From the NCBI RefSeq assembly GCF_014274465.1, contig NZ_CP060394.1, positions 4,526,001 through 4,590,000 on the forward strand: a DNA stretch of 64,000 nt. Reading direction: 5' to 3'. The stretch comes from Alloacidobacterium dinghuense. GTDB taxonomy: Bacteria; Acidobacteriota; Terriglobia; Terriglobales; Acidobacteriaceae. Shown in pieces: positions 1-64,000 of the stretch. The notes beneath the pieces are model-generated. The model was given only the letters and a program-made list of their open reading frames with translations. It had not been told where the DNA came from and did not search any database. Both the position numbers and the translations under genes were made by a program. Within the stretch, counting starts at the first letter, position 1, and each line of letters starts with the position of its first letter.

Positions 1-1478
1 AGAAGGCGCTCTGCATTGAAAAGAACAAGCCTGCTGTCCGGGCATTCCTGACGAAAATAGCGGGCGAGGAAGAGTTGATCCAGCGGATCGCTGGTTCTAA
101 TCACGATGGCGCGGGCATGCAAATGCTTGATGCTCGAAGCAATCGCCGCGAGCACGCTCTCATTTGATACAGGAGACTGTGGAGCGAATTCGGGCACCTC
201 ATCCAGGGGGTCTTTCAGTTCGTCTCGAAAACTGAGAGAAACCGTCCCATTCGTTTTGGAACTTTCCTCTTCTTCCGGTTGACTCGCGGCGGTGCTCTTG
301 AGTGTGCTGCCGTATAGTCGTCGCACATGCGATATGCCGCGCGGAAAGGTGAAGCGTCGCACGAGATTTGTGAATGGGCTGCACGGATTCGTTGGAATCG
401 TGGGATCAGATATATTTCCGCCGTAGGCAGTCTCATCCTCTTGCAGGACTACCACGGGCTCATCGGAATGCATGCCGGGTCTTGAGGTTTGTCCAAGAAA
501 CCAGCAGAGAGCGCTCTGATCAAGCTCCGTGAGAGTGGTTTGGGTTCCTCCACCTGCGGACGCCCATCTTCCATCTTGGTCGAGCTTCACCAGAAAAGCA
601 GTCGCCGAGTTGGTACTGACCGTTCCGCTCAAGACGTCGAAGGACAGGTGTGGCTGTGTCTCCTGCTCCAGCGTTCGTAATCCCGGTGCGGATGCGGAAT
701 AACTGGGTCCGATCCAGCGGATGCGGGAGGCATCTTCCGGTGCTCCGGCCGGCGTCGTGCGAAAGCCCTGGCTCAGCAAGGTGCGGACCGCATCCAGAGC
801 TTCGCGGCCAGCGGTCAGGTTGAGCCCGTAGATCGGTGATTCCGGCACCAGTACAAGAAGGAGCAACGAGTCGGCATCATCAAGACGAACCCTGTCGGCG
901 CGCGTTCGCTTTCGAAAGAGTATCGCCCCTGGCTCATCTCCAAAGCTCTGGCGATAGCGCTCTACCTCGCGAGCGTCTTTGAAGTCCTTCGGGTCTGACA
1001 AATCGGAGGCTTGCCACGGAGTCGATATTCTCTGAAAGTCATACCCCGCAGTTGAAGCGGCCTCTTGGAGAGCCGCTATATCGCGGTCAAACTGCAGTGC
1101 CTCCGACGATTGCAGCGGATCGGGAACGGTAGCAATCAGCACCTGGCTCTCTTTGGTGTCAATTTGCGGAATGCCCGATGGAAAGGTTGCCGCTAGAGTC
1201 AATGGCGAACAGGTCAGGCTAGATGGAAGACTCTCGTTTAACGGGCTCGCAGCTGGCTTCGATGGCGATCGTACAATACCGGCATAGAGGCGCAGAGCTT
1301 CGAAAACGTAACATGTATGCTCGTCAGCCTCCACAGCAGACGACTCCGTCGAGCTGGTGCTTGGACTGCCCGACTCGCTGTGGACAGCCAGCGTTCCGCG
1401 GCTCGGCCCGACAACGTGTGAAATCGCAGACGTAACCAGCAACAACAAAACTGCCGAACCGCCAAGCTGCCGATACAT
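1..1478 (-). CDS. Large uncharacterised protein, 5' part only (cut by window edge)
   Basis: An uninterrupted frame of 492 codons runs from an ATG at 1478 off the left edge, so only the N-terminal part is visible. The protein starts with a hydrophobic export segment (residues about 6-24, LLLLVTSAI). Around residues 105-150 there is a block reading LIATVPDP, then FDRDIAAL and a TPW ending. I recall this arrangement (VPDP, FDR, then a tryptophan-containing end) from large hypothetical proteins of Acidobacteria. The last visible part, RAIVIRTSDPLDQLFLAR followed by CPDSRLVLF, looks like a Rossmann-type alternation similar to periplasmic-binding folds. No catalytic motif can be named. It is transcribed away from the Oar-like receptor at 1921. 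The frame, codon use and lack of stops make the gene convincing; its function is unknown. Confidence 0.75.
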   Translation of the reverse strand, partial: MYRQLGGSAVLLLLVTSAISHVVGPSRGTLAVHSESGSPSTSSTESSAVEADEHTCYVFEALRLYAGIVRSPSKPAASPLNESLPSSLTCSPLTLAATFPSGIPQIDTKESQVLIATVPDPLQSSEALQFDRDIAALQEAASTAGYDFQRISTPWQASDLSDPKDFKDAREVERYRQSFGDEPGAILFRKRTRADRVRLDDADSLLLLVLVPESPIYGLNLTAGREALDAVRTLLSQGFRTTPAGAPEDASRIRWIGPSYSASAPGLRTLEQETQPHLSFDVLSGTVSTNSATAFLVKLDQDGRWASAGGGTQTTLTELDQSALCWFLGQTSRPGMHSDEPVVVLQEDETAYGGNISDPTIPTNPCSPFTNLVRRFTFPRGISHVRRLYGSTLKSTAASQPEEEESSKTNGTVSLSFRDELKDPLDEVPEFAPQSPVSNESVLAAIASSIKHLHARAIVIRTSDPLDQLFLARYFRQECPDSRLVLFNAERL

Positions 1479-1920
1479 AGACGCACTCCCAGAGGCTTCT
1501 GCCTACATGGGGACGTCAGGGCTATCGAGCGTTACGGCAAAAGCATCATGTAAACGTGCCCAATCATAGCGCAGACGTGGTCTCTGTCACGAAAAGACTG
1601 GTGGGCAACGGCAAATTCAATCGAGGAAGACTATTCAGGGTCTTCTGATATGTCTTTGGATTTTACTCGCCGGAGCGGCTGCGATTAGCCAACATGGTGA
1701 GGCGAGTTGATTCGATTTCGAGCAACGGTGACGTGTTTTCTCTTGCCGATCCTTGACACTTGTTATGCGGCAGAGCAAGAATTCTAGTTCTAGGTGGAAT
1801 CGATACCATTCCTTTATGGAAACCATACCACCTGGTTAAGCTCTCATTTTCTTTCTACCGGCGGGCAGGCAAGTGGCTCGACAAGTTTTTATGCATACCT
1901 ATCGTTCGAAAGGTTCACGG
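1479..1920. other. Intergenic region between divergent genes
   Basis: These 442 bases separate the leftward gene starting at 1478 from the rightward receptor. I see no coding frame with a credible start. A TTGACA lies at 1753-1758, but no good -10 hexamer follows at 16-18 bp, so I do not call a promoter. Promoters for both genes must lie here or close by. Confidence 0.5.
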
Positions 1921-4900
1921 ATGCAGTCTTTATATTGTCGAAGACTTTTAATACCAGTACTGACTTTATTAGCGTTGGTCTACGTAGGCAGGGCTCTGGC
2001 TCAGACGCAGAGCGGAATTAACGGCACAATCACTGATTCATCGGGGGCCACACTCGACGGGGCTCAGGTGGCTGTTCGCAACCTGGCAACTGGAGTCGTG
2101 ACTCAGGAAACTACCAATTCAGCAGGCAGCTACAATATTCCCAGCCTCGTTCCTGGTACGTACACGGTTACCATTACGAAGACGGGTTTTCAGTCAGCAG
2201 TCGAACGCGGAGTCATTGTGGCAACCGGACAGACTGCCAGCGTGAACCTGGTGCTGGGAGTTGGCGAGGTAAACACTCAGGTCGAGGTCACCAGCTCGGC
2301 CATCTCACTCCAGATGCAGACCCCGCAGGTCGGCGTCACGATTGAAAACAAGGTCGTCCAGGAACTGCCCGATCAAATCAACGGGCAAGGTCGCCAGATT
2401 GACGACTTCATTTTTCTTGCTCCGGGCGTGACCGGAAGTGAGTTTAGTCATCGTATCTCCGGCGGCCAAGATTTCCAGGACGAGGTTCTGTTCCAGGGGA
2501 TTCCGGCCGTGCAATCGGAGACGGAAGGGTATCAAAGCTACATCAACCCGCCGTTCGAGATGGTGAACGAGTTTCACGTTGCCAGCGATGTGTTCTCTAC
2601 GCAATATGGACTGGGGCAGGGCGCGGTAAGCTACAACTTCGTTTCCGGCACGAACAAGCTCCACGGCGATGCATTCGAAATCAATCGGAATAACTATTTT
2701 GATGCGCGTGGTCTGGTACAAATCAACCCTCAAGTCCCTGTCGACAAGCAAAATAACTACGGCTTCTCGCTCGGCGGCCCGGTATGGATTCCCCATGTTT
2801 ATAACGGGCGCAATCGTACGTTCTGGCACGCCAGCTCTGAGTGGTTCAAGTGGAATCAACAGCCTTCCACGACCATGACTGTGCCGACAGCCCTTGCAAA
2901 GCAGGGTAATTTCTCGGGCTACGCGCCTATCTATGTACCTGCGGGTCTGCATTGCGCCGGTCTCACGCCGGGCCAGCAGTTCCCTGGAAATATCATTCCT
3001 CAGAGCTGCTTCAGTGCCCTCTCATCGAGTTTGCTGAATCAGATTCCTGATCCGACGCTGCCAGGCTTGACCAACAACATCAACTCGCAGCTCGGCGTGG
3101 TGCAAACGACGCAAACATCATGGGGTTTCACGATCGATCACAACTTCAATCAGCAGCACTCGATCCACTACAGCCAATGGCGGGACAGCCACAATTCTCC
3201 GGCCGTCGATAACAATGCATATTTCAGCAATGAGCTGTCAGGACTGAAAACAGAGCCGCGTTTGGGCTCGGGGTTCTTCCTGAACTACACGGGCTCGATA
3301 TCCAACAACCTGGTTGTTACGGCTGGTTTTGGCTGGACGGGCGAGATTAACAACGAGCTCAATGCTCATCAGAACGTCAACTTCCCTGGCGTCCAACAAG
3401 GGACGACACTACCCACGATCAGTTTCTCCGGCCTCGCTCCAGATGCGCCCACCACTTGGGGCGCAAACACTAATGGCGAGGTTAGTAGCATCAATCGCAA
3501 GCTGGGTCTTGCCTTTGCGAACAACTATCTATACCTGCACGGCCGCAACACCTTTAACTTTGGCTTTGAGGCACGCCGTGCTTATCAGGATGATCACGAG
3601 TGCAACAGCTGTACCGGCGGGTTTGCGTTCTCCAGCCTTACGACCAGCAATGGCATAACGGACCAGGGAGCAGGCCTGAACGAAAACACAACCGGGAACG
3701 CATTTGCCAGTTTCCTGCTCGGACAGGTGGACAGCTCCTTCCGTCAGCAGGCATTTGAATCGAGGCTGCGTAATTTCTCGATCTCGCCCTACATCATGGA
3801 CGACATCAAGATCAACCCAAAGCTTACGATTAGCGCTGGTTTGCGTTGGGATATTCTCGTGCCGTATACGGCTGACCAGCCCGGCAACATCACCTTTCTC
3901 GATGTGACAAAGCCAAATCCCGGAGCTATCGGCCCCAATGGTCCATTGTTGGGCGCTGCAACAGCGCTCGGTAATGGACCAGGAGCTGCCGGCTTCAGTC
4001 GTGCCGATATTCCATGGACAAACGTTGGGCCACGTCTTGGATTTTCCTATGCGGTGAATTCCAAAACGGTGCTTAACGGCGGCTACTCAGTCATCTTTCT
4101 TGATGGCGGAGCCTATGAATTCGGCACCAATAAAGTCGCCAACGACTACGGCAATATCTTGGCAGGAATCAATCAGACTCCTTCCAGTGGAACCAACCTT
4201 GCCGCTTATGGTAGTTGGGATGCTCGTACGCTGCTAAATCCCCCAGCTACGCCATTGACCGCAACCATAAGCAATGGATCAGGCGTTCTCCACGCCTTCC
4301 AGAGGAGTGGTATTCGTCAGCCCTATTCCCAAATGTTTAACTTGGGATTACAACGCGAACTTCCTTGGAACCTGTTTATGTCAGCCAGCTATGTTGGTAA
4401 CCACGGAGTTCACCTCGTGTCTGCACTCAATCCAACGAACCAGCTTGATCCCAGGTACCTCTCGTTGGGACAGGCTCTCCTGCAGCCATGGAACTCGGCT
4501 GCAGGTCAGGCTGCTCTCCACAGCGTCGGTGTTGCTCAGATCAACGGCCTTTATCAGCCCTATGCCAACTTCAGCAATGACTTTCCTGGTCAGACGGTTC
4601 AGCAGGCATTGCTTGAATATCCGCAATTTCTGGGAACAGAGAATGGAAACACCCTCAACAACTTTGACACCAACGGTGTTTCTATCTACAACGCATTGCA
4701 GGCTCAGTTACAGAAGCGGTTTAGCGACGGCTTGAGCTTCCTGCTTTCGTATACCTACTCGCGAACCATGTCGAATGCTGATACAGGGTTCAGTATCTTT
4801 ACGCCAAATGCTCTCAACAAATTCAACCAGAGGGCAGAATGGGCGGTCTCGTCGGGCGATCAACCACATGTGCTTGTTCTGAGCGGTGTCTATGAGTTGC

Positions 4901-5448
4901 CGTTTGGTGCAGGCAAGCCATTCTTCAGCGGTGGCAATCGGTTCCTCAGCAAGCAGGTGATCGGTGGCTGGCAGCTCAGCGGTACTTTCCAGTACGACAG
5001 TGGTACGCCGTTTGGAATTAGTGCTTCGGGAACGCCTCTAGCTACAGGCGGAAACCGCGCCAATGACGTAGCCGGGGCTCCTATCAGTCTCAACTACAAG
5101 AACTATTACAACGGCACTCCGGTCTTGAATACTGGTGCTTTCTCTGATCCTGGTCGAACAGCTGTGGGATCTGCTGCACGAAATCAGAGCGATTTGCGTA
5201 ATCCGTTTCAATCTGTAGAGAATTTGGCGCTCGCCAAGAAGTTTCAGTTTGGCGAAGGCGTGCAGGCTGAACTTCGGATGGAGTACTTCAACGTTCTGAA
5301 TCGTATGCAGGTTTGCGGTCCAAGTGATTCGAATGTCAGCGATCTCCGCACCGCCAGCAACCCTAACGCAAACTTTGGTTACGTGGTCGGACCTTGTCAG
5401 GGCAATAGCCCTCGCCAAGGTCAGGCTTACTTCCGCATTAACTTCTAG
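1921..5448 (+). CDS. Oar-like TonB-dependent receptor with carboxypeptidase-regulatory domain
   Basis: Predicted outer-membrane protein of about 1175 residues. I chose the ATG at 1921 because it follows GAAAGG at ordinary spacing and begins a clean signal peptide (hydrophobic LLIPVLTLLALVYVG, cleavage near ALA-Q). Upstream in-frame starts exist at 1873 (GTG) and 1891. After the signal come a CarboxypepD_reg/Cna-B-like beta-sandwich (GINGTITDSSGA through PGTYTVTITKTGF, about residues 30-110), a plug region, and a very long barrel ending in an aromatic C-terminus (YFRINF), as outer-membrane barrels do. Acidobacteria carry dozens of such Oar-like receptors, thought to import large oligosaccharides or peptides; no substrate can be read from this sequence. 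It is monocistronic, with a strong terminator just downstream. Confidence 0.9.
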   Translation: MQSLYCRRLLIPVLTLLALVYVGRALAQTQSGINGTITDSSGATLDGAQVAVRNLATGVVTQETTNSAGSYNIPSLVPGTYTVTITKTGFQSAVERGVIVATGQTASVNLVLGVGEVNTQVEVTSSAISLQMQTPQVGVTIENKVVQELPDQINGQGRQIDDFIFLAPGVTGSEFSHRISGGQDFQDEVLFQGIPAVQSETEGYQSYINPPFEMVNEFHVASDVFSTQYGLGQGAVSYNFVSGTNKLHGDAFEINRNNYFDARGLVQINPQVPVDKQNNYGFSLGGPVWIPHVYNGRNRTFWHASSEWFKWNQQPSTTMTVPTALAKQGNFSGYAPIYVPAGLHCAGLTPGQQFPGNIIPQSCFSALSSSLLNQIPDPTLPGLTNNINSQLGVVQTTQTSWGFTIDHNFNQQHSIHYSQWRDSHNSPAVDNNAYFSNELSGLKTEPRLGSGFFLNYTGSISNNLVVTAGFGWTGEINNELNAHQNVNFPGVQQGTTLPTISFSGLAPDAPTTWGANTNGEVSSINRKLGLAFANNYLYLHGRNTFNFGFEARRAYQDDHECNSCTGGFAFSSLTTSNGITDQGAGLNENTTGNAFASFLLGQVDSSFRQQAFESRLRNFSISPYIMDDIKINPKLTISAGLRWDILVPYTADQPGNITFLDVTKPNPGAIGPNGPLLGAATALGNGPGAAGFSRADIPWTNVGPRLGFSYAVNSKTVLNGGYSVIFLDGGAYEFGTNKVANDYGNILAGINQTPSSGTNLAAYGSWDARTLLNPPATPLTATISNGSGVLHAFQRSGIRQPYSQMFNLGLQRELPWNLFMSASYVGNHGVHLVSALNPTNQLDPRYLSLGQALLQPWNSAAGQAALHSVGVAQINGLYQPYANFSNDFPGQTVQQALLEYPQFLGTENGNTLNNFDTNGVSIYNALQAQLQKRFSDGLSFLLSYTYSRTMSNADTGFSIFTPNALNKFNQRAEWAVSSGDQPHVLVLSGVYELPFGAGKPFFSGGNRFLSKQVIGGWQLSGTFQYDSGTPFGISASGTPLATGGNRANDVAGAPISLNYKNYYNGTPVLNTGAFSDPGRTAVGSAARNQSDLRNPFQSVENLALAKKFQFGEGVQAELRMEYFNVLNRMQVCGPSDSNVSDLRTASNPNANFGYVVGPCQGNSPRQGQAYFRINF

Positions 5449-5482
5449 TTAGAGCGGGTTTCATCAACCGAAACAACCAACC

Positions 5483-5532
5483 GAGACGCGGAACGAAGAG
5501 CTGCATCGCCTTCGTTCCGCGTCTCACTTTTT
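5483..5532 (+). terminator. Rho-independent terminator of the Oar-like receptor gene
   Basis: Two perfectly complementary 16-base arms, 5483-5498 (GAGACGCGGAACGAAG) and 5510-5525 (CTTCGTTCCGCGTCTC), enclose an 11-base loop and are followed by a T-rich tract. It lies 34 bases after the stop codon of the receptor and before the convergent symporter gene, and could also act on that strand. Confidence 0.9.
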
Positions 5533-5593
5533 ATTTGAAAGCGGTTCACTCGGTAGCAATCTTGTCGAGTTCCCGGCGAGCGGGTCCCCAAGA

Positions 5594-7159
5594 CTAATTC
5601 GAAAGAGTCCTCTCCGGCCATTCCAGGTCCTGACCGCTGGCAGGCCTCATTTCAAACGGCACTGCTCGCGGGAAAATCAGACAGAAAATGATTGTGACCG
5701 CGATGATCCCCAAGGATGAAGCCACAGTCAACCATATAATGCCCCTGATATTGCTGTACACGAAGAGTGGAATACCAACAAAAAATGCGATCAAGACACC
5801 CCAGAACACGCCCGTTGAACCCAAGCGATTCCAATATAAGCTCAGAATCGTAGGCATCGCCACGCAGGCAGCTACTGTGTTAAAGACCCACCACAGATAC
5901 TGAAGACCAAAACCGGGAATGTATAAAACGGCGAGGGCAACAGCGGCGCCCACAACCGTGACACCTACCATTGCCCATCTCCCGCGCGACACAATCTTGT
6001 GGTCGAGTTGCCTCTGTTCTTCACGCTCTTCTGCCGCCAGTTCAAGACCCAGTCGTTCCTTCTCACGGATTGCCTGTTCGGCAGGATTCAACTTCAACAC
6101 ACTCCCGGCATAGAGTGCACTGGCAGCGCACATCCCCGAGTCTAGCGTGGAGCACAGCCCACCCAGCAACATTACCGCAAATGCGCCCACTGCCCACTTA
6201 GGAAGGAAATGTGAAACCGCGACAACCCCCACCATGGACGGATCAACACCAGCAGCGAGCGAGACACCCGAGGCGGGATTTGCCGCCACAAAGCCAAGCA
6301 ACGAAACTACTAGAGGCACGATCCCGAAGAGTACCCCTGAGAGGACGTAAGCCCTCACCAATCCTTGCTTTTCGATTGCAAACGCTCGCTGCCAGTGTTG
6401 CTGGTCGGCGAGCGAGCCGGAAAGCAATCCGATCGTAGTGACTATCCCGAAATTGAATGCTACCTGGGCATCAAAGATGCTGCGGTGGCTGCCGCTAACC
6501 CCGCCCAGACCGCCGGAAATCGCTGACCATCCGCCGGCGCTACTGATCGTCCAAGGAATGACAATCAACGCGGCGGTGAGCATCAGCGCATATTGAAGGA
6601 AATCCGTAACGATAGATGCCCGCATGCCTGAGATAACGCTATATACCAACGTAGTGGACGCGAGGATCATCATCACGTACTCGATTCGCGCGCCCGTCAG
6701 CAATGAGAAGATGCTTCCGCCCGCATATAACTGAACCGTGACCGCCATCACCTGATACCAGAAGAAGGGAACCAGGAAGAGGCGCTCGGTCTTTTTGTCA
6801 AATCGATATCGAATCCACTCTGGCTGGCTATAGCCGCCCGGCAGCTGGCGGCGTATGCGAACCGCAAGCGGAGCTATGATGATAAGACTAAGGACATTCG
6901 GCGCAGTAAACCAAAATATGCCGGGAATCCCCTGTTGATATGCCTGTTGAACACTTACGAAGAGCGCGGGCGCCCAGATCCACGTCACAGCGATCGATAT
7001 TGCGCCGATCCACCATGGAACTCTCCGACCTGCCGCCATGAAGCCCTCCGCGCTTCTCCATATCCGGCCGCGCGAAGCAAGAGTGGTCAGGATTATCATG
7101 ATTGCGGCAAAGCAGCCTAAAAATAGGTAAGCCACTGATGGAGTCATTATCCGCGTCAT
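5594..7159 (-). CDS. Sodium:solute symporter family (SSS/SLC5) transporter
   Basis: Integral membrane protein of about 521 residues with many hydrophobic segments spread over its whole length (about 13), typical in size for the SSS family. I place the start at the ATG at 7159, six bases after GGGGAA; a GTG 39 bases upstream is in frame but lacks a spaced ribosome site. Family features include the early helix with ISIAVTWIWAPALF, the loop GYSQPEWIRYRF, and LLGGLCSTLDSGMCAASALY in the core. Solutes in this family include proline, urea, sugars and short organic acids; the substrate here is not evident. A charged loop rich in Glu and Arg (about residues 380-405) interrupts the C-terminal helices. 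It starts 55 bases after the stop of the caspase/NACHT gene on the same strand, so it may be read from the same transcript, though no functional link is evident. Confidence 0.85.
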   Translation of the reverse strand: MTRIMTPSVAYLFLGCFAAIMIILTTLASRGRIWRSAEGFMAAGRRVPWWIGAISIAVTWIWAPALFVSVQQAYQQGIPGIFWFTAPNVLSLIIIAPLAVRIRRQLPGGYSQPEWIRYRFDKKTERLFLVPFFWYQVMAVTVQLYAGGSIFSLLTGARIEYVMMILASTTLVYSVISGMRASIVTDFLQYALMLTAALIVIPWTISSAGGWSAISGGLGGVSGSHRSIFDAQVAFNFGIVTTIGLLSGSLADQQHWQRAFAIEKQGLVRAYVLSGVLFGIVPLVVSLLGFVAANPASGVSLAAGVDPSMVGVVAVSHFLPKWAVGAFAVMLLGGLCSTLDSGMCAASALYAGSVLKLNPAEQAIREKERLGLELAAEEREEQRQLDHKIVSRGRWAMVGVTVVGAAVALAVLYIPGFGLQYLWWVFNTVAACVAMPTILSLYWNRLGSTGVFWGVLIAFFVGIPLFVYSNIRGIIWLTVASSLGIIAVTIIFCLIFPRAVPFEMRPASGQDLEWPERTLSN

Positions 7160-7214
7160 AATCGTTTCCCCATACATGCAACGTTCAATAGCCTTCACTC
7201 TCCCGCACAGTAAA

Positions 7215-10200
7215 TCAACTCGTGCCCATATCTAATGCTGCGTAACCCTCAATACCAACTGCGCACCGGAATCCGCAATCCTGGTTCGTGTTGATTGGCG
7301 GCAGGGGGCGTCTGTAGAACGTTGTGAAGGGTGTCCAGTTCCTGTCATATTCAAACAAGTAAGAACCGCCGCGTATTACTTTTCGGGAACCCGCGATCGG
7401 GCCGCCGTTATCATCCAAAGATTCTTCGCCGCTAGCTTTGAGACGCTCAACCAATCGCTCGGCGCTCTGAAAATCCTCCTCAAACCAATCTTGAACCCAT
7501 TCGTTGACATTTCCATTCATGTCAATAAGTTTGTAATGTCTGGATCTTCGGCTCGGTTGAACCTCACCGGTCACGTCGAGCGTTCGCTGTTCCGCAGGCA
7601 ATGTTGCGGCGGTATCGAACTGGCTGCGAAGCCACTCCTCTATCCCGGTGTCTGTCGATGGGCCGTACGGGTAGTCCCAACGCTCGCTATGGTTCCCATC
7701 CCGGAGGGCAAACTCCCATTCAGCTTCTGTAGGCAGGCGCTTACCTACCCATGCGCTGTATGCCGCAGCCGCGTACCAGTTGACGTAAACGACTGGATGC
7801 CCGAGTTTTTCCTCGGGAGGTGTATCCCCCCTCCAGTAGCAGAGGTAATAAGGAATTCCGAACCTGTCGATCACCGCTTCCTTTCGCCATTCGGGGTTAG
7901 CAACGACAAACTTGGCGAACTCTTGGTTCGTCACCGGGTGAAGGTTAAGATAGAACGGTTTTACCAGGGTGGGGACTGGCGGCTTCTCGAACGGTTGAGC
8001 AATGCGCGATGTGGTCCCCATCCAGAACAACCCACCAGGGATAAAGATCATTTGCCCCGCGACCGCCCGAGGTCTCGTGAAAACCCGCGCGCCAGGACCT
8101 TTGGAATTTGACAGTCGATAAACTTCTCTAACATTGGCGGAGGCGCCGCTCGCGACCGGATCGAAGGTATCGGAGGCAACGATGACGGCATCCTTTTCGC
8201 CGTTAATGAGAACTCCCTTCAAATCGGCGCCACGAAGCTTGCAGTTGAAGACTCTTGCCCCGTATAGGGCGACATCCCTTAGAACGGCATCCTGAAAGTC
8301 GGCGCCTTCGATCAAGCTTTTCGAGATATCCACCTTAGAAAGGTTGCAATGGTCAAGCAAGGCTCCATTCAACCATTTGTCCCTCAGATCTAATCGGTTC
8401 GCATCAGACGGAATGGTATGGTTATTTAGCCTGGCGTATATGGACAAGCAGTTCCCGCCCAAGTAATACAACGTCTGCGGACTTGCCTTGACTCTTTTGC
8501 TGGTCGATTGAATCAGATCTGCCAGCCGCCGCCTCGCTCCTTCGGCGTCTGAGCGCAAGGCGTCTGCTAGAACGTCCGCCATTCGGGAAGTTAAGGGCCG
8601 GCTGCCAAGTTCGAGGGGTATTCGAGGAATAGCTGAGGCTGCCCTGTCCGAAGATAAATCCCATGGATAAACCGTATTCAGAATATCGTCTCGAAACTTC
8701 CGCGCGGCGAAGTACTCAAGCATGCTGTTATCGACGAATCCGTACGCGCCATCTCCTGTTCGCGTCAGAAACGAACAGGTGCGGATGGCGTAATCGAAAA
8801 AGCTCACGAATACGCTGGGGGTAGAGGGGAGATGCGCCCGAACCACCGTAGGTATGCTCTTTGCAGGAATGGTAACGTCGTTCTTAGTCCAAAGGTGAGC
8901 GGCAAGAATTTCGATGAATCCTGCGAGTACCCGATGCTCCCATTCAGACAGGTCTGATCGAGGTGCGTCCCTTCCTATCGATTCGTCTAGACGCGCGCGA
9001 TCTCGTTCTACAGCATCTTTGAAATCGTTTAGGAACCTGCTGAAGCGCCAGTCGTCGCGCTCCAGCCATGTACGAAGGTACTGGAAGAACATTCGCGACG
9101 GCCGGATCCGATCGTCGGTGGCAATTACGTCGTCAAAATGACGGACAAGTTCCGCCAACAAGAATGGTCGTTGGCAGAGATTCGACAATCCAAGCGTATC
9201 TCTTTGGGTTACACGGTGCCAGCGCTCCAGGGCATCGCTTCGAATGCGTGTTCGGAGGTATGCAGTAATCTGCGTAGAGTTAAATGGTAAGACCTGTATC
9301 TCAGAAATCTCGTGAGGAACCGAGGATGAGTGCGCAATGAGATCAGTCAGTTCTACGTCGCTTCGCAAGTAGTGCGTTCGGCATGTCAGTACTATCTTGC
9401 CCTCAGGTCCTAGCAATTGCATTAACATCGTGAAGTTCGCAGTTGGCGTTGCTGCCAGTCCTTCAACGTCCATCTCATCTAGACCATCGAAAATCAACAA
9501 CATCTTGCCTTCGTGGCAGAGACTTACAAAGTCGTGCCAGAAAAGATCAAGGCCCTCACGGTTTTGAATCGCATCCACAAAAACTGCCCGAAACCTCCTT
9601 AAACATTCATTCTCAGCTTCGGCGGGTGTTCGATTGATGCCGTCAGATAGACGCACCCCTCCAAACAACCGCAATTCGAGAAGAAAGGGGATTCGATCTG
9701 TCCCGCCCGAGAGCCACAGTCGTGCCTGTTCATACCAGAACCGTCGGATAGCAGTCGTCTTTCCAGTCCCAGTGTCACCCATCACGAACAATAAGGGACG
9801 CTCTGATGCTAGGCTCCATTCATTCAGAGCTTCCAGTGTTGCCTGTACGAATGGCTCTTCCGGGACTTTATCCATCGGCGATCCGCTAAGCAGAAACCGT
9901 TGGCAGTTGCTCCGAATGTGGAATTCATCGGAGATAAGTTCCGGAAGGTCCTCGTATTCTCGCATCCGGCCCCGAATATAATCCTCGAAGGTCCGCCGAA
10001 CGTTGCTTTTGTCGAGCCGCTTCAATACCGACACGGGATGAATAGGACGAGAGAGCAAAAGTGAAGCAGCGCCGACCCAGGAAATAGGTTGCTGATATCC
10101 GTCATGGAAATGCTTCTTGATGCCTGCTTCCAGAGAGGTGGTCGTTACATCTCTGAGATCCAGCGCGATGGGTTCCACTCCCCTCAAGCAATCGATAAGA

Positions 10201-10772
10201 TATCTCGTAAAACGGCTCTGTCCTTGATCGTTTGCGAAGTAGGACTCTTCATTCGGGGAGCAGGAGGCGAAAACCGCCGCATTTTCTTTGCCGGCAATGT
10301 AGTGTTTAGCTGCCGCGATCGCTGTTCCTCCATAGCAGCAATCGATGCAGCATACGACAGCCATTTCCAATGGCTGGATCATTTTCAGGAGCCAGTTAAA
10401 TTTCAGTCCTCGCTTAGGTTGCTCACCTTCCGTATCAGAAGCGGCGATTAAAAACTGGTCTTCTGGTGGCTCATCCTCATCGGCCACTCCATGCCCTGAA
10501 AAATAGAGAAACAACAGCGTCGATGCAGTATTCCTGCCTTCTTTCTTTAGCTCGTCGACAGTACCTCTGATATTTGCCAGCAGGTCCTTGGTTGAGCAGT
10601 CATAAAAAGTTTTGACGGCAGTAAAAGAATGCTTTCCTAAACCGGTGGAGAGGACTTTATGCAGGCCCGGAAAGCTAGGCGTTCCGTCGATGTCGCCGCG
10701 TACGCAAGGCAGAGGGGCATAGTTCGCGTACTTCTCTGTACCAAAAAGCAGGGCTATTCGATGCTTAAACAC
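7215..10772 (-). CDS. Caspase-like peptidase / NACHT NTPase / pentapeptide / FGE-like fusion protein
   Basis: A 1185-residue multidomain protein with a GTG start at 10772. Residues about 1-240 form a C14 caspase-like domain with an intact dyad: His94 in YFSGHG and Cys146 in IDCCYGG. A STAND-type NACHT domain follows, with Walker A GDTGTGKTT (332-340), Walker B LLIFDGLDEM (about 425-434) and the sensor-like LTCRTHY (about 462-468), then helical repeats to about 790. Residues about 800-875 contain pentapeptide-type repeats (ANRLDL, GALLDHCNL, GADFQDAVL, GADLKG). Residues 908-1178 match the FGE/SUMF1 fold (MIFIPGGLFWMG, RLPTEAEWEFA, DMNGNVNEWVQDWF, RGGSYLF, CGFRCA), but the catalytic cysteines expected after RGGSYL are absent, so this part probably binds a ligand rather than making formylglycine. 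The architecture resembles NTP-regulated suicide or immunity proteins: sensor C-terminus, NTPase switch, protease effector. The partner gene lies 6 bases upstream. Confidence 0.92.
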   Translation of the reverse strand: MFKHRIALLFGTEKYANYAPLPCVRGDIDGTPSFPGLHKVLSTGLGKHSFTAVKTFYDCSTKDLLANIRGTVDELKKEGRNTASTLLFLYFSGHGVADEDEPPEDQFLIAASDTEGEQPKRGLKFNWLLKMIQPLEMAVVCCIDCCYGGTAIAAAKHYIAGKENAAVFASCSPNEESYFANDQGQSRFTRYLIDCLRGVEPIALDLRDVTTTSLEAGIKKHFHDGYQQPISWVGAASLLLSRPIHPVSVLKRLDKSNVRRTFEDYIRGRMREYEDLPELISDEFHIRSNCQRFLLSGSPMDKVPEEPFVQATLEALNEWSLASERPLLFVMGDTGTGKTTAIRRFWYEQARLWLSGGTDRIPFLLELRLFGGVRLSDGINRTPAEAENECLRRFRAVFVDAIQNREGLDLFWHDFVSLCHEGKMLLIFDGLDEMDVEGLAATPTANFTMLMQLLGPEGKIVLTCRTHYLRSDVELTDLIAHSSSVPHEISEIQVLPFNSTQITAYLRTRIRSDALERWHRVTQRDTLGLSNLCQRPFLLAELVRHFDDVIATDDRIRPSRMFFQYLRTWLERDDWRFSRFLNDFKDAVERDRARLDESIGRDAPRSDLSEWEHRVLAGFIEILAAHLWTKNDVTIPAKSIPTVVRAHLPSTPSVFVSFFDYAIRTCSFLTRTGDGAYGFVDNSMLEYFAARKFRDDILNTVYPWDLSSDRAASAIPRIPLELGSRPLTSRMADVLADALRSDAEGARRRLADLIQSTSKRVKASPQTLYYLGGNCLSIYARLNNHTIPSDANRLDLRDKWLNGALLDHCNLSKVDISKSLIEGADFQDAVLRDVALYGARVFNCKLRGADLKGVLINGEKDAVIVASDTFDPVASGASANVREVYRLSNSKGPGARVFTRPRAVAGQMIFIPGGLFWMGTTSRIAQPFEKPPVPTLVKPFYLNLHPVTNQEFAKFVVANPEWRKEAVIDRFGIPYYLCYWRGDTPPEEKLGHPVVYVNWYAAAAYSAWVGKRLPTEAEWEFALRDGNHSERWDYPYGPSTDTGIEEWLRSQFDTAATLPAEQRTLDVTGEVQPSRRSRHYKLIDMNGNVNEWVQDWFEEDFQSAERLVERLKASGEESLDDNGGPIAGSRKVIRGGSYLFEYDRNWTPFTTFYRRPLPPINTNQDCGFRCAVGIEGYAALDMGTS

Positions 10773-10778
10773 CTTGGC

Positions 10779-11291
10779 TTATCGCTTTCGAGGCTTTAGC
10801 GTAACGGCACGCTTGCCTTTGTCCTGCCTATTCTCTTGTTTTGTAGAGAGAGTGCTGACCACCTCTGCACCCGCCTGCAACAGGAACCTTGCAGAATCGC
10901 CGCTGTCGGCATCGATATCAATAGTGATATTCCCCGACGTGATCTTGACATGCGTGTTCTTTGGCAGAAGCTTCTTCAGTGCTTGCCAAACATCCTTGAG
11001 CAAGTGTGTCGCTTTCTCTGGAGTGATCGAATACCCAGCACCGGCGAGCATGCTGATAAGTATTCCGCCAACCGCCATACCCGCGGCGGGATTCTTGGAT
11101 GAGGCAGGCCGGGTATCAGTCGTTTGGGCCCTAATCTTGAGCGAATTGTCCTTCGCATTTCGAAAGGACACATTGATTTCATCGACGAGCGTGTTAGCGA
11201 ATTCCCCCCAAGCTCGACCACCTCGGTCGATAATCAGATCGGGTCCGATCTCTGTGAGGTCAATATAGACCTCGGCCGACGACTCAGACAT
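10779..11291 (-). CDS. Small membrane-segment protein paired with the caspase/NACHT gene (EACC1-like)
   Basis: Protein of 170 residues. I chose the ATG at 11291 because it follows GGAG at good spacing; an in-frame ATG 51 bases upstream gives a longer N-terminus. The protein has an acidic/polar N-terminal domain (about 1-60), a glycine-rich hydrophobic segment (GMAVGGILISMLAGAG, about 70-86), a helical stretch, a beta-hairpin-like piece (HVKITSGNITIDID) and a very basic tail (KPRKR). It ends 6 bases before the GTG of the caspase/NACHT gene, so the two are surely co-transcribed and probably translationally coupled. The layout recalls the small effector-associated constant component EACC1 described next to caspase, NACHT and related conflict genes. 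That is a judgement of architecture, not a demonstrated homology. Confidence 0.75.
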   Translation of the reverse strand: MSESSAEVYIDLTEIGPDLIIDRGGRAWGEFANTLVDEINVSFRNAKDNSLKIRAQTTDTRPASSKNPAAGMAVGGILISMLAGAGYSITPEKATHLLKDVWQALKKLLPKNTHVKITSGNITIDIDADSGDSARFLLQAGAEVVSTLSTKQENRQDKGKRAVTLKPRKR

Positions 11292-11753
11292 GTATTCTTC
11301 TCCTGCGTCAGGCGTTTGCGACCCCGAGCGAGGTGTTACCAATATCGAGGGACGCTTCTGCGATCATTCTTTATTCTGTCGTTACGTTCTATGCTCCAAC
11401 AATCCCACACTATACCTAGTTGCAGGTTTCTCCGCATCAACTTTCCTTTTGCCCCGAGAGTGCATTTGCCTTCTTCAATTTGTGATCAATTGGCCCCTAG
11501 GTAGCCATCGGATTACCTGTCCTTGGTCTTTGGCTCGGGGATCGATTTTGCCGTTATAGGCTACGCCGTCCGATTTTGCCGCGCAGACCTATAAATTTCA
11601 TTTTTTCGCCATGTCCTGTTTCCGGTCATCCCGGTTTTGCTTTCCGCTTCGGGAGAGCGTCGCATTCCTTCCGTGCGGGCATTTCATGGAGGAATTTGAT
11701 GGCTCTCCATTGTAATCTCTTCAACGTTAGAAATCTGCATGATCATCGTCGCC
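11292..11753. other. Intergenic region, no gene recognised
   Basis: Upstream of the caspase operon and of the LarA-family remnant. Frames on both strands are short and unlike neighbouring coding DNA. The promoter of the caspase operon should lie in its left part, but I see no clear -35/-10 pair. Confidence 0.4.
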
Positions 11754-12200
11754 ATGTCCCAGGCCTTGCCGCAAATGTTTCATCTTTACCAACGGTATCC
11801 TTCCTCGCGGCAACTCGAATTCGACACCTTGCTCCGGAAGGACTGGAACGCAAGTCTCTTACATCGGAACTCAAACCGAGCATGCGGGTCGCGGTTGGAA
11901 TTGGAAACCGTGGAATCGCGAACCTTGTTGAGATTGTGACCGCTGCTCTCAACCGCATTCGTGTTTCGAGAGCAGAACCTTTCATTGTGCCGGCCATGGG
12001 AAGACATGGCGGAGCCACGCCATCCGGTCAGGAGCTTGTCCTTGCTGAGTTCGGCGTTACGCCCGAGTCAACCCCATGCGCTCTTCGAGACGAGCATGGA
12101 TGTCGAACAAATCAGACAACTTGGTGACGGTTATTCCGTGATCTTTAGCAGCGCTGCATTGAAAGCAGACGCTGTCGTTCTCATCAATAGGATCTGCGCA
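11754..12200 (+). pseudogene. LarA/DUF2088-family (lactate racemase-like) gene remnant
   Basis: Three short frames together spell the N-terminal part of a DUF2088 (LarA-family) protein. The first, from the ATG at 11754, gives MFHLYQRYPSSRQ. The second, from about 11861, gives VAVGIGNRGIANL and EPFIVPAMGRHGGATPSGQ, which match the family's SRGIAN and PAMGSHGGAT blocks. The third, from about 12080, gives SMDVEQIRQLGDG and ADAVVLINRI. At least two frameshifts separate them, and similarity ends at INRI, where the family continues with KPHT; the rest of a protein of more than 400 residues is missing. Intact members include nickel-pincer lactate racemases and related hydroxyacid epimerases. This copy cannot make a functional enzyme. 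Strand is opposite to the flanking genes. Confidence 0.8.
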
Positions 12201-12327
12201 CTCCTGTGTGGCCGGCTTCAGCAATGCTGAAAGAGCAGGTTATGGTGAGCTTCAGGATGAGCCCAAAAGCACTTCGGAAATCCTCTCTATCGGATCGAGG
12301 AGGCGCTTTCTGGATTTCGTCGGCCGT

Positions 12328-14043
12328 TCAGGCATGGGTTTGGTCAAGCTTCTCCGTGCGCGCGCCATCTTTGAGAAACGCGTCGACAGCTGAATCGACG
12401 CCAGGAAATATCCGATTCGACCCAACGCGTTCTGTAAATCCGCTGCGATCGAAAAAATCGCGAACCCGATCTGCGACACGGGCAAAGTAGAGCGCAACAC
12501 CCGACCCCTCTAATTCACTACGCAGTTGCTCCAGCATTTCAAGGCTGGTCACATCTATTTCAGGAGAAGCTTCGAGGTTTATCAGAACTGCGTGGAGGGA
12601 CCTGTCAGACTGCCTGGTGAACTCGCGCAGGTGACTGCGAATGCGATTCGCATTTGCGAAAAACAGCATTCCATTCGGCCGGAAGATCAGGAGATGAGGA
12701 ATCTGCTCAGCTTCCGGATGTCGACCGACATCGACAAAATTCCCGGAGCTCCCTAGTCTGCCCAGTACGGAATCCTGTGGAGCGCTGAGTCTTCGCATCA
12801 CGGCCACTAGTGTTAGAGCGACCGCGAAAATCAGCCCCTTAAGAATTCCCATCTGTAAAACACCGAACAGTGCGACGAGCTCACCCCAGATGCTTCCACT
12901 GCGGAGCTTTACATAGTATTTGAGCGTGCCAACGTCGGCCAAATGTGCGACGGCATGGACGACAATCGCTCCGAGAACAGCTTCCGGGAGATTACTGATC
13001 AGGGGCAACAAGTAAGCCAGCGTAAGACCCACAAAAATCGACGATGTAATGGTGGAGAGTTGAGTACACGCCCCACCGCTGTCGTTGGCTGCCGTCCCCG
13101 ACATGCCCCCGCCGACGATGATGCCGCCGAATAAACCCGATGCGATGTTTGCCCCTCCTATGGCGCAAAGCTCCTGATTGGGATTGATCTCAGATTTATG
13201 CCTTGCAGCAAACGTTCGGCCGGCGGCGAGAGACTCGGCGGTAAGCACGAGCACAATTCCGATGGCGCCCATGAAGATATCCGCCACCTGGTCTTCACCG
13301 ACTCTGGGCAGGCTCAGCGAGGGCATTCCAGCTTGAATCGTACCGACAACATCCACGTCATGCTGTTTCAGGCCGAACCAGGAGACAGATAAAACACCGA
13401 GCACCAGCACCACTAAAGCCGACGGCACGCGGGGAGCAAATGCGCCGAGGAGGAACATAACGGCAATCGCAATTGCTCCGATTGCACACACCCATAGATT
13501 CGCCTCTTTGAATGAGGTGATCACATGCCACACTAAATGGAAGAAATTTCCCTGTCCTGCAGAAATGCCAGTGAGCTTATGGGCCTGCTTCACCATGATG
13601 GTGAGCGCGAGTCCGAAGACAAAGCCCTTAAGAACTGGCTTGGAAATGAACTCCGACACAACTCCCAGCTTGAGCAGACCGCCTACGAGAAAGATGATGC
13701 CCGCTGCAGTCGCGGCGCCCGAAGCGAGCACAACGTATCGCGTCGAATCACCAACGGCAATCGGAGCCACGAGAGCGGCCAGCATGGCTGCCGATGACGA
13801 TGTAGACGTAACCGCAAGTTGGCGCGACGTTCCAAGGAGCGCGTAGACAAACATTCCCGCCATCGCGGCGTATAGGCCCATCTGCGGCGGGACTCCGGCA
13901 ATGCCCGCATAAGCCATTCCCTCCGGGACCAGTAATCCTGCAAGCGCAATGCCTGCGATTACGTCCGCACGTATAGTTTTCGGTGTACTGTCAGGCAGCC
14001 AATCGACGATGGGAAAGAATCGGGATATGGCGCGCCGAGACAT
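12328..14043 (-). CDS. SulP family anion transporter with C-terminal STAS domain
   Basis: Protein of 571 residues, usual for the family, starting at an ATG preceded by GAGGAGAG. The N-terminal two thirds are membrane helices with the SulP signature region (GLLVPEGMAYAGIAGVPPQMGLYA, near residue 35) and conserved GIANIASGLFGG-like and GGMSGTAANDSGGACTQLS segments. The C-terminal 110 residues form a STAS domain (LHAVLINLEASPEIDVTSLEMLEQL). Members move sulfate, bicarbonate or dicarboxylates, usually with protons or sodium. The neighbouring ppk2 gene is on the same strand, 86 bases upstream of the start, and could be co-transcribed. Substrate unknown. Confidence 0.93.
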   Translation of the reverse strand: MSRRAISRFFPIVDWLPDSTPKTIRADVIAGIALAGLLVPEGMAYAGIAGVPPQMGLYAAMAGMFVYALLGTSRQLAVTSTSSSAAMLAALVAPIAVGDSTRYVVLASGAATAAGIIFLVGGLLKLGVVSEFISKPVLKGFVFGLALTIMVKQAHKLTGISAGQGNFFHLVWHVITSFKEANLWVCAIGAIAIAVMFLLGAFAPRVPSALVVLVLGVLSVSWFGLKQHDVDVVGTIQAGMPSLSLPRVGEDQVADIFMGAIGIVLVLTAESLAAGRTFAARHKSEINPNQELCAIGGANIASGLFGGIIVGGGMSGTAANDSGGACTQLSTITSSIFVGLTLAYLLPLISNLPEAVLGAIVVHAVAHLADVGTLKYYVKLRSGSIWGELVALFGVLQMGILKGLIFAVALTLVAVMRRLSAPQDSVLGRLGSSGNFVDVGRHPEAEQIPHLLIFRPNGMLFFANANRIRSHLREFTRQSDRSLHAVLINLEASPEIDVTSLEMLEQLRSELEGSGVALYFARVADRVRDFFDRSGFTERVGSNRIFPGVDSAVDAFLKDGARTEKLDQTHA

Positions 14044-14129
14044 TCATTTCTCTCCTCAGAAGCACCCTGCTGAGCCGAAGTGATCCAGCAGATTCAGCCG
14101 CGAGACATGAACATTCTGTATGAGCGGTG

Positions 14130-14939
14130 TCAATAAATTTCGGGAATGAAGTGCGCCTTCTTCAGCGGGGCCTGATCGTCATATCGTTTGCGGTTGTCTC
14201 TCGGTGGCAGCTTCACTTTTTCCCGCGGAACCTTTCCATAGGGAATCTTGCTCAGGAAATGCGAGATACAGTTGAGCCGTGCCTTCTTCTTATCGTCGGA
14301 ATGAACGACGAACCAGGGAGAATGCTTGCTGTCGGTTGCCTTGAGCATGGCGTCACGCGCCATTGAATAGTCATACCAGCGGCCGAACGACCCGAGATCC
14401 ATCGGGCTCAGCTTCCATTGCCGCAGCGGGTCATTGATCCTTGCTTTGAATCGCCTTTCCTGCTCATCAGGACCGACTTCCAGCCAGTACTTGATGAGAA
14501 TGATTCCAGCATCCACGATGTACTTCTCTACCTGGGGGCATTGCTCGAGAAAAATACGATGTTGCTCGTTGGTACAGAAGCCCATTACAAACTCAACGCC
14601 GGCTCGGTTGTACCAGCTGCGATCGAAGATTACGATCTCGCCGCCAGCCGGAAAACGATCGATATAGCGCTGCATGAACATCTGGGTCTTTTCGCGGTCA
14701 GATGGAGCTGGCAGCGCCATGACCCTGAATACACGGGGACTTACCCGCTCGGTCATTGCGCGGATCGTTCCTCCCTTGCCTGCGGCGTCCCGGCCTTCAA
14801 AGACGACAATCACCCGAATCCCCTTGTATTTGACCCACTCCTGAAGCTTGCAAAGTTCCGCCTGGAGGCGTCGAAGTTCTTTCATGTACTGCTTATTGCT
14901 CAACTTGTTTTCGTCTTTGCCGTTGTCCTTGTCGGCCAT
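14130..14939 (-). CDS. ppk2: Polyphosphate kinase 2 (PPK2)
   Basis: Cytoplasmic phosphotransferase of 269 residues that moves phosphate between polyphosphate and nucleotides. The sequence shows a Walker A-like GRDAAGKGG (about residues 48-56), the lid/Walker B region FDRSWYNRAGVEFVMG (about 104-120), and the family block KARINDPLRQWKLSPMD. Length matches a single-domain class I PPK2. The start has GGGGTGAT upstream. A 16-bp inverted repeat (15049-15064) of the type found repeatedly in this window lies about 110 bases upstream of the start codon, suggesting specific regulation. PPK2 classes differ in nucleotide preference; this cannot be settled by eye. Confidence 0.95.
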   Translation of the reverse strand: MADKDNGKDENKLSNKQYMKELRRLQAELCKLQEWVKYKGIRVIVVFEGRDAAGKGGTIRAMTERVSPRVFRVMALPAPSDREKTQMFMQRYIDRFPAGGEIVIFDRSWYNRAGVEFVMGFCTNEQHRIFLEQCPQVEKYIVDAGIILIKYWLEVGPDEQERRFKARINDPLRQWKLSPMDLGSFGRWYDYSMARDAMLKATDSKHSPWFVVHSDDKKKARLNCISHFLSKIPYGKVPREKVKLPPRDNRKRYDDQAPLKKAHFIPEIY

Positions 14940-15048
14940 GAATCATCACCCCTTTTCTGCCCTGTCGAATCGCTCTCGCGATGTCCGTGTGCGAATGCAG
15001 TTACAGCCATTAAATGAGTAGGTTATGTCCAGGGTTTAGCTGTGCATA

Positions 15049-15064
15049 CTGTCAGAAAAGACAG
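15049..15064. promoter_or_regulatory. Inverted-repeat motif upstream of ppk2
   Basis: CTGTCAGAAAAGACAG. The arms CTGTC and GACAG are perfectly inverted. It is one of a set of 16-bp sites with the same spacing (24466, 25206, 26680, 39890, 44730, 44919), here about 110 bases before the ppk2 start. Confidence 0.55.
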
Positions 15065-15136
15065 TAAGGGTCCAGTACCAGATGGTTGATACGCTCGCCG
15101 TGCGTTTGCAACTGTCTTGATTGTGACCACGGTGAA

Positions 15137-16873
15137 TCACTTATCCCCGGATGTGGCGGCGCACTTCGTTTGAGAGTCGCCATTGCGTGCGATTTCACCT
15201 AGATTCACCCGAAATCCGGTCTGTTTGTAGTCTGGTTTGATATATTGCTCGGGAATCGCGATCGTGTTCCCATCCCTCAACGAAGAGAAGTGTGGAGAAC
15301 AAATCTCAACACCGGCGTCATTGAACTTGTCCTGAATGTTCCGATGGAGATCCGAATATATGTTCAGCACTTCGCGAGGAGTATCCGTGTAGGCATTTAG
15401 CTCGTAAGTCACATAGAAATCATCCAGCGATCTCTGCAATACGAATGGAGCCGGTTGCCGCAATACGTGCTCGGTGGCGAGTGCTGCGCCGACGAGTAGT
15501 TGATGAACGGTCCGCCAGGGCGCATCGAAACCAATGCTGACGGCGGTGTAAAAGATAACCCCAGCCCTCTTCGCCTCGGTGCTATAGTTCTTCACCGAGC
15601 CATTCATAACGGCAGAGTTGGGAATCGTAATGACCTCCGCTTTCGGAGTGAGAAGGCGGGTCACGAGCAGAGTCTTTTCGATGACTTCTCCCATCGTGTC
15701 GCCGATCTGAACCCAATCCCCTACCAGGAAAGATCGCATATAGGTCAGGATCACCCCGGCGATCGCACTGGCTACAGCCGACGAAGAACCCAATGACAAC
15801 AGCACACCGACAAAGATAGAGATGCCCCGGAATGCAGGACTTCTGGCTCCGGGAAGATACGGAAAGGCCACGATCAACGCGAGAACGAGAAGGAGCAGCC
15901 GTATCAGCTTCTCCGTCGGTTCAGCCCAATCCGGATAGAATCCGGGAATCTTCAGTTCACCTCTGCGAATCTGCCGAAAAATCAGCCGTACCAAACGAAG
16001 GGCATAGTTGGTTATGATTGCAATCACAGCGACGACCAACAGCTTCGGTAGATAGTCCACGACTGACCGGCCCAGCATTTCCAATTGCGAAAACACCCAA
16101 CGGGTCACCGTGAGTGATATTTCACGAGTCGAGGAGAAAAAGCCCAGGACAATTGTCAAAGTGGCTTCACAAAGACCAAGGATGAGTAACCATCGCAGGA
16201 AGGTTCCGATAGCCAACATCGTCGGGCCGATGTAGGCGAAAGAGAGATGCCAACCGGACTTCTCTAAGACTTTTGCGCTTCTGCGAATGTGCTCTTCAAT
16301 TCGAACCCGCAAGAACCACCGGCACCGCCGGACAAGCCAGAGGGACAGGACGAGAAAAAGCACGGCCAAGGCAGTTTTGAAGATTGCACGCAGTATCATC
16401 CTCCAACTGTGTTCCTGCCGGTAAGTCTGGATGGTTTGACGGATGCTCGCTGCATCCTCCAAGGCGAGTATTTGACGACTCTTGCCGGCCGCTCTGGCAT
16501 CTGCGTCTGTGACGGCCATAATCACGACGTTGTCTGCCGAAATTTCGGTCCAGACATCACGCGGTTGAATCAGTACGGATTCTGGTGGAATGCTGGTTTC
16601 CCTGGCGAGAGTGATGATACGTGCTTCAATTCCTTGCGCGCGGGCCTCAGGAGTAAGATGGGCAATCCGCTCGTAAACCGTCAACACCGGACGGCCATCG
16701 ATCACCACTTCGCCGGTCTTGGCGACTTCTTCCTCGATAATATCCTGTTCACTTGCAACTTGATTATTCGTTGGGGTGGTCAACTGCTGTTGGGCCATTG
16801 CCGACAAAGGACTGGCCGCCGGCAGTTGGCAAATGATGAGTCCGACGCAAACATTGATAATCAGTCTCTTCAT
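15137..16873 (-). CDS. MscS-family mechanosensitive channel with N-terminal periplasmic extension
   Basis: Protein of 578 residues, about twice the size of minimal MscS. It begins with a signal peptide (LIINVCVGLIICQLPAASPLSAMA) and a periplasmic stretch of about 130 residues, then four or five membrane helices. The pore and beta domain follow (GVLLSLGSSSAVASAIAGVILTYMRSF, GDWVQIGDTMGEVIEKTLLVTRLLTPKAEVITIPNSAVMNG), with the C-terminal alpha/beta vestibule after that. Role: release of solutes during osmotic downshock; extended versions may respond to other stimuli. The start at 16873 has only a weak ribosome site. It stands alone between ppk2 and glgX. Confidence 0.9.
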   Translation of the reverse strand: MKRLIINVCVGLIICQLPAASPLSAMAQQQLTTPTNNQVASEQDIIEEEVAKTGEVVIDGRPVLTVYERIAHLTPEARAQGIEARIITLARETSIPPESVLIQPRDVWTEISADNVVIMAVTDADARAAGKSRQILALEDAASIRQTIQTYRQEHSWRMILRAIFKTALAVLFLVLSLWLVRRCRWFLRVRIEEHIRRSAKVLEKSGWHLSFAYIGPTMLAIGTFLRWLLILGLCEATLTIVLGFFSSTREISLTVTRWVFSQLEMLGRSVVDYLPKLLVVAVIAIITNYALRLVRLIFRQIRRGELKIPGFYPDWAEPTEKLIRLLLLVLALIVAFPYLPGARSPAFRGISIFVGVLLSLGSSSAVASAIAGVILTYMRSFLVGDWVQIGDTMGEVIEKTLLVTRLLTPKAEVITIPNSAVMNGSVKNYSTEAKRAGVIFYTAVSIGFDAPWRTVHQLLVGAALATEHVLRQPAPFVLQRSLDDFYVTYELNAYTDTPREVLNIYSDLHRNIQDKFNDAGVEICSPHFSSLRDGNTIAIPEQYIKPDYKQTGFRVNLGEIARNGDSQTKCAATSGDK

Positions 16874-17147
16874 CGCGCGACTCTAGGGTAACGCTTTCGA
16901 TCTCACCCAACGGTTGAGTGCTGAGAGCGGCAAGTTATCTCTGAGGGAGGTACTCACAAAGCAACAAGGCCTTCACGACTCTAGTTCGACAAATTGAGGG
17001 CACAGAGTGCCAGACGCAGCCAAGGGTATGCCTCTGCGGCCCAGTAGCAAACTGGTAGAAGTAACAGTCTGCGCCGTCATTCTCTATTGACAACTGGCAG
17101 TTGCAGGCCGTGTGGTCACATACTGGCTGGCCGTCCGAACGGGCTGC

Positions 17148-19229
17148 TCACGTAGAAGCAAGCACATCATTGCCAGCGCGCGCCCAGAGAACGACCATCG
17201 ATCGAGGTCTCGCCTGATACGTTTGTTCAGCAACGAAGGGTGATTCTTGCCACGGCACAATGTCCTGCGGTGTGGGTAGAGAAGTGTCAATCCATCGTCG
17301 CCATGGGCCTTCCTGCCCATTGGCTACATCCGGTAATTCAAAATCAAGAGCCTCCCAATATGCATTGAAGATGAAGTATGCAAGGGCGTTTTCCTGCGGC
17401 AGCTCAGCGCTGAACGCAATACTGTGCGAATGGCTGCTCCAGTCCGGCTGGTCAAGCTTAACTCCATGCCAGCCTTTCGCGCTCTTTGCGATCAGCTCAG
17501 TCAACGTCATCCGTTGCCGCAGTCCGCTTGCATCTCGCCGCAGCCTTCTAGCGATAAGCAACTTCACGAATCGATGTATATCTTCGTGCTTCTTAAGCAG
17601 AGACCAATCGAACCAGTTGCCCTGGGCGTCATGGCAGTAGGCATTGTTGTTGCCAAGCTGCGTTCGCCGGACTTCATCGCCCATCGTGAACATGGGCAGA
17701 CCCAAAGAGAGCAGTGTCACCGTCATAAAGTTTTTCACTTGACGGTTTCGGAGATCCTCGATCGCGGGATCATCCGTTTGCCCCTCAACTCCGCAGTTCC
17801 AGCTTCGATTGTCGTCTCCGCCGTCCCGGTTATTCTCACCATTCGATTCGTTGTGCTTCTGGTTGTAAGAAACCAGGTCGTTGAGCGTAAATCCATCATG
17901 ACAGGTCACGAAGTTCACGCTCTGTTCCGCTTCGCGCTCCTCGTGGCAAAATATCTCGTGGCTGCCGAGCAGACGGTCGGCAAAATGTTGCAAGGCGCCT
18001 TCGTCGCCGCGGAAGAAACTACGTGCGTCATCGCGAAAGCGCCCGTTCCATTCGCGCCAACTGTCTCCAACAAAACTGCCGACCTGATAAAGCCCACCCG
18101 CGTCCCAGGCTTCGGCAATCATCTTTGTTCCTGCGAGTACCGGATCGGACTCAATATCCCAGAGAACGGGCGGGTTAGCCATGACATGGCCGCTCGAATC
18201 GCGAGCAAGAATCGAAGCGAGATCGAAGCGAAAACCGTCCACATGCATCTCTTGCACCCAATACCGGAGGCTGTCGACGATCAGCCGTCGCACGATCGGA
18301 TGATTGGCGTTGAGCGTGTTTCCGGTGCCGCTGAAGTTCGCGTACCGTGACCGTTCCCCCTCCAGAACGTAGTAAGCGTTGTTATCAAATCCGCGAAAGC
18401 AGAATGTCGGCCCCGATTGATCGCCTTCCGCTGTGTGATTGAAGACGACATCCAGGATGACCTCGATCCCTGCTTTGTGTAGCGCCTTGACCATGTCGCG
18501 AAATTCACTCACCGGAGTCACGGAGTCCCGGCTGGAGCTGTATGCCTGGTGCGGTGCGAAGAAGGAGACTGGTGCATAGCCCCAATAATTGACGCGTCCA
18601 GGAGGACAATCCTGGGCGTCGAACTGAAATACAGGAAGCAGTTCAACAGCTGAAACACCGAGGTCCTGGAGATACGGAATCTTCTCGATGAGCCCACGAT
18701 AGGTACCTCGCCTATCCTCCTCGACTCCTGAGCTCGGATGCTGCGTAAAACCCTTCACATGCATTTCGTAGATGATCGTCTGCGAAGGCGGACGCATGAG
18801 CGGTGTGTCGCCCTCCCAGTCATAGAGGCTGGTATCCACCACAACGCTCTTCATCGCGGTTGCGGCGTTGCTCTGTGCTTCATCGCGAGAGTAGTTCCTC
18901 GGAACAACAACTGCGCGACCATATGGATCGAGCAGAATTTTGGAATCATCAAAGCGCAATCCCGCCGATGGTTCGAATGGTCCTTGCACTCGATACCCAT
19001 AGATCTGCCCCGCCTGAATACCGGGGACAAAAACATGCCAGTAGTGATAGGTTCGGTTGATGAATGGGTCGAGAGAAATCACACGTGCAGGGCGAGCATC
19101 GTCCTCCCTATCGAAAAGTAGCAAATCCATGTCTGAAGCATTGCGTGAGTAAACGCTGAAGTTCACACCGATTCCTGCCGGTGTCGCGCCCAACGGAGAG
19201 CTTCGACCGCGTGATCGCGGACGCTTCAT
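17148..19229 (-). CDS. glgX: Glycogen debranching enzyme GlgX (isoamylase-type GH13)
   Basis: Protein of 693 residues hydrolysing alpha-1,6 branches of limit dextrins in the cytoplasm. An N-terminal CBM48-like domain (GVNFSVYSRNASDMDLLLF) precedes the GH13 barrel. The catalytic nucleophile region DGFRFDLASIL, the acid/base region IAEAWDAGGLYQVG and the histidine-containing FVTCHDGFTLNDLVSYNQKHN are all present, as are RVNYWGYAP and DVVFNHTAEGD. Its ATG overlaps the stop of the NapC-type cytochrome gene by four bases (ATGA), so it is the last gene of the electron-transfer operon. That is an unexpected position for glycogen metabolism; no other glycogen gene is next to it. Confidence 0.95.
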   Translation of the reverse strand: MKRPRSRGRSSPLGATPAGIGVNFSVYSRNASDMDLLLFDREDDARPARVISLDPFINRTYHYWHVFVPGIQAGQIYGYRVQGPFEPSAGLRFDDSKILLDPYGRAVVVPRNYSRDEAQSNAATAMKSVVVDTSLYDWEGDTPLMRPPSQTIIYEMHVKGFTQHPSSGVEEDRRGTYRGLIEKIPYLQDLGVSAVELLPVFQFDAQDCPPGRVNYWGYAPVSFFAPHQAYSSSRDSVTPVSEFRDMVKALHKAGIEVILDVVFNHTAEGDQSGPTFCFRGFDNNAYYVLEGERSRYANFSGTGNTLNANHPIVRRLIVDSLRYWVQEMHVDGFRFDLASILARDSSGHVMANPPVLWDIESDPVLAGTKMIAEAWDAGGLYQVGSFVGDSWREWNGRFRDDARSFFRGDEGALQHFADRLLGSHEIFCHEEREAEQSVNFVTCHDGFTLNDLVSYNQKHNESNGENNRDGGDDNRSWNCGVEGQTDDPAIEDLRNRQVKNFMTVTLLSLGLPMFTMGDEVRRTQLGNNNAYCHDAQGNWFDWSLLKKHEDIHRFVKLLIARRLRRDASGLRQRMTLTELIAKSAKGWHGVKLDQPDWSSHSHSIAFSAELPQENALAYFIFNAYWEALDFELPDVANGQEGPWRRWIDTSLPTPQDIVPWQESPFVAEQTYQARPRSMVVLWARAGNDVLAST

Positions 19230-20656
19230 TGAATGCCTAGATCAGTAAGTTGTTTCGGATTCACTTCATCGACAGCCACCAGATTATGGCAAGTGGCGCA
19301 GTCATTATCGATACTCTTTCCATCCTTGGTATTGTGGCTTCCATCGTGACAGCGGAAACAGCCAGGATAGTCATTATGTCCGATGTTATTCGGATGCGTG
19401 CCCCAGGTAACCTTCATGAAAGGAAATACATTCTCACCATAAATCGCACTCAGGGTCTTCGCGGCGTCATCGATCTGAGAGCGCTGCTGACTCCATGCAT
19501 TTGGATACTTACTGCGATAGAAGTCCTCCAGGCCAGCTGTGATCTTCGATTCTGCATCTGCTTGCGAAGCATACTCTGCTTTGATCAGAGCAAGACCCTC
19601 CTTGTGGAGGAAAGGCAAAGAAGTGCTGAGCCGTCCACGGGCCATCGCTGTATTCACTGCGTTCACTGGAGTATCAAACGAATGCGCGGCCCTGTTATGG
19701 CAGTCAATGCAATTCATCACACGCTTTTGGCCACCTTCGGGCGTCTTCGCGTCCGACGACACGTACTCGACTGCAGAGCCGTCTTCATTTATCTTGGCTA
19801 CCCAGGGAATGGTCTGATTTGTGTTGTCCGTCGCAATGAATTCGATATGACCACGATGCGCGCCATGGATTCCACTCAATCGGCCAGACAGATCTCGCCC
19901 TCCAACATGGACCAGAACCAGAGAGTGTGTGACCGAGTTGCTTTCGTCGTCGCCATAGGATGTCTTCACCACAAGCTTGTCGCCGATGTACTTTCCAGGA
20001 TTGTGACAGTGCAAACACGTTGCGTTAGCAGGGGGCACCTTACCCTCTGGCATGATGGGGCGAGGATAGCTGCCTAATACCAAATGCACAAGCTGCCGCG
20101 TTCCGTTTAGCTTTGCACTCACGTAGCCTGACAACCCCGAAGCGACGTGGCATTCCGTACAGGTTACATTCGCGTGGGACGATACGTGATAAGCGCTCCA
20201 CTCGGGCGCCATAACGTGACAGGACTGGCCGCAGAATGACGGCTTGTCCATTTGGGCAACGCCACGAAAACTTGCGGTGCCTACAATCACAAAATTGATA
20301 AACGTAAGGAGAACGACAAAATGGAAGGAACGACGGATAACAGGATTGGCAAAGTCAACCTGGGGATAGGTAGATGGCAACTGGCCCATTGCCTTCAGCC
20401 GTCGTCTCCTCCACCACATACCAATTGGAATGAGGATTAGCCCGAGGATAAAGAGGGCAGGCAGGCAAAGGTCAAAAACAATACCAACATAAGGGTTTGC
20501 TGAGCCGCCGTGGCCAATAACGTCGACCACCCAGAAGCCGATCAGAGTCAGAGCTGACGCGGTCGTAAGTCCGACTCCAATCAAGCTGACTGGGTTGTGC
20601 GCAAAAAAGACCAGCGGCCTAAGCCGATTCGCTCTGAATCCTTCAGATTGAGTCAT
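19226..20656 (-). CDS. NapC/NirT-type membrane-anchored hexaheme cytochrome c
   Basis: Protein of 476 residues with three N-terminal membrane helices (about residues 20-45, 55-82 and 108-130) and a large exported domain carrying six haem-attachment motifs. They are CGQSCH (three residues between the cysteines, as in related NapC-like proteins), CTECH, CLHCH, CIDCH, CFRCH and CATCH. By analogy with NapC/CymA/NrfH it should oxidise menaquinol and pass electrons to periplasmic cytochromes. It sits downstream of the decaheme protein, barrel and small cytochrome c genes on the same strand and overlaps glgX by four bases. This placement supports it as the quinol-side entry point of the proposed conduit. 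Confidence 0.88.
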   Translation of the reverse strand: MTQSEGFRANRLRPLVFFAHNPVSLIGVGLTTASALTLIGFWVVDVIGHGGSANPYVGIVFDLCLPALFILGLILIPIGMWWRRRRLKAMGQLPSTYPQVDFANPVIRRSFHFVVLLTFINFVIVGTASFRGVAQMDKPSFCGQSCHVMAPEWSAYHVSSHANVTCTECHVASGLSGYVSAKLNGTRQLVHLVLGSYPRPIMPEGKVPPANATCLHCHNPGKYIGDKLVVKTSYGDDESNSVTHSLVLVHVGGRDLSGRLSGIHGAHRGHIEFIATDNTNQTIPWVAKINEDGSAVEYVSSDAKTPEGGQKRVMNCIDCHNRAAHSFDTPVNAVNTAMARGRLSTSLPFLHKEGLALIKAEYASQADAESKITAGLEDFYRSKYPNAWSQQRSQIDDAAKTLSAIYGENVFPFMKVTWGTHPNNIGHNDYPGCFRCHDGSHNTKDGKSIDNDCATCHNLVAVDEVNPKQLTDLGIQ

Positions 20657-20676
20657 CGCTCAGCTTCTTTTAGGCT

Positions 20677-21003
20677 CTATTTCTTTTGCAATGTACGAAT
20701 GTAAGCGACAACATCTTTTATTTGGTCGTCCGAAAGTTTGCTTGCGTACGCGGGCATCTTGCCTTTCCCATTTTTTGTGTCCGCGATTAGATCTGCATCC
20801 GAAGCACTCACAATATCCGGCGCACTGAAGGACACTACCTTCATCGATTTGCCCGCTGGAGTATTTCCAGCACCGTCAGCTCCATGGCAACTTTGGCATT
20901 TGGCTTTATAAGTATCCGCACCAGATTTCTGAGCAAAGCTTAAAGTGCTTACAGCAAGCAGGCTTGCCACGCAGACGCGAGTAACGTATTTCAGCATAGT
21001 CAT
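20677..21003 (-). CDS. Small class I cytochrome c
   Basis: Protein of 108 residues from the ATG at 21003, which follows GGAGG at ideal spacing; an in-frame TTG four codons earlier is not needed. It has a signal peptide (YVTRVCVASLLAVSTLSFAQ), a single haem motif CQSCHG, and a distal methionine in GKMPAYASKLSDDQIKDVVAYIRTL. This is the usual layout of a periplasmic mono-haem electron shuttle. Gene order places it between the outer-membrane barrel gene and the NapC-type quinol dehydrogenase gene, so it is likely the soluble carrier linking the two. Confidence 0.93.
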   Translation of the reverse strand: MTMLKYVTRVCVASLLAVSTLSFAQKSGADTYKAKCQSCHGADGAGNTPAGKSMKVVSFSAPDIVSASDADLIADTKNGKGKMPAYASKLSDDQIKDVVAYIRTLQKK

Positions 21004-21052
21004 TCGTTCCTCCAAGTTAACGGTTGATAATCATAGCGCAGGCTAAGACATC

Positions 21053-23254
21053 CTAAAAGGCATAGTTGACTCCGAGAGTGTATACATTTCCTCGAAAGCT
21101 TCGCGGTAGCGTTGGGCCAATGGGTGTACCTTCGCCGTAACTGTAATAGTTGTAATCTGCTTTCCAAGTCCAGTTCGGCGCCATTTGTATGTACACTCCC
21201 GCGTAGGGCGATTGAAACTGCGACTGTAGTGAGCCTGGCACCTGACGGATATTGATCATTTCGGATGTGCCATCCACGTCGCTCATGCGATACCCCGCGT
21301 TTATATGTACTCGTTTAACCGGCGAGAAAGTGAAACCAATCGAACCAAACTGCATTGGCGCATTGTAGTAACCATTGGTCTGGTATGGCGCGCCGGCTGC
21401 AGTGCAGACTGGCGGCGCGGTGGTGGCCCCGGGAGGGGGCGGCGTAGAAGGGAAGCACTCGATTGTGGTCGAGTACACGCTGTCATAGGCATAACTCAAG
21501 TTCAGCGACCATTTCTCACTTGGAGCGATTGTTGCGCCGAACGAGAAATCGCGATTGTGTTCGAGGTGGTTCACAGTCTCTACGTTGTTGCGTGCCTCAT
21601 AGATGTTCACGGCCCCGGACACCGTAAGCCATGGGCGCGGCTGATAGGTAGCGCGCGCTCTATAGTGCTGCAGTTGACGAGGGCTGATGCGAGTGAACGC
21701 ATTGTCAGCGTACATGCCATCGAAATTGAAATTGATTCGCAACTCAGGAGTGGGCCTCAGAGCGGCGCCAAAGAGTCCCCAGCTTTCATGGATGGGGATG
21801 AAGTCTCCTGCAGAGTCGGTAATGATTCGGCTTCGATACCGATAGCCAACTGAAATGCGGGCTTTAGGCGTCACGTCCCATGCCGTGACAAATGTGTTGG
21901 CTTTCGTTTTCTGATTAAGCGCCTGATAGTCCGTCGATGTCGCCGTCGTAGCAGCTCCCGGAGGCTGCAGCAGCGATGTTCCGTTATAGCTTGTTGTTGA
22001 GAAGCTGTTGATACCTGGTATACGGAAATACCAGAAGTCATAAACATCAGAAGCTGAAAGTTTAGGTGTGATCTGCCATACAGCAGCGATATCCCCGTTG
22101 ACATTCACACGCTGTACGCGGGCATTCCCAGTCTCGACCGATTGACGCAGTGAAGGCGTATCCAAGCCGTTGAAAAATTCATTGTAGTTAACGAGAGTAC
22201 TGTTTGAACCGTTGTAGAGCAGACGCCCATTTAATGTGAAGTTATGAATCGCTGAGGTCTGGAATCGCGCCTGCTCAGTTGGGTAAAGAGTTCGCGTGGG
22301 TGCGAAACGAGTGTAGGCAAGAAACCCCTGGCATGCCGGATTCACTGTTCCATCAGGATTGAATGGGCTGGAGCAGGGAGAGCCCCATACTGAAGATAGA
22401 TTGACCCCAAGACTGACAGGCGTGCCGTTCGAGAGAGTGTAATTTAAGCCGCTAAGCCGCCAGCTCGTGTCCCCTTTGTAATGAGTAATGAACTGGTCGT
22501 AGCTGAAAGTTGTCTTTGGGTCCGGCTTCCAGTCGACTCCTCCAGTCCAATTATCAGTAGAATTGCGCCAATTTTGGGAAAGCAGCGCATCCGTCCCGAG
22601 ATGAATCGTGCTATAGGATGGCCCCTGGTTGATGTTGTGGTTGTAACCAAAGCGTACGCTCACCTTGGACAAGGGAGCCAGAGTCAGGTTGAGATCAGTC
22701 ATCTGACGCAGTGTGTTGTAGAGGTGCGGTGAGAAAAGAGCGGGAACGAATGGATTCGACTCAGGCGGAATCAGGGGATTGGCAAGCAGATCGTAATCAA
22801 AATATTGACGATAACGCCGGTAGCTTCCACGAAAGTCATATATGCGCCCCTTCGACACATTTAGATATGTGACGTTAATAGGATCGCCGCCATAGCCAAA
22901 GCTGCTGGTTGAAAGCTGATCAAAGAAGATCGCATGCGCCGGATCTACGGCGTGCATCGTAAGTGATTGGTCAAGAACGCGCGCACCGGACGCAAGATTG
23001 ACCAGAGTGGCGTAGGCGGGGTCGCTGCCAGAGTGTTCCACAATTCGACCACCGAGATCGACCGACTGGTGTACCACATAACCGTGATAAATCTTTTGGC
23101 TTGGCGTCGGTTGTTGTTGAGGCTCTTGTGGGGCTGCCGGGGCTGTTTGAGCGTCCTGGGTGCACGCGGCGCTGACAATGGCCATGCAGAAAATAATGAC
23201 AAAAGCAGCTCGTCGTAATTTCACCGGGGCCGGGATGAATGAGTAATTGCTCAT
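21053..23254 (-). CDS. Outer-membrane beta-barrel protein of the cytochrome operon (MtrB/PioB-like role)
   Basis: Protein of about 733 residues from the ATG at 23254, 13 bases after the decaheme gene's stop. It begins with a signal peptide (RRAAFVIIFCMAIVSAACTQ; the Cys may be lipidated, although the lipobox is poor) and a Pro/Gln-rich linker. Many amphipathic strands with alternating aromatic residues follow (YDFRGSYRRYRQYFDYDLL, SVRFGYNHNINQGPSYST), ending in VYTLGVNYAF, a typical barrel C-terminus. The position directly after a DmsE-type decaheme cytochrome mirrors MtrA/MtrB and PioA/PioB pairs, in which the barrel sheathes the decaheme rod across the outer membrane. I cannot confirm MtrB homology by eye, and the CXXC sometimes seen near the MtrB N-terminus is absent. 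Confidence 0.82.
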   Translation of the reverse strand: MSNYSFIPAPVKLRRAAFVIIFCMAIVSAACTQDAQTAPAAPQEPQQQPTPSQKIYHGYVVHQSVDLGGRIVEHSGSDPAYATLVNLASGARVLDQSLTMHAVDPAHAIFFDQLSTSSFGYGGDPINVTYLNVSKGRIYDFRGSYRRYRQYFDYDLLANPLIPPESNPFVPALFSPHLYNTLRQMTDLNLTLAPLSKVSVRFGYNHNINQGPSYSTIHLGTDALLSQNWRNSTDNWTGGVDWKPDPKTTFSYDQFITHYKGDTSWRLSGLNYTLSNGTPVSLGVNLSSVWGSPCSSPFNPDGTVNPACQGFLAYTRFAPTRTLYPTEQARFQTSAIHNFTLNGRLLYNGSNSTLVNYNEFFNGLDTPSLRQSVETGNARVQRVNVNGDIAAVWQITPKLSASDVYDFWYFRIPGINSFSTTSYNGTSLLQPPGAATTATSTDYQALNQKTKANTFVTAWDVTPKARISVGYRYRSRIITDSAGDFIPIHESWGLFGAALRPTPELRINFNFDGMYADNAFTRISPRQLQHYRARATYQPRPWLTVSGAVNIYEARNNVETVNHLEHNRDFSFGATIAPSEKWSLNLSYAYDSVYSTTIECFPSTPPPPGATTAPPVCTAAGAPYQTNGYYNAPMQFGSIGFTFSPVKRVHINAGYRMSDVDGTSEMINIRQVPGSLQSQFQSPYAGVYIQMAPNWTWKADYNYYSYGEGTPIGPTLPRSFRGNVYTLGVNYAF

Positions 23255-23267
23255 CGTGGGGCCGCTC

Positions 23268-24197
23268 TCACCTAAAGTACACACTGTCGGCGTTCGAGCC
23301 GTGAATCTGCACATGGCAAACCGTGCAGGCCGGATACTGTTTCGCCTGGTTATGAAACGACGGAATGCCAGGCGCGTTAAAGTTCATCGATGCTGAATGA
23401 CATTGCAGACATAGAGAATTCACATTATTGCGCGTAAGCAGACGAGGATTCGGGGATCCGTGCGGGGAGTGGCAAAACGTACAGCCATCCGTCCTGATCG
23501 GCTGATGCTCGTAGACGAACGGACCTGCCGTCTCGGTGTGACATTTTACACAGACCGCATCGCCCGCGACGCTGCTGTGTAGGCCCTTGTCCTTGAAGCT
23601 GCCATGTGGGTTGTGGCAATCGCTGCAATCTATCAACCCTTCATCCACCTTGTGATGAAATGGCTGCGAAAAAGCGGGCTTTACATCAGTGTGGCAGGTA
23701 TAGCAAAGCTTCGGCTGCGAGACCTTGAGAAGGCTGACATCGTTTTCAAATTTGTGAATGCTGTGGCAGCTCGTGCAACTTACGCCTGCATCGCCATGTG
23801 CGGAGCGCTCGAAGTTAGGATGCGCCGCGGCGTGGCATTCCAGACACTTTTCATCCGTTGCCTTCGGCGTCATTGTGCTGAACCGGAGGATCTTTTCTAT
23901 ATCGCCGCCTCCCTCCACATGCTCTCTGCCAGGCCCGTGGCAGCTTTCGCACGTCACTCCTTTGCCGCCGTGCAGCATTGCGAGCCGGGAGTGAGGATTC
24001 TCCGCGAATTTCTTGCCAATGTCTTCATGGCAAGTCTCGCAGGTTTCTGAGCCAACAAAGTCAGCCGGGTCGGGTATGTTGGCCTTCTTATGCGGGCTGG
24101 TCTGCTGGTTATCTGCTCCTGCAGCGCTCACACGCACAACTTCCCAGAAGCAGAACAGCGATACGACGAGCGCCACAGAAAAGAACATTCGTCTCAT
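23268..24197 (-). CDS. DmsE/MtrA-type decaheme cytochrome c
   Basis: Exported protein of 309 residues with signal peptide (VALVVSLFCFWEVVRVSA) and exactly ten CXXCH motifs: CETCH, CESCH, CLECH, CTSCH, CYTCH, CSDCH, CVKCH, CTFCH, CLQCH and CTVCH. Spacing and length fit the DmsE/MtrA family, whose members form a haem wire that passes electrons through an outer-membrane porin to extracellular acceptors. The ATG follows GGAGAG. It is the first gene of an operon with the barrel, the small cytochrome c, the NapC-type protein and glgX. A conserved inverted repeat (24466-24481) lies about 270 bases upstream. No extracellular MtrC/OmcA-like terminal cytochrome is visible in the window. Confidence 0.94.
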   Translation of the reverse strand: MRRMFFSVALVVSLFCFWEVVRVSAAGADNQQTSPHKKANIPDPADFVGSETCETCHEDIGKKFAENPHSRLAMLHGGKGVTCESCHGPGREHVEGGGDIEKILRFSTMTPKATDEKCLECHAAAHPNFERSAHGDAGVSCTSCHSIHKFENDVSLLKVSQPKLCYTCHTDVKPAFSQPFHHKVDEGLIDCSDCHNPHGSFKDKGLHSSVAGDAVCVKCHTETAGPFVYEHQPIRTDGCTFCHSPHGSPNPRLLTRNNVNSLCLQCHSASMNFNAPGIPSFHNQAKQYPACTVCHVQIHGSNADSVYFR

Positions 24198-24528
24198 CTG
24201 TCTCTCCAGAAAGGAGGTTTAGCGACGACTCAGCCTGCTTGTTCAGGCAGCCTGGTGCGAGCAAACTTACGAGAACTCCGAAAGGATAGCGAGTGTTCCA
24301 TTATTTGTTTGTGCCCGTCACACCTGCAAAGGGTGTCGCGACAAGCCAGACCATCGTTGCGGTAAAGCGCCATTCGTTCTTTCGATAGCCGGGTCGCTGT
24401 TTGATCCGACAACTTCGTCAGCGTGAATGATTTGAAAATATAGAGTTGCCGATGGGAAATGTCGCCTGTTAAATCTGACAGAGGTCCAATACTTAACCAC
24501 CAAATCAACGCCCAGCGGATTCAGACGA
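24198..24528. other. Upstream region of the cytochrome operon
   Basis: No gene. It holds the inverted repeat at 24466-24481 and, on the minus strand at 24325-24340, CGCGACACCCTTTGCA, which has a good -12-like TTGCA at sigma-54 spacing but only half of a -24 element. I regard the promoter idea as weak. Confidence 0.35.
24466..24481. promoter_or_regulatory. Inverted-repeat motif upstream of the decaheme cytochrome operon
   Basis: CTGTTAAATCTGACAG, with outer arms CTGT/ACAG and the shared TGACAG half. Same 16-base length as the sites at 15049, 25206, 26680 and 39890. It lies in the gap between the DUF4136 gene's 3' end and the cytochrome operon. Confidence 0.55.
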
Positions 24529-25086
24529 TTACTTTGCCTTAGGCGGATAATTCTTCATAAGCTTTGCTACTGCCTTCTGAAGATTCTTCTGACGTTTGTC
24601 TGGCTTCGCTTTCGGATCTAAGGTCTTGCTCGCGACGCCTCGCCAGACTAAGTCGTGGTGCGCCGAATCATACATATCCAAACCCAACTGTCCGGTATAG
24701 ATGGTTGAGGTTTGCCCGGTGGTCATTCCGCCTCCGCCGCCATACCAGCCACCACGGTACCACCCTGGGCCGTAACCCCAACCGGAGTTATACGACGTGA
24801 ACTGCTTCTCTGATCCGATTGCGGTTTGATATCCCACAAACAAGTCGGCGTTGTCTCCGTCTACCTTACTCAGGCCTTTAGTCGCCAACGCGGCATCAAA
24901 TGCTTCCTTGACCTGTTTGTCGGTAAGATCGTCTACCGGCGTGGCATCCTTGATGGCCACCCACTTGTAGGTTTTGAACTTAGAGAAGTCGGTGTCTTTG
25001 TCGAAGTTATAGCGAACATCCTGGCCGAAAACATTGCCTGAAATCATGAGTATCGCGAATATCCAGACAAACCGCAGTTTCTTCAT
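24529..25086 (-). CDS. Exported DUF4136-domain protein
   Basis: Protein of 185 residues with a signal peptide (FVWIFAILMISGNVFG-Q). DUF4136 features are visible: VRYNFDKDTDFSKFKTYKWV at the mature N-terminus, DKQVKEAFDAALATKGL, DNADLFVGY, then a Gly/Trp/Tyr-rich loop (about residues 105-128) and LDMYDSAHHDLVWRGVASKTLDPKAKPDKRQKNL. The family is common in Acidobacteria and Bacteroidetes as periplasmic or lipid-anchored proteins with no assigned role; here no lipobox is seen. The ATG follows GAGGAGAG. The best-conserved copy of the window's inverted repeat lies about 120 bases upstream. Confidence 0.88.
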   Translation of the reverse strand: MKKLRFVWIFAILMISGNVFGQDVRYNFDKDTDFSKFKTYKWVAIKDATPVDDLTDKQVKEAFDAALATKGLSKVDGDNADLFVGYQTAIGSEKQFTSYNSGWGYGPGWYRGGWYGGGGGMTTGQTSTIYTGQLGLDMYDSAHHDLVWRGVASKTLDPKAKPDKRQKNLQKAVAKLMKNYPPKAK

Positions 25087-25405
25087 GTGCTCTCTCCTCA
25101 GCTACCGAGTTGCCGTTCCCTTTCAACGACACGAAAGTGTCAGCCTTCGGAACTCGCGCTTTTCGATTCTTCGCTGATGCTAGGCGGTCGAATCCGTAAT
25201 GGGAACTGTCAGTCTTGACAGAGATAGGAGGTCCACGGTTTACAAATTGTAATCGGCATCGCCAACCCCGAAGCGCTTCAATTCAGACAGTCTTGGAGTT
25301 CGATCGTGGAAGAGAACGAATAGCTAATGCCAGAATCGAATTCAGATCGAGTGAAGCGAGTCGTTGGGTTCCCAACCTTGGCGACAGGTCGAGCCAAGCG
25401 AGCAT
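25087..25405. other. Promoter region of the DUF4136 gene, otherwise no gene
   Basis: Non-coding by inspection. It contains the inverted repeat at 25206-25221, and GG-N10-GC spacing near 25100-25115 on the minus strand that faintly resembles a sigma-54 promoter but lies implausibly close to the start codon. Confidence 0.4.
25206..25221. promoter_or_regulatory. Inverted-repeat motif upstream of the DUF4136 gene
   Basis: CTGTCAGTCTTGACAG: arms CTGTCA and TGACAG are perfect, with a 4-base centre. It is the clearest member of the set of 16-bp sites and lies about 120 bases before the DUF4136 start codon. Confidence 0.6.
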
Positions 25406-26053
25406 CTATGGAGCAACTATGTGGTTTCTCACCGCATATCGAACAAGTTCGGCGTTACTCTTGACGCAAAGGGCCTCCATGATCCGATACTTGTGAAACG
25501 CAACGGTCCGGGTCGTCATATTTAAGATTACACTAACTTCCTTCATTACTTTGCCTTCGGCGATCAACTGCAGAACTTCCCGTTGTCGCTCTGTAAGCTT
25601 GTCTCCTTCCTCGACCATTTTCTTAGGCTGCCGACGGAGGTAGGCGACATCGTCCCTGGAAAGTGACGCTGACAGATACGACCTGCCCTGTAGAACCGCG
25701 CGAACAGCTGCCACCATCTCTGAGGCTGCGCAGGTCTTGAGCAAATAGCCCGAGGCGCCGCGGCGAAAGGCTTCTGCCGCGATCTCTGTATCAGGATTCA
25801 TGGTGAGGTAAATCACCTTGACGGCGCGCAATTCTTGTTTGACCTGACAGGCAGCATCGATTCCATTGAGAACCGGCATCGTGACATCAACCACGATCAC
25901 ATCAGGCTTTAAGATGGCTGCAGCCCGAACAAGTGCGCGACCGTCTCCCACCGTGCCGACCACTTCAAACTCCTTTTCGAGCAGCGTTTTGCAGAGGTCC
26001 GCTATCAGCGTGTGATCGTCAGCTATCAGAATGCGGGGACGGATTCCTTGCAT
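25406..26053 (-). CDS. NarL/FixJ-family response regulator
   Basis: Protein of 215 residues. The receiver domain has the acidic pair ADD near residue 11, the phospho-acceptor in VIVVDVTMPVLNG (about residue 57) and the lysine in SGYLLKTCAASE. The C-terminal LuxR-type helix-turn-helix reads LTERQREVLQLIAEGKVMKEVSVILNMTTRTVAFHKYRIME. The ATG follows AAAGGAGA. It is the last of three regulators downstream of the sensor kinase gene at 27414-30788 on the same strand. Its output domain is near-identical in type to that of the regulator at 26717-27367, so the two may share targets or heterodimerise. Confidence 0.93.
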   Translation of the reverse strand: MQGIRPRILIADDHTLIADLCKTLLEKEFEVVGTVGDGRALVRAAAILKPDVIVVDVTMPVLNGIDAACQVKQELRAVKVIYLTMNPDTEIAAEAFRRGASGYLLKTCAASEMVAAVRAVLQGRSYLSASLSRDDVAYLRRQPKKMVEEGDKLTERQREVLQLIAEGKVMKEVSVILNMTTRTVAFHKYRIMEALCVKSNAELVRYAVRNHIVAP

Positions 26054-26152
26054 GGGGAGTCTCCTTTGCTGGTTTTTTACGATCAGGGCGCGGGCGCGTC
26101 AACTAGCAAAACTCCTAGGCATAAAGGCAACGGAGTTCCCCTATATATCGAC

Positions 26153-26590
26153 CTAACCGGGGTCGGTTTGCCGCCTCGCGCGAGGCAGAAAAGATGAGAT
26201 AAAGTGATGGCCTGAAATAGCATCGCGTATCGCCGGGATAAGATCTGTTCTGAGCCGTGATTTCGTGACGTAACCCAATGCTCCTTCATCGAAGCACGCG
26301 GTCACAAACGATGACTGTTCGTGCACCGTCAAGAAAACAAGCCTCGGCGTCAGCCCGGCCTCATGGATCTTATGGGCGGCCTCAATTCCATTGAGTATTG
26401 GCATCGTGATGTCCAGCACAATCACGTCCGGTTGAAGCCGCTGCGCTTCTCTAATCAGATCTCTTCCGTTGTTGACTGTCCCGACTACTTCAAAGCCCGG
26501 CTGTAACAAGGACAACACGGTCTCAAGCATGACATCATGGTCGTCGGCGACAAGTATCCTCGGCCGGTCCAAGGGCAACCTACCTCTCAC
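26153..26590 (-). CDS. Single-domain response regulator (receiver without output domain)
   Basis: Protein of about 145 residues starting at a GTG at 26590 (a TTG four codons later, closer to AGAGG, is an alternative). It is a complete receiver: VADDHDVML acidic pocket, VIVLDITMPILNG phospho-acceptor, FLTVHEQSS switch and GYVTKSRLRTDL lysine. It ends in a short basic tail (FLPRARRQTDPG) where its two neighbours continue into a LuxR helix-turn-helix. The 100 bases to the next start encode no such domain in any frame, so this is either a genuine phosphate sink or shuttle or an old truncation. An inverted repeat (26680-26695) and a second palindrome (26668-26682) lie just upstream. Confidence 0.85.
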   Translation of the reverse strand: MRGRLPLDRPRILVADDHDVMLETVLSLLQPGFEVVGTVNNGRDLIREAQRLQPDVIVLDITMPILNGIEAAHKIHEAGLTPRLVFLTVHEQSSFVTACFDEGALGYVTKSRLRTDLIPAIRDAISGHHFISSFLPRARRQTDPG

Positions 26591-26667
26591 ATACAGCAGC
26601 GGTCCGAACCCTTCCGCGGGATCACAAATTGAAAAAGCAACCCGAGCTCTAACTTAATTGAGGCGCT

Positions 26668-26695
26668 CAGTTGATCCAACTGCAAAAACTGACAG
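26668..26695. promoter_or_regulatory. Two overlapping palindromes upstream of the single-domain regulator
   Basis: 26668-26682 is CAGTTGATCCAACTG, a perfect 6-bp-arm palindrome. It overlaps 26680-26695, CTGCAAAAACTGACAG, a variant of the 16-bp motif with one changed outer-arm base. The pair sits about 80-100 bases before the GTG at 26590 and after the preceding regulator's stop, which suggests an internal promoter. Confidence 0.45.
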
Positions 26696-26716
26696 TCTTG
26701 AATAGGCTCGGAGTCA

Positions 26717-27367
26717 TTAGGAAATCAGGTGGTGTTTGAGGGCAAATAGGACCAATTCCGCATTGTTCTTCAGATTGAACGATGCCATGATGCGATATTT
26801 GTGGAACATGATCGCCTTTTCGCTGACGTTGAGAATCTGCGCCACTTCCTTCATAGGACGACCTTCAGCCAGCAACTGCAACACTTCCTTCTGGCGCGGG
26901 GTTAGGTCTTGCGACACTTGCCGTGCCCGCAACCCTTGTACTGCCCAATTTTCCGACCGGAGTCTAGGCGTTACATATGCATTGCCTTGAAGCACTTCAG
27001 AGACTGCGTGCAACAATTCGGATGACAATGAATGCTTGAGAACGTACCCGACTTTCCCCAGGTTCAGAGCTGCAGCGGCCAGGTTGGGATCGTCCTTCAT
27101 CGTGAGGAAAACGAACTTCACCTTAGGAAGGAAATGCTTCAGTTGTTCAGCTGCATCGAGACCATTCAGCACAGGCATGCTGATGTCCAGTACGATGAGG
27201 TCGGGTTCCAGCTTAGGAGCCTCCACCAGTAATTCTCGGCCATCCCGCACAATTCCAATAACGTCACAGCTCTTCTGCAATATCGAACATAGACCCTCGG
27301 CCACGACTGCGTGGTCGTCAGCAATGAGGACCCGCGGCAGTCTGTTAGTGTGGCTGAGATGTTTCAT
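26717..27367 (-). CDS. NarL/FixJ-family response regulator
   Basis: Protein of 216 residues. The open frame extends 80 codons upstream into the kinase gene, but the ATG at 27367 follows GGGAG at proper spacing and begins directly before the receiver (RVLIADDHAVVAEGL), so I choose it. The phospho-acceptor lies in LIVLDISMPVLNG and the lysine in VGYVLKHSLSSE. The C-terminal LuxR-type helix-turn-helix is LTPRQKEVLQLLAEGRPMKEVAQILNVSEKAIMFHKYRIM. It starts 46 bases after the kinase stop and is therefore the most likely direct partner of that kinase. Confidence 0.93.
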   Translation of the reverse strand: MKHLSHTNRLPRVLIADDHAVVAEGLCSILQKSCDVIGIVRDGRELLVEAPKLEPDLIVLDISMPVLNGLDAAEQLKHFLPKVKFVFLTMKDDPNLAAAALNLGKVGYVLKHSLSSELLHAVSEVLQGNAYVTPRLRSENWAVQGLRARQVSQDLTPRQKEVLQLLAEGRPMKEVAQILNVSEKAIMFHKYRIMASFNLKNNAELVLFALKHHLIS

Positions 27368-27413
27368 TGAATTCTCCCGTATTGAAGAGCTCGCGTTGGT
27401 GACTAACAACCAG

Positions 27414-30400
27414 CTAGGCGGATGCCTTAAACGGGGCCCACGCGTCAATGCTGGTTCCCTCCAGGGGTTGTGAGCGAACCTCCAGTTGACCTCCAATAAA
27501 GTGCAAGCGCTCTTCCATGCTTCGAATTCCGATGCCATCTCGCGCTGAACGCCTGGCGGGATTGAATCCTCTTCCTTGATCGGAAACTGACAAGTGCAGT
27601 TTTCCATCTACAAAGTCAAGGTGAACCCTGGCACTGCTGGCGCCGCTGTGACGTTTGACGTTTCGCAGGCCCTCCTGTGCTATGCGAAAAAGACAAAGCG
27701 AAACATCCGCCGGAATTGCCCGTGGAACATTCTCATGGGTGAACTCGACCTGTATTTCCTGTAGGTCTTCAAACTCTTCGCAAAATGCTCTCACTCCCGC
27801 GACAAGTCCAAGAGTCTCCAAAGTGGAGGAATGCAAGCGATGAGACAACGAGTGCAGATCGACGCCGAGCTCACTGACAGAATTCCAAAGTTCGTGGAGC
27901 CGCGGACCTGCCTCAGCAACAGAATCCCCAATACTCTGAGCCATGTCTTCCAGTTCATTCGCCAGCATCGCCAGTCGCTGGTTGTAGTCATCATGGATCT
28001 CACGAGCAATCCGGCGGCATTCTTCCTCCTGGGCTTCAATCAGACGACCGCTCAAGCTCGCGAGCGTTTCTTCTGCCATCTTGCGCTCGGTTATATCGAT
28101 GCATGAGCCGATATATCCCGCAAAAGACCCGTCCGGGTTGAATCTCGGTACGCCAAGGTCAAATACCCAACGGTATTCGCCGTCATTGCGACGGAGTCGA
28201 TATTGCATTTTGAAAGACTCGTGCCGGTCAAATGCATTTGTGTAAGTATCCAGGCAGGCACTCAGATCTTCGGGATGGACATCATCTGCCCACCCGTTGC
28301 CAAGCTCCGCTTCAATCGGTCGGCCGGTGAACTCAAGCCAGGGCTGATTGAAATAGGTGCACAGCTTATCGGGACCAGACATCCAAATCAGCACCGGCGC
28401 AGTATTGGCAACCAGACGGAAGCGCTCCTCGCTCTCGCGTATCGCTTGCTCCGCGCGGCGACGTTCGGTGATATCCCGGATGATAACGGTAAATAGCTTT
28501 TTGCCAGCGGTTCCTACCTGTGAAACGGATGCCTCAATAGGAAATTCCTCGCCGGTAACCCGCAAACCCCACAGTGCGCCAAGCGTGCCCATAATGCGGT
28601 TAGACGTGCCAGTCTGATCGAAATGAGCCGCGCGAAAGTGATGCGGAATGAACTGCTCCAGGGACGTCCCAATCGCTTCCTCTGCACGGCAACCGAATAT
28701 CTTCTCAGCGGCAGCATTGAAGAGCACGATGCGCTGTTCGCTGTCGACGGCAATGATCGCATCCATTGCCGAAGCAATGACACCCGCTAACATCTCTTCA
28801 CTGGTGCGCAGTTTCTCTTGGATCTGTCTGCGCTCCGTGATGTCCGCAACTACTGAAAGCATGGACGTTTCGTTATCAACCTCAATCAGTTCTGCCGAGC
28901 CCAGGCCCCATTTCGTCGTGCCATCTCTGCACCGAAACTGGAATTCATAATTCCGAATTGCGCCTTCGGACAGTAGTCGTTTTGAGATCTCCAGTCTCTT
29001 GAAGGGGTCGTCCCACACGTTAATGTCGAACGGAGTCCTTCCGATCACCTCGTCTTTGTGCCAACCGGTGAGGTGTTCGAAAGTTTCGTTGACATCGAGG
29101 TAGCGGTGATCTTTCATGCTGGTCAGCGTGAGGGCCATAGGACTCTCTCGAAACGCTGTAGAAAATTTCTCCTCAGACTTCTTCAGAGCCTCTTCAGCCA
29201 GTTTGCGCTCAGTAATGTCCACCGTCATGCCAAGCATTCGCTCGGCCTCTCCGTTCTTCGCGTAATAGAATCTTCCCCTGGCTCCGATCCAGCGTATGGT
29301 CTCGTCATTTCGAATCACGCGGAATTCCGCAAAGTACGGATTCTGGTTCTGTCTTGAGTCGTCGAGCGTGTTCCAGACGAGTTCTCGATCCTCCGGATGC
29401 ACGTGGCGGCGAAAATCGTCAATATTCCCCGAATGGGCGTATGACGGAATTCCGTAGATAGTGTGAAGGTCGCCGAACCGACGAACCCGTCCGCTCTTGA
29501 TATCCCATTCCCATCCCGAGGACTTACCAGCTTCGACCGCAAGTCGAAGCCGGTCGTGGGCAACCGCAAGTTCGCTTTCCACCCGTCGTCGTCTCGCGCG
29601 CTGCCAAAGCAGTCCCAGAATCAGCAGTGTCTCAAGGAGGATCAGAAAAATAACGCCAAGAATGTACCGCTGATAGGTTTCCCAAATGGTTGGCTGTCGA
29701 TTGAGCACCATACTGCCAGGCGGAAGGGTGCTTTCTTTGAGACCAAAGCGTTGCATGGCGCGCCAATCGAACATGTAGATATTGGGGCTCTTTACAACAG
29801 GGATGTTTGCCGGCTTCTCCCCCTTGAGCACTCTCACAGCCATCTCAGCGGCAGTTCGCCCTTCAGCTGCAAGGCTTAGAACATAGCCACCTGTCGATCC
29901 TCTACCCACATCGACGTCATCTACTACAAATACGGGAGCATTGGCTGCACCGGCAATCATTGGAACCGACTGGGTCGCATCAATGAAGCGCGTTCCCGCG
30001 GCATCCTGCGTGATTGCTGTGTGATAAACGATCGTATTGGTTGGCAAGTGCTTCAACCGCTCGATCAGCGTCGGCATGTCCAGGTCGGTAAGGTAGGTAA
30101 TGTCGAGCTTTGATTCGTAACCTTGAAAGCTCTTCTTTGCGACGGATTCGAGGTCTCGCTCATACAGTCCCACACCGCCTACCACTACCAGGTGCTTGGT
30201 GGATGGTAGTAAGCGGAGTGCGGCAATCAGCGTCTTCTCAGGCTGTGCGACTCCCCATGTGCCAGTAAAGTCAGAATCGAGCTTTAATCCACCAAGCATC
30301 TCTTCCGTACTTCCACAGAAGATGATCGGGATGCCTGGGAAAGCTTCCTCGTGGGACTCAACCATGAAGTTGAGGGGACTCGGCCCGACGGTAATGATTA

Positions 30401-30788
30401 CGTCGGGCTTGCGATCACTATACCTGCGGATAAACCACTCTCGGAAGTCGCGCTGGGAAGCTTCATCCGGAAACAAAGCCGACTCCATCTCCTCATGATA
30501 GAGTTCGATCTGGTAAGGAGCTTTCTCGAGACCGGCAACAATCGCTTGATCAATTAGCGCGACGCCAGGGGATGAAAGAGGTCCGAAGACATTCAGAATA
30601 AGGACACGCCGGACTTCCTTCGCAGCGCCCGCCGATGGCGGTTGCAGCAGGAGAAAAGCTGCGACAGCTGCAATCAGAATCAGGACGCGCGTGTCCGGAA
30701 TCGGGTATCTGCCTCGTTTGCATTTCTTGAGGGGATGCCGATCAGAGAACCAATAGTGGCATGTACGTTGCTCCATCGGAGCTGACAA
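27414..30788 (-). CDS. Hybrid-input sensor histidine kinase: substrate-binding-like sensor, four PAS domains, HisKA_3/HATPase
   Basis: Protein of 1124 residues, starting at a TTG at 30788 that follows GGAGG with 7-base spacing. An N-terminal membrane segment (about 34-50) precedes a periplasmic domain of about 290 residues related to the ABC-type substrate-binding family (VRRVLILNVFG, IITVGPSPLNFMVESH, YHTAITQDAAGTRF). A second membrane helix (about 375-396, GVIFLILLETLLILGLLW) follows, then four PAS/PAC units each ending in a DITER motif, and a NarX-type kinase core. The phospho-acceptor is His in REIHDDYNQRLA; ATP-site boxes are EGLRNVKRH, DQGRGF and GIGIRSMEERL. The enzyme is predicted to sense a periplasmic ligand plus cytoplasmic signals and to phosphorylate NarL-type regulators, three of which follow immediately. 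Confidence 0.94.
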   Translation of the reverse strand: MSAPMEQRTCHYWFSDRHPLKKCKRGRYPIPDTRVLILIAAVAAFLLLQPPSAGAAKEVRRVLILNVFGPLSSPGVALIDQAIVAGLEKAPYQIELYHEEMESALFPDEASQRDFREWFIRRYSDRKPDVIITVGPSPLNFMVESHEEAFPGIPIIFCGSTEEMLGGLKLDSDFTGTWGVAQPEKTLIAALRLLPSTKHLVVVGGVGLYERDLESVAKKSFQGYESKLDITYLTDLDMPTLIERLKHLPTNTIVYHTAITQDAAGTRFIDATQSVPMIAGAANAPVFVVDDVDVGRGSTGGYVLSLAAEGRTAAEMAVRVLKGEKPANIPVVKSPNIYMFDWRAMQRFGLKESTLPPGSMVLNRQPTIWETYQRYILGVIFLILLETLLILGLLWQRARRRRVESELAVAHDRLRLAVEAGKSSGWEWDIKSGRVRRFGDLHTIYGIPSYAHSGNIDDFRRHVHPEDRELVWNTLDDSRQNQNPYFAEFRVIRNDETIRWIGARGRFYYAKNGEAERMLGMTVDITERKLAEEALKKSEEKFSTAFRESPMALTLTSMKDHRYLDVNETFEHLTGWHKDEVIGRTPFDINVWDDPFKRLEISKRLLSEGAIRNYEFQFRCRDGTTKWGLGSAELIEVDNETSMLSVVADITERRQIQEKLRTSEEMLAGVIASAMDAIIAVDSEQRIVLFNAAAEKIFGCRAEEAIGTSLEQFIPHHFRAAHFDQTGTSNRIMGTLGALWGLRVTGEEFPIEASVSQVGTAGKKLFTVIIRDITERRRAEQAIRESEERFRLVANTAPVLIWMSGPDKLCTYFNQPWLEFTGRPIEAELGNGWADDVHPEDLSACLDTYTNAFDRHESFKMQYRLRRNDGEYRWVFDLGVPRFNPDGSFAGYIGSCIDITERKMAEETLASLSGRLIEAQEEECRRIAREIHDDYNQRLAMLANELEDMAQSIGDSVAEAGPRLHELWNSVSELGVDLHSLSHRLHSSTLETLGLVAGVRAFCEEFEDLQEIQVEFTHENVPRAIPADVSLCLFRIAQEGLRNVKRHSGASSARVHLDFVDGKLHLSVSDQGRGFNPARRSARDGIGIRSMEERLHFIGGQLEVRSQPLEGTSIDAWAPFKASA

Positions 30789-31043
30789 GAGAAGCCTCCA
30801 TGGACTTCTTACAAAAAGGTCTCAAACACCTTCTCCACAAATTCCGGGCCGACTGAACTATCTCTACGCCGAATATGCATTCCCGTGCTGGCTTTTGGAA
30901 AACTAGCAATACCATTGTCGGTTCGGATACTATCAGATGCCCCATTTTTCTTGCAGTCAGATCTTTGAAAGATTAGTTCATCCGACAAATGGTCAACAGG
31001 AAGGCTGAAGCCTCTGTGCGTCTCCGTGCAAGGACGGTCGCTG

Positions 31044-34000
31044 ATGAGCAATGGTTTTCATTGGTCATGTCATAGGCCACGTTGGGGTTGGGTACCTCTT
31101 CTTGTGGCTTTGACGACAATTTTGTTGATTCCGTGCCGCGCAAATAGCCAGACATCTTCAACCGGAGCATTATCGGGACTGGCGCTTGATCCAACCGGGG
31201 CCCTTTTGCCAGATGTGGTCATCCGACTTGCCAACAAGGATACCGCCACGACCAGGTCTGCTACCTCTGATAAGGAAGGGCGCTTCAGTTTTCTTCTGCT
31301 TCCACCGGGCGAGTATGAGTTACAGGCCACGAGACCGGGGTCAGTCTCTCTTCTCGGCAACGCAACGGTATACATAAACGTAACGGAAACACTTCGACTC
31401 GAACTCCGTCTCCGCATAGCGACCGTGGTAAACAGCATAAGCGTGTCGGAAGAGTCCCAGATGGTCCAGACCGATAATTACTCTCTGGGCAGAGTTGCCA
31501 ATGAGACAGCAGTGATCGGTCTTCCGCTTGTGACCAGGAATTTCGCTCAAATCGCCAGCCTCTCGCCGGGAGTCATGACCGGAGTCCATAACGCAGGAGA
31601 ACTCGGGTTGGGGGGAACTGCTTTGTCGCAGATAGCCAGCTCCAACGATGGGCTTTTCGTCCACGGAGCACGCTCCTATGACAATAACTTCCTGATGGAC
31701 GGGATTAGCGTCAGCGACGTACAGGGCAGCGCGGCCGGAAGCGGAGGAATTCCGATTCCAAACCCCGACAGCATACAGGAATTCAAAGTCCAGACAGGAC
31801 TCTACGACGCAGGCTACGGGCGCTATGGCGGCGCCAACGTCAGCTTGATCACAAAGACGGGCGGCAACGCTTTCCATGGTGCGCTCTTCGAGTTCTTCCG
31901 CAATGAGGCGCTCGACGCAAACGATTACTTTCTGAACCAGACAGGCCAACGACGGCCGGTACTCAAGCAGAACCAGTTTGGGTTCACGCTGGGCGGCCCG
32001 ATCAAGAGAGACCAGTTTCTATTCTTTGGCTCCTATCAAGGGACGCGCCAGGTGAACGGCGTTGCCGCAGGACAGTCGAGGACTGCATGTTCTGCCAGCC
32101 TGAGCGAACCGCCTCTCACCGATGACCGCACACCAGCCAAGTTGGGAAGACTGTTTGGCGGCATGAGCGGAGAGGAGGGTGGCACTGCAATCAACCCTGA
32201 CGGTTCGAACATTAATCCTGTGGCCATAGCCCTCTTGAATCTAAGACTATCTGACGGAAGCTTCCTCATCCCGACGCCACAAACCGTGGATCCGGCAAAG
32301 CCGCTCGTCCGGCAGGGATTCTCGGCTTTCACGGATCCTTGCCATTTCAACGAGGACCAGTATTTGACGAATGTTGACTACCTCCCTCGGCAGAACAACC
32401 GAATCTCGGCCCGGTTCTTCCACGCAAATGATGATGAGACCGTCACGTTTCCGGGTAATGGCCTCAATCCTTCGGGCAACATCCGTGGCTTTCCGAGTCC
32501 CAGTGACTCAGGCTTTACTGATTTCTCTCTTGCCCATACCTACACCTTCCGCAATTCATCACTCAATCAGGCACGGATAGGCTATGTCCGCACGCGAACC
32601 AGCACCGAAGCCACAGCCCCGTTCAAGTGGTCTGACGTCGGGGTTGCCGAAGGAGAGATGAGCAACAACAACGAACTCCCCAGCCTACAAATTCTCGGCT
32701 CTGTCAGTATCGCTTCAGGTTTTCCACGAACCATCACGCAGAATAGTTTCGTAGCCGATGATGATCTCAGCATCGTCCACGGTCCCCACGCGTTGCAATT
32801 CGGAGGATCCGTCACGCGGTTGCAGGACAATATCAATCTCGTGGGACTCGGATCGTTCATGCGGTTTCTAAGCTGGCCGGATTTTCTGCTTGGTCTCAGC
32901 GCCAGCGGCAACGGTACCGATTTCAGCAATGTTTTCGCCTCATTCGATGACTTCGGTCTGACGACTCGGGAGTACAGAGTGTGGGAGGGGACAGGATTCG
33001 TGCAGGACGACTATAGAATTCTCAAGTCACTCTCACTGAATGCCGGCTTGCGTTACGAGCATCTCGGCCAATTTGGAGACGAGCTTGGCAGAAACTCTAG
33101 TTTCGACATCCGCAACGCTGATCCCAATCCACCAGCCACCGGGAGCGTGGCCGGCTACATTGTGGCTTCTAACTTTCCTGGAACTCCACCTCCAGGAGTG
33201 CAGCGCGCACATAACACTTTCGCGAATGAAGCAGCGGGACAAAACACAATTGCTCCACGGATCGGGTTTGCCTGGCAGTTCTCGCCCGACTCAAACACGG
33301 CACTCAGAGGCGGGTACGGAATATATTATTCGCGGCCCACCGGTCAGGCCTTTTATCAGAACGTTCTCGGCGCTCCGTTCTCAGTCTTTCGCTTAAATGC
33401 CGGAGAGGCGAACGCAGACGCGACCTTTCAAGTTCCTTTCGCGCAACCATTCCCCACACCTGATTCCTTCCCGATGTTTCCCGCGTACTCACCCACAAGC
33501 ACTACGACGATATACGCCGTGGCGCCCGGCTTCCGCCCCGCAATCATTCAGCAATATTCATTAAATGTCCAGACCGAGTTGCATGAGGGTTGGCTATCGG
33601 AAATTGGCTACGTTGGCACTCGCGGCACTCATCTGATGCGTCAACGTTCCCTGAACCAGGCGTTGCAGGCCTCTGCCGGCAATCCCATACGGGGAGTAAC
33701 CACGAACACGATTGCAAATATCTTATTGCGAGTTCCCATTCCAGGAGTGCCTCCTGACTCACTTCAGGAAATGGAGTCTGAGGGCAGTTCCTGGTACAAC
33801 GGCTTAGAGGCGAGCCTGACCAGACGACTGAACCATGGCCTTCAATTCCTCGCTTCCTACACCTTCTCTAAAACACTGGATACGGACGGCGCCGACATCA
33901 ATTCAACGTCAAGCGGAAACGCACTGACGCTGGGAGATCAGAACTCGCCCCAACAGCGCTGGGGACGCGCGAGTTTTGATCGCACGCATCGGTTCGTTTT

Positions 34001-34547
34001 CAGCACCACGTGGACCCTGCCAAAACCGCCTGCTCACGCACTGGGCAGTTTCCTCCGAAACTGGTCTCTGTCCGCAATAGCAACCATACAATCCGGTAAC
34101 GCCCTGACCATTGCCGAAACAAATTCTTCCAATGTCTTTGGAATTAGCGAGGACCGTGCGCAACTGAGCGCCACATGCTCGTCAGGCAATCTGGTACGCC
34201 AAGGGCCGGTGGAGTCGAAGCTGAACAACTATTTCAACAGCTCCTGTTTTACGAGCCCGCCCGCCATAGGATCAGACGGCATAGGAACAGCGTTTGGAAA
34301 CAGCGCGACTGGTATCATAGGCGGGCCTGCACAAGCAAATCTGGATCTGGCATTCTCAAAAGCGGTGATCTTTAATTGGCCGCGCGAGAATACTACCCTT
34401 CTCTTTCGGACTGAGTTCTACAACGCCCTGAACCATCCGCAGTTTTCGAATCCCGACACCAATTTCACATCGGCTACTTTCGGCGTCGTTAGTAGCACGG
34501 CTGTCAATCCGCGAGTCGCACAACTGGCGTTGAAGCTTGTGTTTTAG
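31044..34547 (+). CDS. Oar-like TonB-dependent receptor with carboxypeptidase-regulatory domain
   Basis: Outer-membrane receptor of about 1167 residues; ATG at 31044 preceded by AAGGA. It has a signal peptide (VPLLVALTTILLIPCRANS), a CarboxypepD_reg-like domain (GALSGLALDPTGALLPDVVIRLANKDT, about 40-130), a plug region containing LFVHGARSYDNNFLMDGISV and RYGGANVSLITKTGGNAFHG, then a long barrel ending VAQLALKLVF. It is divergently oriented from the sensor kinase across about 255 bases, so the kinase may control it; that is inference from position. It is clearly paralogous in layout to the receptor at 1921-5448 but differs widely in sequence. Substrate unknown. Confidence 0.92.
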   Translation: MSNGFHWSCHRPRWGWVPLLVALTTILLIPCRANSQTSSTGALSGLALDPTGALLPDVVIRLANKDTATTRSATSDKEGRFSFLLLPPGEYELQATRPGSVSLLGNATVYINVTETLRLELRLRIATVVNSISVSEESQMVQTDNYSLGRVANETAVIGLPLVTRNFAQIASLSPGVMTGVHNAGELGLGGTALSQIASSNDGLFVHGARSYDNNFLMDGISVSDVQGSAAGSGGIPIPNPDSIQEFKVQTGLYDAGYGRYGGANVSLITKTGGNAFHGALFEFFRNEALDANDYFLNQTGQRRPVLKQNQFGFTLGGPIKRDQFLFFGSYQGTRQVNGVAAGQSRTACSASLSEPPLTDDRTPAKLGRLFGGMSGEEGGTAINPDGSNINPVAIALLNLRLSDGSFLIPTPQTVDPAKPLVRQGFSAFTDPCHFNEDQYLTNVDYLPRQNNRISARFFHANDDETVTFPGNGLNPSGNIRGFPSPSDSGFTDFSLAHTYTFRNSSLNQARIGYVRTRTSTEATAPFKWSDVGVAEGEMSNNNELPSLQILGSVSIASGFPRTITQNSFVADDDLSIVHGPHALQFGGSVTRLQDNINLVGLGSFMRFLSWPDFLLGLSASGNGTDFSNVFASFDDFGLTTREYRVWEGTGFVQDDYRILKSLSLNAGLRYEHLGQFGDELGRNSSFDIRNADPNPPATGSVAGYIVASNFPGTPPPGVQRAHNTFANEAAGQNTIAPRIGFAWQFSPDSNTALRGGYGIYYSRPTGQAFYQNVLGAPFSVFRLNAGEANADATFQVPFAQPFPTPDSFPMFPAYSPTSTTTIYAVAPGFRPAIIQQYSLNVQTELHEGWLSEIGYVGTRGTHLMRQRSLNQALQASAGNPIRGVTTNTIANILLRVPIPGVPPDSLQEMESEGSSWYNGLEASLTRRLNHGLQFLASYTFSKTLDTDGADINSTSSGNALTLGDQNSPQQRWGRASFDRTHRFVFSTTWTLPKPPAHALGSFLRNWSLSAIATIQSGNALTIAETNSSNVFGISEDRAQLSATCSSGNLVRQGPVESKLNNYFNSSCFTSPPAIGSDGIGTAFGNSATGIIGGPAQANLDLAFSKAVIFNWPRENTTLLFRTEFYNALNHPQFSNPDTNFTSATFGVVSSTAVNPRVAQLALKLVF

Positions 34548-34675
34548 AGAAGCCCCGTACTAAAGAGGTCATTTCATGAGGGCATGGGGAGGCGTCCAAC
34601 ACGCCCGTCGGGACATCTTCAGATAGTCATCACGCTCGGCCACAGCTCCGAAAAGCCGATCGAAATAGACTGCGG

Positions 34676-35851
34676 CTACAGGTACTTCAAAATCGATTGA
34701 GGATGTGCTGCCTTGACCGTGCGATACCAGCGGCATGCTGGATAGAGTAGAACAAGCATCACCGCAGAAACACCATAGGTCGCGCCTAAACCGTAGACGT
34801 CCCGGAGGCCGAAATAGGTTGCTGGGACTTCGAATGCGAGACGGTGGACGATGTAAAAGAACATGGCGGTCTGTCCGAAGACATAGAACATGCCGTTCTG
34901 GCGGACGCCGATGCGCAGTTCGAGTGTCCTGAGCACCGCGAGGCAAAGGAATAGAATGCCAAGCTCCAGGGCATAATATGTGAGAGACGGTGGATACTTA
35001 CTGACGTGCAGCCACTGCTGCCACGAGTCGTCTGCGCGGTGCAGAAACATGTCGCCGTATCCGCGCATGCCTCGGGCAACCGCGAAGAGAATCAGGCTGA
35101 CAGCCCCGCAAGCCCACAAAACATTTCTTCCGGAGACCTTGCTTTGGCTGGCGGCGAAGCGGATGAGGTGGCGGCCGAAAACCCATCCGAGGACCGAGAT
35201 CGCCAGCCATGGAATCACCGGATACTTGATGACCAGCATGCTGCTTGCGTAGTTTGCCACTGTCAATGCCGCTGGTACGGAAGAGTTCCCGGGGGGCACC
35301 CAGAACCAGCCGGTCAGGATCTCTCCGAGGAACATCCAGCCGATAGCTAGCAAGAGCATGGCCCAGGTGGGCAGGCGCCGAAGCGGTACCATGCAGATCA
35401 TCGAAACACCGATGGCAAACAACACGCCGAAATTCCAATAGCCGGAGCCCAGGGAGATGATCGTCAAATCGAGAAGCGCAATAATCGCGCCGCGCGTCAG
35501 CATGCTCTTGTCAATTTCCCATGCGTTGACGCCTTTGACGACGCGACGTTCTACGCTCAGAGCCAAAGAAGTTCCCATGAGGAACACGAATGTAGGCGCG
35601 CAAAGGTGCGTTATCCAGCGAGTGAAAAATTCTGCGCCTGGAAGAGCCATCGTGCCCGCATCGGCATACATGGCAGAGTCGTGATCCAGGTGGTGGGCGT
35701 CGAAAGCCATGGAAGCGTGGTCGACGATCATGAGTACCATGACGAAGCCGCGCATCCAGTCAATGGAGGCAACACGTTGTGACATCCGATTGCTTGTTAT
35801 TTGATCGCCGGCCTTCTCAATCGGAGCTCGAACGGTATCCCTGGAGCTCAT
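34676..35851 (-). CDS. DUF1624 / heparan-alpha-glucosaminide acetyltransferase-like membrane protein
   Basis: Protein of 391 residues with about ten membrane helices; ATG preceded by GGGAGG. The N-terminal family signature is RVASIDWMRGFVMVLMIVDHASMAFDA, followed by FFTRWITHLCAPTFVFLMGTSLAL, matching DUF1624 proteins related to the HGSNAT/YeiB group of membrane acyltransferases. The histidine of VDHA aligns with the conserved histidine of that group. These proteins are proposed to move acyl groups across the membrane onto sugars; the bacterial substrate is unknown. It converges with the receptor gene at its 3' end and lies just downstream of ansB (45-base gap). Confidence 0.88.
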   Translation of the reverse strand: MSSRDTVRAPIEKAGDQITSNRMSQRVASIDWMRGFVMVLMIVDHASMAFDAHHLDHDSAMYADAGTMALPGAEFFTRWITHLCAPTFVFLMGTSLALSVERRVVKGVNAWEIDKSMLTRGAIIALLDLTIISLGSGYWNFGVLFAIGVSMICMVPLRRLPTWAMLLLAIGWMFLGEILTGWFWVPPGNSSVPAALTVANYASSMLVIKYPVIPWLAISVLGWVFGRHLIRFAASQSKVSGRNVLWACGAVSLILFAVARGMRGYGDMFLHRADDSWQQWLHVSKYPPSLTYYALELGILFLCLAVLRTLELRIGVRQNGMFYVFGQTAMFFYIVHRLAFEVPATYFGLRDVYGLGATYGVSAVMLVLLYPACRWYRTVKAAHPQSILKYL

Positions 35852-35896
35852 GTTTTGCCTCCCTGCTTTCCCGCGAGAAGTGCACGTTTTTGCGGC

Positions 35897-36979
35897 TTAG
35901 TAGCTGTAAAACAAGTTCTGAATTTCAGCGGTGGAGCGGGGTTTGAGCAGCGCCAGCGCCAGCAGGATTCTGGACTTTTGCGGATTGAGCTCGTCAGAAG
36001 CGACAAAGTTCATTTCGTCGTCGTTTACTTCGACATTCCGTCCAATGCTTCCTGTTGCGACGCGGCTGCTTCTAACGACTACCACTCCGGCCTTAACGGC
36101 TCGCTCTGCGGCATCTAACGATGCCTTGTTCATGTTTCCATTTCCAACGCCGGCGATAACGATGCCCTTGGCGCCGTTTTTTACGGAGGCGTCGATCAGG
36201 TCGGCAGGCATATCCGCATAGCCGTAAACAATATCCACCCGAGGCAACTGGTTAACATCGGTGATATCAAATTCGCTTCCCGTGGTGTGCTTCCATGGGG
36301 GCGAGTTAAAGAAGTCATTCTTGCCATAGGCGCAAACTCCAACCAGACCACGCAGGGGAGACATGAAGGTTTGAACAGCGGTTGTGCTCGTCTTCGTAAG
36401 AGAGTGTGCCGCGTGAATCCAATCATTCATGACGACGAGGACTCCTCGTCCGGCAGCTTTTGAGTCGGCTGCAACGCCGACAGCGTTGAACAGGTTCAAA
36501 GGCCCATCCGCACTGACCGCGGTCGAGGGTCGCATTGAGCCCACGAGCACGACTGGCTTATCGCTCTTTACCACCAGATTGAGGAAATAGGCGGTCTCTT
36601 CCATGGTGTCGGTGCCGTGGGTGACAACAATTCCATCGACATCTCTCTGTGCCAACAAGATATTGATTCGCTTCGCAAGTGTGAGCATGATGGCAAGCGT
36701 CATGTCTTGCGATCCGACGTTCGCAATCTGCTCGCCCCTGATGTTAGCGAGATCCCTGATTCCGGGGACGGCAGCAAGCATCGCATCGATGGTTACCGCA
36801 CCGGAAGTGTAAGACGCCTGCGTGCTCGTGGACGCAGCCCCGGCGATCGTTCCTCCGGTCGCCAGGATCACAATATTTGGAAGCGGCCTCGAAGGATTCG
36901 CTTGAGCTGAGGAGGGATGGGAACTCTCGAGGGTAACAGCAACCAGAAGCAGGAATAATGCTTTGCACTTCTGTGTCAT
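35897..36979 (-). CDS. ansB: Exported type II L-asparaginase
   Basis: Protein of 360 residues with a signal peptide (ALFLLLVAVTLESSHPSSAQA), so it acts in the periplasm. Both catalytic threonine blocks are intact: ILATGGTIAGA near residue 40 and VTHGTDTMEETAYFL near 120. VGSMRPSTAVSADGPLNL is also conserved. It hydrolyses L-asparagine (often also glutamine, weakly) to aspartate and ammonia. The start is preceded by GAGGGAG. The exported glutaminase at 42084-43235 carries out the parallel reaction in the same compartment. Confidence 0.95.
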   Translation of the reverse strand: MTQKCKALFLLLVAVTLESSHPSSAQANPSRPLPNIVILATGGTIAGAASTSTQASYTSGAVTIDAMLAAVPGIRDLANIRGEQIANVGSQDMTLAIMLTLAKRINILLAQRDVDGIVVTHGTDTMEETAYFLNLVVKSDKPVVLVGSMRPSTAVSADGPLNLFNAVGVAADSKAAGRGVLVVMNDWIHAAHSLTKTSTTAVQTFMSPLRGLVGVCAYGKNDFFNSPPWKHTTGSEFDITDVNQLPRVDIVYGYADMPADLIDASVKNGAKGIVIAGVGNGNMNKASLDAAERAVKAGVVVVRSSRVATGSIGRNVEVNDDEMNFVASDELNPQKSRILLALALLKPRSTAEIQNLFYSY

Positions 36980-37042
36980 GCGGGATCTCCCTCGTAGCTC
37001 TTCTAAGAGAATGGCGATGGCGGGTTGTCTTTCAATTCTCTT

Positions 37043-38056
37043 CTAGTCGTCCTCATCTGGAACTGGGGTCCAGGATTTGTCTGGGTTGAACAGTTCCATT
37101 TTCTTGAATTGATCGAAAGTGCCGACCCCGAAATCCTTCTCGTAGACAACACCGTCATTGCTGACGATGAAGGTTTTCACTCCAGTCACACGGTATTCGG
37201 CCGGCGCAGCGACGAGCGCAAAGCCTCCGATCATGACGCCTTGCACCACGTAGTCCATCTGTCCCATCGGAGCAGCAGGGCCCTGTCCTTTGAGGACCTT
37301 GAAGAAATAGCCATGGTAGGGTTCTGCGCGGTTGGAGTAGCCCTGTTCGATCACGTTTGCAATCTTTTCCCCGATGGGGCCGCTCCATGTGCCATCTGCG
37401 TTTTGCCAGGCCAGTCCGTCCTGCTTGCCGGGCGTGCTGATGATTCGCTGCGCGTACTGGTTTACGTTGTAACCTTCGCGTGGCTCTAGTGCGTATGATT
37501 CCTGCGCTTCCACGTAACCATGGCAGATTTGAATAGCGTCAAGTTCATTGGCTCCGATGCGACGATATAACAGCTCCTGTTTGCCGGCAGCGCTGTCAAA
37601 GTGCCATTTATTGCCTGTCTTTACCATCGGAACCGGGAAGGGCCATTCTTCATTACCCACAATGAGGAATGCGCGGTTCCCGGTCTTCGGGTCAATGGAG
37701 ACAGTCTTCTTTTCGTGCGCCTCGGCGGCGAAGTCAGCGGCGCGCTGGCGGTCCTGCACAATTTCTCCGGTAAGTACGATATCGTCGCCGTCAGGATCGA
37801 AGATCTGAATGAGTGTAGATTCGTCCCACTGCTCCGCCGCGCTAATCAACGCGTCAGCAGCTTGTTGCGGTGAGTCGAAAGTCTTTGCACCTGCAGCAGG
37901 CGCTGCTGTCGGTGTGGCGGCAGCGGCCGGAGGAGCTTCCTTCGCCTCAGGTTGCTGAGCGGTAAGGAGAGCGGGAACGGACAAGCATGCCATCGCAATT
38001 GCGCTCACAGCCCAGGCAAGTCCGAGGAGATTCTTGTTGGCAGATATTGATTTCAT
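37043..38056 (-). CDS. Exported DUF2950 family protein
   Basis: Protein of 337 residues from the ATG at 38056 (GGAG upstream). The frame is open for 51 more codons, but that part is low-complexity and overlaps the DUF3300 gene. Signal peptide WAVSAIAMACLSVPALLTAQ, then an Ala/Pro linker and the DUF2950 domain (FDSPQQAADALISAAEQWD, KTGNRAFLIVGNEEWPFPVPMVK, YEKDFGV). DUF2950 and DUF3300 genes are regularly adjacent; here they are 22 bases apart in the order DUF3300 then DUF2950. Both products should be exported. Function unknown; a cell-envelope role is only a guess. Confidence 0.92.
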   Translation of the reverse strand: MKSISANKNLLGLAWAVSAIAMACLSVPALLTAQQPEAKEAPPAAAATPTAAPAAGAKTFDSPQQAADALISAAEQWDESTLIQIFDPDGDDIVLTGEIVQDRQRAADFAAEAHEKKTVSIDPKTGNRAFLIVGNEEWPFPVPMVKTGNKWHFDSAAGKQELLYRRIGANELDAIQICHGYVEAQESYALEPREGYNVNQYAQRIISTPGKQDGLAWQNADGTWSGPIGEKIANVIEQGYSNRAEPYHGYFFKVLKGQGPAAPMGQMDYVVQGVMIGGFALVAAPAEYRVTGVKTFIVSNDGVVYEKDFGVGTFDQFKKMELFNPDKSWTPVPDEDD

Positions 38057-38078
38057 CTCATTGCTCCTTTTCTCAGTC

Positions 38079-39569
38079 CTACCTGCGCCCACCGCCGCCT
38101 CTTCGCCCACCGCCACCGCCGCGCGATCCCATACTCGATGAACCGCGGCTGCTGTTGGCGCGTGCGCTCGCTCCGTTGAATCCGCCGGAACCGCCACCGA
38201 AGGCATCACGTCCGCCGCCTCCGCCGCCGCGCGAGATATCCCTGCTTCCTACACGATCTCCTCCACCGCCAGCACGATTACTGACGCCCGCCCCTCCCGC
38301 AGCACGATTGCTAACCCCGGCGCCTCCACTGCGGTTCCCGCCGCCTAAACCGTTTGCGCGATTACTGGTCAGATTTCCGCCCTGCCTTCCAATCTGTTGT
38401 CTTGCTCCAGCCTGACGGTTGGCGAGTGAGTCCCCGCGAGCCTGACCGCCAAACCGGTCAGCCGTAGCTCGATCCCGGTATGGAGCGCCGCCCCGGTGTT
38501 GCGGGTTGTGCTGCCAACTGTCGCCGCGACCACCGGACGGGAGTTGCGACGGACGGTTGCCTGCACCACCAACACCGCCCACACCACCGACGCCGCCGGC
38601 ACCGCCAATACCTCCAGCGCCGCCCACACCACCGGCACCGCCAACACCTCCAGCGCCACCAGCGCCGCCGCGAGAAGGCAATTGCGACGGGCGGTTGCCG
38701 CCGTTCACCCGATTGCCACCATTGATGTTCGTGTTGCGGTTGAAATTGCTATTGCGATTGATGGTGATGTCGTTGTTGCCTCCCCAGCCGCAGCCCCAGC
38801 CCCAGCCGCCGCCGCCCCAGAACGCACCCATCGCAACACCCACGCCAAAAGAGATCGCCATTCCCGCCGCGTAGTATCCCGGAGGCGGATAGTACACAGG
38901 AGGATATGGGTACACTGGCGGCCCATACACAACGGTGGGGTTGTAGGAGGGTACATACACGACTTGAGGATTGGCCTGTTCTACTACGATTACGCTTTTG
39001 CTTTCAATGACCTTGGTTTCTACCTTCTGCTGCTCGTTCGATTTCAGATTGCCCTTGTCCTGAGCCTTCTTACGCATCCGCTGCACGGCATCCATCACAT
39101 CGCTCTGCTGCGCCAGAAAAGCGTTGCCGAGATCGGTCGCCCACTGGATGTCGTCTGCTAGCCGCTTCACCACGTCGGGGAGTCCGGCTAAAGCCTGGAC
39201 GCTGGGATCCCACGATTGTTTCGCGACGGCGTCGGCGAGCGCTTTGTCCTTCAGCCCCGGGTTCTTCGTGAGCCACTGCTGGAGTTGAATGATCTCCAGC
39301 GGATACGTAGACGCGGCAAGGACCTGAGCCAGCATCGGGTCGGGATAAAGCGCAATGGGCGCCACGAGAGAATCCAGTTGGTCCGGCGGAATCTTCGCAG
39401 CCTGTTGCTGCGGCGCAGACGCTTGGTTCTGCGATGCAGACGTCTGGTTTTGCGACAAGGACGCATGCTCGATATCTGCCAGTGAGTCTCCCGGCACGAG
39501 CATGACTGCGCAGACTGCAACCAGAAAACGTCGAATTGCTGTGCCGAATATCCTTGGTTTCAGGTTCAT
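38079..39569 (-). CDS. Exported DUF3300 family protein with glycine-rich repeat tail
   Basis: Protein of 496 residues from the ATG at 39569, which follows GGAAGGAAG; 42 further open codons upstream look non-coding. Signal peptide RRFLVAVCAVMLVPGDSLA. The DUF3300 core covers LDSLVAPIALYPDPMLAQVLAASTYPLEIIQLQQW, DKALADAVAKQSWDPSVQAL and VVYVPSYNPTVVYGPP (to about residue 220). Beyond it come a Trp/Gly-rich segment, an Asn-rich stretch (RNSNFNRNTNINGGNR), tandem GGAGGV units (about 310-350) and a Gly/Arg/Ser-rich C-terminus. Such tails are often variable in length between strains. Co-transcribed with the DUF2950 gene. Confidence 0.92.
   Translation of the reverse strand: MNLKPRIFGTAIRRFLVAVCAVMLVPGDSLADIEHASLSQNQTSASQNQASAPQQQAAKIPPDQLDSLVAPIALYPDPMLAQVLAASTYPLEIIQLQQWLTKNPGLKDKALADAVAKQSWDPSVQALAGLPDVVKRLADDIQWATDLGNAFLAQQSDVMDAVQRMRKKAQDKGNLKSNEQQKVETKVIESKSVIVVEQANPQVVYVPSYNPTVVYGPPVYPYPPVYYPPPGYYAAGMAISFGVGVAMGAFWGGGGWGWGCGWGGNNDITINRNSNFNRNTNINGGNRVNGGNRPSQLPSRGGAGGAGGVGGAGGVGGAGGIGGAGGVGGVGGVGGAGNRPSQLPSGGRGDSWQHNPQHRGGAPYRDRATADRFGGQARGDSLANRQAGARQQIGRQGGNLTSNRANGLGGGNRSGGAGVSNRAAGGAGVSNRAGGGGDRVGSRDISRGGGGGGRDAFGGGSGGFNGASARANSSRGSSSMGSRGGGGGRRGGGGRR
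38560..38690. repeat. Short tandem repeat inside the DUF3300 gene
   Basis: Degenerate units of about 9-18 bases (GCCGCCCACACCACCGGCA type) code on the minus strand for GGAGGV/GGAGGI repeats. Both neighbouring blocks also read NRPSQLP, so an 80-residue piece of the tail may itself be a duplication. Confidence 0.7.
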
Positions 39570-39972
39570 GGCTATCTTCCTTCCGCCTTCCTGGGGAATC
39601 GCGACCGACCGATCCCCTCCTGTAGCAAATGCTCCAGACTGTAGGGCGCATCCCGCAGAGTGATCTGGTGATCTTGGCGAAAGAAAACGCTGCATGAAGA
39701 CTAGAGTTTTCCGCTACCCGGCTCTAATTCGGAGCATGCCGCGTATCGTCTCTCAATCGGACGCCATCCCACTTTGCGTCCGAATTCTAGATCGCGCTGC
39801 TTTCCCTGCGCACCTGTCTAAATAAACAGATGTGTTTTCTCAGCATTGATTCACTGAACGGGCAGCGCATCGAACTCTCCAAACGAAGTCTGTTTCATTT
39901 GACAGTTGGCAATTCACAGTAGCGGCTTATGCTACTGGACAGCGGCCCGGCGATCCACGTACGGAGGCACAC
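39570..39972. other. Intergenic region between DUF3300 and SemiSWEET genes
   Basis: Divergent promoters expected. Carries the inverted-repeat motif at 39890-39905. A 43-codon frame from 39695 (plus strand) lacks a ribosome site and I do not call it. Confidence 0.4.
39890..39905. promoter_or_regulatory. Inverted-repeat motif upstream of SemiSWEET
   Basis: CTGTTTCATTTGACAG: arms CTGT and ACAG with the shared TTGACAG half, the same 16-base length as the other sites. It is 68 bases before the SemiSWEET ATG and about 320 before the divergent DUF3300 start. Confidence 0.5.
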
Positions 39973-40377
39973 ATGGCCCGATTCAACTCAGTGATACTCG
40001 TCGTTCCCCTGGCGTGTCTGATCATGATCGATGGCTGTCAGGAACACCTTCCACGCGACATACAGAGCCTGTTCTTTCCCGGCCTTCGCCGGTCAGAAGT
40101 CTTCGGTTTTCTTGCTGGCCTGGGGACAACCTTTGCCGCCCTACCGGACTTGATTGTGATGTTGAAACGTCGGTCCAGCGTTGGCATGAACCCGAGGATG
40201 GCGGCCATCATCGGAGTGTTCCAGATTCTCTGGGTTTACTACGGTCTGTTGATTGTTTCTCGGCCAGTTGTCTTGTGGAACGTTATCGGTGTGTTCATTA
40301 ATTTCCTGAGCGTCGGCGCGTATCTTCATTTCTCTCGCAAGGAAAAATCGATCGCGGCGAGTCACGTTGGAAGTTGA
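39973..40377 (+). CDS. SemiSWEET-type sugar transporter with N-terminal extension
   Basis: Protein of 134 residues; ATG with GGAGG at ideal spacing. Residues about 40-125 form the three-helix MtN3/SemiSWEET unit (EVFGFLAGLGTTFAALPDLIVMLKRRSSVGMN, ILWVYYGLLI, VLWNVIGVFINFLSVGAYLHF). Such units dimerise to make a bidirectional sugar pore. The usual PQ of the first helix is PD here. The N-terminal 40 residues are unusual for the family (about 90 residues): a hydrophobic stretch (VILVVPLACLIMIDGC) that could be a signal or a fourth helix. Confidence 0.85.
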   Translation: MARFNSVILVVPLACLIMIDGCQEHLPRDIQSLFFPGLRRSEVFGFLAGLGTTFAALPDLIVMLKRRSSVGMNPRMAAIIGVFQILWVYYGLLIVSRPVVLWNVIGVFINFLSVGAYLHFSRKEKSIAASHVGS

Positions 40378-40423
40378 TGCACGTCACTTCAGTGCGCAGG
40401 TCCGGCTGAGCCCAGCACTGCCA

Positions 40424-40587
40424 TCAAATGTAATCGAGGCTTAAATAGAGCACTCCTGCGTCGAGACCCTTGATCTCACAGGTCATGGAATCGCCGTTCT
40501 TCATGCTCAACCGGTCCGTTTTATCTCGCGCGAACGCGGGTGCGGTAAGAACGAAGAGAAAACAAGAATCAAGTTTCGGGAGTTCAT
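40424..40587 (-). pseudogene. Remnant of an exported protein gene (unknown family)
   Basis: From an ATG at 40587 the sequence gives a signal-peptide start (MNSRNLILVF). After a one-base shift the rest follows (LFVLTAPAFARDKTDRL, MKNGDSMTCEIKGLDAGVLYLSLDYI) and then stops. The second block matches what I remember as the start of exported proteins beginning DKTD-MKNGD-CEIK-LYVSLDY. Intact members are far longer, so this copy is both frameshifted and truncated. No other piece of the gene is visible nearby. Confidence 0.55.
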
Positions 40588-40865
40588 GCTGGACCTCTCG
40601 ATATTCCCTGTGTGGGCCGCGCGCGCGATGCTCGTCGAACTCGAGACGCTGCCTCCGTGCGATGAGACTACCCTCGCACAAGAATTACTCGAAAAATCGG
40701 CGACCGCCATATCATCTCGCAGAAACTCACGAGCGGAGACAAAATCTCTGTTTAGACGGTCGCTTCTCAGAAACACGATCTAGTGGAAACAGAATACTTG
40801 ACGGTCGCACGAAACTTCCGGATCATTGACGATTCTCAGGCGATCGGAGCTGAAGGGGCAAGCCT

Positions 40866-41795
40866 TTAGCTTGTAGGCCCGGCAATCGCCTTGTTTTGTA
40901 GAACGCGCACCACCACACGGCGATTCTCGGCCTGCCCTTCAGCGGTCTTGTCACTAGCGACTTGATTACTCTCTCCCATTGCACCTGGAGCCAGCATTCT
41001 GGTGAGTGGAATTTTAGCTTGCTGAAGAAGAATGTTCGTCACATTCTGGGCTCGGTCTTCACTAAGTCTCTGATTCGTAGCGGCACTGCCGGTGGTAGAG
41101 GCATAGCCTGTTACTTCGATCATGTAACCATCGACTCCTTTGGCCTTGTCAGCCAGCGCCAGAAGCTGGGGATTGTATTGCGGATCGACCTTGGTCTTGC
41201 CGTTGCCGAACAAAACAGTTACCTCATCCATGATGTAATAGTCGTCCAGTTGACCGAAGCGTGCGATAGCGGCATCCACGGCCGCTTTGTTCGCAGCGAT
41301 TTTAGCCTGATTCGCCTCGATGGCTGCCTGATGCTCCTGCAGTGCCTGATTCTGTGCCTGCAGCTCCGCATTATGCTTTTCCAATTCAGCCGCGTTTTGT
41401 TGGGCTTGCTGCTTGACTTCATGGGTCCCGGCTTGAATGGCTTCAGCCTGTTGCAGATCATTGCCCTTGAACCTTACCTGTCGAGCTATGAGCCGAGTGT
41501 CATGGTAGTAGCCTTCCACCTTTACCGCCAGGCCTGGAATCAGGGCAGCCATGGACATTTTCTTGTTGCGAGCCTTGAACATCCCCTGCACCTGGCCCAC
41601 ATCCGTGCCATCGGTCAGCTCAACCACGAGATTTGGATTGTCCGTGGTTTGCACGATCATGTTTTCACCGCTTCGTCCTTTAATCAGGCCTTCAACTTTT
41701 ACAGTCTTTTGAGCCGCAAGTGTCAATGGCGCCAGTGTGCTGATTAGAGCCAGAGTTGCAAGGTATCTAGCGTTAAATAATGTGAACCGGTTCAT
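40866..41795 (-). CDS. OmpA-family peptidoglycan-associated outer-membrane protein
   Basis: Protein of 309 residues with signal peptide (ATLALISTLAPLTLAAQ), an N-terminal small beta domain (VKVEGLIKGRSGENMIVQT), a Gln/Glu/Ala-rich coiled coil (about 125-185) and a C-terminal OmpA/MotB domain (EVTVLFGNGKTKVDPQYNPQLLALADKAK, GYASTTGSAATNQRLSEDRAQNVTNIL, AENRRVVVRVL). It should bind peptidoglycan and brace the envelope. The ATG follows AAAGGAC and overlaps the stop of a 54-codon gene upstream (ATGA), so the two are translationally coupled. Confidence 0.93.
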   Translation of the reverse strand: MNRFTLFNARYLATLALISTLAPLTLAAQKTVKVEGLIKGRSGENMIVQTTDNPNLVVELTDGTDVGQVQGMFKARNKKMSMAALIPGLAVKVEGYYHDTRLIARQVRFKGNDLQQAEAIQAGTHEVKQQAQQNAAELEKHNAELQAQNQALQEHQAAIEANQAKIAANKAAVDAAIARFGQLDDYYIMDEVTVLFGNGKTKVDPQYNPQLLALADKAKGVDGYMIEVTGYASTTGSAATNQRLSEDRAQNVTNILLQQAKIPLTRMLAPGAMGESNQVASDKTAEGQAENRRVVVRVLQNKAIAGPTS

Positions 41796-41956
41796 GGTGT
41801 TGTCCTTTCTGGTTTTGAATTTTGGGTGATCACGTGCGTCTGCTCCCAGCCGCGTACCCTTTCCCGCGCATCATCAAAGATGCGCTCGTAATTACCCTTG
41901 CGGACTTTCTCGATTGCTTCCTTGTTCAAAGCACTGCGTGAGCTGTTGCGTTCCAT
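41792..41956 (-). CDS. 54-residue protein translationally coupled to the OmpA-like gene
   Basis: A short frame from the ATG at 41956, six bases after a near-perfect AAGGAG, to a TGA that overlaps the ATG of the OmpA-family gene by two bases. The product is highly charged and probably helical (NKEAIEKVRKGNYERIFDDARERVRGWEQ), with no signal peptide or membrane segment. Strong ribosome site, stop/start overlap and protein-like composition argue that it is real. Function unknown; it may be a small cytoplasmic protein or simply a coupling leader. Confidence 0.65.
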   Translation of the reverse strand: MERNSSRSALNKEAIEKVRKGNYERIFDDARERVRGWEQTHVITQNSKPERTTP

Positions 41957-42083
41957 TTAGCTCCTTAGAAGGCCAACTCAACGTTCGTGTGGAACACCGC
42001 CCAGTGCCTCCGAGGGCGCTCGCGACCCTCAAACGCCGACGATGTTCTTTCGTTCCGCACATTGTCCGCAAGAACGAGCGTGA

Positions 42084-43235
42084 CTACTTCAATCCAACCG
42101 AACTCGGCGAATAAAGGTTGTAGTTCAGTTTCTGAGCGACATAGTCGATCACCTCTTGCGCTTTGACGCTGTTACCCGCTTCATCCAGCGGCGGCGCAAA
42201 CACGGCGATAGCGCCCTTGCCTGGAGCAATTGCAACAATGCCGCCTCCGACACCACTCTTTGCGGGGAGACCGACATGCCAGGCCCAGCTTCCGGAAGAG
42301 TCGTACAGCCCGGCCATCGTCATCGTAGCGAGAATGTACGGGACGTCTTCGCGCTTGATGACCTGCTCTCCCGATGCAGGGTTGACTCCATTGTTCGCCA
42401 GTGTCGCGCCCATCCGGGCAAGTTGGCTTGCATTCACTCCCACGGAACATTGTTTGGTATAAATGTCGACCGATTCGAAGGGATCGGCATAAATGCGGTC
42501 ATACTTGGCCAGCAGCATTGACAGAGCTTTATTTCCAGTGTTTGTGGCAGCTTCTGATTTATAGACCTCTTCGATGAGTGTCAATTTTTCACCAGCGACT
42601 TTGTTATAGAAATTCAGAATCTTGTCCCATTTCTCATTCGCGTCTTTGCCGGATATGAGACTGGTCGTGGCGATGGCGCCCGCGTTGACGAAAGGGTTGC
42701 CAGTATGCGTTGGCATGTCGACGACGGCTGGCACAGAATTGAACGCACGGCCGGTTGGTTCCGAACCGATTCGCTCAAACGTCTTGTCTGGCCCGAGTTC
42801 TTCCATCGCGAGAGCCAGAGTGAAGACCTTCGAGATGGACTGGATTGAAAAGGAATAGTTCACGTCCCCGAGTGTGAGCACCTGATTGTCGGTAGTGACG
42901 ATAGCAATACCAAAGAGTTTCGAGTCTACTTGTGCAAGGTATGGAATATAGTCAGCATTCTTTCCCTTTGCTTCGTTCCGGAATTTGTCGTAGGCCTCCT
43001 TAACTACGGATTCCACAAGCTCCCGCCGAGGGGCAACGGGACTGCTGGCCTGTGCTGACAGTCGAAGAGGTACGAAACTTACCGCCATCAACAACGTTGA
43101 GGCAATGATCCGAATGTGCGCTCTCTTCAGAAGACCAAGGCTTCTTCTCGAAAAAGACTCACACGCAACAGGCGCCGGCTGAGCGCAACAGGAATCCCTG
43201 AGGAGGGCGTATTTGCGACTAATTGCCGACGACAT
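42084..43235 (-). CDS. glsA: Exported glutaminase A
   Basis: Protein of about 383 residues; ATG at 43235 with GAGAGG upstream. A serine beta-lactamase-like glutaminase domain starts near residue 70. The Ser-Lys dyad is in FSIQSISKVFTLALAMEE, and PTGRAFNS, MPTHTGNPFVNAGAIA and GMATT-region equivalents (SQLARMGATLANNG) are present. Unlike the cytoplasmic E. coli enzyme it has a long N-terminus with an apparent signal peptide (HIRIIASTLLMAVSFVPLRLSAQA), so glutamine is probably hydrolysed in the periplasm, giving glutamate and ammonia. It begins 20 bases after the stop of a DcaP-like porin gene, an operon that pairs solute entry with deamidation. Confidence 0.93.
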   Translation of the reverse strand: MSSAISRKYALLRDSCCAQPAPVACESFSRRSLGLLKRAHIRIIASTLLMAVSFVPLRLSAQASSPVAPRRELVESVVKEAYDKFRNEAKGKNADYIPYLAQVDSKLFGIAIVTTDNQVLTLGDVNYSFSIQSISKVFTLALAMEELGPDKTFERIGSEPTGRAFNSVPAVVDMPTHTGNPFVNAGAIATTSLISGKDANEKWDKILNFYNKVAGEKLTLIEEVYKSEAATNTGNKALSMLLAKYDRIYADPFESVDIYTKQCSVGVNASQLARMGATLANNGVNPASGEQVIKREDVPYILATMTMAGLYDSSGSWAWHVGLPAKSGVGGGIVAIAPGKGAIAVFAPPLDEAGNSVKAQEVIDYVAQKLNYNLYSPSSVGLK

Positions 43236-43255
43236 ATTCAGCACCTCTCACCCAA

Positions 43256-44674
43256 TCAATATGCGAAGCTTTTCTTCCAGTCGTACTTGAAAGAAAACTG
43301 CATCTTGTAGTCGTTAAAACTGTAACCATCGCTGAAGTTCAGGCGTCTGCCGAACTGGAATTCACCGCCCATCGTGACCGTGGGAACCGGGTGATAAAGC
43401 AGATTGGCGAGTGCATAGTGCCCTTGATGAAAATCGGCTGGGTTCTGCGCGTTCGAATTATCGATGTTGACCATGGAGTAGCCAGCCGAACTGCTGAAGC
43501 GTTCGCCCCAGTTATGATCGAGGAACGAAACCACCCCGAGGACTGGCAGAGGCACACCTTTGACGGGTGTGACGGGATTCCCGAAATTGTTCTTGATGCC
43601 GATATCGACAGGCGCATCATTCATGTAGTTCTCTACGCCCTCACCGTAGACAACAGCGAGCCTGGCTATATCCCGACTGCTCAACTTAAGATTCGAGGTG
43701 ACATTTACACCCCACCCGTAAGCGGTACCACTGAGGTTGTACTTAGGGTCGTTGTAGTCGACCCATCCGATTTTCCTGAAAATCCCTGCCGCCTGGACGT
43801 AGCCCCAATTCCTCGTCAACCGCACGTGCCCAGAAACATCGGGCAAATTAAAGCGTGGCTTGACGTTCTGTAACTCAATGCGGTCGGAATAGACACCCTG
43901 GTCTGCACTGGCGCCGGGTCGCTCTAGCGCTGCTATGACTTCGGTATGGCTACTGCGTATTGGCATCCAGCGGACTTGTACGTTGCGGAAGAAAACCATC
44001 CCGTTCGGTCCCCAATACTCAAGCAAGTTCGGGAACACATCGATGTCCATGAACGGGCTCCAGGTTTGGCCGGCGCCGAATTGCCCTAACTCCCCGTAAG
44101 CATGTCGAAGTCGAAAAGTTGTCTGACCCGCGTCAACTCCGGTCCCGAACAATTCGAACTCAAACTGGGTCTTAAGATCACCCCAGTCAGTCGGGGTCGA
44201 AGTCCTAACTCCAAATCGTGTTTGACGCACGCCGAAGTAGGTATTTCCATTGCCTCCAAACTCATTTGCAAACGCCGGCAATTTGGTGGGACGCTCGACA
44301 TCAAACCATTGCGGGTCAATCTGGCCGAAGTCGTACCCAGTGTCGGTCATGACGAAGCCGTACAGGTCGATCGTGCTTTCTGACTTTTCCCGTTCTGTGG
44401 ACGCCTTCTCATTCGCCATGGGAGGAGGAGCCGGCGTGCGTAGCGCGGCTACGGCGGCTGCAAGTGGCGTTGGCTGGGCCTGCTCCGCCACGTTGATCTC
44501 ATCTTTCAGCTCTTGCATCTCCTCCTCAAGCCGCTGCATTTTGTCTTTCAAGACTTGTAGATCCGGGCTTTGAGATTTCTGGATTTGAGCTTGTAAGCTC
44601 GTCGCGCACACGATGATCGTCGCGACGATACCCTGTAGAGTCTCTCTCCACCGAGTAGTGTTGTTTTGTCTCAT
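43256..44674 (-). CDS. DcaP-like outer-membrane porin
   Basis: Protein of about 472 residues from the ATG at 44674. Signal peptide (ETLQGIVATIIVCATSLQAQ) is followed by a coiled-coil stretch (LQVLKDKMQRLEEEMQELKDEI), a Pro/Ala linker and a 16-or-more-stranded barrel (STIDLYGFVMTDTGYDF, TYFGVRQTRFGVRTSTPTDWGDLKTQFEFELFG, ending FSFKYDWKKSFAY). The coiled-coil followed by IDLYGF is the mark of DcaP-type trimeric porins, which pass dicarboxylates and other small anionic solutes. It is the first gene of an operon with glsA. Two inverted-repeat motifs lie about 56 and 245 bases upstream of the start. Confidence 0.88.
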   Translation of the reverse strand: MRQNNTTRWRETLQGIVATIIVCATSLQAQIQKSQSPDLQVLKDKMQRLEEEMQELKDEINVAEQAQPTPLAAAVAALRTPAPPPMANEKASTEREKSESTIDLYGFVMTDTGYDFGQIDPQWFDVERPTKLPAFANEFGGNGNTYFGVRQTRFGVRTSTPTDWGDLKTQFEFELFGTGVDAGQTTFRLRHAYGELGQFGAGQTWSPFMDIDVFPNLLEYWGPNGMVFFRNVQVRWMPIRSSHTEVIAALERPGASADQGVYSDRIELQNVKPRFNLPDVSGHVRLTRNWGYVQAAGIFRKIGWVDYNDPKYNLSGTAYGWGVNVTSNLKLSSRDIARLAVVYGEGVENYMNDAPVDIGIKNNFGNPVTPVKGVPLPVLGVVSFLDHNWGERFSSSAGYSMVNIDNSNAQNPADFHQGHYALANLLYHPVPTVTMGGEFQFGRRLNFSDGYSFNDYKMQFSFKYDWKKSFAY

Positions 44675-44729
44675 GCCCAAAAACCTGCTACTCCGCAGGA
44701 ACGATGCCAGATAAGAGACTTCTTGCAAA

Positions 44730-44745
44730 CTGTTAGTTCTGCCAG
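44730..44745. promoter_or_regulatory. Inverted-repeat motif, proximal site of the porin/glsA operon
   Basis: CTGTTAGTTCTGCCAG (reverse complement CTGGCAGAACTAACAG). Very close to the site at 44919 (CTAGCAGAACTGACAG), sharing GCAGAACT and ACAG. About 56 bases before the porin start. Confidence 0.45.
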
Positions 44746-44918
44746 AGCTTCAGGAACAACCAAATGGAGACAGCGCGAAATCGCGATAGCTTCCGCGCAG
44801 CACAAACCGGAGTGATTTGCGCGCAGCACGCAGCGGTGTGGAAGAGCCAAACTGAAAGACGACCCGATTTACAAAGACCTTCTGCGAAAGAACGGATGCT
44901 TGCGCCTTTCGGCAAAGA

Positions 44919-44934
44919 CTAGCAGAACTGACAG
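44919..44934. promoter_or_regulatory. Inverted-repeat motif, distal site of the porin/glsA operon
   Basis: CTAGCAGAACTGACAG; the right half also forms the 13-base palindrome GAACTGACAGTTC with the following bases. About 245 bases before the porin start and 365 before pta. Confidence 0.45.
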
Positions 44935-45298
44935 TTCTCGAACGATGCGAGCGTCTGCAATAGTCGTTCTGTCGTTCTACATATAACGGAGACGCCGTTA
45001 CAATGCGACACTCCGAAGTTATGACTACGGGTTTGCATCACCGGTGCTTGATATTTCTTCTTTCGCCATCCCGAATGTAGAGCACGCGATTACCTTACAC
45101 ATTCTTCTGCAAGTGGCTTGTAGGTAGAGTCATTAAAGCAGCCGAGGTGGCATGACTCGGGGTGCTCGAGCCGGGAAAACGCGATAGAGAATTGCCAGGC
45201 TGAAGTTGGAGTGGGGTCTTCTATGGGCGCTGCGATGATCGCACAAGCCATGGGCGCGAAGCCGAAGGGCCCCCTCACAAAGGGCATAGGAGGTAGGA

Positions 45299-46231
45299 GT
45301 GAGTCAACAAACCGGAACTGGCAAGTATGAACAAATGTTGACGAAATGCAAGAACCTGAAGCCGGTTCCAACCGCAGTAGTGCACCCTTGCGAGGAGTCA
45401 GCACTATCAGGCGCGATTGAGGCAGCGAATCTGGGACTGATCTTTCCAATCCTGATCGGTCCTCGCGACAAGATCGAAGCGACCGCTAAATCCACAGGGA
45501 TTGACATCAGCAAGCATCAAATCGTGGATACTCCGCACAGCCATGCGTCGGCGACAAAGGCGGTCGAATTAGTTCGCGAGGCCCAGGCGGCACTTCTGAT
45601 GAAAGGCAGCCTGCACACCGACGAGCTAATGTCTGCGGTGGTTTCGCGCGAGGGAGGCCTCCGCACCGCGCGTCGCATCAGCCACGTGTTTGTTATGGAT
45701 GTTCCTACATATCACAAGGTGCTGTTCGTTACGGATGGAGCGATCAACATTGCACCCACACTGGAAGACAAGGCGGACATTTGTCAGAACGCAATTGATC
45801 TCATCATCGCGCTTGGACTCAAGAAGCCCAAGGTCGCAATCTTGTCCGCAGTCGAAACCGTGACTTCTAAAATGCCGGCCACCATCGACGCCGCTGCACT
45901 CTGCAAGATGGCGGAGCGGGGACAGATCACGGGCGCGATTCTGGATGGTCCGCTTGCGTTCGACAACGCAATCAGCAAGCGGGCGGCGGAGACCAAAGGG
46001 ATCCGCTCTCTTGTCGCAGGTGATCCGGACATCCTTCTGGCGCCCGACCTTGAAGCGGGAAACATTCTTGCCAAGCAACTCAGCTTCCTGGCCAATGCGG
46101 ACAGTGCCGGGTTGGTGCTGGGGGCGAGAGTCCCGATCATACTTACCAGTCGCGCCGATAGCGTACGGTCGCGGATTGCCAGCTGTGGCGTCGCCATGTT
46201 GGCGGCTCATGCGCGCCGAAAGAAGCCATAA
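45299..46231 (+). CDS. Phosphate acetyl/butyryltransferase (Pta/Ptb family)
   Basis: Protein of 310 residues; GTG start with AGGAGG just upstream. It matches the short single-domain Pta/Ptb type: TAVVHPCEESALSGAIEAANLGLIFPILIGP, LMKGSLHTDELMSAVV, HVFVMDVPTYHKVLFVTDGAINIAPTLEDKADI, ILDGPLAFDNAIS, and LVLGARVPIILTSRADSVRSRIASC. It interconverts acyl-CoA and acyl phosphate. All blocks are intact, so it is probably functional, but no acetate kinase gene is beside it. Downstream lie the ruins of pflB and pflA, so it looks like the survivor of a mixed-acid fermentation cluster. Confidence 0.92.
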   Translation: MSQQTGTGKYEQMLTKCKNLKPVPTAVVHPCEESALSGAIEAANLGLIFPILIGPRDKIEATAKSTGIDISKHQIVDTPHSHASATKAVELVREAQAALLMKGSLHTDELMSAVVSREGGLRTARRISHVFVMDVPTYHKVLFVTDGAINIAPTLEDKADICQNAIDLIIALGLKKPKVAILSAVETVTSKMPATIDAAALCKMAERGQITGAILDGPLAFDNAISKRAAETKGIRSLVAGDPDILLAPDLEAGNILAKQLSFLANADSAGLVLGARVPIILTSRADSVRSRIASCGVAMLAAHARRKKP

Positions 46232-46236
46232 GGAAC

Positions 46237-46975
46237 ACAACACACGGCCCAGGCTATATCGATCGCAAGAATGAAATCATCGTTGGCCTTCAGACCGAAG
46301 CTCCCTTGAAGCGGGCAATATGCCGAACGGCGGCTTTCGAATGGTCGAAAGCGCACTGAAGGTATACGGATATACGCCTGACCCGCAAGTTGTCGAAATA
46401 TTCTCGAAGTACCGCAGAACCCATAAATGACGGCGTCCTCGATGCTTACACAGCAGACGTGAGGCGGTGTCGCAGTTCTCATATCTTGATTGGTTTGCCA
46501 GATGCCTGCGGACGCGGTCGCATCATCGGCGACTACCGCCGCGTTGTCCTCTACGGAGTCTCCCTTCTCATCAAGCACAAGCAAGGAGAGAAGCTCAGCC
46601 TTGATTCCGCAATGTCGACCGAAAGCATCATTCGTGACCGCGAGGAACTCAGTGAACAGATTCGTGCCCTCACGAACTGAACCAGATGGCTCAAGCTACG
46701 GCTTGGATATCTCTGAGCCTGCTCGTAGCGCACGCGAGGCTGTGCAATGGCTGTACTTCGTATACTTGGCCGCGGTGAAAGAACAAAAACGGTGCAGCCA
46801 TTTCCCTTGGCAGCACATCAACCTTCCTTGATATCTACTTCGAAAGCGATCTTGCCTCAGGCGCAATTACCGAGCAACAGGCGCAGGAAATTATCGATGA
46901 CTTCTTCATTAACTACGCATTGTTCGATTTCTTCATACGCCGGAATACGATGATCTCGGGAAGGGAACGCCGGAG
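46237..46975 (+). pseudogene. pflB: Degraded pyruvate formate-lyase gene (N-terminal third)
   Basis: Pieces in different frames line up in order with E. coli PflB. They are [20 protein letters not shown] (46243 on), [102 protein letters not shown] and [11 protein letters not shown] count at least four frameshifts. The first ~75 residues are missing (similarity begins within a few bases of the pta stop) and everything after roughly residue 290 is deleted, including the active-site cysteine pair and the C-terminal glycyl radical loop. This gene is dead. Confidence 0.9.
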
Positions 46976-47731
46976 TCGGACGTGCGGTCTGCGCTTGCCG
47001 CAGGAGACATGGGGCTTTCTTCATTCATTCGCCACCGGCTCGACCGTCGATGGGCCGGGCGTTCGGGTTGTGGGATGGGCAACAGGCTACCATTGGCGAT
47101 GCCTGTATTGCCATAACCCCGATACGTGGACGATGAGCAATGGCATTCCCGTGACGGTAAATCGCGCAACTGAGGAACTCCGCAAGTATCCTCATGGACT
47201 GAAAATCCTGTTAGGAGGGTTCACATTGAGCGGCGGAGAACCTCTCCTGCAAGATCGATTCGTCGTCAAGCTGCTCACAGCCACGAAAGCGACGGGAATC
47301 CATACGGCGCTGAACACAAACGGCTCGCTCCATAAACGTCTCACCGATGCCAAGTTGGAACAGATCGACCTTGTAATTATGGATATCAAGACTTGGGATC
47401 CAGAACGCCATCGTCATCTCACGCACATGGACAATGCGCCGACCCTGGATTTCGCGCGGCGGCTGGCCGACCGCGGGAAAGCAGCCTGGTTAAGGTTTGT
47501 CCTGGTTCCCGGACTCACGGATAACGATGGCGAGATCGCGCAGATAGCGAAATTCGCCGCCAGCCTGGGCAACGTAGAGCGAGTTGACGTTTTGCCGCTT
47601 CACAAATAGGCCGATTCAAATGGAAGGAACTCAAGCTAAACTACACGCTCAACGATGTTCAGCCGCCAGGTCCCGAAGCGGTTGAACACGCATGCACTCT
47701 CTTTCGCGACGAAGGACTCAAAGCATTCTGA
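46976..47731 (+). pseudogene. pflA: Inactivated pyruvate formate-lyase activating enzyme gene
   Basis: A radical-SAM activase reading frame is recognisable throughout: [66 protein letters not shown] and [14 protein letters not shown]. Three defects are visible. A frameshift near 47012 breaks the N-terminus. The first cysteine of the CX3CX2C iron-sulfur motif is tyrosine (GYHWRCLYC). One base is missing near 47605, giving an early stop after LLPLHK; the natural C-terminus (RFKWKELKLNYTLNDVQPP) continues in another frame to the TGA at 47729-47731. It directly follows the pflB remnant. Confidence 0.88.
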
Positions 47732-47850
47732 GTTAGTGGCCCGTGGCTGAATCAGGGTCTCTGAAGGTTAGGAATTTCCTGATAGCCACGACAGCCGGCG
47801 ACAAGTATTCTCCACTATGAAGTCATAATCAATGGGAGGAACCTCTCGCG

Positions 47851-49542
47851 ATGATGAAGTTCGGCCAAGCGCGTCTCAAAGCCAGCGGTCTTCCAACAAA
47901 CGACTATGTCAGTCCCCATGCAGTCGCGGGACAACTCTTCCTGCTCCTGGCATTGACCTTGTGTTCCAACGTATCCGCTCAGAATAAGCGTAATGCGGAT
48001 TACATACGCAACTCGCAGCCGCAGCTTTTGACTTATCAGGAACTGATGGCTCTCGGTGAGCAGGAAACCGTCGATCCTGCTCTGGCGAAAAAGCTCAACA
48101 CTCTACTGACAACCCCCTTTATCAATAATGAGGCGTACTTCGCTGGAACAAAGCCTCTCCGCCCCGATCTCAAGGGCTTGGGGCCCTCGCTACGCCTCGT
48201 CGAATGGAACATCGAGAGAGGAATCTCATTCGATGAGATCAAGTTATTGCTGACCGATAAGCAAGCATTTATCGCCAAAGTACACAGCGAGGCTGCCAAC
48301 AATACGAACACCGAAAAGGCAAACGACGAGGTGCTGAGTGCGCAGATGGACGTACTTCAATCGGCAGACGTGCTCGTGCTGAATGAGCTCGATTGGGGCA
48401 TGAAGAGAAGCGGCTACCGGGCCGTGGTAAAGGATCTCGCCGATGCACTCAAGATGAATTGGGCCTATGGCGTCGAGTTTGTAGAAGTTGATCCCAAAGT
48501 GTTAGGTACCCAATCGTTCGCGAATGTGGAAAATGAGGCCGAGCGCAAGGAGTTGGACGAACTGTTCAGCACCGACAAGACGCGTTTTCTCGGGCTGCAT
48601 GGCACGGCCATTCTTTCTCGCTATCCTCTGCGGGATGTAAAGCTCGTGCCCTTCAAGTATCAGGCTTACGACTGGTACAACGGCGAGAAGAAGTATGGGT
48701 CCGTTGAGGCCGGCAAACGTAAGGGCGCTAGTCTCCTCTTCGGAGAAACAATCGTGCGCGAGGTGCGCCGCGGAGGCCGCACCAACCTCATTGCGACGAT
48801 CGATGTGCCTGATCTTCCGGGACAGCAGGTTACCATCGTTGCGACTCACCTTGAGAACCGCACCACGCCGAAAGGCCGAGTCGAAGAGGCGGATGAGCTT
48901 TTTGACATGATTCGCCCGATTCGCAATCCCGTGATCGTCGCCGGGGATATGAACACAACCGGGGAGGATGGCTCGGTTCTCAGCTTAAAATCGGCGGCGC
49001 TCAAAAAGATAAACAATCCCGCGTTTTGGGCCACACAAGGCATCAAGTACGCCACGGGAGTGGGGCTTGTCATGGACATTGCCAGTTTCGGCTTTAAGAG
49101 GACGAAGTTCCAGGGCGATCCAACAGCGTCGGGAGTTCCGTTACTGGCGGCAAATCCCGAACAGGGATTCTTCAAAGACTTGAATAAGGATCGTTTCGAT
49201 GACGGCACCCGCATCGATTTTCGCGGGGATGCGGAACTCTCGGTGAACGACCGTGAGGGAACGTTGGGCAATTCAAACGAGCGCGCCAGCAAGGGATTTG
49301 TTACAACTTTCGCATTGCCCCGAACCATGGGGGCAGTAGGAAAATTCAGGCTCGACTGGATATTTGTGAAAGGCTATTTGAAAGAGGATTCGGCGGCGGC
49401 TGACTCCTATCGCTTCGCGCCTGGCTTTGCACGCACTATGAACGAAGCGAACCAAGCACTGAACGAGCCTTTATCAGACCATGCTGCCATCAGTGTGGAT
49501 CTGCCGATCACACAGCCGGCTTTGCCATGCTCAAGAAAATGA
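47851..49542 (+). CDS. Exported endonuclease/exonuclease/phosphatase (EEP) superfamily protein
   Basis: Protein of 563 residues; ATG with GGGAGG upstream (a second ATG follows at once). A signal segment GQLFLLLALTLCSNVSAQ lies near residue 30. EEP-fold motifs are present in order: RLVEWNIERG (about 115), LVLNELDWG with the metal-binding Glu (about 175), ATHLENR (about 330), IVAGDMNTTG (about 360), LDWIFVKG and LSDHAAISVDL (about 545). The pattern keeps the catalytic Asp-Asn and Asp-His pairs, so a metal-dependent phosphodiesterase or nuclease of the periplasm or outside is likely. Substrates in this superfamily range from nucleic acids to phospholipids and inositol phosphates; none can be chosen here. 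Confidence 0.88.
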   Translation: MMKFGQARLKASGLPTNDYVSPHAVAGQLFLLLALTLCSNVSAQNKRNADYIRNSQPQLLTYQELMALGEQETVDPALAKKLNTLLTTPFINNEAYFAGTKPLRPDLKGLGPSLRLVEWNIERGISFDEIKLLLTDKQAFIAKVHSEAANNTNTEKANDEVLSAQMDVLQSADVLVLNELDWGMKRSGYRAVVKDLADALKMNWAYGVEFVEVDPKVLGTQSFANVENEAERKELDELFSTDKTRFLGLHGTAILSRYPLRDVKLVPFKYQAYDWYNGEKKYGSVEAGKRKGASLLFGETIVREVRRGGRTNLIATIDVPDLPGQQVTIVATHLENRTTPKGRVEEADELFDMIRPIRNPVIVAGDMNTTGEDGSVLSLKSAALKKINNPAFWATQGIKYATGVGLVMDIASFGFKRTKFQGDPTASGVPLLAANPEQGFFKDLNKDRFDDGTRIDFRGDAELSVNDREGTLGNSNERASKGFVTTFALPRTMGAVGKFRLDWIFVKGYLKEDSAAADSYRFAPGFARTMNEANQALNEPLSDHAAISVDLPITQPALPCSRK

Positions 49543-49836
49543 TCCTTTCGGGCTGAGCGTTCGGACCGCTATTGATTCTTCTCTTTCAGAGTTGGTCTCC
49601 GGATGGAAAGACAATCTACTTTCTCTCGGAGCGAAGAGGTTTTTTAAACGTTCGTGTCCATGCCGTTCCCACTTATTTCCTTGGGGGAGCAGTTCCCGGG
49701 ATTTTGCGAACTGAGCATCCCCCTCTTTGAGGATCTCATCACCGCGAATTACGTGCACGTCGTGGGTCTGATGACGTTGATCTTCCAGGATGGCAACAGG
49801 ACGGTCACAAATCTTTCGACGCCTGGCGGCGTGTAA

Positions 49837-50245
49837 ATGTTCACGGGTGAGTATGACGACTTGGCTACGGTCGTTGGGGGGCTCTCCGTGACCAGTACAG
49901 CGTCAGCGTCGGCTCTCTCGCGTACGAAGGTGCGGCACTCGATCAGAGAGGGAGCGCGGTCACCTCGTATCGACTTGGTGAAGCACCAGCAACCGGTTCG
50001 ACTTCCGCGAAAGATCTGCTCACAATGATAAGGCTTACGCGACTCTTCAATGCCACGGACGCTGCGAGCCCAAGTGTACCGATGGAAACGGTACGATAGC
50101 CCTCATCTCGAGGATCTTCCGGCAGGCGACTACAAAACCGTGATCCTCGAATCGCGAAACGATGAGAATCCGGACGGGGATCGTCATCGAAGTCGCAGTG
50201 CAGGCGACGAGCCTTGGGCTGAACGAGATTCGCCGCTGAAATAGC
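49837..50245 (+). pseudogene. Degenerate coding region, unknown product
   Basis: Protein-like text runs through changing frames: EYDDLATVVGGLSV, then from about 49890 to the stop at 50097-50099 DQYSVSVGSLAYEGAALDQRG and TSAKDLLTMIRLTRLFNATDA, then back to the first frame with EDLPAGDYKTVILESRNDENPDGDRHR. The order and composition suggest a former gene with at least two frameshifts. I do not recognise the family. The preceding 290 bases (49543-49836) contain nothing I can call. Confidence 0.35.
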
Positions 50246-50313
50246 GAGCCGCAACTGACAGCCAGCCCGGCTGCATCCCAAGGAACATCGCGTGGGCAAA
50301 GGCGGGCAGCTTC

Positions 50314-51918
50314 ATGAAAGAAACCGGGACGACCTTCGAGCCTCCCTCATTCGTGAAGAGACACCGCAGACGGCTGCTGTGGGTGCTGGCTATGGGTGTG
50401 CCGGTGGTTGTGGCTCTGGTAGCGGGCATTTACATCATTGATCAGCATTGGCCATATCGCTATCGCAATGTGAAACCGCTGCTTGAGCAACTACTGGCGA
50501 GCCGCATCACAGTGAGCGCGTATCACCGCACCTATTTCCCGCATCCTGGATTTGTAGCCAAGGCGCTCACATTACGGCGGAACACGGCGCCCGATCTTCC
50601 ACCGGTGGGGTCGACCGAGGACCTGATCGTTCAGGGGAGTTGGCTGGACCTGCTTCTGTTCCGGAAGCAGGTGCGGTTTGTAGATATCAAGGGTCTGCAC
50701 GTGGTCATTCCCCCGGTGGGCAGCCGGGCGATGCAGGAGGATTTTCCGCCTGGAAGCAGCGGAGACTTTGCGGGTCCGGAAACAGCGGTGGAGAAGCTGG
50801 TGATTCATGACGCGGCGCTCGACCTGACGCGCAAGAATGGCGGTCGCTACACCTATGTGATTCGTCAGCTGATCATGCGCAATGTGCGGCAGGGGCAAGC
50901 CGCTCCTTACGTTGTGGACATGCAGAATGCGTGGCCTGCGGGGCAGATCCATGCGATCGGCAGCTTCGGTCCGGTGACTCCGAAGAACCTGGGAAGGACG
51001 CAGCTATCGGGCAGGTTCACGTTCACGGGCGTCCATCTGGATCAGATCGGAGAGCTGCACGGAACGCTGGCATCGGACGGCCATTTTTCGGGCGCCCTGG
51101 CCGCGATTGAGTTGTTTGCCTCGGCGTTAACGCATGATCTGGCGGTTGAGGACGGCCAGTCGACGCCAGTCAACGGATCGGTACAGTGCACCGTGAATGG
51201 TCTCACCGGCAATGTGGTGCTCCACCGGATCGAGGTCAAAACCGGGGAGAGCACTGTAGATGCGGCAGGCACGGTCACAGGGGCGGCGAACACGCCGAAG
51301 ACAACGGATCTTGATTTGATGACCACGAAAGCGCGGGTTCAGGATCTGTTGCGCCCTTTCCTTCACCATGAGCCGCCGGTTGCGGGACCCGTGGCATTAA
51401 AAGTTCATGCGCATCTTGCGGTGCAACAGGACGGAACGGCGTTCCTTAAGAGACTGACGATGGATGGCAGCTTTGTTCTGCCCCGGGAGCGGGTAAGCGA
51501 TCCCGAGAAGGAAAACACGCTTACGAATTTCAGCGAGCGGGCGCAAGGCCTGAAGCCGCCAAAGGATGATCCTGACCCTGCGCAGGCAGATCCCGCGGCA
51601 GCGGTCCTGTCCAGCCTTGAAGGACAGGTTAAGGTTCGCGAGGGAGTGGTCTCGACGGAGCGGTTGACGTTTACCTTGCCGGGAGCCTCGGCGGATTTGA
51701 AGGGTACGTACGATCTGCGGAACGGCAACGTGCACATGCTGGGCGAGCTGAAGATGGAGTCCGACATCTCGCACGTTACGACCGGGTTCAAGTCAGTTCT
51801 GCTCAAGCCGTTGGCGCCGTTCTTCAAGAAGAAGCATGCGGGCGCGGTTGTCCCTGTTGCGGTAACGGGCGGACCGGGCAATTACAAGGTGAACCAGAAC
51901 CTGCTGCACGACAAATAG
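50314..51918 (+). CDS. AsmA-like (DUF748-type) membrane-anchored protein
   Basis: Protein of 534 residues. One N-terminal membrane helix (RLLWVLAMGVPVVVALVAGIYII, about 20-42) anchors a large beta-rich periplasmic part. Repeating layers of the AsmA type are visible: SRITVSAYHRTYFPHPGFVAKALTLRR, LIVQGSWLDLLLFRKQVRFVDIKGLHVVIP, VEKLVIHDAALDLTRK, and the C-terminal AsmA-like ERLTFTLPGASADLKGTYDLRNGNVHMLGELKM. Relatives are long bridge-like proteins now linked to lipid traffic between the inner and outer membrane; this one is short. A moderately good ribosome site (GGGCAGC) precedes the ATG. No operon partner. Confidence 0.82.
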   Translation: MKETGTTFEPPSFVKRHRRRLLWVLAMGVPVVVALVAGIYIIDQHWPYRYRNVKPLLEQLLASRITVSAYHRTYFPHPGFVAKALTLRRNTAPDLPPVGSTEDLIVQGSWLDLLLFRKQVRFVDIKGLHVVIPPVGSRAMQEDFPPGSSGDFAGPETAVEKLVIHDAALDLTRKNGGRYTYVIRQLIMRNVRQGQAAPYVVDMQNAWPAGQIHAIGSFGPVTPKNLGRTQLSGRFTFTGVHLDQIGELHGTLASDGHFSGALAAIELFASALTHDLAVEDGQSTPVNGSVQCTVNGLTGNVVLHRIEVKTGESTVDAAGTVTGAANTPKTTDLDLMTTKARVQDLLRPFLHHEPPVAGPVALKVHAHLAVQQDGTAFLKRLTMDGSFVLPRERVSDPEKENTLTNFSERAQGLKPPKDDPDPAQADPAAAVLSSLEGQVKVREGVVSTERLTFTLPGASADLKGTYDLRNGNVHMLGELKMESDISHVTTGFKSVLLKPLAPFFKKKHAGAVVPVAVTGGPGNYKVNQNLLHDK

Positions 51919-52083
51919 CGGCCCGACCGAGGTGAAAGCCCGCGGCGTCAAACATCTTCAGTGCAATCCAAGCCGGATACGCCATATCATGCCGACCGCC
52001 CAGACCATAAACAGAGGCGGCGTGAACATGTTCAACACTCTTCGCATCCTAACTTGCATACCTTGTCCTTCCGGGTGGCGAAC

Positions 52084-53261
52084 ATGCACAGGGGCAGATT
52101 TCTTACTGGTTCGGCAACAACAATCCTGGCAACCAGCAGTTCCAACCTGCTCGGGTATTCCTCCGCTAAGTCGCAGAATACCGTCACCGAAGGCAAGCAT
52201 ATTCAGAAGAGTACAGGCCAGGGCAATCATCGTGCAGCTCGCCAGATGGAAGCAGCGTTTCGTACTGCACTGGTAAAGGGCGAGGTCGGAATAATGGAGC
52301 GCAAGCGGATTCCATCATTTAAACAGGCGCTTGATGATTTTCTCTCGTGGTCTGCTCACGAGCATCAGTCACACCCGGAAACGCATCGGCGCTATCGGGT
52401 GAGCAGCGTGGCCCTGCTTCGCCATTTCAAAGACACGCCCCTGGACAAGATCACGCCAGAACATGTGGAACGCTTCAAGGCCGCCCGATCTGCGGAGAAC
52501 AAGACCGTTCGGGCTGGAAGGAACAAGAGAAAGCAGATTAGCAAGAGGCTGCGCCCAGCAACTGTGAATCGAGAATTGGCCTGCCTGAAGGCCGTTTTTA
52601 ATTACGCTATAAAGTCAGACATACCCCTCAGAAATCCGGCGAGCCGGGTGAAGTTTCTTAAAGAGCAGAATGAACAAACGCGTGTTCTTACCTACGACGA
52701 ACAAGAAAGTTATTTGAAAGCTGCAACACCACGGCTCCGCGATGTGGCAACTCTGATGCTTGAAACAGGAATGCGCCCTGAAGAGGTATTCCGCATCCGT
52801 CGAGAAAACGTCTTTCTGGCGAGTGGCTACCTTTTCAATCCCTACGGCAAGACGAAGGCGGCTCGTCGCCAGATTGCGCTCACCGGAGCAGCCAAGGAAG
52901 TTCTAATCCGCCGAATAAATGGAGCAGAGCCGTACCTGTTCCCCTGTGAAACGAATCCGACTCGCCCAGTGCCAAAAGTCAATAATGCTCATGACCGGGC
53001 TGTGAGGGATGCCAAGGTTGCGCCGTTTAGACTTTATGACCTTCGGCACACCTGGGCGACTCGCGCAGCCAGGTCCGGCATTGATCTTGTGCAATGGCAG
53101 CCATGCTGGGCCATTCCCGAATCCAAATGGTGCTCAGATACGCTCACCCGACTCAGCAGCATCAGGCACAAGCCATGCAACGCCTAGAGCGATTTGTCAG
53201 TGAACAGAGAATTGCCGTAGCAGAGCAGAAATCTCCAGCAGCGTCACATGTCATTCAGTAA
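52084..53261 (+). pseudogene. Tyrosine recombinase/integrase with frameshifted catalytic end
   Basis: A phage-type integrase is recognisable from about 52170: arm/core-binding part FKQALDDFLSWSAHEHQSHPETHRRYRVS and LDKITPEHVERFKAAR, the catalytic arginine in MLETGMRPEEVFRIRREN, and LRHTWATRAARSGIDL (HxxR). At about 53090 the frame changes: the end of the enzyme (MLGHSRIQMVLRYAHPTQQHQ, with the last His and the nucleophilic Tyr) lies one frame over and runs to a TAA at 53259-53261. The in-frame product instead ends in unrelated residues at 53187. The N-terminus is also uncertain. Without the tyrosine the protein cannot recombine DNA. It marks a region of insertions and deletions. Confidence 0.85.
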
Positions 53262-53319
53262 GCGTCTGGGGTGGTGCCCGGCCCATCTCTAGAGGTCTAT
53301 GCTTTCTATCGCGGCACCA

Positions 53320-53410
53320 TCAGAGGCGGCGCTGCACGCCTTCGACAACCACAATCGCGTCGTCGACCACGAGGCCGATTGCCAGAACCAGGCCCAGCAT
53401 CGAGAGCGCC
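53320..53410 (-). pseudogene. Inverted fragment of an RND efflux pump gene
   Basis: On the minus strand these 90 bases read ALSMLGLVLAIGLVVDDAIVVVEGVQRRL, the fourth membrane helix of RND pumps with the conserved Asp-Asp proton-relay pair, then a stop. The piece has no upstream or downstream coding continuation and points opposite to the C-terminal RND fragment that starts about 20 bases away. Confidence 0.8.
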
Positions 53411-53426
53411 TTACCGATCCAGTACG

Positions 53427-54291
53427 CAAGATCTTGGACAGTTCTATGTTCGCAACAACCAGGGTCAAAATGTACCGCTTTCCGCGCTCGCAAACTTCGA
53501 GACTCGTTACGGCCCGGAATTCACCTTGTGCTACAACGAGTATCGCTCTGCCGAAATTATCGGCAGCGCTGCGCCCGGCTACAGCTCGGAACAGGCGACA
53601 GCGGCACTGGAAGACGTGTTCAGGCAAACCATGCCCCACCAAATGGGCTTCGACTACATGGGCATGTCGTATCAAGAGCAGAAAGCGCGCCAAGGGGTAC
53701 CGGCCTGGGCAATTTTTGGCCTATCGCTGCTCTTCGTGTTTCTCGTTCTCGCTGCGATGTATGAGAGCTGGTCGCTGCCATGGAGCGTACTGCTGAGCAC
53801 TCCGGTCGCAGTATTTGGCGCGGTTGCGGCACTCTGGCTGCGTCGCGTCGTGCTCGGCTGGTTCCTGCCGCCGTACATGATTCAAATGGAAAACGATGTG
53901 TACACCCAGATCGGCCTGGTGATGCTCATCGGCCTGGGCGCGAAGAATTCCATTCTGATTGTCGCGTTCGCGAAAGAAGAGTACGAACGCGGCAAGCCCC
54001 TAATCGATGCTGCGCTGGACGGCGCAAGGCTTCGCTTTCGGCCGCTCATGATGACCGCGCTCGCCTTTATTTGTCGGGTGCGTGCCGCTCTGGATCGCAT
54101 CCGGTGCAGGCTCAATCGCACGACACATCATAGGAATGACTGTGATCGGAGGCATGCTGGCCGAGACGTTTGTCGGCAGATTCTTTGTTCCCGCGATTTT
54201 CTACGTAGTTGAGAGGTTCTCAGGCGCTGAGAAGCGGAAGTATTGCCACTCGCTCCCGCCGAAACGCCCACTCTGGGAGATTGAATCATGA
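53427..54291 (+). pseudogene. C-terminal fragment of an RND efflux pump gene, frameshifted
   Basis: Starting abruptly at FYVRNNQGQNVPLSALANFETRYGPEF, this matches roughly the last 270 residues of HAE1-type RND transporters: FDYMGMSYQEQKARQGVPAWAIFGLSLLFVFLVLAAMYESW, YTQIGLVMLIGLGAKNSILIVAFAKEEYERG, and ALDGARLRFRPLMMTALAFI. Near 54073 the frame shifts, and the remaining VPLWIASGAGSIARHIIGMTVIGGMLAETFVGRFFVPAIFYVVERF is read in another frame to the TGA at 54289-54291. The N-terminal ~770 residues are absent from the window apart from the small inverted piece. It overlaps the following outer-membrane efflux gene by ATGA, as an intact operon would. Confidence 0.9.
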
Positions 54292-54920
54292 AGAACACTG
54301 CACACTTAGGAATCCTAGCCGTGCTGGTTCAAGAAACCGGCTGCATGATGGGGCCGAAGTACAAACGGCCTGCGGTGAATGTTCCTCAACAGTACCGTAC
54401 GCCGGAACCGCAACAAGCCACCCAAGCCTCGTCGCTTGGCAACGAGCAATGGTGGCAGCTTTATGAGGATCCGGTGCTCACGCAGCTGATTCACACCGCC
54501 ATTGCGCAAAATTATGATGTGCGCATCGCCGCCGCTCGAGTGCTCGAAGCTCAGGCACAAGTCGGCATTACCCGCGCCAACCGATTTCCGTCCGCAAGCG
54601 TCGGCGCCGACATTTACAGCCAACAAAACGCCAAGGTGACAAATGTATTTCCCGCTTATCAGGTCAACACAGGCGAACTGAATCTATCGGTGATCTGGAA
54701 TCTGGACTTCTGGGGGAAGTATCGCAGACAAACCGAAGCGGCTCGAGCCCAATTATTCGCAACCGAGTGGGGGCAGCGAGCGGTGATTTCTTCGCTGGTG
54801 ACCAATGTAGCAACGGCTTATTTCCAGCTTCGTGCGCTCGACAGCGAACTCGAAATCTCGCGGCGCACGCTGGCATCTCGGCGAGAATCGCTCAAACCAA
54901 CTCAATTCCTCGAGGAGTGA
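54288..54920 (+). pseudogene. Truncated outer-membrane efflux lipoprotein (OprM/NodT type)
   Basis: The first 210 residues of an RND outer-membrane factor, usually about 470. A short signal with a lipobox-like ETGC is followed by MMGPKYKRPAVNVPQQYR, NEQWWQLYEDPVLTQLIHTAIAQNYDVRIAAARVLEAQAQVGITRANRFPSASVGA and LSVIWNLDFWGKYRRQTEAARAQLFATEW. After SLKPTQFLEE it stops, and the rest of the gene is gone. The break lies 30 bases before a 93-base copy of the 3' end of the NmrA-like gene, so a recombination event probably removed the tail. Confidence 0.85.
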
Positions 54921-54949
54921 ATTGGTGGGACGGCCTCCGGGTCACCTGA

Positions 54950-55042
54950 ATGAGAGAGGTGGTTGATCCTCGCGGAGGCCTTGCCATGTGGTCGTCACCG
55001 TCACGGCCTGACGCACATACCGGCTGCTTCCCAGTTGCTGCA
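54950..55042. repeat. Duplicate of the 3' end of the NmrA-like gene (copy 1)
   Basis: About 93 bases nearly identical to 55758-55849 (a few substitutions and one single-base length difference). On the minus strand it still encodes QQLGSSRYVRQAVTVTTT, the C-terminus of the NmrA-like protein, but with no gene attached. Both copies are in the same orientation. Confidence 0.9.
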
Positions 55043-55072
55043 TCTCTTGAGTTCAAGGGTGAACTCAAGAGA
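55043..55072. terminator. 13-bp stem hairpin after the cupin gene
   Basis: TCTCTTGAGTTCA and TGAACTCAAGAGA are perfect arms around a 4-base loop. It lies just past the stop codon of the leftward cupin gene, whose end also forms CCATGCTAAGCATGG (55077-55091). There is no T-tract, so termination is uncertain; it may equally mark the recombination scar. Confidence 0.45.
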
Positions 55073-55081
55073 TGGCCCATG

Positions 55082-55603
55082 CTAAGCATGGTCTGCGACA
55101 AGGAATGTCTGGTTCTTTTCCATGGACTTTGTCAACTTCACAAAATCAGCCTGAGAGAGTTGAGCAGGCAGGAAATCTGTCCTGCCATCCGGTTGCACTG
55201 CATCCTTCATCATCCGCTCGTGGTGATACGTTGAAACACTCAGCATGCGACACGGATGCTCACTCTTGTTGAAGAATGTGTGAGGCGCATTGGGTTGCAC
55301 CACCAGGCTTTCGCCGGATTCATACACGTTCCACTCAGCGGCGCCCTCGCTGTTCCAGGACCCAATAGCCAGAGTGCCTTCCAGTACATAGAAAAACTCC
55401 GCAAATGGGTGCTTATGAAGTGGAATACCCATGCCCGGCACGACCGTGGTCTCATAAATGGAGAAGGTATAGCCCGTGTTCTCTCCCAGTGCCCTCCATA
55501 GCAATTGCATAGGCCCGATAGCCAGCGCCGGGCCGCCTGTTTTGTTGTTCTTAATGACGTTGTGATGAATGACTTCTTCAAGCGGAGTGGGGAAGTTTGA
55601 CAT
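55082..55603 (-). CDS. Cupin-domain protein
   Basis: Protein of 173 residues; ATG with AAAGGAAA upstream. A single conserved beta-barrel cupin: motif 1 IPLHKHPFAEFFYVLEGTLAIG (His-X-His and Glu as likely metal ligands) and motif 2 QPNAPHTFFNKSEHPCRML. No signal peptide. The substrate is unknown; small cupins of this kind include oxygenases, isomerases and binding proteins. It lies 187 bases downstream of the NmrA-like gene on the same strand and may share its transcript and the TetR control. Confidence 0.88.
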   Translation of the reverse strand: MSNFPTPLEEVIHHNVIKNNKTGGPALAIGPMQLLWRALGENTGYTFSIYETTVVPGMGIPLHKHPFAEFFYVLEGTLAIGSWNSEGAAEWNVYESGESLVVQPNAPHTFFNKSEHPCRMLSVSTYHHERMMKDAVQPDGRTDFLPAQLSQADFVKLTKSMEKNQTFLVADHA

Positions 55604-55757
55604 ATAAGTTTCCTTTCGTGAACGAAGTTGGTGCTCTGGGGTGAATGTCAGAGCTTGTGAGTTGCGGAGCTAGCACTCCGCTAGTCCCGTGGGTTTCCAC
55701 AGTTATCTGTCGCATGAATCGTTACAGGCCCCTTACACAGCTGATCGGATCGCCTCG

Positions 55758-55849
55758 ATGAGAGAGGGGTTGATCCTCGCGGAGGCCTAGCTACGTGGTC
55801 GTCACTGTCACGGCCTGACGCACATACCGGCTGCTTTCCAGTTGCTGCA
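55758..55849. repeat. Duplicated segment at the 3' end of the NmrA-like gene (copy 2)
   Basis: The presumed original of the copy at 54950-55042. It covers the last ~20 codons of the NmrA-like gene and about 30 bases of downstream sequence. Confidence 0.9.
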
Positions 55850-56417
55850 CCATGAAGGCTGCCAGATCTGCCCGCCCGATCTTGTGCGCCTTTTCGCCGC
55901 CCTCCGTGCTCAGCACCCTGGCAACGCCGGTCTTCTCCCCGTCGGTCAACATCGGCGGTCGTACGAGCGTCCAGTCCAGGTTGCTGCCTTCGATCTCGGC
56001 CTCCATGCCCGCCTTGTCTACCAGCAGACCCCGCAGAAACGTCCGCATGAGCAGGTGCTCGTTGAAGAAGCCGGCGTTCTTGACGCTCTCGCCCGCACCA
56101 ACCACCGAAATCTTCAGCAACCGCCGCACGCCATTGCGTCGCATCGCGTCCACAATATTGTGTGCCGCGCTCGTTTCCATTGTCGTCACTTTCCACGGCG
56201 TCTTGCCGCCCAGCGCGTCGATGACCGCATCCTGTCCGGCGACCGCAACGTCGACCGCGGCCGCGTCCAGCACGTCGCCCGCAACAACTCTGACGTTCGC
56301 CTTCTTGTACTGCGCGGCACCGCGCACGAAAGCCGTCACCTTATGCCCAGCCGCCAACGCCTCATTTACCAGCGCTTCTCCGCTCTTGCCCGCTGCTCCA
56401 ATCACTAGAACTTTCAT
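55791..56417 (-). CDS. NmrA-like / atypical SDR NAD(P)-binding protein
   Basis: Protein of 208 residues; ATG with AAGGAGG at good spacing. The N-terminal dinucleotide site is VLVIGAAGKSGEALVNEALAAGHKVTAFVR (GXXGXXG). DVLDAAAVDVAVAGQDAVIDALGG and RLLKISVVGAGES follow, as in NmrA/HSCARG-like and YwnB-like proteins. The classical SDR YXXXK is absent, so a redox-sensing or atypical reductase role is more likely than a classical dehydrogenase. It is divergent from the TetR-type gene at 56583, its probable repressor. The 3' end has been duplicated 800 bases downstream. Confidence 0.9.
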   Translation of the reverse strand: MKVLVIGAAGKSGEALVNEALAAGHKVTAFVRGAAQYKKANVRVVAGDVLDAAAVDVAVAGQDAVIDALGGKTPWKVTTMETSAAHNIVDAMRRNGVRRLLKISVVGAGESVKNAGFFNEHLLMRTFLRGLLVDKAGMEAEIEGSNLDWTLVRPPMLTDGEKTGVARVLSTEGGEKAHKIGRADLAAFMVQQLESSRYVRQAVTVTTT

Positions 56418-56489
56418 CGCATCCTCCTTGTGCCTCGATTTGGCCGCCCATCCTAATGAGCGACCTGACGATTAGAGGACGAGTAATAA

Positions 56490-56540
56490 CCAGTGGTTGC
56501 AAATTAATCAGTGGTCTAATGGCCAGTGGTTGTAAATAAA
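56490..56540. promoter_or_regulatory. Direct repeats in the NmrA-like/TetR intergenic region
   Basis: CCAGTGGTTGCAAAT at about 56490 and CCAGTGGTTGTAAAT at about 56523 are 33 bases apart, with a related ATCAGTGGTCTAAT between them. Three spaced copies of an AGTGGT core in a 165-base divergent promoter region suggest an operator, plausibly for the adjacent TetR-type regulator. Confidence 0.5.
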
Positions 56541-56582
56541 CAATCGGTAGCAAGAATCTTCAAAAGGGGCTAAGCTATTGAA

Positions 56583-57263
56583 GTGACATCCACATCACCA
56601 AGCCGCCGGGCAGAGCGCAAGGAGAGGTTGCGGGGCGAAATCCTTGCGGCCGCCAGCAAAATGTTTGCCGATCGCGGCTACGAAGCTGTGACGCTTCGCT
56701 CTATCGCTGAAGAGATCGGCTATACGCACGCCGTGATTTATCAACATTTCCCCGACAAAGCGCATATTCTTGCCGAACTGAGCAGGGAGACGATCGGGCT
56801 GCTGATTCAGAACTTCGACGCGATTGCCGCTAAACCTCTTCGACCGAAGGAGCGCCTTTTTGCGACTTCACGCGGCTTAATTCAATTCTGCACTGCCCAT
56901 CCACAGCAGTTTCGCAACGTCTTCTTCGGGCCGGAGAACCGCAACGGCATTCGCGCTGGACAATATATCGACGATATTGGCAGGCCGTTGTTCCGGCGAT
57001 TCGTGCAGCTCTTTATCGACGTTGCCAAGGATGAAGGATTGCCAAGTAAGAATGACATAGTGGTGGCCCACACCTGGTGGTACACAATCTTTGGCCTCGC
57101 CACGCTCATGGTCATCCAAGGGGTTGTGCCTGACTTGCCTGACCAGACTCTCGTGGTCGAGCAAACGATCGCAACGCTTTGGGCGGGCGTTCAGGTTGTT
57201 CCGCGATTGCCGAAGAGCGCAATCACTAAGCGATCCGGCCGATCCAGTGCCTCAAAGCAATAA
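56583..57263 (+). CDS. TetR/AcrR-family transcriptional regulator
   Basis: Protein of 226 residues with a GTG start at 56583. The N-terminal helix-turn-helix is typical: RGEILAAASKMFADRGYEAVTLRSIAEEIGYTHAVIYQHFPDKAHILAEL (about residues 18-67). The C-terminal ligand-binding part (FATSRGLIQFCTAHPQQFRNVFFGPENRNGI) resembles the TetR_C_33/WHG-like group. The last residues are basic (KRSGRSSASK). It is divergent from the NmrA-like gene with repeated AGTGGT elements between them, the usual arrangement for a TetR repressor and its target. Confidence 0.92.
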   Translation: MTSTSPSRRAERKERLRGEILAAASKMFADRGYEAVTLRSIAEEIGYTHAVIYQHFPDKAHILAELSRETIGLLIQNFDAIAAKPLRPKERLFATSRGLIQFCTAHPQQFRNVFFGPENRNGIRAGQYIDDIGRPLFRRFVQLFIDVAKDEGLPSKNDIVVAHTWWYTIFGLATLMVIQGVVPDLPDQTLVVEQTIATLWAGVQVVPRLPKSAITKRSGRSSASKQ

Positions 57264-57646
57264 CAGCTTCTGTCCATAAACGGGGATCACGTTTCCAACC
57301 ACTAGAGGCGAGTGCCAACCAACATTCCAGCGCTTCGACGGCAATCCAAGTTGCCGTAAAACCGGCTGTTCGGACGGTGACAGTTCATTACAACCCAAGA
57401 GGGCGCGTTCCAGGTTCACCAGTTAAGGGCTGACAATTGCGGCGTCATAAAGTGGGGCGTGCCGCGGTAAGCCCGCAGATCGTGTTGGGAAAAGGTCTAC
57501 AACGGAGAGGTCTGTCCCAAACAGTAACAGCACTGCCCTACTTGAGATAATTGGATTTGACGGTCCGCTTCTGGTCCGCCTCGAAGTAAAAACAGCAGAA
57601 GTTTTGAGCCCCGCTGTTGAGCGTAAGCCATTGTTGTTTAATAGCT
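57264..57646. other. Intergenic region, nothing recognised
   Basis: About 380 bases between the TetR-type gene and tRNA-Cys. No frame with start, ribosome site and protein-like composition on either strand. Confidence 0.4.
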
Positions 57647-57721
57647 TGGAGGCGCGGGTCGGAATCGAACCGACGCATAAAGGTTTTGCAGACCTCTCCC
57701 TTACCGCTTGGGTACCGCGCC
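57647..57721 (-). tRNA. tRNA-Cys (GCA)
   Basis: On the minus strand the acceptor arms GGCGCGG and CCGCGCC pair perfectly, the T-arm is GTCGG-TTCGATT-CCGAC, and the anticodon stem GAGGT/ACCTT encloses the loop CTGCAAA with anticodon GCA. The CCA end is encoded (TGG at 57647-57649). Confidence 0.95.
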
Positions 57722-57806
57722 TTGGATAGGAAATCTTACTTCATTCGGCGGTGTTGAAGCCATTCTGCGGTCAGGTATTTTTTGAACTAACCCGATGGCA
57801 GCTGAC

Positions 57807-57881
<75 letters not shown>

Positions 57882-58038
57882 TTGGTACTTATTGAGTATA
57901 TCGGCTTGGCCAAGCACGGTCAACGCGGCCCGGCAGGAATAGAGAGTCCGCTGCATATGAGCACAGACACAGACATGTACAGCAAATACCAGATCATAGC
58001 TCCGTAAAGAAGTGGCGAATTCAACCATCGCAGCGCCT

Positions 58039-58329
58039 CTAAAATCTCAGATTCGAGCCGATCATCGATCTCTCAATGGTTGCCGGCTCAAAAGTCGTAA
58101 AACGCTGTACGCCGCTCCCGAACGCATTCTGCGCGCCGCCACCATGCCACACTCCTCTCACCACGCATTCGGTGACCTCTCGTCTGCCTTGATCTCCAGC
58201 GTAACCGGGGCAGCTTACTTCGATGTTGGCGAAAGCATGATGGCTCTGCTTGTCCAGCCAGCCGGGGCGGATACCGTCTCCCAGCAGGAAATCGACAAGA
58301 GAACAAGACTGATTGACTTGGTTATCCAT
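58039..58329 (-). CDS. Hypothetical protein, 96 residues
   Basis: Frame from the ATG at 58329, which follows AAAGGAAAG at good spacing. The start reads MDNQVNQSCSLVDFLLGDGIRPGWLDKQ, and Cys, Gly and Val-rich text follows without domain features, signal or membrane segment. The ribosome site is the main support. The opposite strand also has a long frame here, so the call is tentative; it may be the remnant of a longer gene. Confidence 0.4.
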   Translation of the reverse strand: MDNQVNQSCSLVDFLLGDGIRPGWLDKQSHHAFANIEVSCPGYAGDQGRREVTECVVRGVWHGGGAQNAFGSGVQRFTTFEPATIERSMIGSNLRF

Positions 58330-58507
58330 GGCTCTTTCCTTTCTTTTTGGTTGCACGAGATCAAGACGCATTTTCAAACTCAGGGCCCAACCGAATCGGC
58401 CAGGGATAGGCGCTATGAGGTGGTTGCCGCACACCGCCTATCTAAGCAAACGAGGAAACTGGTCTGAATCCTCCATGTCGGCTATTGCTTTGTCAGCCAC
58501 CATGCGG

Positions 58508-59092
58508 TTACTGAATGCGAACCTGGCCGCGGATTTCACCCGAAGGAAAATTCGTGGTGTGGACGTTGATGTAGGTATCGCCGCGGCGGATTGCCTTAAT
58601 GAGACCCGCCAAATTGCCTGGCTCGATACCCTGGGGAATGACCGAGTCGACGTTGGTTGACGGCAGAATACTTACATCCGAGGCAGTGATTGTTCCGGTT
58701 ACCGTGCCGGAAGCAGGGCACGGCGGTTTTACGTTGCCGCCGCACAGAAATACAACAACGCCGCCATTCGTCATGCTTGCACCGAAGTGAATGTGGGCCT
58801 GAACAACAGCGCTGCTCATGTTTGCATATGACAACTCGAATGAGATCGTCTCGTTATCGTTGATCTGAGCTTCGAACTTCCCGTGACTCGGTGCGAGAAC
58901 AGAGGGAACCTGTTCAAACGAGACCAGGTCGGCCTTTAAGGTATCTCCACGATCCCATTCCTGGGCATGGGCATTGCTTCCCTGCTGTAAGAGCACGAAT
59001 AGAGCTGAGAGCAGAAGAAGCGATTTTATGAGTAGAGCAGCGAACTGAAGAACCGATTCGCCGATGGTTGTGTTGCTGAATGCCTTCGTCAT
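58508..59092 (-). CDS. Exported CHRD-domain protein
   Basis: Protein of 194 residues from the ATG at 59092 (AAAGGAAA upstream); 23 open codons before it are not needed. It has a hydrophobic N-terminal signal (LLIKSLLLLSALFVLLQQGSNAHAQ). The CHRD domain is marked by LKADLVSFEQVPSVLAPSHGKFEAQIN, VVQAHIHFGASMTNGGVVVFLC and IRRGDTYINVHTTNFPSGEIRGQV near the C-terminus. CHRD domains occur in chordin and in many exported bacterial proteins of unknown function. It lies 100 bases after the beta-propeller gene on the same strand, and both products are exported. Confidence 0.92.
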   Translation of the reverse strand: MTKAFSNTTIGESVLQFAALLIKSLLLLSALFVLLQQGSNAHAQEWDRGDTLKADLVSFEQVPSVLAPSHGKFEAQINDNETISFELSYANMSSAVVQAHIHFGASMTNGGVVVFLCGGNVKPPCPASGTVTGTITASDVSILPSTNVDSVIPQGIEPGNLAGLIKAIRRGDTYINVHTTNFPSGEIRGQVRIQ

Positions 59093-59192
59093 TTCAATTT
59101 CCTTTGTGCGAAATTCTTGAGTTGAGCTTCCGGTTAAACCGGTTGAGGTTATCTGGCTCAACCGGAAGCAGTCGGAGAGTGGCGAATCGGGC

Positions 59193-60302
59193 TTAGTCCA
59201 GATTCAGCGTCCAAATCGTGAGCGAGGCGGTGTTGTCGTCTACCGCAGCGAGGATCGCGGTATCGTCGTTCACCTTGTTCACTGCGAGACCGAACGATCC
59301 ACCCTGGTTGGGGTCCACCGGAATCTCCTTCACAAATTGGCCGTCTTTTGTGAATTCAACGATCTCGCTGGGCTGGTTGGGATCGCTGTTGATAACGTCG
59401 TTATTGGTGACCAGCAGATGACCGTTCGGCGCTTCCGCCATCGCCAAGGCACCGTGGAGATGCGTGTTGTCCTGGTAAACGATGCTGCCCGGACCGTCGC
59501 TGCTCGTCCGCCGCATGGCGTCGCGCACAACGAACACCGCGTTATCCAGCGTCGAAGCCACGTACAGCCGATCGCCGCGCTGGTCGTAGACGAGACCGGT
59601 AGGCGCATCGAACAAAGCCGCAGGATCACCCTGATGCATGAAGCCAGAGGCGATCGTGTAGTGATCCAGCTTGGTCAGTCCTGCATCGCTCACTCCGAAA
59701 TCAATCCGGCTTACGGTGCCATCCAGGGCATTCGAAAAGAAAACGATCGCGCGATCGCCCTTGTCTACCACCGTCATGTCCCAGGGCCCGTTGATCTGCG
59801 CGCTGGTAAACGTTTGAATCAGCTTTCCCTGATTGTTGATCACCAGCAACGAGCCAGGCTTTGCCGTCGCAGACGTCCCATCGGCTGTGGGAAGGTTGGC
59901 GACCAGCACGAACCCGTACTGAAGCGTACCGAGCCCAGTGGAAAGCCCCAAAGGCGCCGTTCCCTGAAAAAAGAGTGATGGCGAACCGCTCTTTGGGATC
60001 CGGACGATCGTGGTACCGGTTCCCTGAAGATTTTGGTTGTTGTTGAAGTTGGAAACTAGAATGTCGCCGTGCTGCAGAGGCCCGGAGCCGGTCTGGAAAT
60101 TGTCCTTGATGAAGGCTACGCCGTAGGGATTGACGTCTCCATTGCTGGGCACGGTGGAGGCTGTGCGAACGGGACTGGGCAAAAATGCGTCGTCTGCGTC
60201 GCGGTCGCGGTGGTACTGGGCAAAGCAGAGACCCGAGGCCACTGCTGTAAAGGTGAGAGCTGCGATGGTTTTGCGAATGTGGGAGCTGTATGTCAGATGC
60301 AT
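59193..60302 (-). CDS. Exported beta-propeller (NHL-like) protein
   Basis: Protein of about 369 residues from the ATG at 60302 (AAAAGGATG upstream). Signal peptide KTIAALTFTAVASGLCFAQ. Repeating four-strand blades are suggested by NPYGVAFIKDNF, HGDILVSNFNNNQN, GSLLVINNQGKLIQTF, APTGLVYDQRGDRLYVASTLDNAVFVV and GHLLVTNNDVINSD. These resemble the six- or seven-bladed propellers of NHL or lactonase-like proteins common in Acidobacteria. No catalytic residues can be pointed to. Its neighbour encodes a CHRD protein in the same direction. Confidence 0.88.
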   Translation of the reverse strand: MHLTYSSHIRKTIAALTFTAVASGLCFAQYHRDRDADDAFLPSPVRTASTVPSNGDVNPYGVAFIKDNFQTGSGPLQHGDILVSNFNNNQNLQGTGTTIVRIPKSGSPSLFFQGTAPLGLSTGLGTLQYGFVLVANLPTADGTSATAKPGSLLVINNQGKLIQTFTSAQINGPWDMTVVDKGDRAIVFFSNALDGTVSRIDFGVSDAGLTKLDHYTIASGFMHQGDPAALFDAPTGLVYDQRGDRLYVASTLDNAVFVVRDAMRRTSSDGPGSIVYQDNTHLHGALAMAEAPNGHLLVTNNDVINSDPNQPSEIVEFTKDGQFVKEIPVDPNQGGSFGLAVNKVNDDTAILAAVDDNTASLTIWTLNLD

Positions 60303-60567
60303 GGGAATTTCATCCTTTTCCGTCAAAGTTGAGTCCGCCGGAGGGGAGCGGCAGCAACCGAAAAGTATGAAAATCTCCCGGCCTATGTCGTTTGGAATCG
60401 CTGAAAGATAGATTGGAAATTCGTTTGTGAATCTGAACCGGCGTCGTGAATGCCTGCTATCTGACAGAGTTTCTTGGAAATGACATTCTCGAGATCAATG
60501 ACCGAAAGATAGGCTGGACGACCACTGGCGAAGGGAATTTTGTCCCTTCTTTTCATCTGCTTGGACT

Positions 60568-62190
60568 ATGCTTAGGAAAAGCTTGGGGCTTTCTTGGGGC
60601 CATTCTGCGCGGGTTTCGATCGTCGTGGATAGCGCAAACTACAGCTTCGGACCATTCCGACTAGTTCCGTCGGAGCATCTTCTGCTGCGGGAAGAGAAGC
60701 CCATCCCTTTGGCGCCCAAGGCCTATGAGCTGCTTTTCGCGCTGGTAAAACGCCATGGGCGTCTGGTAAGCCGCGAAGAGCTGATGCATGAAATCTGGCC
60801 CGATAGCTTCGTTGAAGAAATCAATCTGACGGTAAATATCTCGCTGCTACGAAAGACCCTCGGCGAGCAGATCGATGGACGGCAATATATTGCGACTGTT
60901 CCAAAGCGCGGATACCGCTTTGACGCCACCGTCTGTGAATCGGTGCAAGCGGCTGAAGAGGCAGCTGAAGCGATTGGCCTACCGTCTGGAAAGACACCCG
61001 ACTCAACCACGAGCACGCAGCAGCCAGACGGGGATCAGCACGCCACGATTCCCAAAAGCAGCAAGTCGACGACATGGCGGTACGTTGCCAGTCTCGTGCT
61101 GGCAGCTGGAGTCGTCGTGGCAGGATTCCTTCTATGGAAGCATTGGGCAGCCTCCCGGACTGAACCCATAAAGGTCGAGGCGCACCACGCAGGCCAGCCC
61201 GAGAATGCCCAGGCCTTCGATCTGTATACCCGCGCCCGAGCCTTGTGGAACAAGCGAAGCATCGAGTCGGTGCAGCAGAGTCTGGATCTCTTCCGACAAG
61301 CGATCAATGCTGACCCGAGCTACGCCGAAGCCTATGCCGGTCTCGCCGACGCCTACATCACAGCAGGGTCTTACGGAAGTAGCTTCCTGGCCCCGCAGAT
61401 CGCGATACCCAAGGCTGAAGAAGCGGTGCACAAGGCGCTTGTGCTCGACGACAGTTCGTCGGACGCGCATACTTCTCTGGCCTACATCAAACTCACCTAT
61501 GACTGGGATTGGCCTGGCGCGGAAGCCGAATTCAAGCGCGCTCTCGCACTCGATCCGAAAAACGTGAACGCCCGCCATTGGTATTCGCATGAGCTGATGG
61601 CTGAGGGTCGCATCCTGGAATCGCACGAGCAAAGTGAACAGGCGCTCTACATCGAGCCAATGGACCGAATCCTCAACGAGCACATGGCGTGGCATCACCT
61701 GATGGCCCGCGAATACGACCGCTCGATCCCTCAGGCACGGAAGGCAATCGAGATCGATCCAGATTTCGTGCAGGCTCACCGCGTCCTGGGCCTCGATTAC
61801 CTCTACACCGGGCGATACACCGAGGCGTGCAGCGAGTTCAAGAAGGGTGTCGATCTGTCCCATGGCGATCCCGTGTCCCAGGCATATTTGGCCCGTTGTT
61901 ACGCCATGTCGCATCGCAGCGCGGATGCGCGCCAGATCCTCGATTCGCTGATCAAAGACACGCAGGAGCGGTACATCTCTTCAGCCGAGATTGCGGCCGT
62001 GTTTGCGGCCCTCGGTGACGATACGAATTGCGTGACGTGGTTGCAGAAAGCGGTACAGGAAAAATCGAGCGCGATGATTTACTTGAATATTGATCCGGTC
62101 TTTGATCGCATGCGGGCAAATCCCAGCTTTCAAGCGATTGTGAAACAGATAGGCCTCACGCCGGAAATCGACGAAAAGAAGAAGATATAA
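60568..62190 (+). CDS. Transmembrane winged-helix regulator with TPR sensor (CadC/ToxR-like)
   Basis: Protein of up to 540 residues. The N-terminal OmpR/CadC-type winged helix reads NYSFGPFRLVPSEHLLLREEKPIPLAPKAYELLFALVKRHGRLVSREELMHEIW, then INLTVNISLLRKTLGE and YIATVPKRGYRF (to about residue 118). One membrane helix (WRYVASLVLAAGVVVAGFLLW, about 168-189) follows, then tetratricopeptide repeats to the end (AFDLYTRARALWNKR, AYAGLADAYITAG, AEAEFKRALALDPKNVNA). The design is a membrane-bound transcription factor with a periplasmic protein-binding domain, frequent in Acidobacteria. The ATG at 60568 has no ribosome site; a GTG at 60625 just before the winged helix is an equally good start. Its stop lies 4 bases from the end of the convergent ABC gene. 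Confidence 0.9.
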   Translation: MLRKSLGLSWGHSARVSIVVDSANYSFGPFRLVPSEHLLLREEKPIPLAPKAYELLFALVKRHGRLVSREELMHEIWPDSFVEEINLTVNISLLRKTLGEQIDGRQYIATVPKRGYRFDATVCESVQAAEEAAEAIGLPSGKTPDSTTSTQQPDGDQHATIPKSSKSTTWRYVASLVLAAGVVVAGFLLWKHWAASRTEPIKVEAHHAGQPENAQAFDLYTRARALWNKRSIESVQQSLDLFRQAINADPSYAEAYAGLADAYITAGSYGSSFLAPQIAIPKAEEAVHKALVLDDSSSDAHTSLAYIKLTYDWDWPGAEAEFKRALALDPKNVNARHWYSHELMAEGRILESHEQSEQALYIEPMDRILNEHMAWHHLMAREYDRSIPQARKAIEIDPDFVQAHRVLGLDYLYTGRYTEACSEFKKGVDLSHGDPVSQAYLARCYAMSHRSADARQILDSLIKDTQERYISSAEIAAVFAALGDDTNCVTWLQKAVQEKSSAMIYLNIDPVFDRMRANPSFQAIVKQIGLTPEIDEKKKI

Positions 62191-62194
62191 AGAC

Positions 62195-62902
62195 CTATCG
62201 CGCGGCCAGTTGGCCTCTGCCGGCTTCAATGCTGGTGATCTCACCATCGCGCATATGCAGGATCCGGTCTGCAATCGCCGCAGCCTCCGGATTGTGCGTG
62301 ATCATCAATACTGTCTGCTTTAGTTCCCGATTCGAACGCAGAAGCATATCAAGAACGGCGTCAGAATTCTTGCTGTCGAGATTGCCGGTCGGCTCATCGG
62401 CCAGCACAATCGCGGGATGGGTGACGAGTGCGCGCGCAAGGGCCACGCGTTGCTGCTCGCCGCCGGATAGTTCGGAAGGACGATGCTGCAGCCGTCCGCT
62501 GATTCCAAGCAGCTGCGTCAGATGTTCCAGATATGCACGATCGAGCGGCTCTTTGCGTCCGGAGATCTCGTAGGCAATCTCGACATTCTGGATGGCCGTA
62601 AGCGTGGGCAGAAGATTAAAACGCTGAAAAACAAATCCGATCTTTGTCTTTCGCATCCGCGTACGCTCAGAGTCGGTCAGAGAGCTGAAATCGGATCCAT
62701 CAATGCTGACGTGCCCCGAAGTGGGTCGTGTCAATCCGCCAAGAATATAGAAGAGCGTCGACTTCCCGCTTCCCGAGGGTCCGACAATGCTGACAAATTC
62801 CCCGGACTCGATCGTGAACGAAACGTTGCGAAGGGCTGGAACATCAATTTTTCCAGTGCGATAAACCTTCGACAGGTTTTCTGCGGTGATGATGGGCTGC
62901 AC
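62195..62902 (-). CDS. LolD/MacB-type ABC transporter ATP-binding protein
   Basis: Protein of 235 residues with a GTG start. Walker A GPSGSGKST (about 42-50), Q-loop VFQRFNLLP, signature LSGGEQQRV (about 143-151), Walker B IVLADEPTGNLD and the H-loop histidine in MITHNPE are all present. FYILGGLTRPTSGHV and the NLDSKNS region place it in the LolD/MacB/FtsE-like subfamily, which works with FtsX-type permeases on lipoproteins or peptides. No permease gene is adjacent in the window. Possibly co-transcribed with the receiver gene just upstream (32-base gap). Confidence 0.93.
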   Translation of the reverse strand: MQPIITAENLSKVYRTGKIDVPALRNVSFTIESGEFVSIVGPSGSGKSTLFYILGGLTRPTSGHVSIDGSDFSSLTDSERTRMRKTKIGFVFQRFNLLPTLTAIQNVEIAYEISGRKEPLDRAYLEHLTQLLGISGRLQHRPSELSGGEQQRVALARALVTHPAIVLADEPTGNLDSKNSDAVLDMLLRSNRELKQTVLMITHNPEAAAIADRILHMRDGEITSIEAGRGQLAAR

Positions 62903-62934
62903 TCTTTGATTGTAAATGCAGCCCCATCTTCCGT

Positions 62935-63366
62935 TTATGCGAGCGCGGCCGCCGGCTCGTGTTCTGGTACCTCATGATAGGGGCGCATCACCTTCTTCGG
63001 TCCACGCTTGCGGGCAATCATGATGCGAATGCGTTCGAGCATCTCAAGGGGCGTGCAGGCACCTTTGGGCAGAAACGCATCGGCGCGGTTCGCGCGATCA
63101 AAGGCTTTCACCGTTCCGCTGACGAGAATCATCGGCACTTCGGGCGTGATCTCCTTCATGCGGCGAACCAGTTCGTTTCCATCCATCTGCGGCATGAGCA
63201 GATCGCTCAACACAAGGTCGATTCCGCCGCTGCGGAAGATATCGAGAGCTTCTTCTGACGAAAGCGCAGTAATCACGCGGTATCCACGGGTTTCCAGGAG
63301 AAATTTACGAACGGAGAGGGCCTGTTCATTGTCGTCAACGCAGAGAATTACTTTTCTGGGCCTCAT
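62935..63366 (-). CDS. Single-domain response regulator (CheY-like)
   Basis: Protein of 143 residues from the ATG at 63366, four bases after AAGGAAG. A complete receiver: ILCVDDNEQALSVRKFLL, phospho-acceptor in LVLSDLLMPQMDG, switch Ser in MILVSGTV, and the lysine in DAFLPKGACTPLEM. A short Arg/Lys and Ala-rich tail (ARKRGPKKVMRPYHE) follows instead of an output domain. No kinase is nearby. It precedes the LolD-type ATPase gene on the same strand, but a functional link is not evident. Confidence 0.92.
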   Translation of the reverse strand: MRPRKVILCVDDNEQALSVRKFLLETRGYRVITALSSEEALDIFRSGGIDLVLSDLLMPQMDGNELVRRMKEITPEVPMILVSGTVKAFDRANRADAFLPKGACTPLEMLERIRIMIARKRGPKKVMRPYHEVPEHEPAAALA

Positions 63367-63923
63367 AAACTTCCTTACTGCTCCGCGAGCCATGGCGAAG
63401 CGGTTAATGAGGGCGAACACACTTCCAGTGTGCGAGCCCGCGGGGGGTTACGTCGGGCCGCAATCCATTTATGTAAAGACGAGGCCCGGCTTTCCGCGCC
63501 GCGTGGAGGTCTTTTTAGAAAAACAAATCATCCTCCACGCAATATGCGCGGCGCCGCGTTCCCGTCTCAAGCGGGATGCGGTTGAACCAAAGAGCGGGCA
63601 TGGTTGCCGGCGCAACAACCAGGCAACCACTGCGGTGCTTGCGCGTTTCTCGGGATACATTCCGGAAGGTGGCAGGCTATGCAATAGATGCCGCAAGCGC
63701 ACATGTCTGCGCACTCTGGCTCTCATTCAGTTGTCAGTAATCGGCGAAAGTTGCGAACCAAAATTCCGGAACGCTTGCCAAGAGTACGAAGGGCAGCGTC
63801 GCGTGTAAACAGGGAAGATGAAGCGAAGAAGCCGTGAATTTTTTACTGGAGATTCACTGAATTTTGATTTTGCAGCGTCTTTATTGACGATGCGCGATAG
63901 AAGGCCTGTTGAAAGCATGTGAA
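63367..63923. other. Intergenic region, nothing recognised
   Basis: About 560 bases. Frames on both strands are arginine-rich and lack ribosome sites. GGTTGCC and GGCAACC (about 63602-63628) form a 7-bp inverted repeat of no clear meaning. Confidence 0.4.
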
Positions 63924-64000
63924 TCATTCAAGGAAAAAGCGTCCTTTTGCTACGAAAACAGTGCTGCCTCCAACCCGCACTTCCCGAACTGAAACTCCAT
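63924..64000 (-). CDS. 3' end of a gene entering from the right edge
   Basis: The last 77 bases read on the minus strand GVSVREVRVGGSTVFVAKGRFFLE followed by TGA (63924-63926). The text is protein-like (alternating hydrophobic strands), but too short to assign. It could be a chance frame. Confidence 0.35.
   Translation of the reverse strand, partial: GVSVREVRVGGSTVFVAKGRFFLE

Follow-up and report, generated by a model that had tools for sequence, protein, structure and literature searches.

The 64,000-nucleotide stretch of Alloacidobacterium dinghuense DNA analyzed here (the window) carries a glutaminase A gene next to the gene of a DcaP-like porin. The reading that best accounts for the pair, with a probability of roughly 65%, is a two-gene operon with its own cis-element, a reduced form of a cluster for using external glutamine, and asparagine through a nearby asparaginase, by deamidation in the periplasm. 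The porin would open the outer membrane wider to small polar or acidic amino acids. An exported YbaS-type glutaminase would then convert glutamine to glutamate and ammonia in the periplasm, an exported asparaginase would deamidate asparagine likewise, and ammonia and acidic amino acids would be imported instead of the amides.

The glutaminase–porin operon

The first gene of the operon (43256 to 44674, minus strand) encodes a DcaP-family outer-membrane porin of 472 amino acids, in which a signal peptide is probably followed by a coiled-coil-like helix and a barrel. The protein scores 87.8 bits with the Pfam DcaP model PF19577 (cut-off 27, E 1e-24), and its sole PDB sequence match at E<=1 is the DcaP structure 6EUS (E=4.4e-10). 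A low-confidence AF2 model (pLDDT 55.2) has a helix at residues 38-65 and 16 strands, and its top Foldseek match is also 6EUS (E 7.6e-15). A gap of 20 nt separates the porin stop from the glutaminase ATG, an operon-like spacing that the preliminary description had located correctly. The window porin is the only DcaP-family match in the genome and adjoins the only match to the glutaminase model PF04960.

The glutaminase reading frame ends at 42084 and has possible starts at GTG 43244 and ATG 43235. Because a Shine-Dalgarno-like GAGAGG lies 8 nt upstream of ATG 43235, a gene at 42084-43235 (minus strand), giving a protein of 383 amino acids, was adopted. The protein belongs to the YbaS type of glutaminase A. 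It matches Pfam Glutaminase at E=1.4e-108, its best NCBIfam model is PRK12356, glutaminase A (493 bits, cut-off 395), TIGR03814 gives 379 bits (cut-off 255), and the closest PDB match is 1U60, YbaS of E. coli (E=6.1e-93). The SxxK pair and the Tyr/Asn/Glu pocket of GlsA appear to be in place. Nine residues (Y96, S133, K136, N184, E228, N235, Y259, Y311, and V329) occupy invariant columns in an alignment of 14 sequences, and we take them, from human GLS, to be catalytic. Identity to acidobacterial relatives is 72-85% over the matched part. A plasmid origin was considered and dropped: among 72,556 plasmid records, all tblastn matches (in 208 records) were of <60% identity, and thus no sign of plasmid spread.

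The preliminary description ascribed an export signal to the glutaminase, and inspection and hydrophobicity agree. Residues 1-63 (43047 to 43235, minus strand) form a putative signal peptide, assigned from hydrophobicity, a cleavage-site-like LSAQA, and homologue comparison. The hydrophobic core IIASTLLMAVSFV (KD 2.38 over 13 residues) is followed by LSAQA-S, and the positive n-region and small residues at -3/-1 would suit export by Sec. The in-frame starts are ATG 43235 and GTG 43244 before the core and TTG, TTG, and ATG within it. As none falls between ATG 43235 and the core, the n-region is unusually long, at ~42 residues, and export of the window copy could be weak. Starting at the internal ATG would abolish the signal, and no Shine-Dalgarno-like site is seen before that codon. 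Close homologues have a signal peptide of the ordinary type. The sequence SRRSLG is Tat-like, but the arginine pair is absent there in most of the homologues compared, so Sec is favored over Tat. The view that GlsA is normally cytoplasmic needs a qualifier, as a signal-peptide form recurs in the phyla examined.

The second enzyme of the proposed route, a type II L-asparaginase, is encoded at 35897 to 36979 on the minus strand. It scores 454.8 bits with TIGR00520 (cut-off 314.3) and 3.6e-62 with Pfam, and its N-terminus reads by inspection as a signal peptide, in agreement with the exported asparaginase first described.

Two copies of a putative regulatory motif lie upstream. Copy 1, CTGGCAGAACTAACAGTT (44728 to 44745, minus strand), stops 53 nt short of the porin ATG, and copy 2, CTAGCAGAACTGACAGTT (44919 to 44936, plus strand), is inverted and 173 nt further upstream; the two are alike at 16/18 positions. 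The search pattern was built from both copies and hence matches them by construction. It has five matches in the window, where 0.38 are expected in all, the three beyond the founding copies having 3 mismatches. It also has five in a whole-genome search, the three beyond the founding copies having 2 mismatches and a backwards-read control giving 2. The whole-genome search returned no further site within one mismatch. Similar sites are found by the porin start in relatives: 46 nt before the porin ATG at locus L007, as two 2-mismatch copies 54 and 78 nt before it at L056, and as an exact copy at L008, close to the approximate position of the porin start. The motif pair reported in the preliminary description thus holds up, and it may regulate the operon. 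A sigma-54 promoter was rejected as its identity because the spacing is unsuitable, and counts of sigma-70-like promoters and terminators are near chance.

Conservation of the linkage and remnants of a larger cluster

The linkage between exported-type GlsA and the porin is strongly conserved. A porin gene lies directly upstream at 28 of 38 loci with signal-peptide-type GlsA and at 0 of 40 loci with the cytoplasmic type, which are a sample serving as controls. The preliminary description had named a lack of conserved linkage as grounds for abandoning the idea, and the comparison with other genomes went the other way. Every GlsA with a porin directly upstream has a signal-peptide-like N-terminus (28/28). 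Some porin relative (F1 or F2) is found within 6 kb at 36/38 exported-type loci versus 0/40 cytoplasmic-type loci, a count that leans on a label, since the second family, F2, is termed porin-like only because it has a signal peptide and a sequence of that character, and it has no Pfam or NCBIfam match. Exported-type loci occur in Acidobacteriota, Gemmatimonadota, Bacteroidota, and one Ignavibacteria metagenome-assembled genome (MAG). There are looser cases: the L116 glutaminase has a signal peptide and no recognized partner, the sole porin match at L063 is 29% and on the opposite strand, and the porin directly upstream at L069 matches at only 29%.

These counts come from a 78-locus table of the 38 exported-type and 40 cytoplasmic-type loci. 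It omits duplicates (L009=L055, L015=L057, and the L114=L022 contigs), short versions of more widely fetched places (L001-L003, L027-L054, and L104-L109), and three distant GlsA on short loci (L004-L006, with 36-38% identity). Forty regions were fetched from 68 places, leaving out two G309 fragments (C214 and C133), a further 14 from 56 places, and six from 9 places. Stretch lengths differ, so a missing distant neighbor is weak evidence for the short ones (L017, L055, and L069). Six of the 78 loci are left out of the tree (L017, L018, L074, L077, L079, and L129), being frameshifted, cut, double, or with ill-set ends. The L017 N-terminus, read separately, has a signal peptide, and L074, L077, and L079, whose start region is poorly resolved, are counted as cytoplasmic-type. 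With the frame anchor rightly set, locus scores are 2.15 (L111), 2.56 (L116), 2.77 (L117), and 1.76 (L118).

Clusters in relatives are larger than the window operon. They add the second porin-like gene (F2), an exported amidohydrolase (F3), aspartase, asparaginase, and aspartate or C4-dicarboxylate transporters (AspT and Dcu). At the 38 exported-type loci, F3 is found 26 times, counting the remnant in the window, and F2 25 times. An asparaginase lies within 9 kb at nine, among them the window, and an AspT-type antiporter is present at eight, three of these matches being weak (L066 25%, L113 37%, and L117 36% identity). Four distinct loci (L009/L055, L010, L061, and L118, the last in a second phylum) encode an aspartase-like protein that bears a signal peptide. 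In another genus, F3 adjoins an ammonium transporter. No PDB sequence relatives of F3 were found at E<=0.01, and its AF2 model (pLDDT 59.5) gives amidohydrolase-superfamily members of mixed function as best Foldseek matches; because this model and that of the porin are of low confidence, the Foldseek results for both are only supportive. Combinations vary by locus, and none of the loci examined unites all the parts of the fuller pathway proposed below.

The window retains a remnant of F3 and probably a trace of F2. A probable scrap of F2, its last 9 codons and the stop (FHTNVELAF), lies at 41965 to 41994 on the minus strand, at the place of F2 and with 8/10 residues identical to the C-terminus of the L007 F2. 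Among 500 shuffles, those scoring as high number 1 for L007, 0 for L011, 2 for L012, 1 for L013, 2 for L015, and 5 for L016; against the F2 of L019 and L021, the scrap is not recognized (328 and 367 of 500 as high). The adjoining 54-codon reading frame (41792 to 41956, minus strand) contains the C-terminal ~31 residues of F3. It has its own ATG with a Shine-Dalgarno-like AAGGAG, and its stop overlaps the ATG of an OmpA family gene (40866-41795). When the L007 F3 was searched against the genome, the only match was at 41837-41929 of the window (58% identity, E 1.4e-5), and 0/500 shuffles score as high against each of nine homologues. Judged from these remnants, the window operon is evidently a reduced form of a larger ancestral cluster that has lost F2 and F3.

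Nitrogen scavenging and the alternatives

The reading as scavenging of nitrogen and carbon has to accommodate several contrary facts. The window module is incomplete, because F2 and F3 are lost and no aspartase was found in its own genome, where the best match of the search (40%) scores as a class II fumarase, above the cut-off. Also counted against it are the scarcity of asparaginase near exported-type loci (the 9/38 given above) and the rarity of the glutaminase gene in close relatives, where one genome out of 36 from the same genus or family has it. The available part of a preprint has DcaP channels preferring anions (PMC12338516). Glutamine and asparagine are neutral, and so the porin could serve their products or other carboxylates.

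It is rather doubtful that the porin sets the theme, in an operon for importing acidic amino acids along with C4/C5 dicarboxylates, a route to which an accessory glutaminase would add glutamate. The same partial source links the DcaP family to carboxylic acids (PMC12338516, preprint), AspT and Dcu genes occur in some related clusters, and the Ignavibacteria locus L019 has two tandem porins upstream and a weaker match (25%) downstream. The companion counts argue otherwise: the porin, F3, and F2 are all commoner partners than any transporter.

Acid protection, in which ammonia released by exported glutaminase and asparaginase would buffer the periplasm of a bacterium from acid soil, as a counterpart of the E. 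coli system AR2_Q (glsA and gadC), is an unlikely main purpose. The window enzyme is closest to YbaS (GlsA1), with which it shares the enzyme family and the expected reaction, and YbaS with GadC confers glutamine-dependent acid resistance on E. coli, as far as the text available goes (PMC5695133). Ammonia is a known or expected product of the recognized enzyme partners, and exported forms adjoin GAD-linked cytoplasmic-type enzymes in the tree (L020, L026, and L119, the last on a long branch). However, AR2_Q depends on GadC exchanging external glutamine for internal glutamate or GABA, according to the same excerpt, and therefore on an enzyme inside the cell (PMC5695133), whereas the window system has a signal peptide and a porin partner. 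Within the stretches fetched, GAD/GadC-like genes are linked to 0/38 exported-type loci, the window included, versus 3/40 cytoplasmic-type loci. The exported system is also found in Gemmatimonadota, Bacteroidota, and the Ignavibacteria MAG, and aspartase, AspT, and Dcu are partners typical of catabolism. The preliminary description had left nitrogen supply and acid protection side by side; the neighbors in relatives (asparaginase, aspartase, AspT, Dcu, and F3 beside an ammonium transporter) favor the first, and the missing GAD/GadC-like genes speak against the second. Nutrition would then be the main purpose.

It is very improbable that the long n-region, in a cluster already partly decayed, makes the window enzyme's signal-like N-terminus nonfunctional and the enzyme itself cytoplasmic or membrane-anchored in this strain, given an intact core and cleavage-like site, close identity to acidobacterial relatives, and a Shine-Dalgarno-like site at the ATG that takes in the whole signal.

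Known systems and implications

AnsB of Pseudomonas is a glutaminase-asparaginase of the asparaginase family and not a GlsA. It resembles the proposed route in that periplasmic deamidation frees ammonia and is followed by glutamate uptake through AatJQMP, and differs in that, in the portion of the paper available, AnsB is linked to an ABC transporter (PMC7962211) and the window GlsA to a porin. Campylobacter jejuni also deamidates glutamine and asparagine in the periplasm and imports the products by Peb, Dcu, and DctA. There, γ-glutamyltranspeptidase (GGT) rather than GlsA hydrolyzes glutamine, alongside AnsB(s), and the available excerpt mentions no dedicated porin (PMC4178425). From what these two partial sources give, periplasmic glutamine deamidation elsewhere is attributed to GGT or to enzymes of the asparaginase family (PMC4178425, PMC7962211). 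The ansB-aspA-dcuA cluster of Actinobacillus succinogenes, with a putative exported asparaginase, an aspartase, and Dcu, resembles parts of the larger clusters in relatives; as described in the accessible text, it has no glutaminase or porin, and a cytoplasmic location is assigned to its aspartase (PMC10634366), in contrast to the signal-peptide aspartase-like protein at the four loci above. The DcaP porins of Acinetobacter share the family of the window porin and, by the low-confidence model, probably its fold. The members known so far function in the catabolism of di- and tricarboxylic acids, and no glutaminase neighbor is mentioned in the part of the preprint at hand (PMC12338516). No published description of a glutaminase–porin operon was found in searches of open-access literature, most subscription papers being outside the scope.

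The fuller clusters, for example at L010, L061, L118, and L007, suggest a broader and more tentative possibility, that the window holds a cut-down version of an as yet undescribed pathway for releasing ammonia in the periplasm. The DcaP-like porin and the second porin-like protein would admit the substrates; glutaminase, asparaginase, a signal-peptide aspartase converting aspartate to fumarate, and F3 would act outside the inner membrane; and Amt, Dcu, or AspT would import ammonia, fumarate, and acidic amino acids. Such a pathway would place catabolic deamination in the periplasm of several phyla.

If the proposed role is correct, the conserved signal-peptide branch of GlsA with its own porin would represent another, independent route of glutamine deamidation in poorly known soil phyla. 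For DcaP-like porins beyond Acinetobacter, it would also supply a substrate hypothesis that can be tested. The exported amidohydrolase and the signal-peptide aspartase-like protein are candidates for new periplasmic ammonia-releasing enzymes.

Linkage of a porin gene to exported-type glutaminase A

The preliminary description located both genes of the pair correctly. A glutaminase A (GlsA) of the YbaS type occupies 42084-43235(-), with PRK12356 as its best NCBIfam model (493 bits vs a cut-off of 395), and a gap of 20 nt separates it from the DcaP-family porin gene at 43256-44674(-). Searches of the 6.27-Mb single-contig genome find the glutaminase domain (PF04960) and the DcaP domain (PF19577) in a single place each.

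About 65 residues stand ahead of the glutaminase domain in the window, including the hydrophobic core IIASTLLMAVSFV followed by a cleavage-like LSAQA-S. The sequence GAGAGG lies 8 nt 5' of the ATG at 43235. No start codon was found from there to the core, which makes the n-region about 42 residues long. The N-termini of GlsA in relatives diverge in sequence and share a similar core, with the start usually near it (e.g., MLIANTKSLNRLIATVLTILVLTPLSVSAQ in locus L007). Signal peptides were judged by a 13-residue hydrophobicity score and inspection. The score is 2.38 for the window and 1.76-2.98 in 37 of the 38 loci with a signal peptide-like N-terminus (exported-type), the remaining one (L017) being read by eye; it is 1.42 or less in loci without such a signal (cytoplasmic-type), except L090 (1.75; stretch upstream of the likely start).

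The pairing with a porin is borne out by a comparison of 78 distinct GlsA loci, 38 exported-type and 40 cytoplasmic-type. A DcaP-like porin lies directly upstream on the same strand in 28/38 exported-type vs 0/40 cytoplasmic-type loci, counts that are not independent because the loci are related. Of these porins, 27 are at 49-66% identity or are the query itself, and that of L069 is at 29%. A relative of this porin or of a second porin-like family (F2) is found within 6 kb in 36/38 exported-type loci (in L063 only a 29% match on the opposite strand) vs 0/40 cytoplasmic-type loci; the two exported-type loci without one are L055, which starts at a contig edge, and L116. The glutaminase-porin arrangement is thus real and conserved, and it was not found described in the open-access literature searched.

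Distribution and upstream motif

The GlsA gene is rare among close relatives: any GlsA occurs in 5 of 61 genomes, the window's own included, and in one (G029, 86% identity) of 36 relatives sharing the window's genus or family. Some GlsA is present in 60/396 genomes sampled from the phylum, and a scan of genome contigs gave 19 relatives, of which 11, at 72-84% identity, are Acidobacteriota. GlsA matches were found in 8/298 genomes (one very weak) from the phylum of L022, titled Gemmatimonadetes, and in 54/395 from that of L021 (Bacteroidota); the best matches from both samples were examined with their neighbourhoods. Phylum labels are those in record titles; several records are MAGs, and Ignavibacteria is one MAG. 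In a maximum-likelihood tree of 72 GlsA, all 36 exported-type rows fall inside one clade of 41 (support 100/100), shared with five rows of the cytoplasmic type. Two switches between the types are needed on this tree, which makes one or two origins of export possible.

The two motif copies noted upstream of the operon are indeed present, at 44745..44728 and, inverted, at 44919-44936. The pattern CTRGCAGAAYTRACAGTT, built from them, has five matches in the genome at up to two mismatches, the two exact window copies and three with two mismatches; a backward-read control gives two. With up to three mismatches, it occurs in 6/25 upstream regions scanned and in none of the other 19, vs 8/1250 simple base shuffles. 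Besides the window, L007 and L008 have one exact copy each, L056 two with two mismatches, L014 one with two, and L016 one with three. The gap between the end of the nearest copy and the porin ATG is 53 nt for the window, 46 nt for L007, and 54 nt for L056; L008 was left out of these distances because its porin start could not be fixed. In the acidobacterial lineages near the window, the motif looks like a putative dedicated operator. A pair of 24-nt direct repeats (79% identity, spacing 26) lies between the copies, at 44791-44840.

A larger cluster in relatives and its probable decay in the window

The exported-type loci frequently carry further genes. F2, which has no Pfam match, lies within 6 kb of GlsA in 25/38 (in L068 the match covers only 46 residues), and an amidohydrolase family (F3, PF04909) is at 26/38, counting a remnant in the window; a signal-peptide-like stretch opens most F3 homologues inspected. 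Asparaginase and aspartase are each at 9/38, and an AspT-type antiporter is at 8/38, three of these at 25-37% identity. L010 has a Dcu transporter, and L007 part of one. L015 has an L-serine dehydratase gene (2371-4041), another ammonia-releasing enzyme, between its porin and F2 genes.

Aspartase is normally cytoplasmic. Near exported glutaminases, aspartase-like proteins with an apparent signal peptide occur in both Acidobacteriota and Bacteroidota (L009 2367-3851, the same as in L055; L010 5463-6941; L061; L118 11293-12756); none was seen in those of L007, L058, and L062, and the L021 and L024 sequences are cut. The aspartate ammonia-lyase subfamily PRK12273 is matched above its cut-off by the L010 and L118 proteins, whose aspA scores are far higher than their fumarase scores. 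Since both proteins fall below the aspA equivalog cut-off of 681 bits (615 and 612), they are best called "aspartase-like".

With F3 as query, the genome gives a sole match, at 41837-41929(-), covering 31 residues from the protein's end. It lies within a 54-codon ORF that has its own Shine-Dalgarno-like site and a stop overlapping the ATG of the next gene, of the OmpA family. Just ahead of this ORF is FHTNVELAF*, which matches the C terminus of acidobacterial F2 (8/10 with L007); against six acidobacterial F2, 0-5 of 500 shuffles score as high, and against those of L019 and L021, 328 and 367 of 500 do. An F2 query finds no match in the window's genome, and NCBIfam assigns the best match to an aspartase query (40% identity) to class II fumarase. 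Judging by the F3 remnant, the F2-like scrap, and the genome searches, the most likely ancestor of the arrangement in the window is a porin-glutaminase-F2-F3 operon of which F2 and F3 have since been largely lost.

F3 (E<=1e-30) occurs in 28 genomes of the 396-genome sample, including 9 of the 15 with exported-type GlsA. Of the other 19, 14 are members of a single genus in which the GlsA search of the same sample gave no match. There, F3 directly adjoins an Amt-family ammonium transporter in 3/3 genomes examined (L131 7088-9673; L132 7782-10294; L134 6796-9370); the L132 transporter is PF00909, and the other two are 90-95% identical to it. Such a neighbour is a hint at ammonia release by F3. 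Among the GlsA loci retrieved, the sole ammonium transporter match was one of 33% in L120. In G315, which gave no match in the same GlsA search, L133 6329-11428 holds an F2-F3-AspT unit (AspT-type match 75% identical to L007), so parts of the module travel separately.

Other genes in the window include DUF2950 and DUF3300 genes (37043-38056 and 38079-39566) between the asparaginase and the glutaminase; the DUF3300 family is near 7/38 exported-type loci (L007, L008, L012, L056, L062, L066, and the window) and listed at 0/40 cytoplasmic-type loci. A multidomain protein (7215-10772; caspase Peptidase_C14, NACHT, pentapeptide, FGE-sulfatase), adjoined by a small unassigned ORF (10779-11342), possibly has a defence or signalling role. 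A multihaem cytochrome cluster (19226-24197; NapC/NirT, C7, paired CXXCH) includes a protein with a weak, sub-threshold match to an outer-membrane barrel. At 27414-30788, a histidine kinase combines several PAS domains with an ABC substrate-binding-like one, and a LuxR-type response regulator lies nearby (25406-26053).

Probable scavenging of amides in the periplasm

The best reading is that the operon serves scavenging: amides would be deamidated in the periplasm, and the ammonia and acidic amino acids would then be imported. The same scheme is described for Campylobacter (PMC4178425) and Pseudomonas (PMC7962211), with enzymes other than those of the window. A weak point is the porin, whose family points to anionic substrates (preprint, PMC12338516); this suggests a fit to the products at least as good as to the amides. 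Acid protection, by analogy with AR2_Q, the E. coli glutamine-dependent system of a YbaS-type glutaminase and GadC (PMC5695133), seems unlikely, given that no GAD or GadC-like partners were found in the stretches retrieved around exported-type loci (0/38 vs 3/40 cytoplasmic-type).

A bolder form of the scavenging reading, which we put forward tentatively and at somewhat less than even odds, is that in the larger relatives an entire pathway for releasing ammonia may operate outside the inner membrane. Periplasmic amide deamidation is already known; judged by the open-access papers searched, the new part would be the conserved arrangement of glutaminase and porin.
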